A stretch of DNA of 64,000 bases from Sphaerolaimus hirsutus (taxonomy: Eukaryota; Nematoda; Chromadorea; Monhysterida; Sphaerolaimidae). The DNA is taken from assembly GCA_964036195.1 (NCBI GenBank), contig OZ038451.1, positions 6,700,529 to 6,764,528 on the forward strand. The letters run 5' to 3'. Positions 1 through 64,000 of this stretch are shown here, piece after piece. Below the pieces are notes generated by a model. It was not told where the DNA came from. It did no database searches and saw only the letters and a program-made list of their open reading frames with translations. A program made the translations under genes and the position numbers. Numbering within the stretch: position 1 is the first letter of the stretch; each line of letters starts with the position of its first letter.

Positions 1-260
1 CGAGAGGGGCTTCTTCGAGGGGAGTATCACTTCGTCAGAAATTTTCGTGAAATTAGTATAAAGTAAAGAATACATTCTTACATACCCAAAACTGGTAATA
101 AATGTGACGGAAAAAAAATATATTTGGGCGGATTTGTACATCATTTCAAACGGGGGATATTTCGAGGGGGGGGGGTATTTTTTCCTCAGCTCGAAAAGAC
201 CTGGGGGTATTTCTACGGGTGGGGGTTAACTCAAGGGGGGTACTTCGAGAAAATACGGTA
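1..260. mobile_element. TACCGTA group B element, left-truncated at the window edge
   Basis: It has the group B interior (TTCGTCAGAAATTTTCGTGA, then TACCCAAAACTGGTAATAAA) and ends AAATACGGTA at 260. It has no coding potential. Confidence 0.65.
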
Positions 261-901
261 ATTTTCTTATCGGAATCGGCATTAACAACAATTGATAAGA
301 GAAAAAGACCTCCCGGGATTTCTGTCTTTTGAAATTTTACATAAACCACCTGTAAGAATGCCAGCCACGTATACTACACAAAAAAGATTTTCTAAAATGA
401 AATTTAAAACCGTTCGAACAAATCTGCAGGTCAGTATGGCCCCACCGACATTATTTATTTTTAAACGGAAATTTCGAAAACACATAAATTGGCTTTGAAC
501 GCATTGAGTTCACCGGAATGAGATGCTTGTCAACTACAGTTGACAGATAACAACAATAACTCATTCATGCAAACTCAAAAGCGTTCAAAGCTGACTTGTG
601 AGTTTCCAAACTTACTGTTTGAAGACTAGTGTAAGTAGTCCTCCGCGAAAATATGTGTCATCAAAATATCCATAAAATAAAAACAAAAACGAATTTAACA
701 AAAAAATCATCAAAACGGGAAATCGTACGTAAATAAATCTCACACTAAAACGGTGGCATTTTGCACATGGAAGACCACCTGTCGCCAAGCACGGAAAATA
801 CATTTGAACACATTACATGAATAATCAGTCAGATTTGCATTTTCACCTGAAAACATGGAATTCCATGCGAGCGGAAAACACTAACAGTAAAAGACTAAAT
901 A
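261..901. other. No gene seen; contains a short inverted repeat
   Basis: This is AT-rich unassigned sequence. At 495-593 an imperfect inverted repeat (TTTGAACGCATTGAGTT against the complement near 578-593) surrounds GTCAACTACAGTTGAC. A related sequence with the same centre is at 37755-37830. Confidence 0.5.
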
Positions 902-1060
902 TACCGTATTTCTTCTAATAGAATGGCATACCTCAAATAGAAGGGCACCTCCAATAGAACGGCAGGCTTTAGTATTTTAGCGCTCACGAAAAGAATAGAA
1001 CGGCAGGTAAAAAAGTTCACGAAAAAATCTTTGGATGGAAGGTGTGACGCTAGTCGATCA
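902..1060. mobile_element. TACCGTA group C element, left part
   Basis: It starts TACCGTATTTCTTCTAATAG and continues with AGAACGGCA words. The right end is not identifiable. Confidence 0.55.
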
Positions 1061-1189
1061 AGTGTCAATTCCGCGAACGAAAAAGTGGAGAGAAAAGTGT
1101 CAAGTGATCATTTTGTAAAGTTCTGTGTTTAAAAAAGGTATTTTTGTTTTAAATTCAGCTGTCACTCGAGTATTTTTAATGGGCAATAC

Positions 1190-1410
1190 TTTAATGATGT
1201 AAAAGCGCCATGCGCTTGTTGTCATGCCCTTGAAAAGCGCCATGGCGCTTTTGGCGCTTGGAAGCGTGCCAATGATAAGTAAATAATGAAATTTTTATAA
1301 TAAAAAAATAATAATTGTTGTAAATACGTTGACGTATAAAGTTACGACAGAAATGAATTTTTTCATTTTTCACGCAAATTGCACGCCTCAAGTATTGTTG
1401 GCACGCTTCC
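1190..1410. mobile_element. GGCGC-rich fragment of the AGTGATG family
   Basis: It contains AATGATGTAAAAGCGCCATG and GCGCTTTTGGCGCTTGG, which are words typical of the family seen complete at 15834-16012. It is degenerate. Confidence 0.45.
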
Positions 1411-2133
1411 AGCTTCTTGAACTTCTCATTTTATGGATGAAGGTAAGAAAAAATTATTAAAGAAAAACTAAAATGAAAACGGCGAATGAAACGAGGCCAG
1501 GCCACTTTACATTCTGGACAGTTTACATTCTTCCAAAAAAGTTTTACATTCTTCCACAATGCGACAGTTTTCATCCTACAGTGCGTCAGTTTACATTCTG
1601 TGTGAAAATGTGTCACCCTCTACTTTCGCGACACTTAACATTCCACAGGGACATCTTAAGTTTACATTCCCCAGTCTTATAGTTACACGTATTGATGTCA
1701 GATGCCATATCTTAGATGCCACATTTCATTGTTTACATTATATAAATGTATTTAGTTTTTTCACTGGGTATAAATAATGTAAATATTTATTTTAGTATAT
1801 TGCAAAAAAAATTACAACTGTATGAATACCAAATTGCATCATATTAAATGGTAAATAAATATTGTTTATTAATAGGTAAATACATTTAAACAAGACAACA
1901 AGACGTATATAAGGCTGTAGACTCTTATACATGATGGTTTTTGTTGTATTTTTCTATGTCTGCATACGTTATTAGTACTGGAAGTTGAAAAAAAATTTTG
2001 GTGAAATAATAACCCCCCCCCCCCTCAAATTACCCCCACCCATTTTGCACTTGACATGATGAAAACTCAAAACTCATAGACAAACTTAAAAACCTGAGAT
2101 ACCATATCATACGGTGCCTCATTTTCATCCATG
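1411..2133. other. No gene seen; TTTACATTC-rich tract
   Basis: Bases 1500-1670 repeat TTTACATTCT words. Their reverse complement (AGAATGTAAACTG) recurs at 2990-3150. The two tracts may be the arms of one disrupted inverted-repeat element with the group D element between them. Confidence 0.4.
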
Positions 2134-2181
2134 AAGCCGGAATTAGAGCTGAGAATCGACGCTGAGCTCTAATTCCGGCTT
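2134..2181. repeat. 48-bp miniature with the ends of the 514-bp palindrome
   Basis: AAGCCGGAATTAGAGCT and its reverse complement flank only about 14 bases. The termini match those at 10844 and 11357, so this is an internal-deletion derivative or a minimal unit. Confidence 0.75.
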
Positions 2182-2304
2182 GATGACAAAGTGGTGTGAA
2201 CCGCAATGGTTCCACAAAAAACTGCAATCCAACTTAGCCATAGTTTCTGTTGTGAAACAGTTGAGACATTTCATTATGCTCATCAAAGCTTATCTGTTTA
2301 ACAA

Positions 2305-2373
2305 TAGGTCTATGCTCACATTTGATTGACATTTCCCCACTTGAAATGTCAATCAAATGTGTGCATAGACCTA
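2305..2373. repeat. 69-bp inverted repeat
   Basis: The 30-base arms begin TAGGTCTATGCTCACATTTG, with a 9-base loop. This is a simple hairpin-forming unit with no other copy noticed. Confidence 0.75.
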
Positions 2374-2471
2374 AACATATAACTTTGACCCCTAAAATGC
2401 TAATTACATTTCTTGATATTCATATAATTTTACATATCAATTGCAGGGCTTGGCATTGCAGGGATTCCCCA

Positions 2472-2902
2472 TACCGTAAATCCTCGAATAAGTCCCCCCT
2501 CGAAAAACTCCCCCCCTCGAATAACTCCCCCCTCTAAGCAAGCTGAGGAAAAAATAACTCCCCCCCCTCGAATAACTCCCCCCAATTTTATGGGTGGGAA
2601 AGAAGTCCACGTATAAAAAACGTATTTATGTATACGTTTGTTAAAAGTATGCATTATTTTGCATTTGATGCACACTAACATTGATTTCATTCCATGAATT
2701 ATGGGATTTCTATACTGGCTTAGACCTTTATGCAACTAACTTAACCCCATTCGGATGATATATTGATCATGCTTTTTACTCCAAAATTCCGACGAAAAAA
2801 TAACTCCCCCCTCGAATAACTCCCCCCCTCAAATAAGTCCCCCCTCAAAAAATTCTGAGGAAAAAATAACTCCCCCGGGGACTTATTCGAGGATTTACGG
2901 TA
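2472..2902. mobile_element. TACCGTA group D element, full length (431 bp)
   Basis: The ends are TACCGTAAATCCTCGAATAA and its reverse complement. Inside them are CTCGAATAACTCCCCC repeats, with a unique AT-rich middle. It has no ORF of note. Confidence 0.8.
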
Positions 2903-3816
2903 AACTAAATCCAATTGCTTGGCATATGTGTTGACCTTTGTGTGACTCCACATGCAGAGTATGGAGTTCTGTTGCTTGACATTTGAAGATTTTTCATGGG
3001 ATGTAAAGTGCCGCTTTTCAATGGAATGTGAAGTGTACAAAAAGTGTGGGATGCGACAATTTTTAACAGGATGTAAACTGGCGCGTTAGTCACACAACTG
3101 CAGAATGTAAACTGTCGCAATACAGAGGAATGTAAAATGACTAGGATGTGAAGTGACGCTACCTCGAATGAAACGGCAGGCAGACTATTATTATCTGACA
3201 GAAAAATTGAGAAGACTATTATTAGATATATCGCAAATCAAAATCGTAACGAAATAAACATCATAAATTAGTTGCCAAAACGTGAAAAAATGCACAACCC
3301 ACGCACGACCCGTGTAGTCCCCAGTTACATTTGTTGTGTGAATTTATTTAAAACGCATTGAAAATATTGAATATGTCCAATATTGGAACGTGACGAAATT
3401 CACTTTCACACCTTCGCGGGTGAAATTTTCGTAGAAGGGCAGGAAAAATCAAATAATCGAAAGTGCCATCCAAGGTTATCTTCTATCTAAAAAAAACATC
3501 TGAGAAGAAAAATATTCGAAATATGAATGGAAATGAAGAAAGGTGCGCCTTGGAATTGCCAGACTTGTCAATGGGTGTTGCTTTGCACTTTTTAGGTGTG
3601 CCACTTTTTAGGTGAAAAGAACACTATCATTTTTTAAACCATGGATCTAATGAGCAGATAAATCATTCTACTAGCTAATTTGCATGTGAATATTGACATT
3701 TAAGAATTTTCAGGAATTTTCAAGGATTGATCCTTTAAATAAATATGAAACTTAAAAATCAAGTAGAGATTGCATGGAAATGTAGAGTGTGTCTGAATCA
3801 TTCAAGTCAGATTTCC
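2903..3816. other. No gene seen
   Basis: Apart from the AGAATGTAAACTG tract (2990-3150), I find only AT-rich unassigned sequence. Confidence 0.4.
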
Positions 3817-4174
3817 TTAAGGCACAGTTCACACAGTTTTTCATGTGATGATTATGACAACAATTGAAAGTTCAATAAGAGAAAAAGTATCATATTCGTG
3901 ACAAAACATGGTCACATATACATACCACCTAGGTGTATACGCAGGTCAAATTGCATATGAATCACATTTGTTGCTCAACAGTTATAGATGTTTTAAACTT
4001 TTAACCATTTTCATTGCCTGTTGGCAAGCATTTTTATCTGCAATTTGGCATGCATATACACTGAGGTATACTTGCCAACTTCTTTCATAAATATGGAGCT
4101 TTTTACTTGACTTATTGAACTTTTCAAGTGTTCTCATTGTCATCACATAACAAAACTGTGTCAAAGTACGCTAA
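3817..4174. mobile_element. Inverted-repeat element related to the one in the fusogen intron
   Basis: The left end TTAAGGCACAGTTCACACAG and the right end (reverse complement TTAGCGTACTTTGACACAG) are imperfect inverted repeats. The interior CATACCACCTAGGTGTATAC...CAGGTCAAATT recurs at 59426-59500. Confidence 0.65.
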
Positions 4175-5954
4175 ATAATCAAAAATATCAAAAGTGTCCA
4201 TCTATCCGGAACACACACACATGAGAATAAAAAACTAAATTATATTGGATTCTTTCAATACTTTAAAAAATATTCTACTTTTTCATGAATCTATGGAATC
4301 TATGAAAAAATCTGTGCAAATAAATTTTTGGTGGATACCCCCCCCCCCCCCCCGCTGACAAATCTGCACCCCCTAACAAACCCCACCCAAGGGCTGCGTG
4401 ACTACAAGCAGTGGCAAAATGAAAGTGACCTTTTGGCGCTCTATCAAGGTCGCGTCCATATTCCATGATTGCCGCATGATCAAATAATATTCGCAGATAA
4501 AATTCTTCTGCCATCTTTAAAATTGAGATGGCGGAATTTTCTTCCGTAATGATGGGAAGGTATTTTTTGGGCGGCTGGCAAATTTTGAACAGATTTTTAG
4601 TGGAAATCGGAATTTTGATGGTGGGATTTGCGTGGGATTTTTTTTGTAGTCTGTTTGATGTTTTTTTCTCTCCAAAAAACTAGAGGCTTACCAATAGCTG
4701 AGGCAATTTGCAATTATGCTAATCTGCCGCATATTCAGCGAGTTATAAGTCAAGTTTAAATATGTGAATGTCAAGTGCTTACAAGTGACACAAGTAAACT
4801 GTAAAAAACATTATTTACAGGCACTTAAAGTTTTTTATTAACTTCGCAAATTCTGGAATTGGTCGCTGAATTCTTTTTTGGGTACTTTTTTGTAGGACGA
4901 CAGGAAATTTTCAACAAAATATGGTAAAAAAATCCTGCAATTTACTGGAAAAACTAAGCCGGATAGAAAAAAAACCCCAAGCGCAAAAACTGTAAACGCC
5001 CAAAAAACGGTAATTATCGCCCAAAAAAAACGAACACAAATCTGAGTACGAACACAAATCCGTGTCCGGTATATTGCGCAAAAAATACCCACTGGCTTCA
5101 CACCGAAAAATGGAATCTACCATATCTCATCTGAATAAAAAGACCTTTTCATTTTTTATTACCTACAGTAGTTTGCTTAGAACTATGAATGAATGTGGCG
5201 CACTTTTTTACGTGACTTTATTCATCAAAAAACGGTAACTTTTTTGTACAGCGTTCAGTCAGATCAGTAAAACACTACTGGTCAAATTGAAAAGAGGTGT
5301 AAATGACCAAAAATTATTTTCATCAAGGTCGCGCTATTTCACTGTGTAAACAAAAATGCCGCCGCCCCCAAAAATCTAGGTGTGTGCCAAGAATTTTCCT
5401 ATGTCGTGTCTGTGACATGAAATTCTGACGCGTTTCGGCCAGAAAATTTTTAAAAAAACAATTATTTTTCGCAATTAAAAAAAACATTAACCGCCAGCGA
5501 TTTTTCTCTAAAAAAATTCATGGGCATATAATAAATTACGATCAATTTCCAGATTTTGCTGAATTTCGCTTTTTCTTTAAATTTCCCGCCAGTGCCAGTA
5601 GTCTGGGCATTTTGTTTACTAAACTAAACAACGGGTGTGACTCATTTTAAATGATTTTCGATTTGATATTTTTCGAACTTAATTATAAAAGTGGCAATAT
5701 ACCGCGGCAAATAACTCGAAAAAATGTTGATCAATATCAATGACATTGGGTGAAAAGTACATAAGTTCGTATATGAAATACCGTTGCGTAAAAAGACAAA
5801 AAATACAAAGTTTTCAACAAAAAATCCGCTTTTTGCGTCACATTTGCAATCTCAAAACTAATAAGTATCATTAACGCCTAAATTCACCATACACAGTGTG
5901 CGACTATACAAAAACGTGTCAAAACTTTGTAAAAGTTGTAACATCGCGCCGCTT
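4175..5954. other. No gene seen
   Basis: AT-rich sequence with a C-run at 4339-4353. The frames here lack splice context or recognisable content. Confidence 0.4.
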
Positions 5955-5962
5955 TTGTCGTG

Positions 5963-6355
5963 CATAGTTGTTAAAACGTATTTACGTTTATTCGATAAAC
6001 ACTTATACTCGCGTACTGCGTAAATACGTTTACGTTTTCTCCCGAAACAAAAACCGGTACTCACATACTCGCGTACTTTTTGAAAGTACGCGAGTACAGA
6101 AAACGTATTTGAAGGGGACAGAAGATGTCATTTTGCCAGACAGAAAGTGACAAACATAAGACATTTTCCTAAGAAATGCTTATCAGGAGTGCAAACCTCG
6201 TTTTTACGTTTCTCTGGAAAAAGTATTTTACTCACCTTTTACGCAGTGTAAAGTTAAAAAAATAGTTTACGTTTTCTGTACTCAGGTGTGAGTAAAATAA
6301 AAATACTTTTCATTTAACTTTACTTTAAAAAAGTTCAGTACTTTGAACAACTCTG
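5963..6355. mobile_element. hAT-like CATAGTTGTT element (393 bp)
   Basis: The ends are CATAGTTGTTAAAACG and CAGAGTTGTTCAAAG. The flanks TTGTCGTG (5955-5962) and CTGTCGTG (6356-6363) match at 7 of 8 bases. The interior is made of TACGTTTAC/GTAAACGTA words. Confidence 0.75.
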
Positions 6356-6363
6356 CTGTCGTG

Positions 6364-7082
6364 GAATACTGATCAAGATTCATGATAAGTCATAAAGTGT
6401 CATTAATTTATTACAATTGCCATGGGAATCTGTGAGTTTACACAATATTCTAGGGAATTTGTTTAGATCGCACAGCTGAGATCGGGACAATAATGAAATG
6501 GTTTATTTGATTTAAAAGTGAAATGAAAGTGGATAAAACGACCAAAAACTTTGAAGCTCGCGGAATATTCAGAAAACCGATGGCGTTCAAAAGTACACTC
6601 GTTTATATATTTAGATAATTTATGCATGGTGCAATAAGTCCATCAAAAAATAATATCCATCAGAACACAGAACAACAACAAAATAAATTACGAAAACAGA
6701 ACGACCACAGCGCAGCGGGGCGCCGAAATTCTGACTCAAACCTGGCACAGTGCCAAAAAGACATGCGCCAAACAAAATGCTCTTCAACTCGCCAAATTGC
6801 AGACACAAAGTGAAATGGGTCGACCTTGGACAAAACTTGAGCTCAGTGCCAAAATTTCGCGCCGCAGACTACTTAGTACTTTAGCTAGACGCATATGAAC
6901 ACGGTGCACGTGCGCCATTTTTTGTCTGATTTTTGCCGGGCGTTGGCGTTTAAAGTTGGCGCCTGGCGCCGTAAAGTGAAAAAAGTGACACTTTTTGTTG
7001 ATTTTGGCGTCAGAATGCCACACATAGTGTCTGGGGCATTTTTCCTTCTTTTTTATAGATAAATTGCCCAAAATAATGTAGA
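6364..7082. other. No gene seen
   Basis: Unassigned sequence with a GGCGCC patch near 6958, which may be a relic of the GGCGCC family. Confidence 0.35.
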
Positions 7083-7202
7083 TACCGTATTTCATCGAAA
7101 TACCCCCCTCCCTCGAAATACCCCCACCCACGAAATACCCCCCTCAAAATTTCCACTCTGAAAAAATAAACCCCCCGGGGGGTAATTGGAGGAAATACGG
7201 TA
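7083..7202. mobile_element. TACCGTA group A miniature (120 bp)
   Basis: TACCGTATTTCATCGAAATA pairs with GGAGGAAATACGGTA at the other end, with almost only C-rich terminal sequence between. It is an end-to-end internal deletion of the 430-450 bp form. Confidence 0.8.
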
Positions 7203-8599
7203 CATATTTAAAAAACGACAATGTTGAAAAGTATAATAAATTCTAAAATATAAGTAACAAAATAGAGTAAACACGGAATAAAATATATAAATAGATACTC
7301 CATTTTCCATTTTAATTACATCTGGCATTTTCACCTATTTTTGCTTGCCTAGAATTTAATTGAACCCAATTTTGTAGTAAATTCAATCAACTACCTACTA
7401 CACTTTTAAACATCCATGACGACACTGTTCTGCAGGTTGAACACGCAGTACACAAATCAATTTTAACAACATTGTTTGTCACATTAAAAAATTTTTTTTA
7501 AATCGTCAGACAATTTTAAAAGACATCAAAAAATCCCCCCCCCCAATCCCCATTTCCGGCAGAAATCAAGTCAAAATAGGTGCAGAGCAGATCCAGGAAC
7601 AGATATATATATACCTAAGTACGGAACTGAAAAACTGCGCATTGCTAGATCAAGGCCATATTCAAGGTCACTCAGCACACTCTTCAAGACTTGGGAACTT
7701 TTGCAAACAAAATAAATATCACGCTGTTTCAGTCGGAATACTAGTAGAAATTGGACTTAAAAAGGGTGAATTTTGGCTGAAAAATGACCGCGACACTCTC
7801 TCTGAAAGATGTGACAATGATAATGCATGAATAAACTCATTTCACTGTTTGTTTTTTGTCAACTCAACTTTTTCGCGCCCACGGGAACACGCATTTACAT
7901 GCGTCACGAACGAGATACCCCATCGGATACACGCGAAGGGAATACAAAACACGCATAGGTATGGGTATATACAATACAATACGGGTATTGGATAGTACTC
8001 GATAGTCCCCACTGGACGAAGTTTGTTTTCAAGCTGCTCATTGTTTACACTGAGAATTGTTGTGTCTGAATTTTAATATGATTTTTTTCTATTTGATGTG
8101 GAAAAGTACTCAAGTCAGTAGCAGTACAAAATACTGGTCATGAGACTTAGACAGCATTGTCTGTGGACAGGCTAATTTACTAACACCAGTAAAATCAAAA
8201 TTGCGGACTCATAAATAAGCTTTATGGGTATTTGTGTTTAATTTTATAGTTGACAGATATAAAACGGCAAACAACATCTTTAACTCAAATATGCTCAAAG
8301 CTGATTTATGAGTACTCAATTTTGAGTTTACTGGTGTTAGTAAACTAGGATGCAGTGCCATTAGGTAACAACTGCAAGAGAGATCAACATGAATTGTGAT
8401 ATAATTCTAGAAGATGGAACATTGTGCCCACACACACACACACTAGTATACCCTAATTAAATGCTTGATCTGCAGAATATATGCAAAAAAATAAAAGTAA
8501 CAAAACGGCCCTACATACACTAGTTGACAACTGAAATTGCCAAATCTGATAAATATATTCTAGCATATTTGAGTTTACCAGAATGGGGAGTCCATCAAT
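7203..8599. other. No gene seen; weak open frame at 7610-7830
   Basis: A plus-strand frame ending RDTLSERCDNDNA at 7830 has fair composition but no homology I recognise and no clear splice sites. The rest is AT-rich, with TTTACTGGTGTTAG inverted words at 8170-8190 and 8326-8345. Confidence 0.35.
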
Positions 8600-9088
8600 A
8601 GTGATGTAAAAAGTGCCAACTTTGACAAAAGCACTCACTATGGCACTGTTCTAACAAGTGCCAATTGTGCCACAATGAAATGGTGCCAAGCACCAAGTAC
8701 ACTCTGATGACATTACATTTTTCTGGAGGAAACACTCCATCATGACGTCATCACTTTCATCATCATTATCATCTCTTGCCATCACGTCGTCTTCATGACG
8801 TCATCACTTTGTCATCATCATGCCTTCCATAAGTTTTCAGCTGGCCATCTGCCAGCCAAAGACATAACTCCTATCTGTTTGTAGAGTATCGTGTCTGCTG
8901 AGTATACCAGTGACAGGCACGTTTGTTCCTGGCACCACCAAATAATAGTGCCAAGCACCAAAAGTGACATGGTTCTATTTTGGGCATGGCATGAAGCACA
9001 ATAGTACCACAGAGGAAAAGCACCATGTGCCAAAAGCACCACGGAGCAATACTGCCAGGTGCCAGTGCTTTGGAGCTTTAACATCACT
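8600..9088. mobile_element. AGTGATG-family element with GTGCC in place of GCGCC
   Basis: AGTGATGTAAAAAGTGCCAA at the left pairs with TTGGAGCTTTAACATCACT at the right. The interior repeats GTGCCAAGCACC. It contains two TGACGTCA sites (8743-8750 and 8796-8803) in a ~53-bp duplication. Confidence 0.6.
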
Positions 9089-9593
9089 GATGGAGATCAA
9101 AAATAATTCATTATGGTAACCTCAAATGTGTTCAAAACAGATCTATCAGTGTTAGATATTTCAGTTCTCAACTCGGGCCCTTAACAACAAAACCCACCAG
9201 CCTACAAACTACCCCGCTTGTAAACCGCCCCAGATGTAGACTACTCCACCTCATAGACAGTAGAAATACACCCTTCCATGAGCACACCAGCCGGAATACA
9301 TTGGCTGCCTGCACATGCAATTTATATACGAGTCTCTGTGCCAGGGCGTCTGGCAGCAGCCATGGGGGAGGGTTTCATGCGGCATGAAACCCCTCATTTC
9401 TTTGCGCCGCTATGCGGTAAAAATACACTGGAGATATCCTCCATGTGGTGTGGGGTGTGGAGAAATTAAAGGGAGGACATTCAATTTGGGGGTGAGGAGT
9501 TTTTTAGAAGAAATTGTGACCGATTAACGGATTTTTCGAACGCCCGCGTTATCAGTTTGTGATTGTGGAATCGGACAATTATTTTAATTTAGA
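9089..9593. other. No gene seen
   Basis: Somewhat less AT-rich, with a GTTTCATGCGGCATGAAAC hairpin near 9373-9391. No recognisable product. Confidence 0.4.
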
Positions 9594-9942
9594 TACCGTA
9601 TTGCTTCGAATAGAAGAGTGGCGTTCGATTTTCTCGTCAACTTTTATACCTGCCGTTCTATTGGAGGCTGCCGTTCTACTTTTCATACATTTCACATTTA
9701 AACATAGGTAGGTAGCCTTATTTTTAAATGAAACTTGAGAAATATTTTGATATCATGCCTCAAATGATGATAATGATAATTTGATAATCTCATGATAATT
9801 TCAAATTTTATAAATTGAATAAAATATGAATGTTGCGATCGGTCTCGCCGCCATCCATTTTTTATTATTCCGTTTTTGGCACACTGTAATTTCTGCCTGC
9901 CGTTCAATTGGATGGTGCCGTTCTATTAGATGAAATACAGTA
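9594..9942. mobile_element. TACCGTA group C element (349 bp)
   Basis: It starts TACCGTATTGCTTCGAATAG and ends TCTATTAGATGAAATACAGTA, with CTGCCGTTCTATT words inside both ends. Confidence 0.7.
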
Positions 9943-10333
9943 CATGTTCATTGAAACGAGCATTCGCAACTCCCCCCCCCCCGCCCCCATTGTGCGTGCA
10001 GTGCCCTGCAGGTATTGACCTGTTGTAGTCGCTTTTTATGTGCCGCACTGCAAGTTGCTTCATTGGAAGTGCGGTGGTGTGATTAGCATTGGAAATATCT
10101 CTGGGAGATTTATATTAAAAAAATCTCAGAAAATCTCAGAAAATATAAAATTTTGTAAGATTTATAGATAGTTTTCACGATTTTCTAGAGAGATTTCATT
10201 ATATTTTCCTTTTGAGAGATTTTCTGAGTTTTCTGAGATTTATATATATTTCTCGCAGTTTTTCCAGAGATTATATTTCAATACTTTATGAGAAGAAAAT
10301 AGAAAGAAATGTCTCATGTATATTTTGTATATT
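9943..10333. other. No gene seen; GAGATTTTCTGAGA repeats
   Basis: Bases 10100-10275 repeat AGATTTTCTGAG-type words on both strands, and related words recur at 12160-12195. The function is unknown. Confidence 0.4.
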
Positions 10334-10624
10334 TACTGTATTTCCTCGAAATACCCCCCCCCTCTCCCCACTAGGGGTGATTTTTTTCAGAGTGGAAATT
10401 TTATGGGGGGGGGGGGGGTAAAACGTAGTGGGGGTACTTTTTTGAGGGGTGTTCTTACAGTGTGGCACACATCAGGCAAACGGTTTCAATCTGCTCCCAA
10501 CCTGTCAACTTTGAATGAAAAGTGCTCAACATTGGTATGGCAGAAAAAAATTGTAACCCATTTGTTGTGTTAAGTGCACAGTTCCATATGTCAAGATTTC
10601 ATGTCAGAATGTGAAGCACAGTGA

Positions 10625-10741
10625 ATGGACTTCTTCCTTTGGGGCAATGTGAAGGAGAAGGTCTACAGTCCACAGTTCCCCCAAATGATGGACATTGAGC
10701 ATGTGAAGCATCAGATTGTAAAGCAGTTCAATGAAATTTAG
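10625..10741 (+). pseudogene. Mariner-family transposase C-terminal remnant
   Basis: A 38-residue frame begins MDFFLWGNVKEKVYS and ends FNEI before TAG. The DFFLWG..K..VY pattern is the block around the third catalytic acid of mariner/IS630 transposases. The DD parts upstream are gone, and the frame is cut off by the nested palindrome's insertion zone. It cannot encode an active enzyme. Confidence 0.75.
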
Positions 10742-10843
10742 CATAGCATGAGTGTGAATGTGTTGGGTCAAGTGCTTACATAATCATTTGCATATTGTCT
10801 TGGTTAATGGCGGTGGTCATATGGAGTGTCATTGTTTTGCATA

Positions 10844-11357
10844 AAGCGGGAATTAGAGCTCAGCGTCGATTCGACGTGAAATGATGACGTGAAATGACGT
10901 CGTGAAATTAATCACACGAGTGTGGATCATGCTACGGGTCTACAATTTTCTAAGGATAATATATGAATCAATACCTTAATCGTGTCCAATACTGAGTATT
11001 ATCAGCCACAACTAGAGCAAATTGAAAAATTCAATTTTTATCATTTCACGTCATCATCATTTCACGTCATCATCATTTCAGACTGCTGCTTGCAATAGTC
11101 TGACGTGAAATGTCAAGTTGTTCCCTGACACTGACGTGAAATGATGATGACGTGAAATGATAAAAATTGAATTTTTCAATTCGCTCTAGTTGTGGCTGAT
11201 AATACTCAGTATTGGACACGATTAAGGTATTGATTCATATATTATCCTTAGAAAATTGTAGACCCGTAGCATGATCCACACTCATGTAATTAATTTCACG
11301 ACGTCATTTCACATCGTCATTTCACGTCGAATCGACGCTGAGCTCTAATTCCGGCTT
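10844..11357. repeat. 514-bp near-perfect palindromic element nested in the mariner-like element
   Basis: Arms of about 235 bases (10844-11080 and 11125-11357) are near-perfect reverse complements. They begin AAGC[CG]GGAATTAGAGCTC. The inner part repeats ACGTGAAATGATG-like words. A 48-bp derivative with the same ends is at 2134-2181. Confidence 0.85.
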
Positions 11358-12115
11358 AATGTGTGATCAATGTGAAAACGTTCATGATATCAATGTCTGA
11401 ATTGAAGATACTAAATGGGGTACATTTAGCTACTGCCATGCCAAATTTGAGCACTTTTCATACAAAATTAACATGTTGGTGGCAGATTGAAACTTCAGCC
11501 TGACATGCGCCACCCTGTATTTCATCAGAAATTTTCATGAAATTAATAGTAAATCATATGCTTTTAAGTACCCAAAACTGGTAATAAATGCATCCAAATA
11601 TTATTTTTTCAGAGTGTGAATTTTGCGGGGGTTAAATGAGAGCGGTATTTCGAGGTGCGGTGCTGGGATTTGCAATGTTTGTTCAGTGATACTACTTCCA
11701 GATCTGATCGATTATAGCTGTGTGATAGCAGCCATCCTGAGAACACTATGAAGCACTAACCAACCAAAACCGCTCAACTCTGAAACCAACAGTGAAGTTT
11801 TATTATTTCGGCTGAAATTTTTTGAATTGCCAGTACTAATTTGTTGTTTGTAACACATGTAGACATAGAAAAATGCAACATAAGCACCATGTATAAAAGT
11901 CTATAGACTTATATAAATAAAGTAGATGATATAAACCCTGTTCTAACATATCAGTCATTGTTTTTAATGTGTGTTCTGTGTTTCCCAGACCACAAACCGC
12001 AGCTTTTGTCATTTACACTCAATTTGGGAGGGGAGTATTTCACCGAGGTTATTAATTCATAGTGGCCATTTTGAGGGGGGTATTTTGAGGGGGGTATTTC
12101 TAGGAAATATGGTAT

Positions 12116-13987
12116 TTATATATTTTCTCTGTTTTTTTTCAAACAGATTCAATTATATTTTGATTTTGAGAGATTTTCTGAGATTTTATTTAATAATATT
12201 TCCTGCAAAATGCCTATTTTTGGAACGCTACAGCTATCACGGGGTGGATTGGAGGACAACAACATGAGGTATTCTATATCTAACTGGGTAGATTATTGGT
12301 GGTCGGCACTTTTTCACAAACAACAAAGTCAATAAAAGTGTCATCAAATTATGTCTTTTTGGGGAGACCTGCCTTCTTCTCACTCGGTTGACGGGGGGGG
12401 GGGGTTATTCACTGTGGAACAATTCTAAAAATTACGGTGTTTATCTTTGTTCCATTGTTTTCACCAAGTTGTTTTCTGTGTTTTTTTATAAAAAATAGTT
12501 GAAAAATGATCAATATACACGTCTGTGTCGTGACATTTTTCTCACTAAAAATCACAACAAAATTCATGACCTAAAACACCTAAATACTAAAGTTGGATAG
12601 ATTTATTGAAGTGTAATTTACACTTAATAAATAATGCCCCACAGTAGTAGAAGAAATCGCCTAGAGCCTGGCAACAGCGAGATGAAAATTAAAATTGACT
12701 GATTAAGCGTGTTGCAATGAATGCATGCATGCACACTGTTTTTATGATAAAAATAGACACACGATCTACATAGAAAAGATCCCTCTGGTCATCAAGGCGT
12801 GAAGAAAGTTGGCAGCAATTTGAAAATAATTATCTTTTTCGCAAAATCACGCTTTTTTGACACGGCGGGAAATCAATTTCCTGCCGTTCACACGCGACCC
12901 CAGAAAACCTTATCAAATAAAAATAATAATCAGTTTCCGGCCACCGTGCAAAATTGCAATTCACACCTACGTAAAAGTGGGGTGCGTCAGCGCGAAAAAT
13001 TGCAAAATTTCGAGTGTTCAAAATATGCCACTAAAAGTATAAAAAAGCATAAAAAAGCAAAAAAACCCACGCACAAACACGGGCAGTGTACTTATGTCCA
13101 TTCCGGGAGGGGGGGGGGGGGGAATTTCAATGCAAGCTGGCGCCAAACAGGGGGGGGGGCAGCTTCTATTGCGCCATATGTACGCTTTATAATACGCGCG
13201 TTACGTACTTTGTATTTATGTACAAAGCTGTTCGCCAGAGAAAAAAATGAGAAAATTGAAGGGCTTGGAAAAATGAGGAAAAAAACACTGGCATTTTGAC
13301 GACTGAAAGCGGAGCAACGAAAAGCATTCATTGTTTCCCGTTGCCGCAACTGAATTAACTGTAAAACGGGGCTATAAATTGGAAACAAAAATGCATTAAG
13401 CTGGAAATGGCTGCAGACAGTTCGAGACAGCTTCCAGACAGCCCCCCCCCTATGTTTGTTCTTGTATACAAAAGTTTCTGTGTGTTTGGCTGCGAGCCAA
13501 ATAGCGTTAAGCGCTAAACAAGCTGTCTACAGCTTAATCTGGATATGAACAACTTTTATTTATGTACGCGCGTATTTACATGGGAATGAACATACAAATA
13601 TCTGGGTATTTTATGTATAGATCTCTGCGTACGTAATACTTTTTTATGCAAACACCCGCAAAAATATTCGGTAAAAAGTGAACTTTTTAGTTTGCGTACT
13701 GCGGTGCTGAGTAAGTTTCTGATGCAATGATGGTGAAACATTTCGAGCGCGAGTAAAATGTCTCAGGATATTATTTATTTTTAATCATGTGACATGGCAC
13801 GGGTTCAACTTTTGCAGCTTAGTAGTTCCACGTGCTATTTTTATACGTGGAAAAAACTTTGGAAATGTAAATTCAATAAAATACGAAAGAGACATTTGCG
13901 ACAAAATCTTGTGATATAAACACATTATTCTCAATGAAATTTATATAACAGAAATGAATACCCACAGGCGATACGTAAATAAATACC
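12116..13987. other. No gene seen; G-runs
   Basis: There are G-runs at 12389-12403, 13107-13122 and 13152-13160. A 166-codon open frame at 12799-13299 is lysine- and glycine-rich with no recognisable motif, and I do not accept it as a gene. Bases 13540-13700 carry GCGTACTTT/TACGCG words resembling the CATAGTTGTT family. Confidence 0.4.
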
Positions 13988-14037
13988 TACCGTATTTCCT
14001 CGAAATACCCCCTCGAAATACCCCCCGCCCCAATTTC
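13988..14037. mobile_element. Solo left end of a TACCGTA group A element
   Basis: TACCGTATTTCCTCGAAATA followed by a C-rich stretch, with no matching right end before the next copy. Confidence 0.6.
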
Positions 14038-14182
14038 GCATCCACCATTTCTGCTTATATTCACTTCGTTTTTTTTTTCATTTCGTTTTATGGCATCCAG
14101 TTGTCAATTTGTCAGTGAATACTGGTAGCTTGATTGATTTTGATACACGCCGACTGACAAGCCAACCAGAGTTGATATTGGG

Positions 14183-14610
14183 TACCGTATTTCCTCGAAA
14201 TACCCCCCGGGGTGATTGTTTCAGAGTGAGAATTTGAAGGGGTTAAACGAGGGGGGAGTATTTCGAGGGGGCTTATTTTTTCGCCTGAAATGTTTTGAAC
14301 TCCCAGTACTAAAATGTTGTTTGTAACGTACGCTGACGTCAAAAATGCAACAAAAAGCACCGTGTATAAGAGTATATAGACTTACATAAGTATATGTGTA
14401 AGTAGATGGTGTAAAACAGGTTCTAACGTAACAGTCATTGTTTTTAACGTCAGTTCTGCATCGTCCTGATCACAAACAGTAGCTTTTGTCACGTACGTTC
14501 TGTTTATAGTCAATTGGGGGGGGGGTATTTCGAGGGGCACTAATAACTTCATAGTGTCCATTTTGAGGGGGTGTATCTCGAGACGGGGGGTATTTCAAGG
14601 AAATACCGTA
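14183..14610. mobile_element. TACCGTA group A element, full length (428 bp)
   Basis: It has both termini, with the group A middle (CTCCCAGTACTAAAATGTTG, then TATAGACTTACATAAGTAT). It contains no coding sequence. Confidence 0.85.
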
Positions 14611-14796
14611 GTTATTTAGATTTACTCTGAAATACGTGTAAAACTGTGTACTAATTAAATACCTATGGGTACAATACTTCAATTGTAGCAGTACCCATCT
14701 GTACGCGTAATTTTTCACGAGTACTGGGTACTTTTGAGTATTTCAGAAAACTGATTTTCAGAATGCAAAAAGCAAAAAAGTGTCGAATAACTCGAA

Positions 14797-15334
14797 TACT
14801 CTAAATCCGCGAATAGGTAAGTCCCCAGGGGAGATATTTTTTCGTCAAGGTATTTGAGGGGGGGGGGGTATTCAAGGGGGTTATTTTCTCCTCAAAAGTT
14901 TCAGAAAAAATGTGTATATTCATTGTATGAATTCATTCCGTCAACTCATGCAATCCAGGTATTTACCAGTTTGACAACAACAAAACAAAGTAATTTATCC
15001 GTTCTAAAATTTGTGTTCATCGGCATCCGCTGTAGCGTAGGCTAACATTGTTTTGTATTTTTTCGTTTCACACACTGAACTGAACTGCATTTGCATTCGA
15101 TAAATCAGCCAGGTGTAGCTAAATTTTTCCTGCCTGGCTTCATCGATCGTTTTTTTAAATTTTTGCAACATCGTTGCCGGAGGGCGGGGAGTTATAAATA
15201 CAATATGGTGGAGTTATTTAAGGGGGGGGGGGTACTTTTACCTCACCTGGCGAACAGGAGGAGTTATTCGAGGGGGAGTTATTCAAGGGGGGGGGGTTAT
15301 CCAAGGGATGGGACTTATTCGAGGATTTGCGGTA
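14797..15334. mobile_element. TACCGTA group D element (about 540 bp)
   Basis: It runs from CTCTAAATCCGCGAATAGGT to GGACTTATTCGAGGATTTGCGGTA, with GAGTTATTCGAGGGGG repeats near the right end. Confidence 0.7.
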
Positions 15335-15375
15335 AATAATGAGGGCGGTTGAACCAGCAAACGAAAGTTATGCCT

Positions 15376-15478
15376 TGTGGAAAGTGTTATGAAAAAGCGC
15401 CAAGCGTCAAGACGCCATTCAAAAAAATGGCGCCGAGCGCCAGCCCCGTGGCGCCATTTCATCACTAGTCGAAAGTGT
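15376..15478. mobile_element. GGCGCC-rich AGTGATG-family copy
   Basis: GTTATGAAAAAGCGCCAAGC pairs with GGCGCCATTTCATCACTAGT, a short copy with inverted ends. Confidence 0.6.
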
Positions 15479-15701
15479 CACAATGTGACTTCCGTATTTT
15501 TTTTAAAAAAGGGAAAATGTGAGCGGGTGATAATTCCAGGGGCTATTCCAGGGGGTTATTTTACAGTATTTTTCGTTTTTATCACCGTCACGCGGCGTGA
15601 GTATGAGTAAACTGCTTTTTTCCGTTCACGGTGGAAAAATGAGTAAAAGTATATTTTAAGCAGAGGTAAATTTACTCATGTTGAAATTGTACCTAGTTAA
15701 T

Positions 15702-16012
15702 TACCGTATTGCCTCGAAATACCCCCAGGCGGTTTATTTTTTTCAGAGGGAGAAATTTGAGTGGGTTAAACGGAGGAGGGGGTATTTCGAGGGGGGTAAT
15801 TATTTCGCCAGAAATTTTTCGAACTCCCAGTTAGTGATGGAAAAGCGCCATGGCGCTTTTGGCGCTTGGCGCTAAAACGCTCTGGCGCCATTGGCGCTTG
15901 GCGCTGGGGTCTGCGAAAGCGTCATGGCGCTTTTGGCGCTTGGCGCAATTTTCTGGTGGCGCTATTGGCGCCTGGCGCCGGCATTTTTAATGGCGCCAAA
16001 AAAGCGCCAACC
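15702..16012. mobile_element. Group A left half with a GGCGCC element inserted at 15834
   Basis: The TACCGTATTGCCTCGAAATA element is broken at CTCCCAGTT by AGTGATGGAAAAGCGCCATG, an inverted-repeat element running to about 16012 that is dominated by GGCGCTTTTGGCGC words. Confidence 0.6.
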
Positions 16013-16181
16013 ATGATAATATAAAATTTATATAATACGGTGAAATCGCCACTCCAGTTGATCAATTTTGTGGGCAAATGAATAAATATAGGTAAGTTAA
16101 TTTGAGGGCAGCTTTTATATAGGTACCTACATCGAAACAACACAAAGGTGTTTAAATGCCAGGGCCGCTCAGCTATCTATC

Positions 16182-16320
16182 TACCGTATTACCTCGAAAT
16201 ACCCCCAGGGGGTTTATTATTTCGCCAGCAAAATTCGAGGGGGGGATAATTCGAGGGGGGGGGGGGTTTCGAGGGGGGGTCTATTATTTCGCCAGAAATT
16301 TTCGGAAATTAACAATACTC
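16182..16320. mobile_element. TACCGTA group A/B left half
   Basis: It starts TACCGTATTACCTCGAAATA, has G-runs and TTATTTCGCCAGAAATTTT, then loses similarity. Confidence 0.6.
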
Positions 16321-16397
16321 AGACGTAGAAAAATCAAACAATTACATAGATGTATTGCGTTTATAGGCATATATAATTGAGGCGTCCAATTGTAAAA

Positions 16398-16720
16398 GTC
16401 GACAAGTCCAAATATGAAAATTTCGAGTCGACAAGCCCGGAAACGTCATCTGGGGCTACTTCCGCACATTTTTCATCATTTTCCATAAATTTTTTGACCT
16501 CACATGCCCATATGGCATAGTGCCAAATTCGACATTTTTTGGGAAAAATGCAAAAAATTTGGGCAAGAAGTCGACAAGTCCACTTAGTTTTGGGCTAAAA
16601 GTCGACAAGTCCATCCTGCGCATCCTTTTTTTATGGGAAAAAACGCAAGAAATGTGATAAGTCCACTATGGGCACCGATTTCTAAAAGTCGAGAAGCGCA
16701 TAAATTTCCCATAATGCTAC
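16398..16720 (+). repeat. Interspersed GTCGACAAGTCC motif, four to six copies
   Basis: Copies at 16398, 16427 (last bases CCC), 16570 and 16601 are accompanied by weaker ones near 16658 and 16688. Spacing is irregular, so this is not a simple tandem array. The block ends shortly before the assembly gap. Confidence 0.55.
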
Positions 16721-16827
16721 GATTACAGCTCGGGCGTAAAATTCCAGCGTAAAATTCCATCGCAAAATTGATTACATAAAAGTGGATGATGATACAGGTC
16801 TGCAATTTTTCATGGAGAATATGTTTA

Positions 16828-17027
16828 NNNNNNNNNNNNNNNNNNNNNNNNNNNNNNNNNNNNNNNNNNNNNNNNNNNNNNNNNNNNNNNNNNNNNNNNN
16901 NNNNNNNNNNNNNNNNNNNNNNNNNNNNNNNNNNNNNNNNNNNNNNNNNNNNNNNNNNNNNNNNNNNNNNNNNNNNNNNNNNNNNNNNNNNNNNNNNNNN
17001 NNNNNNNNNNNNNNNNNNNNNNNNNNN
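16828..17027. other. Assembly gap (200 N)
   Basis: This is an unbroken run of N, and the round number suggests a scaffolding gap of unknown true size. Open frames reported across it are artefacts. Confidence 0.99.
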
Positions 17028-18440
17028 CAGGAACTTGTTTTTAGACAGTTTACAGTTAAAACGATATGACAAAACTAATAAAATGAACGAAAAGACACCA
17101 ACTGAAGTCATGTGATACTAAACTACCTAGGTAAGTTTTTTATCTTTCCTATTTAGTGATTTGTTCTAAATTTATAAGGTTTATTTTAAATTATAAACAA
17201 TTCAAATCAGCAAAAACAAATTTACATTGTAAAAAAAACACCACAAATCTAGCCTATAATAAATACAGAAAAGCACAGTAATCATGCAAAAATTGCAGTT
17301 ACAAAGGCACTCAAAACATTCCCACTAAAAATGACTGTTTTGCATCCATTCAAAAACAGGCACATTCACATTTGCTAAGTAAAATGGAACAAAAACTAAA
17401 GTATGTGCATAATAAACAGTTTTGGGAAATTTATATTCCCCTAAAGAAAAGTGGCAGGCATTCAATTACTGAAAAACAAATACAACAGGCAGAAAACAGT
17501 CTTCAGTTTCCAATGATGGCATATACTATAGGGTTGGAAATATGCCTGTGTAAAAATATTTATTAAACTGAAATAAATTGCATTATACTAATCGGAATGA
17601 ATGCAACACAGCAATGTTACCATATTTTAGTGAATAAATTAATGTGGAGAATTTTGCATCAAATTCTTTGATAGTGATAGCAATGTGATGTGATGAGAAA
17701 ACCTTTTTGGCTTTTTCCAGAAATGATATGCTAGAGTTGATTGTAAAGTGTAAAAACGTATTAGAAATTCAGAACTTTTTTATTTTCTCACTACAAAAAC
17801 ACATTAAAATTGGGCTTTTTTAAAACACTTAAATAATTCAATAACATTTTTAGCTGAAAATGTGTATGAAATGCAGAAAACTATTCAAAATATCAATTTG
17901 AAATGGATACATGTGTAACAGCAGAACATAAATGTGCAAATTTGTCTGCGGTAAGTGCTTGGAAAGCAGCAAAACATAAAGATGTATTCAAAAATCAACA
18001 GAAAAAATTTGAAATGCAAAAATTGAGTGGAAAAATTTGAAAATTATAAAAGTCACTTTAGAAAACATTTGAGAAAGTCACACTAAATGCTTTTTCTGTG
18101 TACAGAATGTTTGCTACAGCTACTTCAAACAATATGCTTGCACAAATGTCATTGGATAGCAAATGTCCTTGGTTAGATTTACAATTTCAAGCTGGAGTAA
18201 TGTATTTCCTTGAATATATTTCTTTACTATGGTCCTACACAAAAATTGACGACAAAGTGAAAAACCCCACTTTTCTATTAGCCCCCTAGATTTACCCCGC
18301 TAAAAGTTGTTGGCAAAATTTGCCCCCCCCCCCCCCCTGGGGGTATTTTGAGGAAATAGGGTATATGAAGTCGTCTCTGAGTGTAAATGGGCAAAGACAT
18401 TTTTCTCCAAATGGATGAAAATATAAAATATAAATATAAA
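17028..18440. other. No gene seen
   Basis: AT-rich unassigned sequence. A plus-strand frame at 17372-17566 has no supporting splice or homology signal. Confidence 0.4.
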
Positions 18441-18881
18441 TACCGTATTTCCTCGAAATACCCCCGGGGGGTTTATTGTTTCAGAGTGAGAATTTTGAGG
18501 GGGGGTTAAACGAGGGGGGGGGTATTTCGAGGGGGGGGGTTTATTATTTCGCCAGAAATTTTTTGAAATCCCAGTACTAAAATGTCGTCTGAAACGTCGA
18601 AAAATGCAACAAAAATCGCCATTTATAAGACTCTAAAGACGTTTATAAGTGTGTAGACGTACAAACACTGTTCTCACATAACAGAGTCATCGTTTTTAAC
18701 GTGTGTTCTGCATTGCCCGGATGACAAACCGCAGCATTTGTCATTTACGTTCTCTATACACTAAATTTGGGGGGGGGGTATTTCGAGGGGGGGGTTTATA
18801 AGTTCATAGTGTCCATTTTGAGGGGGGGTATTTCGAGGGGGGGGTATTTCGAGGGGGGGGGTATTTCGAGGAAATACGGTA
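18441..18881. mobile_element. TACCGTA group A element, best-preserved copy (441 bp)
   Basis: It starts TACCGTATTTCCTCGAAATA, ends with its reverse complement, and has the complete group A middle. G-runs are longest just inside the right end. Confidence 0.88.
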
Positions 18882-19389
18882 TAAAGAAAAAAAACATTTT
18901 TACGCCAAACCCCGCCAACATTTCCATTTCCATCACTAGATGACAAAGAGAAACGCGCGCTGCTTTTTATCGATTGTGCAGTTTACTCAACGATTTATTA
19001 CAGCCAGAAAATGCTTATTCAGCCAGTGAATTCACATTGTAAAGTGTGGTGCAAAAATGTCGAAAACGAATAAATACAATATGCAATTACATTTTTATTA
19101 GTCGATTTATAAACAGTGTTACAATTTGCAAATTCGTTATGGGAACAATTTCGTTGCCCACACAAAATCGTTCAAATACAGTATATTTTGGGGCTGCTTT
19201 TTACCCATCCTTAGTACACCGATAAAAGCATTAAAAGGTGCATACTGAAGTGGTGTTTTGTTTGTTACTTTATGTTCAATGGTAGTTTTGTGAACACATG
19301 TCATGTGAATACAGTTAAGTTTTTTTGCATATAATAGGGTACATTTTTCAACAATTGTAAATGAAATTAAACAGACTGGATTTAGCTGG
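18882..19389. other. No gene seen
   Basis: AT-rich unassigned sequence. Confidence 0.4.
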
Positions 19390-19580
19390 CTCTGGTGCCA
19401 GTCTCAGACCCTGTAAAATGCTTGTAAAATATTAAATGCCATGCAGTGACGTCATGAAAATTCATGTAAAAATCTCTTCAAACTGACAAACATACATATG
19501 ACATCATACAGGGCATTTTACATGACTTTTGACACCGCATGGCTTTTGACATTTTACAGGGTTTGAGACTGGCACCAGAG
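19390..19580. mobile_element. CCCTGTAAAA-word inverted-repeat element (191 bp)
   Basis: CTCTGGTGCCAGTCTCAGAC leads into CCTGTAAAATG, and the right end is its near reverse complement. It is a compact member of the AGACCCTGTAAA group. Confidence 0.75.
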
Positions 19581-20305
19581 TGGTTAAACACGACTATCTG
19601 CGCTGAATAAATATAATGTGTTAGATTAGTGCCTGGGCTATTCTGCTCTGTAAACTTCATCTTTCTGTAAACTGGAAATTTGGTAAACGGCTGTTGAAAA
19701 ACGGTGTTCTTTGTGTCGCTTTCAGAATGCCTATTTTTATATTTTTTGATAAATTAATAATTTCTGGAATAAAAAATTATTTCTTTCAAAATTAGGTTAT
19801 CATATTTTTAGTTTCGAGATAACATCAATTTACAGAGAGCTTGCGGAAAGTTGTAAGTTGTAAAATTGAGAACCTTTAGAAAATTCATGGACAATTTCAA
19901 AGTACAGGTAAAAATGCTTTTTTAATGGGTAAAAATGTGTTCTCAAACCAAATGGTAGAAACGTAACGCAACCTTCATGTCTGTACATAACAAATGATTA
20001 ATAACACAATAAAAATTTACGGCCCTGAAATGCAAATGAAATCAGATGAAAAACCTTTAATAATGTATGCAAAATGTCACTTTTCATTACTATTACTCGA
20101 AAGAAAATGAATTAAATAGACTAAACATTGATTCTGAAGTGAAAGGAAACACGGAGTGACTTATCGCAATAATTTTTGTAGCAACCCTCGGCCCAGGGCT
20201 AAAATACGATTAGAGCGCAAGGTGCACATAAGGCGCTAAAAACTATCGTAACCGCGTGAAATTGTGCACCTTAAGAGAGCCTTACCTCCAATATGAAGGA
20301 AGATC
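19581..20305. other. No gene seen
   Basis: AT-rich. Bases 20205-20275 hold an imperfect hairpin around AAGGTGCACATAAGG and GTGCACCTTAAG. Confidence 0.4.
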
Positions 20306-20860
20306 TACCGTATTTCCTCAAAATTCTTCTTGCAAATTCTCCGGGATACAAAATAACTGATTCAGAACTAAAAAAGTGCCTGTGCAAGCTCCTATTTTAC
20401 TGCAAATTGATTCTTTCCGGAAATTGAAAATATAATAAACTGTTTCTTTTTTCTCAATAAAATGATGGCATTTTGACATTTTCAGATTTCTTTGTTTGTC
20501 AGAGGTAAATATCGTATATCCTCGAGTAAGTCCCCCTCTTAGGAAAGTGAGGTGAGGAAAAAATAACTTCACCCCTCGAATACCCCCCCCCCCCCCACTT
20601 TGATGGTAGAAAACATTCCACAACATTTCACATTTACAAAACAAACGTGTTATCGTTATGTATTTAATATGTAAATATATTTGGACACATTTATTACCGG
20701 TTTTGGTTACTTGAAAGCAGGTTCTTTACTATGAGTTTCACGAAAATTTCTGACGAAATAATAACCCCCCTCGAAACACCCCTTCTCGTTCAACCCCCTC
20801 CCCTCAAAATTTCCGCTCTGAAACAATCACCCCCGCGGGGTTTTTCGAGGAAACACGGTA
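20306..20860. mobile_element. Cluster of degenerate TACCGTA-type pieces
   Basis: A group A left end at 20306, a group D-like piece at 20510-20600 (ATCCTCGAGTAAGTCCCCCT) and a group B right half ending AAACACGGTA at 20860 lie in series. Confidence 0.5.
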
Positions 20861-21115
20861 TGTTCAAAATAAAAATCTGCGAAAAAATTGGTAAAAAATA
20901 AATAGAACGGCAGCCTAAGTTTCTTAAATTATCAGTTTCCACAAACATCAATTTATAGGTTGAGTTTTGGCAGGCACTAAGATATTTAGAATAGGTAAAA
21001 TATGTAAATACGTGTGCACATATCTCATGTGCAAAGAAGAACACATAAAACTTCTTGACAAATGACTTGTCACGCTCAGAATGTAAAATATGCATGTGTT
21101 TTACACATTTTGTAT

Positions 21116-21369
21116 TACCGTATTTCCTCGAAATACCCCCCCCCCCCCTCAAAATGGGCACTATGAGTTTGTGGTCCGGGAAATGCATAAACAGACGTTC
21201 AAAATACTGACTGTGTTACGTGCGAACATAGTTTATACCATCTATATCTTTATATAGGGCTGTAAAAACTTATAAATGGTGGTTATTGTTGCATTTTTCA
21301 CGTTTTTCTCTCAAAATTCTCACTCTGAAAAAAATAAACCCCCTGGGGGTATTTCGAGGAAATACGGTA
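21116..21369. mobile_element. TACCGTA group A element, shortened (254 bp)
   Basis: Both termini are present. The middle matches only the inner part of the long form. It closely resembles the copies at 24860-25100 and 40805-41056, which together define a ~250-bp subtype. Confidence 0.82.
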
Positions 21370-21560
21370 GGTATATTTGCAATGGTTGTAAAGTAGGCGA
21401 CGGTAAGAATTGTTATTATAGGTTACCTAAGCGCACTAACTACGCATTATACAATGGTATCTACCCTCTACCGTATCCATCTGAATCCAGGCCACAATTG
21501 TTATCTTTTCTCGTCACAAAGGGTTGTAATATTCATGAAGACAATATGAGGAATTGGCCC

Positions 21561-22560
21561 CAGAACTGTTAAAAGTATTTAACTTTTTTCAAAGTACCGT
21601 ATTTCCTCGAAATATCTCCATGGGGTTCATTTTTTCAGAGTGAGAATTTTGAGGGGGGGGGGGTAATTCGAGGTGGGGGGTTCTTATTTCGCCAAAAATT
21701 TTTTAAACTCCCAGTACTAATAACGTACGCAGACGTAGAAAAATGTGTCAAAATCACCATGTATAACAGTCTACAGACTTAAATAAGTATGTAGATGGTA
21801 TAAATCATGTTTTAACGTAACACAGTCATTCTTTTTTACCTGTGTTATGTATTGCTAGATCACAAAACGTACCTTTGTCATGTACGTTATATTTACACTC
21901 AATTTGGGGGGTATTTCGAGGGGAGGGGGTTTATTAATTCATAGTGCCCCTTTTGAGAGGGGTATTTCGAGGGGGGGGTAATTCAAGGAAATACGGTATA
22001 CGTAAACGTAAAGTATTTATCTTTCAACCCCAAGTATGGAAAACGTAAAGTAAAATGTTTTTACTTTTACTGATGAGTAAACGTGAGTAAACGTACTTTT
22101 CCCCAGAAAACGTAAAAGTGAGTATTTTTGATAAATGTTGCCCTCATTCTCACTCAAATCATAAATTTCCACGTTTTTTTGACATTTTAACCTTCAAATT
22201 AGCCTATTTTCAGTCGAATTTGAAGCTTTTTTGGCTTTTTTGGTAATGTATAACCTTGTAACCCATTTTCTCTGCTTTTTTAGCCCTTTTCACCCGTTTT
22301 CCCCCTGGCATGCCTGCTATCGCATGCCTTGAAAAACCCTATATAAATCAGAAATACGTTTTCTGTACTCAAGTACTTTCAAAAAAGTATATTCTTGTAT
22401 CTTCTTCTAGACTTTCTAAAACTTTCTAAAAACTTTCTAGACTTCTAGACAAGTACTTTTATCTTCGAGGAACTTCTATCGGAGTATACGTTAACGTATT
22501 TACTCTGTACTCGAGAATACGTATTTATCGAGTAAAAGTAAATACGTTTTAACAACTACG
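21561..22560. mobile_element. hAT-like CATAGTTGTT element with a nested group A element
   Basis: The ends are CAGAACTGTTAAAAGT and CGTAGTTGTTAAAACG. The exact duplication ATTGGCCC is at 21553-21560 and 22561-22568. A group A element (21595-21998) is inserted inside, so the hAT-like element is older. Without it the element is about 600 bp. Confidence 0.88.
21595..21998. mobile_element. TACCGTA group A element nested in a hAT-like element (404 bp)
   Basis: Both termini and the group A middle are present. Related hAT-like copies show the sequence before insertion, so the target can be compared; the junctions fit a TA target. Confidence 0.85.
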
Positions 22561-22998
22561 ATTGGCCCCCGCGCAAACTACTTAACATTGTTGCATGCAT
22601 TCGCAATGAAATTTTGTGACAAAACGACAAATATTAATGAAAACGAAAACAAAGAAAGAGGAGATAAAAATACAGAAAATGAAAATAGAAAACGCAATGA
22701 AAAATAGAAATTGAGCACGATCACATCTGTATGATCGTAAACATTAATAATTTCTCATCCAAAGAAAGATAAAATATGATCGTCATTATTCCATAAAACA
22801 TGTAAAATATTTCATGGAAAATATGCACTAATACATGCGAAATTGCCGGATTGATTCGAACTGACAGAGAGAAATAAAATACAAAAATCTTGAAATAACT
22901 GAAAAAGAAAGTCGTAATCGTATTGGTGCTTGAAAAAAATGGCTGAAATGGATGAAACCTGTATGCATTACTTCAGACATGAAGACGTCATCTACCGT
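22561..22998. other. No gene seen
   Basis: AT-rich unassigned sequence. Confidence 0.4.
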
Positions 22999-23788
22999 AT
23001 ACCGTATTTCTTCTAATAGAACAGTATACGTCAAATAGAAGGGCACATCCAATAGAACGTCCGGTTTTCGCAGGTTTTTGCACTGACGAAAAATATAGAA
23101 CAGCACCCTCCAATTGAACGGCAGGTAGAAATAATTTTGGGTGTGTGCCAAAACACAAAAATGAAGAAAAAAAATTGATGGTCAGTGGTATGTTCAAAAA
23201 ATTCAAATACCATATTACCTCGAAATACCCCCATGGGGGTTTATTATTTCGCCAGCAAATGTTGAGGGGAGTAATTCAAGGGGGTTTATTCAAGGGTTTT
23301 TTTATTATTTCGTCAGAAATTTTCGTAAGGATCGTAGTAAAAAGTAGGCATTTGCGTACCCAAAACAGGTAATAAATGTGTCCAAACAGAATTTATTTCG
23401 ACATAAAAACATCGATAGCTACACACACTAGTCTATGTGTAGCTGCAATGCAAATTAGCAGTAATAAATGCATCATGTACATTGTGTACATCATACCGGG
23501 GGGGGGGGGGGTATTCCGAGGGGGGAGGTTATTATTTCCCCAGCCCATTTTGAGGGGGGTTTTATTCGAGGGGGATAAGTCGAGGTAATACGGTAGTTAT
23601 GAAATTTCAAATTAATGCTCTGATATTAAAATATTGGTAAGGCTTCTTTAAAAAAATTAGGCTTTGTTCAAATCATAAATGGGTGAAAAAACTGGTGAAT
23701 AAAAGTAGAATGGCAGTCTTCAATAAAGTGGCAGGTAATAAAGTTGACGAAAAAATAAAACGGCACTTCTTTTTGAAGTAATACGGTA
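22999..23788. mobile_element. Group C element containing a nested group B element
   Basis: The left end TATACCGTATTTCTTCTAAT and the right end TTTTTGAAGTAATACGGTA enclose a complete group B copy (23208-23595). Removing B restores a ~400-bp group C element like the one at 38837-39237. Confidence 0.72.
23208..23595. mobile_element. TACCGTA group B element, nested (388 bp)
   Basis: It runs from TACCATATTACCTCGAAATA to GTCGAGGTAATACGGTA. The middle has CATCATGTACATTGTGTACA, typical of group B. Confidence 0.8.
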
Positions 23789-23979
23789 TTTGTATATAAA
23801 TACACCCCAAATGACTCGATGTAAGTGACACGAGGAAAGAATAAATTCCCCATTGAATACTCCCCCCCTGCATAACATGCAATCATTTAAATATCATGTG
23901 CACTGTAAAAATAAATAGTACCCATGTGCATTAAGTGGACAATTGAAAGAAACTGTGCCTAGCTTGAATCGTTCTCAGT

Positions 23980-24859
23980 TACCGTATTTCTTCTAATAGA
24001 ACGGCATACCTCCAAAAGAAGGGCGCAGCCAATAGAACGGCAGGTTTTGGGACGGTTTTGCACTAACGAAAAGAATACAACGGCACCCTCCAATTCAACG
24101 GCAATTTTCAATAGAACAGTGGCTAGAAATTACGTTGGAAGTGCCAAAGCACAAAAATATAAAAATGGATAGCCAGAACACGTTCAAAGCATTCGAATAT
24201 ATACAGGGACGTAGCCAGGATTTTGAGCGGGGGGGGGGCGGATTGTATACGGAGCCCGGCGAACGGGGGGGGCGGCGCCCCCCCCCCTAAAATTTTACCC
24301 CTGTAGTAGGGGAATGGCGCCATGGCGCTGGCGCCATTCGTAGGCGCCACGCCATGGCGCCACTGGCGTTGCCATTGGCGCCAAAACACCAGTATACGTC
24401 TGTTTTTTACAGGGATATAGAGCGACATGGACAAGAATTGGGTCCATTTTCACTGACTTTGAAGCCGCGGGGACCAGTCAGCCAAAAATATATGCTGTGA
24501 AGGGAAAATGCGCGCTTGCGCGCAAAAATTTTTCAAACTGTCGACAAAATCGTTTTCTGGAAGTGCCATTTCTGGCACATTTTTTGGTCCGGCCCGGGAA
24601 GGGGGGGGGCGGCCGCCCCCCCCGCCCCCCCCCCTGGCTACGTCCTTGAATACATATTACATCACAAATTGAGGCCCTTATATTAAAACATTGCTCAAAG
24701 TTCATTGAAAAAGAAAACTATGCTCGAAGGAAAAATGTGTGAAAAATTTGGTTAAAAACTAAAACTAAAAATAAAACTGCCACCTCCATTAGAAAGGCAG
24801 GTGAAAAAGTTGACGAAAAAAAAATAAAACGGCGCTGTTCTATTAGACGAAACATGGTA
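23980..24859. mobile_element. Group C element containing a nested hAT-like element
   Basis: It starts TACCGTATTTCTTCTAATAG and ends TTCTATTAGACGAAACATGGTA. A CAGGGACGTAGCC element sits inside at 24204-24648. A group A copy begins at the very next base. Confidence 0.75.
24204..24648. mobile_element. hAT-like CAGGGACGTAGCCAGG element (445 bp)
   Basis: The left end is CAGGGACGTAGCCAGGATTT and the right end is the complement of CAAGGACGTAGCCAGG. Flanks AATATATA and AATACATA match at 7 of 8. The interior has GGCGCC palindromes and GGGGGGCGGCCGCCCCCC. Confidence 0.8.
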
Positions 24860-25100
24860 TACCGTATTTCCTCGAAATACCCCCCTCAAAATGGGCACTA
24901 TGAATTTGTGGTCCGGGAAATGCACAACAGACATTCAAAACACTTACTGTGTTACGTTAGAACATCGTTTATACCATCTACATCCTTATATAAGGCTGTA
25001 AAAACTTATAAATGGCGGTTATTGTTGCATTTTTCACGTTTTTCTCTCAAAATTTTCACTCTGAAAAAAACCCCCGGGGGTAATTCGAAGAAATACGGTA
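24860..25100. mobile_element. TACCGTA group A element, ~250-bp subtype
   Basis: TACCGTATTTCCTCGAAATA to AAATACGGTA, with the middle shared with 21116-21369 and 40805-41056. Confidence 0.82.
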
Positions 25101-25480
25101 GTCTCATGACTATAATAACGCAGTTCACATAACAAAATGAAATATAAAACTTTTATGTTCTTTAATGACACAAAGTTGCACACTCGGATAGAATCATATG
25201 AAATTTTCCGGTGAAAAAATCACATCGACGATTCATTAAAGTTTTTCTGGTTGAAAAATACCGTAACCATCGAATAGACCACCCCTTCAGTCAAGCATTA
25301 TAAAAAAATGCAGAGAAGTTGTTATTAAAAGGAAATGCAGTGATCACCGGACTGGTCACCGGCCAGTAGTCTTTTGGAACATACACAAAAATTTCTAAAA
25401 ATAATTTGAACTGCTCTATTCCGTGAAAGTAAATACTTGCATGAAACGTGAAACTGCAATGAAAAATACACTCATTTGGG

Positions 25481-25945
25481 CAGAGTTGTTAAAAGTTCTG
25501 AACTTTTTTCAAAGTAAACTTATGTAAAGTATTTCTCTTTTAATAACCCACAAGTACGGGAAGTGTAAAGTAATTTTTTCACTTTTACTCATGAGTAAAC
25601 GTGAGTAAACATAATTTTTCCTAGAAAACGTAAAAATGAGTAATTTTGAGAAATTTTGCCCCAATTTCCACTCAAAATCACTCATTTTTATCACTTTTTG
25701 CCCATTTTCACCTTCAAAATCAGTAGTCCATGCGCTCTATTATTAGTTCTCCCCCTCTTTCCGTTCTATATGTTGAAAAAGGCTGTAAAACCCATCTGAA
25801 ATACGTTTTCTGTACTTAAGTACTTTCAAAGAGTATATGCAAAAGCGAGTACAGGTACTATTTTCAGAGGAAACGTAACCGTATTTACCCAGTGCTGGAG
25901 TACACGTATTTTTCGAGTAAACGTAAATACCTTTTAACAACTATG
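25481..25945. mobile_element. hAT-like CATAGTTGTT element (465 bp)
   Basis: The ends are CAGAGTTGTTAAAAGT and CATAGTTGTTAAAAGG. The flanks CATTTGGG and CATTCTGG match at 6 of 8. The interior is rich in GTAAACGT words. Confidence 0.68.
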
Positions 25946-26391
25946 CATTCTGGTCGAAAAACAACAACAGATGAAGCGAAATGAAGTATTTAACAAGTGG
26001 GCTGCTGAAAAAAGAAAGATAGATTCTGCTATCCTCCTATTGCTTTACATTAGTTAGATAAATTGTATCTATTTATGTACATATGAATAGTCTACTGACC
26101 CCAGACTTTACAGCGAATACTACCGTATCTCGTCTGAATAAAGAACCACAGAATTATATAGTTTCTCATCATGAATATCACATTGTGTTTATGATCGGCG
26201 AATTCAGTGCATACATTGTTGTGTAACATTATTCATCCAATTATGGTGACATTTTCTGTAAATAGCAATGCTTTTTTACCTTATCGGTCCGCAAACTACT
26301 AGGACAGCGCTTTTACAGACACAGTGGTTCAACTTATACACAATGACGATATGTACACAGTGTATCATTACACCAGGGAAGTAGTCCAGAG
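25946..26391. other. No gene seen
   Basis: AT-rich unassigned sequence with a TACCGTATCTCGTCTGAATA word at 26122. Confidence 0.4.
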
Positions 26392-26640
26392 GGCACTCGC
26401 AGACCCTGTAAAAGACCCTGTAAAGTGTAAAGACCCTGCAAAATGTGTCATGTATCATCAAATCAAATCACATCAAATCAAAATTTATCAAATCTTACTT
26501 TATCGTACTTGTTGACATAAGATTTGGATACAAAAACATATGATTTGGATACAGGGTCTTTTACATGACACATGACATTTTACAGGGTCTGTGACACTTT
26601 ACAGGGTCTTTTACAGGGTCTGGGAGTGGCACCAGGAGTA
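26392..26640. mobile_element. AGACCCTGTAAA-word element
   Basis: Repeated AGACCCTGTAAA on the left mirrors TTTACAGGGTCT on the right, around CAAATCAAATC repeats. It ends CTGGGAGTGGCACCAGG, the same border as the copies near 31420 and 40040. Confidence 0.72.
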
Positions 26641-26690
26641 GGGTCCAAACGGGATCCCAATCCCGAAATGTCAATCCCATTTGAACCCTA
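26639..26690. mobile_element. 52-bp TAGGGTTCAAACGGGATCCC miniature
   Basis: TAGGGTCCAAACGGGATCCC at the left and TCCCATTTGAACCCTA at the right. It is a minimal copy of the element at 54261-54839. Confidence 0.7.
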
Positions 26691-28159
26691 TCCATGGGTG
26701 CGGTTTAGTTGTGTAAAAAGTGCCAGGAATTTGATGCCAATCGGCAAAAGTTCCATTGCACTTTTCTGTGCCACAGCGCCAAGTACCAAGGGACCATGAC
26801 ACCAAGTTAAGTGACAGAATCAGACACTACTTGAGTGGCAAGTTACTGTACCATGTTCTAATTTACTTTACTTAAAAAGTAATAACTGGGGTTCAAGTGC
26901 AATTCCAATTCCAAATCCTGACAAATGGCATGATTTCCTGTCCTTACCCAAACACCACAGTCAAAATTTATAACTTTCTAATCCCAATCACAATCCCAAA
27001 AACTCAATCTTATTGGAACTACAATAAAAATATTTTTAAAAATATTAGACTTGGTTATTAGAAATTAGAAAACGATGCTGTGGTCTTTAAAAAGTTATCT
27101 TAAATATGTACATGTCAAAAAACATATAAATAAATACAATGGTGCACACTTCCAGAAATATACCCTGTCCCACTACTTTCCGTACACACCGGAAGGGAAT
27201 GCTTGATAATCACACTGAAAATAACAGGGTGCAGCGTTAAAGGAATTATGGTGATTTGCATGCAATTTCCAATGCATGGAAATCAGAGAATCCTGAAAAT
27301 TCATAGGTTTATTCTATGCAAGTGATTTATTGCGAGGCAAAAAATTGAACGCTTGCTGTGTTGTGTTTGAAACTTGTCTACGTCAAATTTACATCAATCA
27401 AAGTTGTGTCAAGTGACATTTCTCCAGTTACCGTATGCACTTAAATATTATTAGGTATTTATTAGAATCTCTGCCCTGGTTCAAATTTTTATGTCAAAGT
27501 CACAAAAAAATAACATTAAAAAATTTATACATCACATGATGTCAACAACATGGGCAGCATTGACAACAAATCCACAATACAAAGCACCCACTTTTACACA
27601 AAACAGTAAAGACACACATCAAATCAAGTGAAACTAGGCACAAAACATTTTGAGTGCAAATGACATACATATAGCAAATGCGCGCTGATGTGATGTGACA
27701 ATGACATTCCATAAATCAATCTGAATAAACTATTTCACATCAGTATTTCCCCAGTGTTCTGTGCATTTCACAATTACACAGAGCTGGCTGCAAAATTTAT
27801 GTTCTCTATTCATCAAAATTTATTCAGCCCGCACATGTGTATACATAAAAATACCATTATTTTATCTATCCGCTGTATTTTATCTGTGCATGTGACAGAA
27901 CTGTATCTTAAAATATATTTCCCATTATGTTTATTCGCAATGACACATGCAAATACAGTCGGTCAACCGTGAAATTTGGTATTTAAACAAAGTACAAAAA
28001 AGTGACAACAAAAAGTGACCATACAAAATGTGACACTGATCACACTTCACTTTGCAGTCGTTATTTCACACAAAAAAATACAAAAAAAGTGCAAAAATAT
28101 GACTAACTAAATACACAGAGCCAGCAAATAAATGAAAGAACTTGTTTCTTATGCTGCAG
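26691..28159. other. No gene seen
   Basis: A degenerate CAATCCCAA tract (26890-27010) recalls the CCCGAT elements. Otherwise AT-rich unassigned sequence. Confidence 0.4.
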
Positions 28160-28351
28160 GGGGGCCGTCTGAATAACAATTGTTCAAAATGCCAGATGGA
28201 AACTAATAATTTATGCATGTTGTGTATGGATGGAAATGTTATTGGATTGAATGTGGAACTGAAAGCAGTAATAAACCCGTGTGGATTCAGTTTAAGCAGA
28301 ATTGCCATTCGGATTTTGATAGATCTGGGGTCAATTCCGCAAGTGGAATAA
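28160..28351 (+). CDS. Possible exon of an unknown cysteine-containing protein
   Basis: A good acceptor (GTTTCTTATGCTGCAG) opens a phase-0 frame of 63 codons to TAA at 28349. It reads GGRLNNNCSKCQMETNNLC and continues MLCMDG, INPCGF and LGSIPQVE. Composition and cysteine spacing look like protein, and no repeat explains it. I do not recognise the family and cannot find partner exons, so it may be a pseudogene piece or a terminal exon of a gene whose other parts I missed. Confidence 0.35.
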   Translation, partial: GGRLNNNCSKCQMETNNLCMLCMDGNVIGLNVELKAVINPCGFSLSRIAIRILIDLGSIPQVE

Positions 28352-28384
28352 AAAAAGGAAGTGAGAAGTGAAATGAGAAGTGAA

Positions 28385-29146
28385 GGAATCATTCGAGGGG
28401 GGGGGGTTATTCGAGGGGGTATCATTTCGTCAGAAATTTTGGTGAAGGATCGTAGTAAGGAATGGGCATTTACATAGATTAAACAGGACACATATATTCA
28501 AGTACCTATCCAGGGGGTTGGGGGGGGTGCTGCAGCCCCCCTACCTGGATGAGACCTGAAAAACTCAATGAAAATCAAAGTTTTTGTGATAATTTTTTAG
28601 GTCTTTTACAAAATGTGACTCTTGTAAAATAACCCCCCCCCCTTGAATAACGCCCCTCTTGAATAACCCCCCTCTGAGTATTTTATATGTATATCCACAA
28701 TGTGTATTTGACTGATTCAGATGCCAATGAACATGAATTTTAGCATGGATACCTTGTTTTGATTGTTACTGAACTGTTAAATACCCGGTTTATATGAGTT
28801 GGAGGAATGCATTCATACAATGGATAATATTCAAGTTCTGAGGAAAAATTAAGTCCTTCCTTGAATAACTCCCCCTCCAAAACTTTTGACGATATAATAA
28901 CCCGCTAGAGTCTTTTTCAAAGATATACGGTAAATGTATTTATATAAACTAGTTTATGTGTAGCTGTGATAAAAATAGGCAGCAATTAATACATCATGTA
29001 CATTGCATACATCATGTGCATTATTTCAGACTGGGGGTATTTCGAGTTGTGGTTTTTATCAGCTCGCTCAGACCTGGGATGGGGATATTTCACGGCGGGG
29101 GTGGGGGGGATCAATTCAAGCGGGGACACTTCCAGTAAATACGGTA
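28385..29146. mobile_element. Group B element interrupted by other repeats
   Basis: The left-hand part (TTCGTCAGAAATTTTGGTGA) and the right-hand part (CATCATGTACATTGCATACA, ending AAATACGGTA at 29146) belong to group B. Between them lie C-rich CTTGAATAACCCCC pieces of group D type and a CTATCCAGGGGG...CCTACCTGGAT fragment. Confidence 0.55.
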
Positions 29147-29648
29147 GATGAATAAGTAACTAGAAGATTGTGCGTGTATGACGTATTTTCGATTTTTCGG
29201 GTAGATGAAAATACTCTCACATATGGACAGCTACTCTTCCTTGCAGAGCTAATGACCACTGAAAAAATGGTAATCTGATTCCCTCATGTTGTCAGGTTTT
29301 CACTGAAATTACATAACAAAGTTGAAAAATGATGTCCTACTCATATTACCGTACCCATATGCCGTAGCTATGTATTAATTTATAAATAAAAATCAATTTT
29401 GAGTGATTTCTCAGTTTTCAACTGAAGCGCGGGAAAAAAACTTTGGTTATTTCCGGCCATGAAAATTGCAATAGTGATTGTACTTTTTGTGTGGCGCTGA
29501 GTAATGCTGCCTCACATGTAGCATTCAAAAAAATCACAGATTTTTTGGAAAATATATATAAATATGTCACTCCAAATTACTGAAAAAATATCAATATATA
29601 TAAATCACTCTAGGTCTCAAGAAAATATAATTAAATTACTGAAAAAAT
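29147..29648. other. No gene seen
   Basis: AT-rich unassigned sequence. Confidence 0.4.
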
Positions 29649-31008
29649 CGTGCTTTCCAGTCACGTGACGGACACCTTCCACACTTTCCGGACACCTTCC
29701 CGGTCACGTCCGGCACCCTATTTTTGATTTTAGTGACGCCCCATCTCCAGTTCTAGGGCGCGCCAGAAGCTGAAACTTGGGGAAGGTATTGGTGCAACCC
29801 CCCTCCACTTCGCATGAATTTGGGGGGTCGCGGCGACCACTCTCAGGGTGGGTCGCCCTAAGTGCAAATTTTTTTTGGCTTTTTTGGTGTCCCACAGCAG
29901 GTCCGGCTCGCGCTGATTTCTGAAATCTAAAATTTTGGGGATGTGTTACTAACACCACTCCCCTACTATACACTATTCAATAATGTGAGATAAATGTGAA
30001 ATTTCTAAAAAATTCTCTTATTCTCTAGAAAACACCACTCCCCAATAGATGGATGGCAAAAAATTCACTTTTTGGAACTTTTTTATTAGACACTTGAAGA
30101 GCTGGTTTACGATACTTAAAAGGGGACGGTTTGATGTTTAAAGTTATGTAAAGAACCATACCTCTAAAATGCATGCATTGCAAAATATACTGGGGGGAAT
30201 TTCAAAGTGTAAATTTTGTAAATTTTTGTTCCTGCAATGATGTCATTATGGACGGGGCCTCGCCGTAATGAAAACCCGGACGTAATGAAAGCCTGGACGT
30301 AATGTATGCCTACCCGGCCGTAATGAAAGCCTGGCCGTAATGTAGCATCCCCTACATTACAGCCAGGCTTTCATTACGGCCGGGTAGGCATACATTACAG
30401 CCAGGCTTTCATTACGGCTGGGTTTTCATTACGGCCGCTACACCCTCGTCATGAAATTCCCCCCAAGTAAATTTTGCAATGCAGGCATTCTAGAGGTATG
30501 GTTCCTTATATAACTTTAAACATCAAACCCTTCCCTTTAAAGTATCATAAACCATCTCTTCAAGTGTCTAATAAAAAAGTTCCAAAAAGTGCATTTTTTG
30601 TCATCCATCTATTTGGGAGTGGTGTTTTTTAGAGAATAAGCGTATTTTTGAGAAATTTTCACATTAATCTCACATTATTGAATAGTGTATAGTAGGGGAG
30701 TGGTGTTGATAACACATCCCCAAAATTTTTGATTTATACCCCTCCCACAGCTCAGAAATCAGCGGGTGCCGGACCTGCTGTGGGACACCAAAAAAGCCAA
30801 AAAAGAATTTTGTACATAGGGCGACCCACCCTGAGTGGGGTCGCTGCGACCCCTCCAATTCATGCAAAGTAGAGGGGGGGTTGCGCCAATATCTCCCCCA
30901 AGCTTCAGCCTCTGGGGCGCCCTAGAACTGGGGATAGGATGTAAGAAGTAAAATAAAAAATGGGTGCCGGGCGTGACCGGGAAGGTGTTTATATATCTGG
31001 TAAGCACG
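29649..31008. repeat. 1.36-kb foldback (long inverted repeat)
   Basis: Arms of roughly 650-680 bases mirror each other around about 30347. CGGTCACGTCCGGCACC at 29701 pairs with GGTGCCGGGCGTGACCGG at 30963, and AACACCACTCCCC at 29949 and 30041 pairs with GGGGAGTGGTGTT on the other arm. The centre is made of alternating GTAATGAAAGCCTGG words. Both outer edges run into GATAGATAGC-type sequence. Confidence 0.82.
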
Positions 31009-31243
31009 ATTTTGAAGGTGAAAAACTATAAAAAGTTGCGAAGTTGGTGATTTTGAGCGAAAATTGGTGCAAAATTTCTCAAAAACCACTCCAGATAGAT
31101 AGATAGCTGAGCAATTTGGGGGGGGGTCTTTGGGGGTAGTAGGCAAAAAAATTTCCTCGGGATAGATAGATAGCTGAGCGGCCTCCGACATGGATAGATA
31201 GCTGGCCGATTTTGGGGGGAGCTGCCCCCCCTAGGAGACCCCT
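31009..31243. mobile_element. CAGGGGTCTCC element, right part
   Basis: It carries the GATAGATAGCTGAGC and TTTGGGGGTAGTAG words and ends CTAGGAGACCCCTG. Its left half is replaced by the foldback. Confidence 0.65.
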
Positions 31244-31294
31244 GGTCATGTGTATCCAAACCTTCTTTATATCCAAATATTTTTTCAAAAAGTA

Positions 31295-31432
31295 AGATTT
31301 GGATACACATGACACTTTACAGGGTCTATTTCGTGACAATTGACATTTTGCATGACACGTCACATTACAGGGTCTTTTACACTTTACAGGGTCTTTTACA
31401 AGGTCTTTCACAGGGTCTGGGAGTGGCACCAG
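31295..31432. mobile_element. AGACCCTGTAAA-word element, right part
   Basis: TTTACAGGGTCT repeats end in CTGGGAGTGGCACCAGG. The matching left arm is missing. Confidence 0.6.
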
Positions 31433-31609
31433 GGGTATGTTGAATTCGATAAACTACCGTCGATAAAATCGAAAATGACTCATTTTCGTGAACTCAAATG
31501 TGTTGAAAACAGATTTACGACTGCCCGAAATTTAGGGTGTAACATTTTTAGTGTGTGGACGAGTTACACTGAATCTTAATTACAGGAATTATGGTAGTCA
31601 AGCGCAAAG

Positions 31610-32053
31610 TACCGTATTATCTCGAACTATACCCCTTGAATTAACTCCCCCCCCCTCGAATAAACCCCCCTCAAAATGGGCTGGGGAAATAATAACCCCC
31701 CCCCTCGAAACCCCCCCCCCCTAGGAATGATGTACATCATGGACATAATAAATACGTCATGTATGCAATGTACACGATGTATATGCCTGTTAATTTGCAT
31801 TGCAACTACACATAGACTAGTTTGTGTAGCTATCAACGTTTTATTGTACAAATGTCTCCTGTTTTGACACATTTATTACCTGTTTTGGGTATGCAAATGC
31901 CTACTATTTACTACGAAACTTACGAAAATTTCTGGCGAAATAATGAAACCACCCCTCGAATAACCCCCCCCCCCCCGATTTAACCCCTCCCCCCTCAAAT
32001 TTTGCTGGCGAAACAATAAACCCCCATGGGTTGTTTTTCGAGGTAATACGGTA
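31610..32053. mobile_element. TACCGTA group B element, full length (444 bp)
   Basis: TACCGTATTATCTCGAACTA to GAGGTAATACGGTA, with CATCATGGACATAATAAATA and CACATAGACTAGTTTGTGTA in the middle. Orientation is opposite to 23208-23595. Confidence 0.82.
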
Positions 32054-32389
32054 TATCTATTGCGGGCATTACTTAAACAGATAATTCGAATAAAAACAAT
32101 CTTACACATATAAAATTTAAAAAATACACATCCAAAGTTATCTACAAATTTTCAGATCCACCACGATTTTGAGTTGCCCAAGAAAGGTGAACAACACAAA
32201 AGCGATCGCATTTGCTAACCGACATCAATGGCGATCAATCAAGAAATCAAAAAGATCTCATACACATGCGAAACGCATTTGCATCCATCCGACTCAAAGT
32301 GCATTCATTCTCGGGTGCTGTTATTATGTTTTACCCACCCCCCCTTAAAAAGTGCATTCAAGTGAATGGACTTTGTAAGTTCTGGGGGG

Positions 32390-32892
32390 TGTAGTTATTA
32401 AAACGTATTTACGTTTACTCGGTAATTACGTATACTCGAGTACTGCGTAAATACGTTTAGGTTTCCTCACGATAACAAAAATACTTAGATTTACGTTTTC
32501 CAACGAAAAAAAGTATTTTACCCACGTTTTACGCAGTGTAAAAGTAAAAAAAATACTTTACGTTTTCCGTACTCAGCCGTCAGTAAAAAATACTCAGTCG
32601 TCGGTTGCAAAAATAGCAGCGGAAATGATAGAAGCTGCGATATGTAGAGAAAGCGAGGACTTTCGCTTTTGCTTTTACTCATTTTTATGTCTTCCTAGGT
32701 ACAAAATCGAAAACAATTCTTGCTTTTATGTTTTAACTGAGTCAAAATACTGGTATTTACGTTTACACACGTTTTACGCAGCGTAAAAGTAAAAAAATAC
32801 TTTACGTTTTCTGTACTCAGGGGTGAGTAAAAATAAGATGCTTTACGTTTACGTTTACTTCAAAAAAAAGTTCAGTACTTTTAACAACTCTG
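32390..32892. mobile_element. hAT-like CATAGTTGTT element (503 bp)
   Basis: The ends are TGTAGTTATTAAAACG and CAGAGTTGTTAAAAGT. The flanks CTGGGGGG (32382-32389) and CCGGGGGG (32893-32900) match at 7 of 8. Confidence 0.72.
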
Positions 32893-32900
32893 CCGGGGGG

Positions 32901-33275
32901 CTGTCACACCAAGAGAAACATCTTATGAATAATATGCGATATTCATGCAAATTCCGATCCCAAAGTGCTGCAGACATAGAATAAATGATGTAGGAAATAG
33001 GATGAAACATGAGATGCGTGTTGTACACTTGCGTATTAATATACATACCGCAGAGATATTTGCATGTTGATGGGGAACTAAGTACGCACTATGTATTATT
33101 TATAGATACATACATACGTACACATTCACTTCTCGGTAAGAACTATTTCACTCAAATAGTATTATTACATACACACATGACTGCACGCAGTGCAATAGAC
33201 AGGCAGCCTCAGTATTTGATGAATGGAAAACATTAGGCATCGACTTAAAAAAGACAAATACATCATGCTGCTCTA
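32901..33275. other. No gene seen
   Basis: AT-rich unassigned sequence. Confidence 0.4.
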
Positions 33276-33427
33276 CAGGGTGGCAATTTTGGAATATGTA
33301 GCAGTAAATTTCCTTGCAAAAATTGTAAAAATTGAATAATTTGGTGAGAAAGTCTGAACCAGAAGGTGATTAAATGGCAGCAATGTAAGAAAAAAACATG
33401 GGAAAAACAACCAATTTACCCACCCTG
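33276..33427. mobile_element. Mariner-type MITE (152 bp)
   Basis: CAGGGTGGCAATTTTGG at the left pairs with CCAATTTACCCACCCTG at the right. TA flanks both ends (33274-33275 and 33428-33429). Confidence 0.72.
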
Positions 33428-33932
33428 TAGATCCTGTTCATATCTACTTTATAACTGCAACACAAACACAAAAACTGCAGCACATTGCAGCAGTGGTAAT
33501 AATGTGAATGTATTATAAAACTGAGTAGTTCCCTGGCTGTCCATGTGTATTTGCCCATGGAAAATCAATCAAGGACACACAAAGCATTGCCATACATAAT
33601 ATTTACATATTTCACATGTGTATGATACACAAAATGGCAAATTGATTTAACAAAAAGCAAAATGCCCTTATGTCAGAGAACAAATACATAGTCTTGCAAA
33701 ATTTCTGCACACTGGGGGAAACATGTGGCAGATGTGGCCATCAAGGGGTATTGTCACTATTTAATTTCAGTAGTCAAACATTTTACATTTAAGAATTTGA
33801 ACTATTATATTCCTGGTGACAAATAAAACACCAACACTGCCAAGTTTTAGTGCCTTCTGCAGTTGAAAATTTGGCAACTGTTCCGTATTTGTACAAATGG
33901 CTTCTGTGTTTACATAACCAGGGAACACCGCT

Positions 33933-33937
<5 letters not shown>

Positions 33938-33974
<37 letters not shown>
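33938..33974 (+). repeat. (CA)n microsatellite
   Basis: About 18 uninterrupted CA units. The reverse frames translate to Cys-Val repeats and are not genes. Confidence 0.97.
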
Positions 33975-33975
<1 letters not shown>

Positions 33976-34766
33976 GTATGTATTTATGCATATTTGTAGC
34001 CTTTGAGCATATTTACACCAATTGATTCCAAATGGGGTGTAAGCCATCAGTAAAACTTAAAAACCTGTGTCAACAAAACTGTTAAAATCCAATTGACATG
34101 TCTGCCATGTTGCCCCATTGAAATGCACTGCATTTGGTTGTATTATTCACAGAATGTACCCCCTCCCCAATGAAATGCATGCAACAATAAAAATGTTCAT
34201 TTCCAACCAAAGATTTTCAACCACTTTTGGGTGCATCATAAAAATGTTTTGTAATGTAAATATGCAGGCCAGCCCCATACACATGGGGATTTCAGAGATG
34301 CAAAATGCTGGGGGAAGACTATAAAATTGCTTTCTTATTTAGATCAAGATTTTTTTGCCTGATAACACTCTTACACACATTTTGAAAGATGTGAAAATAA
34401 ACTGAATTGTGTGCCATGTGATAAACAACACATAAACGCTACTTTGGCAGAGAAATATTGTACAACTTTGCACCAATGTAATTAGAGAATTTCTACTCAA
34501 AATGACTCCTGTCCAGATGTACTCTGTCATTTGATGCAATCAAACAAAATTGCCCACATCGAATGCAGTTTGCACTGCAATAAATCCGGCTAAAACTAAA
34601 TCAATAAAAATATACCACATGTACACATGTATAGACTCATGTTGACACAATAATTGCCTAGGTATATTTTTTATGTAATGGACCGAACACGATAAATACA
34701 TGGTATTTACCGCTTTTTAAATGATGCTGGGATGGCAGGGAATACTGAAAACGTAATAAAATGATC
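33975..34766. other. No gene seen
   Basis: AT-rich unassigned sequence without recognisable repeats. Confidence 0.4.
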
Positions 34767-35001
34767 TACCGTAAATCAGCGATTAGTTAGCCACCTTGAA
34801 TAGTACCGCCTGTCAGTCGAAAAATAGAAAAAAATTAATCCCACTTGAATTAACCCCCAGCCAGCCAATTGAAAAAATCAGAATTATTGCACATTTAACG
34901 TTATTTCAACATAATGAGATTTGGTTGAGAACAGTGACGTCAAAATAGAAAAGTCCACGGAAAAAAAATTCACCAGGGGAACTATTCGAAGATCTACGGT
35001 A
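34767..35001. mobile_element. TACCGTA group D element (235 bp)
   Basis: TACCGTAAATCAGCGATTAG at the left and CTATTCGAAGATCTACGGTA at the right. It is degenerate. Confidence 0.68.
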
Positions 35002-35138
35002 AAATTCTAAAATATATTATTCTCTGCGTACCAAACGCTATAAACAATGTCCATGTCGTCATCGTTTATAAAATGAAAACTACTCCAAAAAATAATAATT
35101 GAAAACGTTTCATGACAGAAAAAAAACGTTTTCTTACT

Positions 35139-35670
35139 TACCGTATTTCCTCGAATACGGAAGAACGAACGACGAACGGTGTCTGGTCGAACGACCCCCC
35201 CCCCCTCTAAATAGACCTCACTCCCTCGAAATAAGCCTCACCTCCTCGAAATAGACCTCACCCCCTCGAAATAGACCTCACCCCCTCGAAATAGACCCCA
35301 CTCCCTCGAAATACCCCGTCGAAATAGACCTCACCCTTTCGAAATGCCCCCCCCCCAAATAGTTTATACAGAACGTAAATGACAAAAATGACAAAGCTAC
35401 GGTTTGTGATCCGGGAAACGTACAACACATGTTAGAAACAATGACTGTGTTATGCTATATAAGTCTATAGAGTCTTATACCTGGCGGTTTTTGTTGCATT
35501 TTTCAATGTCTGTGTACGTTACAAACAACAATTGAGTACTGGGATTTCAAAAAAAATTCTGGCGAAATAATAAACCCCCCCTCGAAATACCCTCCTCGTT
35601 TAACCCCCCCCCCTCAAAATTGTCACTCTGAAAAATAAACCCCCTGGGGGTATTTCGAGGAAATACGGTA
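35139..35670. mobile_element. TACCGTA group A element with internal tandem expansion (532 bp)
   Basis: Full-length group A copy. Its left C-rich zone is expanded into about six copies of a ~19-22-bp unit, CCCTCGAAATAGACCTCAC, at 35211-35340. Confidence 0.82.
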
Positions 35671-35781
35671 TATTTTATTTTTGTTAAAGTGGATACATAA
35701 GTGTTACGCTGTCGCGTTGTTGCTCAAGACATAAGTATGTGCGCATGTAAACTGTGCTGTCCATTAAGTACACATACTAAA

Positions 35782-35911
35782 CACCGAATTTCTTCTAATA
35801 GAACGGAATACTCATTCCAATAGGCATACGGCACCTACAATAGAACGACAGGTAAAAAGTACAAAATTGATGAAATAATTGAATGGCACACGTCGATTAG
35901 GAGAAATACAG
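35782..35911. mobile_element. TACCGTA group C miniature (about 130 bp)
   Basis: It begins ACCGAATTTCTTCTAATAGA and ends GATTAGGAGAAATACAGTG. Confidence 0.6.
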
Positions 35912-35940
35912 TGCAAGCTGAAAATATTTGCCTCTATACC

Positions 35941-36179
35941 TACCGTATTTCCTCGAAATACCCCCCGGGGGGTGATTGTTTCATAGTGGTCCCGAGAGGG
36001 GGGGGTTAAACGAGGGGGGGGGTATTTCGAGGGGGGGGGGGGGTATTATTTCACAAGAAAATTTTTGAAAACCAAGTACGAAATTGTCGTCTGAAACGTA
36101 CGCAGACGTCGAAAAAGGCAACAAAAACCGCCATTTATAAGGTTCTGTAGACTAATATTAGTACGTAGATGGTATAAAC
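35941..36179. mobile_element. Group A element, left half, truncated by a hAT-like insertion
   Basis: TACCGTATTTCCTCGAAATA through the group A middle to GATGGTATAAAC, where CAAGGACGTACGCAGG begins. The right half is not found after the insertion. Confidence 0.65.
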
Positions 36180-36912
36180 CAAGGACGTACGCAGGGGGGG
36201 GGGGGCGGGGGGGGGGGCGGCCGCCCCCCCCGTTCCCCGGCCGGACATAAAAATTTGCCAGGAATGACACTTTTCTAAAGCGATTTTGTAGGCACTTTCA
36301 AAAATTTTTGCGCGCAAGCGCGCAAATCCCCACCCCATTGTTTAATGTGTATTTTCAGGAGCCTAAAAAGCATCATAAAAGTGTCCAACATGTGTCTTAG
36401 TCCTATATGTAGATCTAAATCGGTACCTATAGAGTGTACGTTGGTGCCAGCGCCAACGCCAATACTGCCATGGCGCTGGCGCCTACAAATGGCGCCAGCG
36501 CCATGGCTCCATTCCTTTACTATAGGGCCAAATTTTAGGGGGGGGGGGCGCCGCCCCCCCCCCTAAAATTTGACCCCTGTGGTAAGGGAATGGCGCCTTG
36601 GCGCCAGCGCCATTCGTAGGCGCCACGCCATGGCGCCATTGGCGTTGGCATTGGTGCCAAATGGGTCTGTACATGTATGTATTTTACATTTGGCGGAACA
36701 CATTTTGAGTGTTTTTTTGGTCCTAAACCTAAGTATGACCAGAATATACTGTGCGGTGCCGAAATGCGCGCTTGCGCGCAAAATTTTTCCGAACTGCCGA
36801 CGAAATCGCTTTACGGAAGTGCCATTTTGGGCATATTTTTTGGTCCGACCCGGGAAGGGGGGGGGGGGGGCGGCCGCCCCCCCCCCCGCCCCCCCCCCTG
36901 GCTACGTCCTTG
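36180..36912. mobile_element. Compound CAAGGACGTA[CG]C hAT-like element with GGCGCC core
   Basis: Inverted CAAGGACGTA ends bracket two GCGCGCAAGCGCGC-like blocks, GGCGCCAGCGCCATGG palindromes and very long G/C runs. No target duplication matches across the whole, so it may be two copies joined tail to tail. Confidence 0.6.
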
Positions 36913-36974
36913 AGCATTAGTATTGTGCTTGAAGGGGCGTTCAAAGGGAAAAATTTAATCTTACTTGTTGCCGC

Positions 36975-38255
36975 CATTGTTTCTAACGCCTTTTGGCGCT
37001 GACGCCATTTTTTAAGAAGACGTCATGGCGCCATTTTTCCTGGTAAATTATTTTTCTTTTCCATCACTAATTGACACCAAAATACATAAGTATTGTAGTA
37101 GTCGAACTGTTCAATTAACTGAACTGTTCAATTGACTATTACAGCATGTAAATTCTTAAGTACTTTACATTTACCAAAATCTAATTTAATGACAGGTTAA
37201 CAAAATATCATCAACCTAATCAGTTCTATCTTTATACCTAATCGACTGATTTTTTCAAACATAAAGTATCAATTTATCACTCAGCTGCATAAACAGAGAT
37301 AAAATCGTCTTTCTGTAAAATAGAAGAAATGCCTTTTATTTTTATCTGTTGAAATTACCGCACCCTGCAACTTTTGTTCATCTTTGTGACTGGCATGAAA
37401 AATCGGTAGTAAAATAAATTAAATAAAATTTCACCAGAATATTGGAAATTCTCAAAAATTTCTAAATGAATAGATCATAATTTTTTCATACATTATTGAT
37501 AATTGCCAACCAAAGGTCCGGGCGTTTTTCAAACTAAATTGCCAATGAAAATATACAAAAAAATATTGAATATTAATTGATATTCAAAATTAATACCGCT
37601 CAGACGTTTTCTATCTTTCTGAGCGTTTTCTGAAGACGCTTTTTGAAAAGTATTCTCACGTTTCCATTTCACAAACAATCATTGGTCAACAAAAAAATTA
37701 TATCACTGTCTGAAAACTTCAATTTTTTGCAACTCATTATTCAACTTTGCACGTATTTGAGTTGACAGGAATGAGACGTCCGTCAACTACAGTTGATGGA
37801 GATTAAAATTGACTCATTCCAGTAAACACAAATGGATTTTTTTGGAATAACAGTATAAAACCGGTGTGTGAACGGCCATTATGGTAAACTAAAATATGTT
37901 AAAAATCGATTATCAGTTCTCGATATTCCAGTTGTCAACTGAAAACTCTACGTGCTGAAAATATGGCTGGACCAAAGTGCAATGAAACTGACAGCTAAGG
38001 AAAAATCAGTAAAAAGTTGCAAGAAATCAATTAAAAAATCCGACCCACCATGGATTTTGATAAATAGGTAGATCAAAAGTAGAGAAAAAGTCATTCACTC
38101 CACGTCACATTTCACAGGGAAAAGAAATAAAAACTAGATTAGATTTGACAAATGGGCTGGCAGGCGAAAATTAATGAAATATGTGTGCATTCCTTGAGAG
38201 AAAATGTTAATGTCTTGAAAAGTTAAGTTACTCAAGTGACATAAATACATAAGAT
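36975..38255. other. GGCGCC relic, then no gene seen
   Basis: AACGCCTTTTGGCGCTGACG at 36986-37005 and CATCACTAATTG at 37063 mark a GGCGCC-family end. The remainder is AT-rich. GTCAACTACAGTTGATGG at 37781 matches the motif near 527. Confidence 0.4.
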
Positions 38256-38427
38256 AACCCAAATCCTCGAATAAGACCCCAGGGGAGTTATTTTTTCCTC
38301 AGATGTTTTGTAAGGGGGGGGTATTCAAGTGGGGAGTTATTCGAGGGGAAGTTATTTTTTCCTCGCTTCGCCAACAGGGGGGGGGGGGTTATTCGAGGGG
38401 GGTGTTTTACGACGATTTGCGGCGGTA
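38256..38427. mobile_element. TACCGTA group D element (about 170 bp)
   Basis: AAATCCTCGAATAAGACCCC at the left and GACGATTTGCGGCGGTA at the right, with GAGTTATTCGAGGGG inside. It lies about 260 bp upstream of the tRNA gene. Confidence 0.6.
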
Positions 38428-38688
38428 TCTATGTAAACTGCAACTTTGTAAATAAAAGTACAAATTGACCTGCGCAAATTCCTCGCATAGATTTTATATA
38501 TTAGAAGTTTCCTCGCAAAAATTTTATATTATCAAGAGTGCTAATATAAAGATACGTGAAATCAGGAACGATTGCTAAAAATGGTTCATATCGTCATAAT
38601 ATATATGAAAAGGCTATTAATAGTCGCATAAAGATGGCAAATACCCAAATAAAATACGTATTTACACAAAAATGCCCAACTTATACCT

Positions 38689-38760
38689 GGTCCTATGGTG
38701 TAGTGGTTAGCATCCAGGACTTTGAATCCTGTGACCCGAGTTCGAATCTCGGTAGGACCT
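38689..38760 (+). tRNA. tRNA-Gln (anticodon UUG)
   Basis: The 72-nt cloverleaf has acceptor GGTCCTA pairing with TAGGACC. The A-box region is TGGTGTAGTGG, the anticodon arm is CCAGGACTTTGAATCCTG with anticodon TTG, and the T arm carries GTTCGAATC. A T-run at 38762-38766 can serve as the RNA polymerase III terminator. No intron is seen. It looks functional. Confidence 0.97.
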
Positions 38761-38767
38761 ACTTTTT
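38761..38767 (+). terminator. Pol III T-run terminator of the tRNA gene
   Basis: ACTTTTTG follows the tRNA 3' end directly. Four or more T residues suffice for RNA polymerase III termination. Confidence 0.7.
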
Positions 38768-38836
38768 GTACAAAATCAGCGAAAAAAATCGATAAACATT
38801 TCGCGCATGAATATTTTAGTGGCCAACAAGACCAGC

Positions 38837-39237
38837 TACCGTATTTCTTCTAAGAGAGCACCGTTCTATTTTTTCGTCAACTATTTTACCCGCCGTTCTA
38901 TTGGGGGCTGCCGTTCTATTTTTTTCAGCAATCTTTTTCACACATTTTTCATTTGAACAGTTTTTAATGAAACATGAACAACAATTTAATATTGAAGCAT
39001 TCATTGTACATTCAAACAAAAACAAATGTGGAAACAACCCTGAATGTTCTCACGAGTCACGATCCATTTTTGTAATATTTTGGTGCGTTGGCACTCTTCC
39101 AATTAATTTCCACCCGCCGTACTATTGGAGGCTGCCGTTCTATTGTTTAAGTGAGAGCAAAAAAATGCAACATCTGCGGTTTTATTGGAAGTGCCGTTCT
39201 ATTGGAGGTATGCCGTTCTATTAGAAGAAACACGGTA
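38837..39237. mobile_element. TACCGTA group C element, full length (401 bp)
   Basis: TACCGTATTTCTTCTAAGAG and TTCTATTAGAAGAAACACGGTA, with CTGCCGTTCTATT words inside. It begins 76 bp after the tRNA gene and is the reference copy for group C. Confidence 0.85.
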
Positions 39238-39425
39238 TGTGACAACCTGGCTCTAACGCTGAATTGAGTTCACAGCTATTTTTCCAAAACAAAAATCACT
39301 AGTTCGGGTGTATATTTCTACCGGAAATTTCAGCTGGACACGAGTGTCGTCTACTTCATGGATGGTAAATTCTGATACCTAACTTACGTACAGTAGCAAA
39401 GCGGCAACGAGCGGATGATGGACTT

Positions 39426-39606
39426 ATGTCTAGCGATGGAAAATGGCGCTGGCGCCATTGCACTGGAACTTGGCGCCAGACCCAGGGAAAGCGCCATGGT
39501 GCTTTTGGCACTCTCAACTCTGTCAAAATGTAATAGCAGCGGGCGCCCGACGCCAAAACTCTGGCGCCATTCACATCGCCGTCCAAACGGCGCGCCATTC
39601 CACCAC
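39426..39606. mobile_element. GGCGCC-rich AGTGATG-family element (about 180 bp)
   Basis: AGCGATGGAAAATGGCGCTG at the left and GGCGCGCCATTCCACCACT at the right. Weakly coding-looking frames inside come from GC content. Confidence 0.7.
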
Positions 39607-39737
39607 TAAAAAAAGGGTGATAATTTGATCCACCCGGCGCTCTAAATGACAAAAAAAATGAAAAATGTCGACGCATTTAAACGGAACCTGGAAGCAGAGT
39701 TCCATGTGAACAGATTTCACAGATTACCACTACTACT

Positions 39738-40058
39738 CCAGTGGGTACTCCCAGACCCTGTAAAAAACCAGACCCTGTAAAAGACCCTGACTCCCAGACC
39801 CTGTAAAGTAAAAAATGTCATGTGTCATGTAAAAGACCCTGTAAAATGCCATATGTATCCAAATCTTATTTTACCATATCCAAATCTTGTCTTTGTATCA
39901 AATCTTACTTTTGACATAAAATACAAATTTGGATACAAAAGCATAAGATTTGGATAGGATAAAATAAGATTTGGATACACATCACACTTTACAGAGTCTT
40001 TTACATGACACATTATAGGGTCTTCTACACTTTACAGGGTCTGGAAGTGGCACCAGGC
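39738..40058. mobile_element. AGACCCTGTAAA-word element, complete (about 320 bp)
   Basis: CCAGACCCTGTAAA repeats on the left mirror TTTACAGGGTCTGG on the right. The inner arms are GTATCCAAATCTTA and TAAGATTTGGATAC. It ends CTGGAAGTGGCACCAGG. Confidence 0.78.
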
Positions 40059-40804
40059 ACAAATTCCGAAAATGGACCGTTAAAAGACAGTCGTGTGACC
40101 AGTAAAAAGTGGCAGTTTAAGTGAGGAGCACCACCCACTGATAAGTGCATTTGTCACTTTCCAAAACACTGGATAAATTTACTGACTGCTTTTATGGTCA
40201 CTTTTCCACTTGCGGAATTGACCCCAGGGGCGTTACAATTTTAAAAAGATGTCAATATTTGGATTTATTCGGATTATATTTAAATAGACCTGCGTCAATA
40301 GACGAAATACGCACTATTCAAGAATGTCGCGTGATTCTTAAGTTTGATTTTATTGTTTGATCGAAAACTACACTGCTGGCCAAAATTACCGCATCTTTAC
40401 CGTACCGAAAAAGCTAAACATCAATAATTTTTGATATTTCCGCGGAAACAAACATTTATTATTAGAGCACATGATAAAAATAAAGCAAATTTTATATAGC
40501 ACATTACACTAAAAACACAACACATGCCCAACAAAAAAATATTGCAATACTTCTGTCCAGCACTGTAAAAATATAAATACTCCAATGTGAAAAGGGGTAA
40601 ATTTAAACATGCGGGAATCACATCACAGCAATTGATAACTAAAATTTACATTAGAAATCAGATCTGCCATAGATTTATTCAAATGCCGATTAAAAGGCAA
40701 TAACTTTCATGAATTGTGACGCAAATAGATAGAATCTTGTTCAAAGGTGCATCAATAGAATAAATTGAAAAAATAACCCGATAAAATATAGTTTACTAGC
40801 GAAA
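40059..40804. other. No gene seen; shares a 22-mer with the possible exon at 28160-28351
   Basis: TCCACTTGCGGAATTGACCC at 40206 is the reverse complement of the 3' end of the possible exon at 28327-28349. The surrounding frames are short and stop quickly. Confidence 0.4.
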
Positions 40805-41056
40805 TACCGTATTTCCTCGAAATACCCCCCCCCCCCCTCAAAATGGGCACTATGAATTTGTGGTCCGGGAAATGCATAACAGACGTTCAAAACACTTACT
40901 GTATTACGTTAGAACATCGTTTATACCATCTACATCCTTATATAAGGCTGTTAAAACTTATAAATGGTGGTTATTATTGCATTTTTCACGTTTTTCTCTC
41001 AAAATTTTCACTCTGAAAAAATAAACCCCCCGGGGGTAATTCGAGGAAATACGGTA
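40805..41056. mobile_element. TACCGTA group A element, ~250-bp subtype (252 bp)
   Basis: Both ends and the short middle match 21116-21369 and 24860-25100 closely, which suggests recent spread of this subtype. Confidence 0.85.
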
Positions 41057-41716
41057 CCTGGTTTATTTGGAAATTTAAAAAACACCGATGGCGAACTTTT
41101 TAGTGAAATCTGGATGTCTATTTTATTGAATTGAAATAGAGTTGACAATGACACCCCCTGTGTGTGGCGCCATGTTGCATTACTTTTTACAATTATTTTA
41201 AATTGACACCACACGTGATGTCATATGACGTCAAGAATATTATCTTCGATATTTTGTATTTTTGATGGTTTCTAACTTTATAAATATGTGAAAATTTCCT
41301 TGCATAGTGTTCAAAAATCCAAACAAACCAAGAAGTATTTTTAAACACATTAGAATCCGTTACACATCAAATGGATGGCGTAACATTGAACCTTAAACTC
41401 TACAGCATAAAATGAGCACTGATTAGAATAAGTTACAAATATTTATGCAAAAAGTAAGCTTTGTTTAACCGTAGACACAAAATAATCCGGAAACTGGGAG
41501 CTATTAAAAAAATTAAAAAAACCCAACACACTTCAAAACGTTAGGCCTTATTCTGAGTACGATCAAACGGAATTTTCGGGATCGGGCGTGTTTTTATTAA
41601 TTTTCGGAGTCGAGATTGTTTTTTTATAAATTTTCGGTATCGAGATAGTTTTTTCCTAATTTTCGGGATTTGATCCTTGAACCTTTACTATTTACAGAAT
41701 TCACATACGGTATAAT
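41057..41716. other. No gene seen
   Basis: AT-rich. Bases 41565-41680 hold ATTTTCGG[GT]ATCGAG words, perhaps part of the neighbouring CGATAT element. Confidence 0.4.
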
Positions 41717-41890
41717 AAGGTTCGGACGATATGACTTTTCGATATCGATATTTTTTTCTGAAACTCGATATTCGATATCGATAGATACGGACCCCCGACA
41801 TCGATATTGTATATACAAAATGGTCGATATTCGATCCTTCGATATGAAAAATTAGTCGATATCCGATATTCGATATATCGTCTGAACCTT
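41717..41890. mobile_element. CGATAT-core inverted-repeat element (174 bp)
   Basis: AAGGTTCGGACGATAT at the left pairs with ATATCGTCTGAACCTT at the right. The interior is degenerate (CGATAT)n. It is organised like the CCCGAT elements. Confidence 0.7.
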
Positions 41891-41936
41891 ACAGTTCTTA
41901 CCTGTTCCTAGAGAGAAAGCTGTATATATAAATACA

Positions 41937-42387
41937 TACCGTATTTCCTCGAAATACCCCCCCCCCTCGAAATACCCCCCCCCCCCTCGTTTGACCCCCC
42001 CCCTCTCGAGACCACTATGAAACAATCACCCCCCCCCCCTCGAAATACCCCCCCCCAAATTGAGTGTAAAGGGAACGTACATGACAATAACTGTAGTTTG
42101 TGTTCTGTGTACACTTTAAAACAATGTCGGTGTCACGTTAGAACAGTGTACATACCACCTACATACTAATATTAGTCTACAGAACCTTATAAATGGCGGT
42201 TTTTGTTGCATTTTTCGACGTCTGCGTACGTTTCAGACGACAATTTCGTACTTGGTTTTCAAAAATTTTCTTGTGAAACAATAACCCCCCCCCTCGAAAT
42301 ACCCCCCCCCCTCGTTTAACCCCCCCCCCCTCTCGGGACCACTATGAAACAATCACCCCCCGGGGGGTATTTCGAGGAAATACGGTA
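41937..42387. mobile_element. TACCGTA group A element, full length (451 bp)
   Basis: Both ends are present and the element carries the long C-runs. The middle matches 18441-18881 in reverse orientation. Confidence 0.86.
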
Positions 42388-42769
42388 GATGTTTTTGGTT
42401 GGTTTGGCTAAATGCATAAAAATGACTATCAATTAAATGTGTACTCAGACATATGTAAAATTACTGGGTGCAGGTAGTATTTATACTAAAATGTTCGATT
42501 TCGCTAAATTTCGATCAATAGCAGAAATGCATGCAAAAATAAAGGAATTAACTTGATGTAAAAAGAAAATTATTTTGCAAAATTGGCCTAAATTTTGCAC
42601 AAAAAACAACAACTATGTATTATTGCATTATTTTCCGTGCAAAATTTTTGTATTATTCTCCGTTTCAACACCCAGTAAAATTCGAGTTGACAAACTGTTT
42701 TACAGTTGACAAGTTCACAATTAACTATTCATATTTATCAATAAATAATAAAATATATTCATGTGGCAC
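42388..42769. other. No gene seen; possible 3' flank of GPD1
   Basis: AT-rich sequence to the left of the hAT-like insertion. If the GPD1 transcript reads through that element, its poly(A) site could lie here, but I see no clear AATAAA on the minus strand. Confidence 0.3.
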
Positions 42770-43816
42770 CAGGGCCGTATCCAGGGGGGGGGGCTGCAGC
42801 GGGCCTGTGCCTCTGTGCATGTTTACCCGCTGTGCATGTCAGGAGTATTCAAGACTTTGACCCTCCAGGGGGTAGGATAGATGGCTAATCACTCCTCTGG
42901 AGGGATAGATAGCTAGAAAAAATTTTTTGGGGGGTTTGGGGGTTCGTGGGGGTTCATTCGGGTTCAATCGGAGTTGACTTTTGGTTGTCGGGATTGGTTT
43001 TTTGAGTGTTCGGGATGGGCCTGTGCCTCTGTGCATGTTTACCCGCTGTGCATGTCAGGGGTATTCAAGATTTTGACCCTCCAGGGGGTTGGATAGATGG
43101 CCAATCGCTCCTCTGGAGGGATAGATAGCTAGAAATTTTTTTTGAGGTTTTGGGGGTTCATTGTATAGGCTTTTTCATAATGAGGAAAAAAGGTAGAAAA
43201 ATCACTAAAAGTAGGTGAAAAATTACTAAAAATGGGTATATAAGCACATAAACTACAAGAAATAGCTGAAAATAGACAATAAAACACATGAACTAGTGAT
43301 TTTGAAGGTGAAAATGTATAAAATGGTATGAAAATGAACGATTTTGTGTGAAAATTAGGGTCTACATGCACAGCGGGTAAACATGCACAGAGAGCCTCAG
43401 TCGCTGCAGCCCCCCCCCCCTTCCCGGGGTGAGACCAGAAAGTGACCGGAAAATGCGATTATTTCAACGTCAGCGTAAAATTTTTTTGCGCGCTAGCGCG
43501 CATTTTTCACCAGAAATGAGTTAATATTATCATCACATTTGCTCCCTGTGGCCGCTAATCTTTATAAATACACTCAATGGTGCACTTTTTGCTGTATTTA
43601 TATGTATATTTACAGATATGTACAGTGTTCCATGGCGTTGGCGCGAACGCATCTGGCGCCATGGCGTGGCGCTTACTAATGGCGCCAGCGCCATGGCGCC
43701 ATTCCGCCACTCTGTAGGTAAAATTTGAGGGAGGGCGGCTGATCCCCCCCCCCGCTCGCCGGCCCCCGTAAACAAGCAGCCCCGCCCCCCGCTCAAAAAT
43801 CCTGGATACGTCCCTG
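42770..43816. mobile_element. hAT-like CAGGGCCGTATCCAGG element (1047 bp)
   Basis: The ends CAGGGCCGTATCCAGG and CAGGGACGTATCCAGG (reverse strand) are flanked by the exact 8-bp duplication TGTGGCAC (42762-42769 and 43817-43824). The interior holds a tandem pair of GCCTGTGCCTCTGTGCATGT blocks (42801 and 43019), GATAGATAGC words, GCGCGCTAGCGCGC and GGCGCC palindromes. There is no transposase. Confidence 0.9.
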
Positions 43817-43970
43817 TGTGGCACAAGCAACTAATATTTTCGCAAGTATCTGTTACCTAAATTTAGCGAACTAAATATCAAATAAGTCCGCAATTCTATC
43901 ACTGCAGTTGACTAAAAGCACAATTTAAAAATAATGCTCAAATTATCGATATATTTGCCTAAGGCCATTT
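43817..43970 (-). other. GPD1: 3' flank of GPD1
   Basis: About 150 bases between the GPD1 stop codon and the hAT-like element. No perfect polyadenylation signal is seen on the minus strand. Confidence 0.4.
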
Positions 43971-44039
43971 TCACATGTGCTCGGGATGATTTCTTAAACA
44001 CGATATCATATCTGCTGGTTTGATAAAGCCATAGCATGC
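43971..44039 (-). CDS. GPD1: GPD1 exon 8 with stop codon
   Basis: Acceptor CCCACACAG is followed by [15 protein letters not shown] and the family-typical C terminus NHPEHM, then TGA at 43973-43971. I see no perfect AATAAA just downstream, and a hAT-like element begins about 150 bases beyond the stop. Confidence 0.96.
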   Translation of the reverse strand, partial: ACYGFIKPADMISCLRNHPEHM

Positions 44040-47000
44040 CTGTGTGGGAAAAAATCCTTTAAAGTCTTTATAAACCCGAACGTCCAAGTATTTATAAAAA
44101 TAAAAAAAATTAAAAAGTCGGACATCATACAGCGAATCTTTTCTAATGGAAGAGCGCTGCTCCATTTTTTGTCAACTTTTTGCCTGCCGCTATTTTTCAC
44201 CGATTTGTTACATATTTTTCATGCCGTTATATTAGAAGAAATACGGTAATGACGTCAATTTTTACTCCAATCTCAAAAAAGCCCGTTTTTCCACCGCAGT
44301 TTTCCCAGCTAACCCATTAATTCTGTCCCTCTGTCCAAATTTATTTCCGAAAATGAACAATGACAAAAAAAACTTAAAAAATCTCAAATAATCCCCCCCT
44401 CGGAACCTGATAAACAGCCTCAAACAGCGGGAATTTGTCGCACATAGAATGAGCCTCCAACATTTTGTGCACTTGTTCCGCTGTGTGCGGGCCTTGCAGC
44501 GACTGTCCATTTAGCATCTCAATTTCCAGTTCCTCGATCGACTGCGAATTTTTATTTTTTATTTTTGAGGTAATTTTTTATTTTTACTTTAGTTAAGGTC
44601 TCTTGTTGGAATCCATTTAGGCGTGTAAATTGTGGGAATGTTAAGCGTGCATTATTGTATTTTGTCAAAGTGTGATGCTATTACGGAACGCAGCCATTGA
44701 ATATGGAATTAAATTTCGAGCATTTTTAATAATATCGTCATATTTTGAGGCAGCACGCACAAAAAAAGGGAAACATATTATTAAAAATTCTAAAAAACCG
44801 AGCACCGTTACCGACAGGGTTAAAACGGTATCCCGATCGCGATCCCGAATCCCGAAAAATTTCGGGATTTTGTAGTCCCGATTCCAATCTCGTCACCTCA
44901 TTCCCCATCTCGAAAACTCAAAACACCAAACCTGACCCGGATCCCGAAATCTCAATCCCGATTGAACCCTACAAATAAGATCGTCCACCCCCCCCCCCCA
45001 CCCCGAAAAAACGCACCCTTCCAGTCCTGGCGAACGCCTCGCAAACTTTCCTATTTCTGCCGCCATAACAAGTAGTCACCAAATCGGCGATTCCGCAACT
45101 TTCGAAAAACGTCTCCAAATTGGAACCGGGATAGAAAAATTCCACAAATTTGGTCATTTCCATGAGACCCAGTCTAATTACCGCGGCTTTTGTGTTGTCG
45201 CCCATACCCAAACCGTCTGTGAAGCCGGCCGCGCAAGCGACCACGTTCTGAAGTTTGGAATTTTTGGGGTTTGAGAATTGTTACCGTATTACCTCGAAAT
45301 ACCCCCATGGGGGTTTATTATTTCACCAGCAAAATTTGAGGGGGGGGGGTTAATTCGAGGGGGGGGGGGGGTTATTCGAGGTTTTTTATTATTATTTCGT
45401 CAGAAATTTTCGTGAAATTCATAGTAAAGAATACGCTTTTTCATACACAAAAACGGTAACAAGCGTGAGAAAGTAGGTCATATTTGGGCTATAGGTGTAC
45501 ATCTGTACACAAATGAGCATAAAAGTGTCACTGCAATCCAAATTAGGTGTAAATACATCATGTACATTGCATACACGATGTCCATCATTCAGGAGGGGGG
45601 CTATTTCGAGGGGGGGGGTGTATTATTTCCCCAGCCCATTTTGAGGGGGGTTAATTCGAGGGGGGGTTAATTCAACAAGGGGATAATTCGAGGTAATACG
45701 GTATATTGATTACTGATTTTTCATATTGATTTTTGATTGGTGGAGTAGGAAGGATTTTTCTCTCATTTTCATGTCACATATCAAACGCTCATATACTCGG
45801 CGGACCGCAAAGAATGAGCTTAACATTGCTTATGTATTCACTTTCACAAAAAAAATTTTTAAGATTCGAATGTTTCATAGTGAATTACTATCATAGTTGG
45901 TCCATAGGCTTCGAAAAAAAATTTTTATAGGCCTCGGACATCAATAAATGTTACGATGATTCTATGCCCACACCAGGAAAATCTTTGAAAAATACCAAAA
46001 ATCAAAATCAATGCAGCCATCTAGGCGCAAAGTGACAACTTCACTCACCACCCAACAACAAAGGAACACAAATAGTCAGAACCCGGAAAAATGCAACAAA
46101 AGTGTACACAACCTTGAGCGCGCCGCATAGCTCGACAGTGTGCGCGTCATCGACAACAGTTATTCTGAAATCTTCAGTGTGGAACAGCTTTTTCAGAGTG
46201 TGACCCTGTTCTTCCGTGGCGCAGCCTGTAAAGTTTTTATAAAAAATCCGATTTTGTTGGTAAATTTTGTGATGGAGTCAATATAAATACATAAGCTAAA
46301 GTGGGGGGCTGGTTTCACAATTCGTCTCAAATTCAAATCTCGAATGTCGTCCTTCTAAATCGTTAGAGAGTGGTCAGTTTTGGCCACCGTAAACGCGAAA
46401 TAACACATATTTTACCAGTGAAACAGAACTAAGAGAACACAAGCACACATTTGAGCTTACTTACACACAGATTTGCACACATTTGAGCTTACTAAAGAAC
46501 GAGTCATTTTTAATTGCCGCCAGTATTGAACTAGCGCGTGGGGTCAACCTAAGCTCAGGGGTTTAGTAGGGGGGGGTCCCCCAAATCCGCCAGCTATCTA
46601 CCTATCTGGAGCTATTCGAGAAATTTTGTCCCAATTTTCGCCCAAAATCGCTCATTTTCATACATTGTTACAGCTTTTCACCTCAAGAATATCTATTTCA
46701 AGAATATGTATTCCATTGCCTATTTTCAGCTTTTTTGTTTACTATATACGTTAATATACCAATTTTTCACAGACTTTTACAGATTTTTCCCCTTTTCTTC
46801 CTTCTATACCTTGGAGAAACCTATATATTGAACCCCCGCGACCCCCCCCCCATTTTTTCAACCATCTATCCGGAGGAGCGATTTAGAATCTATATGAACC
46901 CCCGCGGGGGTCAAAATCTACAAAACCCTGACGTAGCCTATTCACTTGTTATACCCCCACCAACCAATTGTGGCTTCACAAAAATTCTCCGCGGCAACTT

Positions 47001-50000
47001 CATGGGCCAAATTTGCACCCATCAAAACAGCAGTTTCCACTCCCAGTAATTCTTGAATTTCTTCCGAAATCAGCTTGATTCCGCCGTCCTCGCGGATCGC
47101 CAGACCCTGAAAAATTTGGATTTGGAAATGTGCCAAATTGAATTTTTGTGATTAATTTTATTTATAAATGGGCTTGAAAGTTTTTTTGACGAATTACTGA
47201 ATCAAAAACAGGACACGTTTTCACATGCAAACTGCAAGCAAATAAACACGAACAGGTAAATAGGAGTCCTGCACCGTGTAAAGTGTCAAATGTCATACAA
47301 ATTTGTCAAATGTGATGCAAAATGTGAAAATTCATTTGACATTTTTGTTAAATTCACATTTCGCATAACATTTGATACATTTGTATGACATTTTACATGA
47401 CATTTAACACTTAACAGGGTGTGCGACCGCCCCAAGGGACAAACATGGGGTTCAGACGGGACTGGGATTTAGATTGAGCTTTTCATTTTCCGCATATCGA
47501 ACCGATACCAGGTACCAATTTTTAATCCGTTGAATGACCGGTGGTTTTCGGGAAATCTCGATTTAGCTGTTCTGTTGCTTTTTGTGAAGCTTTCGAATGC
47601 CATAATTTACCCAAGAAGCATTACTCGACTAGAAAAATTATCCGGACTAGGAAAGAGACCAAAAAAGTCCTGCCATTTTGCTGAACAATGGAATACAGTT
47701 CCGTTTGAATCCAAAAGACACATTTACATAGGAGACGTGAAAAAATAGGTTATGATGAAAATACATAAGGTGCAAGGGCACGCAAGGGGTGGGATTATAC
47801 GAGGTAGTGCCTAGGGTTGGCCGATGTTTTTTTAAAAAAAACATCGAGTTAAAAAAACGTTTTTTCCAACCCTAATAGTGCCTGCGCGATTTAAAAAGAA
47901 AATGTTTTAGAAAAATGGGGCCAATGAAAACCGTATAGCGAGAGAGAATAAGGGTGTTAATAGGAAAACCTGCTTTCGAATAGCGTTCAGATGGGGCACT
48001 TTGATTCCAAAATTTGCACATTTTCATGCACTGCACATTTTGCACATTTTCATGTGTCGATGCCACATATTCTAAGGTTACAAAAATTGAAAAATTTGAA
48101 AAAAGTAACGCGTCACTTTTCCAACTTTTTCAAAACTTTACTTCACATCTCACTCATCACAACTCACTTACCACTTTTCTTGTCACTTTACAACAGGGGT
48201 CTCCTAGGGGGGGGGGCTGGGGGGGGGGGGCTGCCCCCCCCCCAATCTGCCAGCTATCTATCTATCCCGGAGGCCGCTCAGCTATCTATCTATCCCGAGG
48301 CAAATTTTTTGGCTACTACCCCCAAAGACCCCCCCCCAAATCGCTCAGCTATCTATCTATCTGGAGTGGTTTTTGAGAAAATTTGCCCCAATTTTCGACC
48401 AAAATCACCAATTTTCGCACCTTTTTATAGTTTTTCACCTTCAAAATTGTGCTCTCCGGCTATATGCATGGTTATATGCCTGTTTTTAGCCATTTTAAAC
48501 CTACTTTTGACCACTTTTAACCGATTATTAGCGATTTTTTCCCCTTTCGGCCTTCTATGCACTGAAAAAGCCTATATATTTTGCCCCCACGAGCCCCCCC
48601 CAAGCCCCCCCCCCAGAAAATTTTTTCAGCTATCTATCCCTCCGGAGGAGCGATTTGCTATCTATCCAGCCCCCGCGAAGGCCAAAATCTTGGAGACCCC
48701 TGCTTTACAAGATACAAAATAAGTAGCCACAGATTTCACAAAGCCGGCCCCCATCTCCCAGTCGAACAAATTTTGGATGATATTTACATTTGCATATTTA
48801 CATATTAAGCAGAGCACTGCACATAAAGTTGAGTGCAGTGCAGTGCTTTTGGTAACTTTTGCTTACCCCAACAATGTGCAAACAGCTGTTTTGCGCTAGG
48901 ATTTGGTACACATTTTGAGATAAATATTTACGCTTTTTAATGGATTTTTACCTTTAGAAATTTGAATTTTGGAAAAGTGTCCAAAAATTCAAAAATTGTT
49001 TTACTAGAGATTTAGCTAGCCTTCAAGTTCTGGGTAAAAAGCTACGCGGAAAAAATACTTTCGTAAATATATATTATTACCAAAAATCACTGCTGTCACT
49101 TTGCTTTGCTAACTAAGTAACAAGTACCGAATATAAAAAATAAATAATTCAAGTGACACTATTCCAAAAAGTGAAATATTTTACACCTCATGTTGTAACT
49201 TTTACATAGAAGCCACAACGTGAAAATATTCACTGGAATACGGTAATCCCATACGGAGTAAACGCCCACCCAATCCAGATTTTGCTTTTTATAAATTTTG
49301 CTTTTTATACAGTGGATCAATTCAAAGCAGAGCACACACAGCACTACTCCTTTCTGCACATAATTAAATTTCTCTACTCGTCATGTGAGTAGGTACATTT
49401 TTATGTGAACTCGTAGGGTTGGAAAACTTTTTTTTAAATAAGTGTATGCAAGTAGAAATAGCAAAATGGTTTTATGGCGCTGGCGCCATTTGTATTCACC
49501 GCGCCACGGCGTGATTGGCGCCAACCAGGGACGTATCCAGGATTTTTGAGCGAGACTGTTTGCTCACAGCCCACGGCGAAGGGGGGGCTCAACCCCCCCC
49601 CCCCCGAAAATTGTACCTAAACAGTGATGGAATAGACAGAACTCTCTCTGCCAGCAGTGGCCGTCTACCAGTACGAATGACCGCCATGTAAATAAACTCA
49701 CTCTCAGGGGTTTCCTAGGGGGGGTAGGAAGGAGGGGGGTTAGGGGGGCGGGGGTTACCCTTGTAGTATATGTGCTTTTATATCCATTTTCACCTACTTT
49801 TAGCAATTTTCCTCCTTTTCTTCCTTCTATGCCTACATATTGAACCCCTGCGAAACCTACCCCACCAGAAATTTTTCAGCTCTCTATACCTCCGGAGGAG
49901 CGATTTGCTATCTATCCAACCCCCGGAGGGTCGAAATCTAGAATACCCCCGGGGGGGCTGGGGAGGGTGGCTGCCCCCACCCCAAATCCGCCAGCTATCT

Positions 50001-53000
50001 ATCGCGGAGGCCGCTCAGCTATCTATCTATTTTGGCTACTACCCCTTGAACCCCCCCCCCCAAATCGCTCAGCTATGTACCTACCTATCTGGAGAGATTT
50101 TTGAGAAATGTTGTCCTAATTTTTCGCTCAAAATCGTCAATTTTAATACCATTTTACCGTTTATCACCTTCAAAATCGCGGCTTTTGCCTATACGCATGT
50201 TTATATACCTTCAGCCTATTTTGGCTACTTTTAACCTGTTTTTGCGATTTTTTTCCCTTTCTGCCTTCTATGCATTGAAAAGCCTATATTTTTGCCCACG
50301 CTAGCCCCCAGAAAATTTTTCAGCTATCTATCCCTACGGATGTGCGATTTATTAACGATTTTTTTCGTCTTTCTGCCTTCTATGCACTGAAAAAGCCTAC
50401 ATATTTTGCGCCCGCGAGCCCCCCCCCCCCAGAAAAAAATTTCAGCTATCTATCCCTCCGGAGGAGCGATTTGCTATCTATACAGCCCCCGCGAGGGCCA
50501 AAATCTTGGAGACCCCTGCTCACTCTACCAATACATATGCATATGCGGCATGGAGGGGGTGACAGGCGCATGACGCAGCGTCAGGGGGGTGCCCCTCACC
50601 CCCCCCCCACCCTGGCTAACGTCCTAATTTGGAAGCACATTGGCTTATCTAAATACACCGTTTTATGTGCAGCACGACGTGGCGCCTACGAATGGCGCCA
50701 TTCCGCCACTGTGTCGGTTCAAATTTTAGGGGGGGGGGGTGAGGGAGGGGGTGCACTGATACGCACATCTGCCCATTACGCACATTTGCCCGTTTTTTTC
50801 ACTTGACACTTTTCCAAGTGATTTTCAGATATGAGTAAAATGAAAAACGCTGCGCAATGACATTAGTGAACTTTTTTCACTTCACTCATATCTGAAAATC
50901 ACTTGAAAAAGTGTCAAGTGAAAAAAACGGGCAAATGTGCGTATCAGGCCTGCCCCGGGTGAGTCTGCTGAAAAATCCTGCATACGCTCCCGAACTACAC
51001 CAACTTTTAATAACATGCATGCATGCATGCAGAAATGTAGGCTTTGACACTAATGACATTTTTGCGCGCATGCATTATAAAAAACGCAAAAACATTAATA
51101 CCTGTGTAAATAGTGTTTAGTATGTACAGGGTGCGGCAATTTAGACCTACACTCTAGATTTCGAGTAATTTGTCACTGGGTGGTCGGATTAAGGTCAAAT
51201 TTTAGGTCAACATTAACAACCGACTTTAAACGGCAGAGACTGCAAAAATATCTATACACTTAATATACAAATCGTCTCACAACTTTTTGGGTACACTAAG
51301 TGGGAAACATCTACACTAAACCCCAAAAATAGAGGTTAGAAACATACAGGGTCAATAGTGTCAACTTAGGGTGCAAGCCACTGGACAGTGCATAACAAAA
51401 GAAGCAAAAAATACCTCATCTGTGCTGCTGTACGGTTTGAATATCGGTCTGGGCTGGAAAAAAACGACACTTTTGATTTTCTGGTACATCTAAATACTTA
51501 TAATTCGCTATATATATATGACCTATTAGCCTCCAGTACATAACTCGCACTGGACTTATGTACCTAGTTCGTACGCAAAATGTGCGCGTACAGCAACCCA
51601 GACACAAAAATCTAAATTTAACTGATTTCGAGGTGAGAAAATGAGTTATATATTACGATTTTTTGTGGAAAATGGCGCGATTTTACGTACGAACGTGGTT
51701 GCGTACTAAAAATCGTATCTGACAATTACTAAAAACTTGGCACCAGAACACACAATGGGTGGGCCATTAGATAAATAGAAAACTAGTCAAGTAACAAGTG
51801 GAAGAGCATTCTTTCAGAAAACAAAAATTTGATGAAAATTTGAACATTCAGTAAACAGAACGACAATTTTCAGGTTCGAAAATACCTATACATTTGCATA
51901 AATATTTATATACGAGAGAATGTTTTTTATTTCAAACAGTCTAGTCAAGTGCAACACCCTGTGCCGAGTGAAATCCTTCTACATTTTTCGAGTTACGAGT
52001 TTACTTTTTGTCAAGCTGATGAGGCATGTTATGAGCCAAAAATATTGCCAGAAAGTTATAAAGGTAACCATAAAAATATTTATTTGGGAGTAGGACGGGA
52101 CGTGTTTTCGGGAGTGGTGAAAAAAGTTCTAGAAACATTGACAAAAAAAAATTTGAAGAAATAAAAATAAATCAGCACCAAAAGACCCGATTGCAGATTC
52201 CCCCAATTCAACGAAAATGCAAAATTTACTTTGGATAGCAGACACAGACGGGGGGGGGGATTTATAGTAATTTCAAAGCTGAATTAACAAAGAAAGATCA
52301 GAAAATTCAGCTTTCAGAAGGGATGGCCAAAAAAAGTTTGTTTTCAACGACCTGGGGGTTTTTTTCAATAAAACGGGGTGTTTTCCAAAAAGTTTTTTTT
52401 TGTAAAAGCGGTTTCTATGTTCGGGTTTAAAAAAAATTATTTAAAAAAAAACTTTGAAAAAAACCCTCGGCCATCCCTACCTTTAATCACACAAAACAAT
52501 AAAAATAAAATTTCTAACCTTGATTAATGAGATGGCGAGCGCGCCCTTTTTGATGTTGCCTTTAAGCGTATCGCAAATTTTGTCAACAAATTGATGGGGC
52601 ACAACGAACACCAAAATGTCCGCATCGATGCAAGTTTTCAGTAGATCGGGCTCGGCAACCTGCACAGGAATAAAAACATTCAAAATTATATGTTGTCAAT
52701 TTTGGACAATAAAATTTGTCAGTGACCGATTTTCACGTGACTTAAAATTTTCTTAAATGAAAAAATTACTAGGCATTTTCGATTTGTTACAGCAAATTCA
52801 TAAGCGTGGTAAGCATTAAGCTTTAAGTTAAGTTAACCAGTAAGCGGCGTTTACACGTTTTTTGGTAGATACCACAAAAATTTCGATTATTCTCAACCAT
52901 TTTTAGGATGAAAATCAATTAGCAGATAGATGGGACCAGAGGATTAGTAGCCAAAATCTTTGCCTCGGGATAGATAGATAGCTGAACAGCCCCGGTGATA

Positions 53001-56000
53001 GATAGACTGTATGGCGTTTGGGGGTGACGGTTTGTAACCCCCCTCCAACCCCCCCCCCATATTCCAAGATTTTGGCCCTCGCAGGGGCTGGATAGATAGC
53101 AAATCGCTCCTCCGGAGGGAGAGATAGCTGACAAAATTTTCTGGGGGGGGCTTGGGGGCGGGGGCACAATAAATGGGCTTTTTCAAGGTTAAGAAGGCAG
53201 AAACGAAAAAAATCACTAATAATCAGTTAAAAGTAGCCAAAAGTATGTTTTAAACAGCTAAAAATAGGTATATAACCATGTATATGGCCGGAAAGCACGA
53301 TTTTGAAGGTGAAAAACTATAAAAAGGTGCGAAAATTGGTGACTTTGAGCAAAAATTGGGGCAAAATTTCTCAACACCCACTCCAGATAGATAGAAAGCT
53401 GAGCGATTTGGGTGGGGTCTTTGGGGGTAGTAGCCAAAAATTTTGCCTAAGGATAGATAGATCCGGGTTACCCCCCCCCCCCAAAACCGCCCAGCTATCT
53501 CTCTATTCCGGAGGCCGCTCAGCCATCTATCTATCCCGGAGGCAAAATTTTGGCCTACTACCTCTTAAACCTACCCCCCCAAATCGCTCAGCTATCTACC
53601 TATCTGAAGCGATTTCTGAGAAACTATACCCCAATTTTCGCTCAAAATCGCTATTTATCATACCTTTTTATAGATTATCACCTCCAAAATCACGAGTTTT
53701 TGTTCCTATTTACCTATTTTCAGCTATTTTTAGTACTACATGCTCTTGTATACCCATTTTGAGCAATTTTACACCTACTTTTAGCGATTTTTCTCCGTTT
53801 TCTTCCTTCTACACCCTGAAAGAGCCTATATATTGAACCACCACAACCCCCCCCCCCAAAAAAACAAAATTTTCCAGCTATGTATCCCTCCGGAGGAGCG
53901 ATTTGCTATCTATCCAACCACTCGTAGGGTCAAAATTCAAGCTACCCCTGGCTTCACTGCATGGAACAATACCTATGTTTTATAGATTACGTAAAAACGC
54001 ACACTAGAAAACATATTTTTACAGAAAACATCGCTAGCGAGGCCGCGTAGAACAAATCCTCCGACAGCATGAAAAAAGTGTGGTCTAGCGTGCATCATTA
54101 CGGAATCTATGGAATCAGGGACGTAGCCAGGATCAGGGGTCTCCAGGATTTTGGCCCTCGCGGGGGCTGGATAGATAGCAAATTGCTCCTCCGGAGGGAT
54201 AGATAGCTGAAAAAATTTTCTGGGGGGGGGGCTGGGGGGGGGCTTGGGGGGGCTGGCGGGTAGGGTTCAAACGGGATCCCGATCCCGGATCCCGTGAAAT
54301 TCCGGGATTTACCAGTCCCGATCCCGATCCCGAAACCCCAATCCCGATCCCGATCCCGAAATCTTAAAAATACCAATCCCGATCCCGATCCCGAAAGTTT
54401 TCAAATCCCGATCCCGATCCCGAGAAACTCCCAAGTCCGGGATCCCGATCCCGGAAAAATTAGTGGAAATTATAAAAGGTGAAATAATGACGTTTTTGCA
54501 TGCAAAAAAGTGGATGCAAACCCCCAGCGTCAATTTTATGCCACTTTTCTGGCATCCAACAGTGTTTTGAGACCTTTATGAACAACTGTGAATGCCAGAA
54601 AAATGGCCAAAATCTCTATCCCTAGAACCCAATCCCGATCCCGGAAAAATGCCTATCCCAATCCCGATCCCGATCCCGTGACCCCAATCCCGGCCAATCC
54701 CGATCCCGAAATCTCAAAAAACCAATCCCGATCCCGATCCCGATCCCGAAACCCCAATCCCGATCCCAATCCCGAAATCTCAAAAAGTGAATCCCGATCC
54801 CGATCCCGATCCCGAAAAGTCAATCCCGTTTGAACCCTACTGGCGGGGGCACAATATATAGGCTTTTTCAAGGTTAAGAAGGCAGAAAGAGGAAAAAATC
54901 GCTAAGAATCAGTTAAAAGTAGCCAAAATTAGGTATAAAATGGCTCAAAATAGGTATATAACCATGTATATAGCCAGAAAGCCCGATTTTGAAGGTGAAA
55001 AACTATAAAAAGGTGCGGAAATTGGTGATTTTGAGCGAAAATTGGGGCAAAATTTCTCAAAAAGCCCCCCCAGCCCCCCCCCTCTAGGAGACCCCTGGCC
55101 AGGATTTTTGAGCGGGGGGGGCGGCCATTGGCGTTGGCATTGGCGCCATATACCACTGTATAGGTATGTATTTCACATGCGCTTGCGCGCTAAATTTTTG
55201 AAAGATGTCTTCAAAATCGTTGCACCAGAAGTCGTTTCCCGACATTTCTCATGTCTCACCCGGGAAGGGGGGGGCGCCCCCCCCCCCGCCCCCCCTGGCT
55301 ACGTCCTTGTATGGAAGTTGATGTTTGCCGCAAGCAGTGAAGCTGATACAATCATGATCGATCGAGGCAACGCACGTGTAAAGTATTGCATGTTGATTCC
55401 ACAAGAATGGTTGAAAAATCGCATTTTTTGTCGTCTCAGAAAAACCGTGTAAACGCTGCCTTGCGCAAGGCCGTATCCAGGGGGGGGCGGGGGGGGGGCT
55501 GCAGCCCCCCCCCCCTCCCGGGGCGAGACCAAAAAGTGACCGGAAAATGCGACTTTTTCAACGTCAGCGTAAAAAATTTTGCGCGCAAGCGCGCATTCTT
55601 CACCAGACACAAGGTATTATCATCGGATTTGCTCCATGTGGCCACAAATCATTGTAAATACACTCAATGTTGATTTTTTTTGCTGTTTTGTATGTATATT
55701 TACATACATATACAGCATTCCATGGCGCTGACGCCAACGCCAATGGCGCCAAGGCGTGGCGCCTACTAATGGCTAAAATTCCGCCACTATGTAGCTAAAA
55801 TTTTAGGGGGGGGGGGCTGAGCCCCCCCCCCTCGCCGGCCTCCGTAAATAAGCAGCCCCCCCCCGCTCAAAAATCCTGGATACGTCCCTGGCCTTGCGCA
55901 AATTTGCCGACATAATTAGCATGGCGATTTTGTATCAAACGTAGCGCAATTACAATGTAAAAAAATATTTTTTTTCACTATCTATATGTCACATAAAAAG

Positions 56001-57688
56001 TTCCCTGAGATCAGCGGGACTTCTTTCTTATGTCGTATTAGGGATTGCCGGATTTTGCAAAACCTTGATTTAAAAAAAAGCTGCAAGTAAAAAAAACAAA
56101 CATTTTTTTAACCCAGCCAATCCCAAAAAACCTTACATACCACATTTTCAGGTATCCTTCTGCCGGGCAAATACTTGACATTTTCATGCTCAGTATTAAT
56201 AATCTCGGACAATTTCCTTCCATTGACCACCTCCTCAAAAACCCACATTTTTATGGCCGGGTCAAAAACTTGTGGATGTCTAATCACCGTTTTGCCCATT
56301 ATTCTGGCGATCGCTGAACCCCTGAAAGTGGGTGGTTTTATTTTATGCTGTAAAGTGATAAATACAGGGTTCTCCAAGATTTTGGCCCTCGCGGGGGCTG
56401 GATAGGTAGCAAATCGCTCCTCCGGAGGGATAGATACATAGCTGAAAAATATTTCTGGGGGGGGGGCTGGAGGGGCTTGGGGGGGGGGTGCTCGCGGGGG
56501 CAAAATATATAGGCTTTTTCAGTGCATAGAAGGCCGGAAGGGGGAAAAATCGCTAATAATCGGTTAAAAGTGGCCAAAAGTAGGTTTAAAATGGCTAAAA
56601 ACAGGCATTTAACCATGCATATAGCCGGAGAGCACGATTTTGAAGGTGAAAAACTATTAAAAGGTGCGAAAATTGCTGATTTTTAGCGAAAATTGGGGCA
56701 AAATACTCAGAAACCACTCCAGATTTGGGGGGGTTTTTGGGGGTAGTAGCCAAAAATTTTGCCTCGGGATAGATAGATAGCTGAGCGGCCTCCGGGATAG
56801 ATAGATAGCTGGCGGATTTGGGGGGGGGCAGCCCCCCCCCCCCCCCTAGGAGACCCCTGAGTCTATACGATATGATGCGCTGTCACGAACAGAGTGTGAA
56901 AAAAATTTACAGAAAACTGCAACGGAAATATTTTGCAATTGCTGGAAAACGAAAAAATGTCAGAAAACGGGGGATTTTTCACAATTTACACGAATTTTGC
57001 CGAAAACAGAATTGAGCATAAATGAAAAAACTGCAAAATACTGGAAAAACATAAAGTTGAGCCAGAAGACGGAAAATGAGCAGGAAAAACGACCACTGCA
57101 TTTGAAACTTATTTTACTAATTTTACAGTTAGCCAACTGTGTTTCCCAATACTAATTCAATGATAAAAATGTGCTAATCACTGGACATTAGGGGTGGCCA
57201 AAAATGTTTTTTAACGACCGTTTTTTGGCGGTTTGGAGTGATGTTCAGTACAAAAGTATTGCATACGGCGCATGACGCGGGTTAACTGGTGTGCAACAGA
57301 CGTGTAAATTATTTGATGAATTATTTCTGATAATGCTGTCTGTTGCACACCCATTGACACATGCCACGCACCGTATGCAATACTTTTGTACTGAACATAA
57401 CTCTATTTAATCTTTTTAAACGTTTTTTGAAATAAAAACGTTTTTTATTAAATAAAACGGTTGGAAAAAACATCCCTCGTGGACATCAAAACAAAAATCG
57501 AACATTTGTAAAAAAAACTCGTGCGAATTTGAACTTCACAAGTCATCAGCGTAACATCAGCGATGTCGTCGCACCAAATCGTACAGACCACTAGACCACG
57601 AAACGATGAAACGCTAAAAAATTCTTGAAAAACCTGGAAAAAGAACTGACCAGTTACCGGAACCGATTACGCACGACTTCAAAACCAT
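43971..57688 (-). CDS. GPD1: Cytosolic glycerol-3-phosphate dehydrogenase (NAD+), eight exons (gene span)
   Basis: The gene product interconverts dihydroxyacetone phosphate and glycerol 3-phosphate using NAD(H), which links glycolysis to lipid synthesis and the glycerophosphate shuttle. Exons 57651-57688, 56141-56321, 52519-52659, 46965-47106, 46113-46225, 45017-45247, 44407-44541 and 43971-44039 total 1050 bases, or 349 residues plus stop, which is the usual animal length. All phases fit. Visible landmarks are the dinucleotide-binding GSGNWG (8-13), [26 protein letters not shown] with the catalytic-type Lys-120, [38 protein letters not shown] and the terminal NHPEHM. The Trp-13 codon is split by intron 1. 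Introns hold about 12.7 kb, mostly transposons. No frameshift or stop is seen, so the gene looks intact. Confidence 0.97.
44128..44248. mobile_element. TACCGTA group C miniature in GPD1 intron 7
   Basis: TACAGCGAATCTTTTCTAAT at the left and TATTAGAAGAAATACGGTA at the right. It fills a third of the 367-base intron. Confidence 0.65.
44407..44541 (-). CDS. GPD1: GPD1 exon 7
   Basis: This is 45 codons (residues 283-327) between AATTCGCAG and CAG|GTTCCG. It reads [18 protein letters not shown] and ends [11 protein letters not shown]. The donor GTTCCG is weak, but the phase and homology fix it. Confidence 0.94.
44816..44970. mobile_element. CCCGAT-core element in GPD1 intron 6 (155 bp)
   Basis: AGGGTTAAAACGGTATCCCG at the left and ATCCCGATTGAACCCT at the right. 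It ends 47 bases from exon 6. Confidence 0.75.
45017..45247 (-). CDS. GPD1: GPD1 exon 6
   Basis: This is 77 whole codons (residues 206-282) between AACTTCAG and AGG|GTGCGT. It carries the catalytic-domain signature [16 protein letters not shown] and the substrate-binding [10 protein letters not shown], including Arg-269. It ends at EAFARTGR. Confidence 0.97.
45282..45703. mobile_element. TACCGTA group B element in GPD1 intron 5 (422 bp)
   Basis: TACCGTATTACCTCGAAATA to AGGTAATACGGTA, beginning 35 bases upstream of exon 6 and so close to its acceptor. Confidence 0.85.
46113..46225 (-). CDS. GPD1: GPD1 exon 5
   Basis: This 113-base exon runs from TTTACAG to AAG|GTTGTG and covers residues 168-205. 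It reads [19 protein letters not shown], the end of the interdomain helix that leads into the catalytic Lys-Asn pair. Confidence 0.95.
46556..46930. mobile_element. CAGGGGTCTCC-type element in GPD1 intron 4
   Basis: CAGGGGTTTAGTAGGGGGGG at the left and GTCAAAATCTACAAAACCCTG at the right. GCTATCTACCTATCTGGAG and CATCTATCCGGAGGAGCGAT lie inside. It ends 34 bases from the exon 4 donor. Confidence 0.7.
46965..47106 (-). CDS. GPD1: GPD1 exon 4
   Basis: The exon runs from acceptor TTTTTCAG to donor ATTG|GTTGGT and carries residues 121-167 plus one base. It holds IKLISEEI and [12 protein letters not shown]. The donor lies about 35 bases from the end of a GATAGATAGC-type element in intron 4. Confidence 0.96.
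47262..47425. mobile_element. TGTCAAATGTCAT-word inverted-repeat element in GPD1 intron 3
   Basis: GTGTAAAGTGTCAAATGTCA at the left mirrors TGACATTTAACACTTAACAG at the right, with ACATTTGAC words between. It is akin to the AGACCCTGTAAA group. Confidence 0.6.
47813..47875. mobile_element. 63-bp hAT-like MITE with exact target duplication
   Basis: AGGGTTGGCCGATG at the left and CCAACCCTAA at the right surround a T/A-rich hairpin. TAGTGCCT is duplicated exactly at 47805-47812 and 47876-47883. Confidence 0.82.
48194..48702. mobile_element. hAT-like CAGGGGTCTCC element with exact duplication (509 bp)
   Basis: The ends are CAGGGGTCTCCTAGGGG and CAGGGGTCTCCAAGATTTTG (reverse strand). CTTTACAA is duplicated at 48186-48193 and 48703-48710. 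The interior has AGCTATCTATCTATCC repeats and the GATTTGCTATCTATCCAGCC block. This is the reference copy. Confidence 0.92.
48711..49460. other. GPD1 intron 3, no other feature seen
   Basis: AT-rich unassigned intron sequence. Confidence 0.4.
49466..49640. mobile_element. GGCGCC relic followed by a solo CAGGGACGTATCCAGG end
   Basis: ATGGCGCTGGCGCC at 49475 and GTGATTGGCGCC at 49511 precede CAGGGACGTATCCAGGATTT at 49529, a G/C-rich stretch and AGTGATGGAATAG. It is a fragmentary hAT-like copy. Confidence 0.5.
49705..50518. mobile_element. hAT-like CAGGGGTCTCC element, rearranged (814 bp)
   Basis: The exact duplication CTCACTCT lies at 49697-49704 and 50519-50526. The inside holds more than one copy of the family's GCTATCTATCC and GAGCGATTTGCTATC blocks, so a second copy or an internal duplication lies within. 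Confidence 0.85.
50519..51120. repeat. GGCGCC fragment and a 190-bp inverted repeat
   Basis: Bases 50758-50950 form an inverted repeat: TGATACGCACATCTGCCC and TTTTCACTTGACACTTTT on the left, GGGCAAATGTGCGTATCA on the right. It is flanked by GGCGCC words (50690-50700) and CCCCGGGTGAGTCTGC. Confidence 0.6.
51126..51948. other. GPD1 intron 3 with a solo mariner-like end
   Basis: TACAGGGTGCGGCAATTTAG at 51125-51144 is typical of a mariner terminus, but no matching right end is seen. The rest is unassigned. Confidence 0.4.
52319..52478. mobile_element. AGGGATGGCCAAAAA element (160 bp)
   Basis: AGGGATGGCCAAAAAAAGTT at the left and AAACCCTCGGCCATCCCT at the right. Related to the elements at 57191-57477 and 47813-47875. 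It ends 41 bases below the exon 3 donor. Confidence 0.68.
52519..52659 (-). CDS. GPD1: GPD1 exon 3
   Basis: This is 47 whole codons (residues 74-120), between CCTGTGCAG and AAG|GTTAGA. It contains [13 protein letters not shown] and ends in SLIK, where the final Lys is the catalytic-type residue 120. Confidence 0.97.
52920..53951. mobile_element. Two CAGGGGTCTCC-type copies in opposite orientation
   Basis: Bases 52920-53410 carry the family reversed (GATAGATAGCTGA, then GGAAAGCACGATTTTGAAGG). Bases 53470-53951 carry it forward (CCAGCTATCTCTCTATTCCG to CAAGCTACCCCTGGCTTC). Together they can form a long hairpin in intron 2. Confidence 0.65.
54134..55097. mobile_element. Middle element of the nest: hAT-like CAGGGGTCTCC copy
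   Basis: CAGGGGTCTCCAGGATTTTG to CTAGGAGACCCCTG, with the exact duplication GCCAGGAT at 54126-54133 and 55098-55105. The duplicated target is itself part of the outer element's end. Confidence 0.93.
54261..54839. mobile_element. Inner element of the nest: TAGGGTTCAAACGGGATCCC with (CCCGAT)n
   Basis: TAGGGTTCAAACGGGATCCC and TCCCGTTTGAACCCTA are flanked by the exact duplication CTGGCGGG (54253-54260 and 54840-54847). The inside is mostly degenerate (CCCGAT)n hexamer arrays in two blocks around a unique middle. Confidence 0.93.
55466..55890. mobile_element. hAT-like CAAGGCCGTATCCAGG element with exact duplication (425 bp)
   Basis: CAAGGCCGTATCCAGG and CAGGGACGTATCCAGG (reverse) are flanked by GCCTTGCG at 55458-55465 and 55891-55898. 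The inside resembles 43390-43816, including the GCGCGCAAGCGCGC and GGCGCC blocks. It is a shorter sister of the 1047-bp copy beyond GPD1. Confidence 0.92.
56141..56321 (-). CDS. GPD1: GPD1 exon 2
   Basis: Acceptor CACTTTCAG supplies the last base of Trp-13. The exon then reads GSAIARIMG through HENVKYLPG to IPENV (residues 14-73). The donor is GTG|GTATGT. This is the rest of the nucleotide-binding half. Confidence 0.97.
56364..56859. mobile_element. CAGGGGTCTCC-type element in GPD1 intron 1 (496 bp)
   Basis: CAGGGTTCTCCAAGATTTTG to CTAGGAGACCCCTG, near full length and reversed relative to 48194-48702. It starts only 42 bases upstream of exon 2. No clear duplication is seen at its edges. Confidence 0.8.
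57191..57477. mobile_element. AGGGGTGGCCAAAAA element with a 160-bp palindrome in GPD1 intron 1
   Basis: AGGGGTGGCCAAAAATGTTT and GGTTGGAAAAAACATCCCT bracket an inverted repeat (57241-57399) with arms like GTTCAGTACAAAAGTATTGC. The flanks CTGGACAT and GTGGACAT match at 7 of 8. It ends about 170 bases from exon 1. Confidence 0.75.
57651..57688 (-). CDS. GPD1: GPD1 exon 1 (38 bases)
   Basis: This short exon was found by looking for the missing Rossmann start. It encodes [12 protein letters not shown] plus the first two bases of a Trp codon, then donor TG|GTCAGT. The start sits in a good context (GCAGCCATGG). With it the protein reaches 349 residues exactly, which strongly supports the call. 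Confidence 0.95.
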
Positions 57689-58493
57689 GGCTGCAAGTCT
57701 CGGAGAAAATCGCATAAGCTACCAAAAAACTGTTCACTCTACTTTAGCTGAAGCAGAATGTTCACCTATTGCGGTGCGGCTGAAAATGGCCGACCTTTAG
57801 AAATCAATTTCTTTTTTTATTTTCTTGAGCTGCAACTTTCGTTACTTCCGGAAAATGTCCGTTCGTTGCTTATTCATCTGATCTAAAAGCCGCAGCGTGT
57901 GATATAGATTACATAAAAAATTCATTTGAAAATTGTAGTTACAATTACATTCCGTCGCCGGTGCCGTAATTGCGTTTTTCTCACAACGTTTTGAATTGAA
58001 CAAAAAGTGCACCCAAAATTGACCGGCGATCGAGGAACGAGTGTTTTTTTGGCGTGTTGCCAACGTAGTGGGAAAATAAGGTGTTAATTTTATATTTCGT
58101 AAGTGTCACTTTTCTTCATTCTCGTTTGTTTGTCATTGTTTTTTTCATTCAGGAATGCTCACAGCGCGTTGAATTAGGCACCATTATAACAAGGGATAAA
58201 AATTATATGTAAACCTGTACAGAAAGTATGTTTTTAGAATATTTCAATTCGTTGTTGTAAATACGGCACACTGGGAACTTTTTTCACTTGACTGCACAAA
58301 ATATGGAGATTAAATTCCAGAATATTCAGCCCTCATTTTAACGTGAAGACAATCAGGGTATTTTCCCAAATGGCACAAATTGCTTCATTTCTCCATATTT
58401 TCGCATTGAAATGTGTCTAAGGAATTATTATCCACAAAAATTTCAAAATGGAATTATTTACAATTACATTTCCAGTGTGCGCGCACAACCACA
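57689..58493. other. Intergenic region between the fusogen-like stop and the GPD1 start
   Basis: This 805-base interval must hold the GPD1 promoter and the fusogen-like 3' end. A minus-strand AATATAAAATT near 58092-58102 could be a TATA box. I see no unambiguous poly(A) signal. It contains no obvious transposon. Confidence 0.4.
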
Positions 58494-58776
58494 TCAAACA
58501 TCAGTAAACTTTCTTGTGCTTCCAGAGTTTGACAAAGTCGGACAGAAAAGACACTTGGCAAGTGGCCAAATACACTTTTTCACTATACACAAGGACAAAA
58601 GTATCACAAAAACAAAAATGACTATTTGCATGCCAAAAGCCAGAATTTCCGTGGGCGATTTGAGACCATTGAACCATTCATTTGGATTCAAATACTGTAC
58701 AAAGTTGTCTAGGCCGATTTCGTTGCAATTCGTGCAGTCCCCTCGGTTTGATGCCCACTGATGTGGCACTGTGTAC
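58494..58776 (-). CDS. Fusogen-like gene exon 6: stem, transmembrane segment, tail and stop
   Basis: The acceptor TTTAATCCCAG supplies the G that completes Trp-545, then reads YTVPHQW in frame. It encodes a CTNC pair, the NPNEWFNGL stem, a hydrophobic run of about 22 residues (from ILAFGMQIV to LSLCIV) and a short tail starting KKCIWPL with further cysteines. The run of charged residues after the hydrophobic stretch supports an Nout-Cin orientation. The exon is 2.4 kb from exon 5, but the phase fits with nothing between. Confidence 0.72.
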
Positions 58777-61700
58777 CTGGGATTAAATCTTTTTATTTAG
58801 GTGGTATTATGCATACTTTACTATGTAACAAGTTGCAAGTAAAATATCAAATCGTGCAAATCTTTGTCACTATTTACCAATAAATTCCTGTACCAATACC
58901 AATCCCTACCCTTTAAGTGGCGTTTACACTGCATTTTGTGCCGACAAAAAAAGAAGACAAAAAGTTTCATAATTCCACAATCAAGTTCCATATCTGCAAG
59001 ACAAAGCAGTGAAGTATACTCACTAGTTAAGTGTACACACATGCCAATTTTGCAGATAATTCGGGCATGTGGTTCACGACTTAAAAACAAATTACATTTG
59101 TCGGTTCGGTTTTCGTTTTGAAACCGCACCGACAAGTGTAATTTGCTTTTAACTCTTGAACGACACGCGCAAATTATCTGCAAATTGGCATGTGTGTACA
59201 CTTAACTAGTGAGTATACTTCAGTGCCTTACTCTGCAGATATGGAACTTTATTCCGGAATTATGGAACTTTTTCACTCGTTTTTTTGTCGGCACACAAAA
59301 CCGTGTAAACGCCGCTTTAGACAGCGTTCACACTGCATTTTTGTGACGACTTCGACAACACTTGAAAAAGTTCCATAAGTCGAGTGAAAAGTTCCATATT
59401 CATGAGTGAATGTGGTAAAGTATACATACCACCTACGTGGGTGTATATGCATGTCAAATTTCAGATGAATCGTGTGTGTTGCTCAAGAGTTATACATGTT
59501 TATAAAACAATTTGCCACTGTTGGAGCCCGACAGGTGCGCCGACAATTTAAAAAAAATTGTCGTCACATTGCGCGAGTGTGACGACAAGTAAAATATTTG
59601 ATCTAGTTGTCACAATGAGCATGGCTAAAAAAGGGTCGCTACTTGTCGCCAATAACGAGGCCGACCAGTCGTCACACTCATGAAAATCTGCTAAAGAATA
59701 GATGGGAGAATGCCCTTTTACCTTTGTAGTGTATTTACCCTGCTAATTAATTTACCTTGTGGGCTTGTCCATTTACTTTACGTATCAATGTACCTTACAG
59801 GCATGAGATTCACCCTACACAACAAACATTCATCCACAATGAGGGTATGTATTTACCCTAACACAAAGTATGCACACCTGTTCGTGTTAAACCTAGGGTT
59901 TGGATTTACCATTCACCACACAGAGTTTAATACCATCAAGTTTTTAATCCCCAGAACGCAGATTATCGACTGTACTAACACATGCATGTCACTCTTTTGT
60001 TTGCACAAAGCTTTGCATCAATGATTTTTGTCAGCATGCCGATTTTGTTATGTAAGTATTTAGAATGATATCACTGTTTTTTTCAGTTTTGTTTTCTGAC
60101 AGTTGAAAAATTGTTCTTGTGAAATGACTAATTTTGGTAAACTTGAAGAATGGCCTTTATTGTTGTTGTTTAGTGTAGAATTAGACTAGTTTTGTTATGC
60201 CAAATGCTTATGCTTGCCTATACATCTGCATTTCAACATTGCACAAATATTTTTGCTAATGAGAATGTCCTATTTATATATACTTGTCATGCACTAAATG
60301 TCTCTGTCTACATAATGAATATTTACACTCATCTGCACACTCCAAAATGCACCAAACAGACATAGGTACTTATGAATCATGCCTTTGAGTTCACTGCCCT
60401 ATACTTTATTATGGGGGTAAATCCACTCATGTGAAGGTAAATTTTTACCACTTGAAAATTACTTCCAGGGTAAATGCATACCCTGCCAAGGTAAATTGAC
60501 AACACGTATGGTAAATATTTGTTTTGTTAAATGGGCAGGGGATTAAGGTAAATACCTTCAAATAGTAAATGGGCGACAGGGTAAAAACAAAGGGTCTTGA
60601 ATAGATTTGTCATCACAAAACGGTCTGTTACGAGTAAGATCTATTGTCATCACACAAGTGCAGTGTGAAAGGGGCCTTAACTAGTCTGAAAAAATGCTGC
60701 CTATGCACATTCCAAAAAAACTCCATCTGAAAATCACTGGTAAGTTTAATATTAACATTATTCAGTTTTTAAAATAATTGTGAGCTTTCTGTCAATGAAG
60801 CATTTTCATACAGTAATTTACCAACACAATTTTTATCAATTCCATGAGCTTTTGAAGACATCCCATTATTGATCTTTGATTTAAAGATCCAATGCTAAAC
60901 CAGCTGTATGAATGCTCAATGTTAATGACCACCATGATTTAAAGAATGAAAAAGTGGCTGTTGAAGAAGATCAATCAGGCTATACACATTAACCATTATA
61001 CATCAAGTGCAAAGTGTGGAAATGAATAAACAAATTAATGTTCCTAATTAGTGAAAATGAAAACTCTAAATTCAAAATTAGATTTCCCTTATAGATTGAC
61101 AGTCCTGCAATTTTTTTGTAGTAACCAATACCTGACTAATACTTGAAAGCCCACTTACCATCTAATAGGTTTCTTCTCAAATTTCAGCCATTTGCACATC
61201 TCTAAGTGTGGCTTCCCTGCAGGATGCAGACAAACCCATCTCGGCCCATCCACATTTGGTGGTAAACTGATTACATTTGTATGGTTGTTGGGCCTTCCAC
61301 CACCCACATAGGCACTAAATGCCAGGTCAATTTTGAGCCTTCCCTCATTTTCATAGCATGACCCTATTAATGTGCCACTGGCATTAATTAGTGTCAAATT
61401 CAGGAAACAATTTGATGATCTGTCCAATTGTATCTGACCCACAAAGCCGGCTATTTTACTCATGTGTCTATAGAGTGTCAATTTGGCTGCAGTGTCAAGT
61501 GTTAGATCAAGTTCTAAATATGGACTAGATTTGTGTGCAACCAGCACATATCTGGCATCATCACTGAGATAGCTTTGTGATGGCACAATCCAGGGTTCTG
61601 ATTCATCTACAAGGTGGCCCAAGTGAAAACTGGGCACTGTTTTGTCACTGAATGAGAAGGTGTTTGATTCACCCACATAGAAGTCTGCATTGTAGCTCTC

Positions 61701-63887
61701 TGTGTACTGCTGTGTTTTGCAGTCTTTTATTGCCAGATGGTGCATGTCCTGCATTTTGTCATTATCAGCAGGGTTTTTAGAATGTTTTTTTCTCTCCTCA
61801 AAATGAATTTATTTGATTTTCATTGTGAAGATGCAAAGCCTAGAGTATATATTTATCATGTTGAAAGTCTCACCTGCATTTTGACAGCCCCATTTCTGAC
61901 CATCCATTTTCCATCCTGAAATCTAAACCATCCCAATTTTCCCACATTCCACTCATGTGCCAAATTCAGTGGGACACCTGTTCTGATTCTACTTTCATTT
62001 GCCAGTTTGAAAAATGGCATTCCAGCTGGCAACCCAGCCTGTGGGCCCTCACCACTGACTCTAAGCTCTATTGAATTTTCACTGTTCAAAGTGAATGTTT
62101 GCCCCTTATTCAGTGAGATCTTGAGCTCATCATTGCCTGATAAAAACGAAATTGGAATTATATAGCTACTGTGCAGGTTAATTTGTATTTTTTTCATGTG
62201 TAAAACCAGTAGGTGCCACAAAAAGTTCTCACAAACAGTTCTGTGTGCAATCCTCATTGGACTGGTTTGGAATTCATCAATTTTTTGTGTTTGAGGTCCT
62301 TTTTTAAAAAAAAACCCACAAAACCCCAGTCCAACCCACCCTCCATTCTCCACCTCTCATCAGCACCCATTTTGTACATTCTAAATCTGAAACCAGCCAC
62401 AGTGAGGGGCTGCCCCAGTACCACAGCAGTCATTTGCCACTTATTGTAAGGCTGAATGTGAATGCTGCAACATGTCTCTGAATCTGAACTGGTTGCATGG
62501 CAGCCAGCAGATGATGTGGATGCATGGTATACTTGGTAGCAGGCTGAAGTGCCTGTGGGATGTTTGTAGGTTTGGAGGTTTACATGTTGTGCAACAAAAA
62601 AAAAAGTGGAAGCCATGTGAAAGAAATTAAATGTATGTGTGTTTAGTTAGATGGAATATAGTGGATTTCATTGTAAGGTTTGAGGTCAGTAGACTTTACA
62701 TGCAGGTTACTTGAGATTTTGAGAAAACTTTGAGTTTATTACATTTTTTAATGGTGGTTATTGCTACCACGTTAGATAGATACCAATTATCTACTTGAAG
62801 ACATGAACATTGCACAACATTTCTGAGTTTGGTGTTTTCAAAACATAATACTCAGTAACCTTCCCTGCCTGAAGTTCAGGAAATCACAAAAAAACTCCTT
62901 CCAATAAAAAAAAAACAACCTAAACATTCACCTTGGCTAAAACAAACAATCAACCCAAAATGGAACCCACCATCATTTTGCCCACTACAATTTCTATACT
63001 TCCAGCCAGCATTGCAATGGTCATCACCCCCTGAACAATCACAAATACAATCTGATCTAATTTGGGGTAGGCCAAATGTATATTTTGATCTGACTGGGTA
63101 GTGCTGCTCTAGGAGGTTGTACTCAATTAGGTAGAGGAGGGTGCCATTGTAGGTTGTCGACTGCGTGGGGGGGGGGGGGTTGGCATGGGTTAATTTGGGG
63201 TGGGGTTTTTAACCAAGTTTTGTCACATCAAGAACTAGTGATGTGAAGGCGCCATGGTGCCTTTGGTGCTTTACTGCTTGTGGCACTTTTGTCTAAGTGC
63301 TATTGGCGCTTGGCACTATTTTTATCTGATGCCAGGAAAAAACATCTGACGCTGGCGCTTGCTTGGTGTTTGCGCCAAAACACAAAGCGCCATGGCGCTC
63401 AGCGCCATCTTGCTTTGGCGCCATTGGCGCTTGGAACTGGAAGTCGGAAAAGCGCCTGGCACCAAAATCGAGAACTCACATCCTCAAGACTTCCTTCCTC
63501 GCTACCAAACAGCTTATTTGTGTCAAATCGTTCTATACTCTCTCTCGATTTGTCCACAAAATCCACTTGAAGGCACATCGAGTCACCCAAAGCCATTTTC
63601 ATTTGAATATTAGTGAGCACTTTAGCGTGGGCCACCCTGTGTACAGTATCCCTTTCGTATAATTGGCCAGTAATAACCGAAGTTCTTTTGCATTTCGGCG
63701 CCAAATTTGATGGTAATATAGTCGGCGGAATGTTTTTTGCCATAGATGATAAATCGCGTATCGAATGCACTGATATCGGCAGCGTAATCGATAGAATTAG
63801 ATACAGGGTGGGTCGGAAAATGGGATGGAATTTATTCGTTGTTTCCGCGGTGTTTCCGATTTTGTGATGTTTTCGTCTGCGCCGCAT
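58494..63887 (-). CDS. EFF-1/AFF-1-like cell-cell fusogen, six exons (gene span)
   Basis: Joining exons 63480-63887, 63001-63160, 62340-62552, 61874-62136, 61159-61748 and 58494-58776 gives 1917 coding bases, or 638 residues plus stop, with every splice phase matching. The protein reads as a type I membrane protein. It has a hydrophobic N-terminal segment (about residues 29-42), an ectodomain with 17 cysteines including a C-x-C-x-C cluster at 174-178 and a CC pair at 217-218, and sequons at 141, 307, 465, 470 and 503. One membrane span lies at about 589-610, followed by a 28-residue tail. Size, topology, the cysteine-rich middle and the NPNEWFNGL stretch before the membrane fit what I recall of nematode EFF-1/AFF-1 and their relatives. 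Those proteins are class II-fold fusogens that act on the cell surface from both partner cells. The family call is from recall, not a search. The remaining uncertainty is the exon 2/3 junction and the extreme N terminus. Confidence 0.72.
58911..59319. repeat. 409-bp inverted repeat in intron 5 of the fusogen-like gene
   Basis: CTTTAAGTGGCGTTTACACT at the left and GTGTAAACGCCGCTTTAG at the right. The long imperfect arms include ACTAGTTAAGTGTACACACA paired with TGTGTGTACACTTAACTAGT. The centre is around TTGTCGGTTCGGTTTTCG. Confidence 0.82.
59317..60680. mobile_element. Inverted-repeat element adjoining the 409-bp repeat, with nested TTTACC/GGTAAA repeat
   Basis: TTAGACAGCGTTCACACTGC at the left and GCAGTGTGAAAGGGGCCTTAA at the right. 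A second inverted repeat (59709-60593; CCTTTTACCTTTG versus the GGTAAA-rich 60410-60590) is nested inside. Its CATACCACCTACGTGGGTGT block is shared with 3817-4174. Confidence 0.6.
61159..61748 (-). CDS. Fusogen-like gene exon 5 (residues 349-545)
   Basis: This 590-base exon is the longest clean coding block in the window. The acceptor is AAAATGCAG and the donor is the consensus ATG|GTAAGT, splitting the Trp-545 codon after TG. It holds three sequons (NLT 465, NAS 470, NHT 503) and cysteines at 358, 462, 479, 521 and 533. This looks like the membrane-proximal ectodomain. Confidence 0.78.
61874..62136 (-). CDS. Fusogen-like gene exon 4 (residues 261-348)
   Basis: Exon 4 lies between acceptor TTTTTATCAG and the near-consensus donor CAG|GTGAGA, ending in phase 0. 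It encodes a cysteine-free beta-rich segment with a sequon (ANES, residue 307). The intron before it is 203 bases and the one after it only 125, short compared with the TE-filled introns elsewhere in the window. Confidence 0.72.
62340..62552 (-). CDS. Fusogen-like gene exon 3 (residues 190-261)
   Basis: Exon 3 enters after CATCCCACAG and leaves at ATGGAGG|GTGGGT in phase 1. It carries cysteines at residues 194, 207, 217 and 218 around CCSIHIQPYNKW. A second AG 8 bases into the exon would also be compatible if the junction were shifted. Coding quality is good, and the frame continues smoothly into exon 4. Confidence 0.68.
62553..63000 (-). other. Intron 2 of the fusogen-like gene
   Basis: AT-rich sequence without a recognisable repeat. 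Its start depends on the weak exon 2 donor. Confidence 0.5.
63001..63160 (-). CDS. Fusogen-like gene exon 2 (residues 137-189)
   Basis: The acceptor is a C-rich tract ending ACGCAG, and the exon enters in phase 0, matching exon 1. It encodes an N-glycosylation sequon (YNGT) and the cluster IRSDCICDCSGGDDHCN. The donor is read as TGGA|GTATAG, which leaves one base and joins exon 3 in phase. The donor is weak. Other phase-1 GT sites lie nearby, for example inside GGGGGTGATG upstream, but that one would discard the GGDDHC segment. The frame stays open only to 62945, so the exon cannot extend much further. Confidence 0.6.
63236..63468. mobile_element. GGCGCC-rich AGTGATG-family element in intron 1 of the fusogen-like gene
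   Basis: AGTGATGTGAAGGCGCCATG at the left. The interior alternates TTTGGCGCCATTGGCGCTTGG and CAAAGCGCCATGGCGCTC. Its right edge is within about 10-20 bases of the exon 1 donor, so most of the 319-base intron is this element. Confidence 0.75.
63480..63887 (-). CDS. Fusogen-like gene exon 1 (start to residue 136)
   Basis: Exon 1 runs from an ATG at 63887 to a strong donor, GAT|GTGAGT, in phase 0. The start is followed by a basic stretch (MRRRRKHHK) and then a hydrophobic run LYLILSITLPI, which suits a signal peptide with an unusually long n-region; cleavage near residue 42 is plausible. The next methionine, at residue 49, would drop this segment. The part most likely to be conserved is about residues 70-110, which includes GDSMCLQVDFVD. 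Bases 63803-63822 read like a mariner terminus, so the first ~30 residues may be recent. A true upstream exon beyond the window cannot be excluded. Confidence 0.65.
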
Positions 63888-63986
63888 CTTGTGTGGCGAC
63901 GTTTTTTTGGATGCTACATGAAGCTTGTCGACATTTTTATTTGTTCAAGACTAGTTTCAATTATGGTTCAATTTCACTAGTTTGGT

Positions 63987-63998
63987 GCATTTTTATAT
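63987..63998 (-). promoter_or_regulatory. TATA-like sequence about 100 bases upstream of the fusogen-like ATG
   Basis: The minus strand reads CAATATAAAAATG at the very edge of the window. Its distance to the proposed ATG at 63887 suits a TATA box with a short leader. A short upstream ATG frame (MSTSFM) lies between them. This rests only on the motif and its position. Confidence 0.25.
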
Positions 63999-64000
63999 TG

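What the first reader, a model, noticed from the sequence alone, without database searches (positions are those of the whole stretch)
58494..63887. Apparently intact EFF-1/AFF-1-type cell fusogen gene in a non-nematode-looking genome
Six exons join in phase into a 638-residue type I membrane protein with a cysteine-rich ectodomain and one C-terminal span. Seen directly: open frames, splice sites, the C-x-C-x-C cluster, sequons and the membrane segment. From family knowledge: FF fusogens are about this size, share this topology, adopt a class II fold and fuse cells homotypically. Inference: this is a member. The neighbouring GPD1 gene keeps a full set of seven introns, which is not what I would expect of a compact nematode genome, so this could widen the known distribution.
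Basis: partly seen in the sequence, partly recalled or inferred. Interest (0 to 1): 0.9.

Follow-up and report, generated by a model that had tools for sequence, protein, structure and literature searches.

The report
Nematode cell-fusion protein gene
The sequence holds an apparently intact gene for a known type of protein that makes neighbouring worm cells merge, and the gene beside it suggests that the genome is itself a roundworm's, so the find is mostly ordinary.

Summary
Six minus-strand exons (63887 to 58494) join in phase at GT-AG junctions into one open frame of 648 residues, not 638. The product matches the whole Pfam EFF-AFF profile (479.6 bits, cut-off 25, E 1.1e-143) and solved C. 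elegans EFF-1 (E 1.1e-67). The 14 ectodomain cysteines in the aligned EFF-1 part are all kept, with one clear membrane span. It is an FF-family gene, most likely for a homotypic cell-cell fusogen.

The exciting half is not supported. The only argument for a non-nematode genome was the intron-rich GPD1 neighbour. I built that gene (349 aa, 8 exons). Most of its top hits with a visible organism are nematodes, and a tree groups it with 17 named nematodes at 100/99 support, as their neighbour, not inside them. Long introns occur in nematodes, and FF genes outside nematodes were already reported. So: a new member of a known family, in an unnamed and probably early-branching nematode. A close ally of nematodes is not excluded; the whole-genome search did not complete.

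The parts
63480..63887 (-). FF gene exon 1 (start codon, possible signal peptide, first ectodomain part)
   Evidence: open frame, GT donor, phase 0; the stretch 63698-63534 aligns with Steinernema P0001 at 25% identity, E 0.014
62971..63160 (-). FF gene exon 2, with the C-x-C-x-C cluster (63049-63035)
   Evidence: AG/GT, phase 1; 50% identical to P0001 over 63142-62984; cysteines shared with EFF-1
62340..62552 (-). FF gene exon 3
   Evidence: AG/GT, phase 1; about 41% to P0001 in a match that runs slightly past the exon
61874..62136 (-). FF gene exon 4
   Evidence: AG/GT, phase 0; about 35% to P0001
61159..61748 (-). FF gene exon 5; carries an extra cysteine pair, residues 472 (61409-61407) and 489 (61358-61356), seen in neither of the two compared proteins
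   Evidence: AG/GT, phase 2; about 32% to P0001 in a match that runs past the exon; cysteine columns
58494..58776 (-). FF gene exon 6: end of ectodomain, membrane span (about 58649-58587), short cysteine-bearing tail, stop
   Evidence: AG acceptor, stop TGA; 42.5% to P0001; hydropathy
43971..57688 (-). Neighbouring GPD1 gene (glycerol-3-phosphate dehydrogenase), 8 exons, 349 aa; used to place the genome, not part of the fusogen

Best explanation
This is a complete, apparently functional FF-family gene (EFF-1/AFF-1 type, Pfam EFF-AFF) in the genome of a nematode, probably one branching outside the named nematodes compared. Shown: the open spliced frame, the full-length family match, the conserved cysteines and the C-terminal membrane span. 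Inferred from the family: a class II ectodomain on one membrane anchor is displayed on the surfaces of two neighbouring cells. The ectodomains engage homotypically across the gap, without an inserted viral-type fusion loop, assemble into trimers and pull the two membranes together. The result would be a syncytium or a sculpted single cell.
For: Pfam EFF-AFF E 1.1e-143 over the whole profile. EFF-1A chain 4cyl E 1.1e-67 over residues 126-636; the next three sequences are other EFF-1A constructs. Steinernema glaseri EFF-AFF protein E 9.3e-114, 34% identity, 97% coverage. In the aligned EFF-1 stretch, 14 of 14 ectodomain cysteines and both tail cysteines are kept. One TM span. GPD1 neighbour: of the 48 hits ranked above Limulus, 29 show an organism and 26 of these are nematodes; tree support 100/99 for grouping with 17 named nematodes. 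The need for FF proteins on both membranes, the post-fusion trimer and the acidic domain II tip come from passages in PMC9259645, PMC8784728, PMC8777248 and PMC4050280.
Against: No transcript or protein evidence. Signal peptide not clearly scored: no N-terminal 19-residue window exceeded hydropathy 1.4. The fold was not modelled. The genome could not be identified: nine whole-genome requests did not complete. The named nematodes in the tree are all of one large clade (recalled), and no row is labelled as Enoplea, tardigrade, nematomorph or priapulid; five unnamed rows branch further out than the window. The window's GPD1 has only 3 of 6 nematode-typical residues, and its tree partner P0011 has 1 of 6. 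Three of the 29 named top hits are not nematodes. The second FF search, with an alignment, scored no protein at E <= 0.001, so few relatives were compared. One cysteine of EFF-1 (570, in the span region) is not kept. EFF-1 and AFF-1 orthology could not be separated.
Confidence: 0.85

Rival explanations
1. The FF gene belongs to a non-nematode animal, for example an ally of nematodes such as a nematomorph, priapulid or tardigrade.
For: GPD1 lies outside the group that holds all 17 named nematodes (100/98) and carries 3 of 6 residues typical of them; five unnamed rows of unknown origin lie further out still. GPD1 introns reach 5412 bp. FF genes are known outside nematodes (PMC4723337 passage).
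Against: GPD1 and the 17 named nematodes form a 100/99 group against 11 arthropods, molluscs and vertebrates, each of which carries 0 of 6 of those residues. The FF matches found are to Steinernema and C. elegans, though those searches reached few relatives.
Confidence: 0.12
2. A relic or mis-assembled copy: the frame is open but the gene is not expressed, or exons of two copies were joined.
For: No RNA evidence; 638 against 648 residues is unexplained; a homopolymer run lies beside the acceptor of exon 2.
Against: All five junctions are GT-AG and in phase; the profile is matched end to end as a single stretch; the 14 EFF-1 ectodomain cysteines in the aligned part are kept, which a decaying copy would tend to lose.
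Confidence: 0.06
3. A related class II fusogen of another family, such as HAP2/GCS1 or a captured viral glycoprotein.
For: The closest protein found bears the source name 'HAP2-GCS1 domain-containing protein'.
Against: Only two families were listed at E <= 1: EFF-AFF at 479.6 bits and AsqO_C, below its cut-off (14.2 against 27); neither HAP2 nor a viral glycoprotein. No relative was confirmed in viral contigs: 66 pattern matches, none by tblastn. Five introns.
Confidence: 0.01

Closest known systems
C. elegans EFF-1 (PDB 4cyl, 4ojc)
   Same: Same domain over residues 126-636; all 14 ectodomain cysteines of the aligned part; one membrane span followed by a P-L-x-x-C-x-x-C tail motif
   Different: 147 of 494 aligned residues identical (30%); an extra cysteine pair at 472/489; cysteine 570 of EFF-1 not kept
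Steinernema glaseri EFF-AFF protein P0001 (source name HAP2-GCS1 domain-containing)
   Same: Full-length relative, 206 of 561 aligned residues identical (37%), sharing also the two N-terminal cysteines at 66 and 105
   Different: Shorter linker near residues 107-140; lacks the extra cysteine pair; whether it is EFF-1 or AFF-1 was not determined
HAP2/GCS1 and viral class II fusogens (fusexins)
   Same: Published common fold with EFF-1 (PMC9259645 and PMC8784728 passages)
   Different: No sequence-family match here

Membership tests
FF fusogens (EFF-1/AFF-1, Pfam PF14884) | Match to the curated family profile | tested here: met
   479.6 bits against cut-off 25, profile 1-467 of 467
FF fusogens (EFF-1/AFF-1, Pfam PF14884) | Conserved ectodomain cysteine pattern | tested here: met
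   14 of 14 EFF-1 cysteines in the aligned ectodomain stretch kept; EFF-1 residues before 84 were not available for comparison
FF fusogens (EFF-1/AFF-1, Pfam PF14884) | Type I topology: signal peptide, large ectodomain, one C-terminal span, short tail | tested here: inconclusive
   C-terminal span clear; N-terminal hydrophobic stretch (about residues 27-42) seen by eye but below the hydropathy cut used
FF fusogens (EFF-1/AFF-1, Pfam PF14884) | Class II fold | not tested
FF fusogens (EFF-1/AFF-1, Pfam PF14884) | Acidic tip of domain II in place of a hydrophobic fusion loop | tested here: inconclusive
   The segment between cysteines 178 and 185 is S-G-G-D-D-H, not hydrophobic, but that it is the tip was not established; the acidic tip itself is from a passage of PMC4050280
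FF fusogens (EFF-1/AFF-1, Pfam PF14884) | Homotypic cell-cell fusion activity | not testable with these tools
   Needs a cell assay
HAP2/GCS1 | Match to the HAP2-GCS1 family profile | tested here: not met
   Not among the two families listed at E <= 1
Host is a nematode | A neighbouring housekeeping gene groups with nematodes | tested here: met
   GPD1 with 17 named nematodes against 11 other animals, support 100/99; it is next to the named ones, not among them, and no row is labelled as Enoplea or as a near ally of nematodes

The most novel reading that the evidence does not exclude
The genome belongs either to an early-branching nematode that keeps a single FF gene from before the EFF-1/AFF-1 split, or to a close ally outside Nematoda. 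That would show that the somatic fusogen predates the syncytial body plan of crown nematodes, with an extra disulphide (cysteines 472 and 489) as a lineage-specific change. Copy number and host identity were not tested.
Probability: 0.2. Interest if true: 0.45.

Novelty: new member of a known kind. Interest (0 to 1): 0.22.

Why it matters
FF proteins are one of few proven cell-cell fusogen families. A full-length copy 30% and 37% identical to the two relatives compared, from a worm that seems to branch outside the well-sampled groups, is a useful data point for which residues matter and for when EFF-1 and AFF-1 diverged.

Tried and rejected
Search of the window's own assembly for other FF copies: the tool reported itself busy on all nine requests, so copy number and host identity stay open. 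Within the window itself, tblastn with the model at E <= 1 hit only its own six exons.

Wider FF sampling: one protein search found a single relative; a search with a three-row alignment scored no protein at E <= 0.001. With three sequences, EFF-1 or AFF-1 orthology cannot be decided; the pairwise identities are 206/561 (window-Steinernema), 147/494 (window-EFF-1) and 157/482 (Steinernema-EFF-1).

Viral contigs: 66 pattern matches, none confirmed as a relative.

Other genes in the window for host placement: 20 of the 37 ORFs of at least 110 aa (list) were scanned against Pfam, none with a match above its cut-off. Of the 17 others, those that are FF exons were covered by the FF model; the rest were not scanned.

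I did not submit it.

A 'window with arthropods' clade test (part C) was ill-posed on an unrooted tree and is not used. In one search the count of unnamed rows printed as 19 is 18: one mollusc name was also caught by my label filter; the groups tested were not affected. The promoter/terminator scan is for bacterial-type signals and says nothing here.

Full report
What was claimed.

The gene is there. On the minus strand I rebuilt exons 63887-63480, 63160-62971, 62552-62340, 62136-61874, 61748-61159 and 58776-58494. All five introns (319, 418, 203, 125 and 2382 bases) are GT-AG, and the phases fit. It has 22 cysteines, six sequons and one strong C-terminal hydrophobic span. The N-terminal signal peptide is plausible by eye but did not pass the hydropathy cut used.

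It is a family member. Pfam lists EFF-AFF (PF14884) at 479.6 bits, E 1.1e-143, covering the entire profile in one stretch; the only other family at E <= 1 is AsqO_C, below its cut-off. Against solved structures, the four best sequences are all EFF-1A, best E 1.1e-67; the fifth and last is a non-significant Bam G (E 0.69). Against 5.8 billion proteins one relative passed E <= 0.001, from Steinernema glaseri, at E 9.3e-114. That search reaches only relatives sharing exact five-residue words, so a single hit does not mean rarity. A second search with an alignment of three found none at that threshold. In the three-way alignment all 14 ectodomain cysteines of the available EFF-1 stretch (residues 131-528) are kept, and so are the two tail cysteines in the P-L-x-x-C-x-x-C motif; a cysteine of EFF-1 in the span region (570) is not. 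The window protein has two more, at 472 and 489, where Steinernema and EFF-1 have R/R and L/V. As they lie 17 residues apart and both are absent from the two relatives, an extra disulphide is a reasonable guess, not a result.

The host. The search found 4559 relatives and listed 120. Of the 48 listed hits ranked above Limulus (65% identity), the first single-length hit with a visible non-nematode name, 29 show an organism: 26 are nematodes, and the three others (P0003, P0007, P0010) are over-long entries at 53-63% identity. The best nematode hits reach 70-71%. A maximum-likelihood tree of 47 rows (45 of the 120 listed hits, the window and human) puts the window gene in a 34-row group at 100/99 whose named members are all nematodes. 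Within it, the window pairs with an unnamed metagenome sequence, P0011 (91/82), just outside the 27-row group (100/98) that holds all 17 named nematodes. Six alignment columns have a residue shared by at least 85% of the named nematodes and found in none of the 11 other animals; the window carries 3 of 6, P0011 1 of 6, the 11 others 0 of 6. The simplest reading is a nematode that branches before the named ones, which are Rhabditida in the broad sense (that classification is recalled). A close ally of nematodes is not excluded: no row was labelled as one, and five unnamed rows of unknown origin branch further out, at modest support.

PMC3890508 (passages) gives median introns of 69 bp in C. elegans, 405 bp in Romanomermis and 907 bp in A. 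suum, and calls the small introns of rhabditid nematodes likely a derived feature. The twelve introns here have a median of 607 bp. Long introns are therefore no argument against a nematode.

How it probably works. EFF-1 and AFF-1 must be on both membranes (PMC9259645 and PMC8784728 passages). EFF-1 is monomeric on native membranes while its ectodomain crystallised as a post-fusion trimer, and its domain II tip is acidic, not hydrophobic (PMC4050280 passage; PMC8784728 passage). Whether trimers form in trans or in cis is still debated there. By homology, this protein should fuse cells that both express it. Nothing here tests that.

Known or new. FF members in nematodes, a small number of arthropods, a ctenophore, a chordate and a protist are stated in PMC4723337 (passage). 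A table in PMC3890508 marks AFF-1 '-' in two columns, which I take to be Romanomermis and Trichinella (header not seen). From memory only, Avinoam et al. 2011 (not held) tested a Trichinella member. Seven paper searches (listings only, some capped at 10 or 20 rows) showed me no report of this gene, but without the organism's name they could hardly have found one. Of the papers I saw passages of six (PMC3890508, PMC9259645, PMC4723337, PMC8777248, PMC8784728, PMC4050280) and read none in full. I file it as a new member of a known kind.

Noticed in passing
58915-59050 and 59182-59317: A 136-base inverted repeat, 86% complementary with 131 bases between the arms, lies in the large last intron of the fusogen gene; it looks like a small transposable element.
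   Followed up: no
at least 15 places, e.g. 2482-2534, 7095-7145, 18822-18871, 35201-35313, 41947-41984, 45340-45381: Short tandem arrays of a 13-22 base unit like CCCCCCCTCGAAATA recur across the window in both orientations.
   Followed up: no
31079-31453, 46570-47049, 47964-48722, 49767-50234, 50279-50806, 53276-53836, 56108-56682: Several ORFs, partly inside GPD1 introns, share by eye peptides like '[17 protein letters not shown]' or '[19 protein letters not shown]', pointing to an interspersed repeat; the five of the seven regions that were scanned had no Pfam match at E <= 0.1.
   Followed up: partly
54312-54828: Degenerate ATCCCG hexamer satellite, in the second GPD1 intron.
   Followed up: no
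38689-38760: One tRNA-Gln (ttg) gene, plus strand.
   Followed up: no
within 16780-17115: A run of unknown bases, seen as X in two ORFs: probably an assembly gap.
   Followed up: no
57691-57697: The GPD1 start codon on the minus strand follows a CTTGCAG acceptor-like sequence by two bases, as a trans-splice site might; suggestive only.
   Followed up: no
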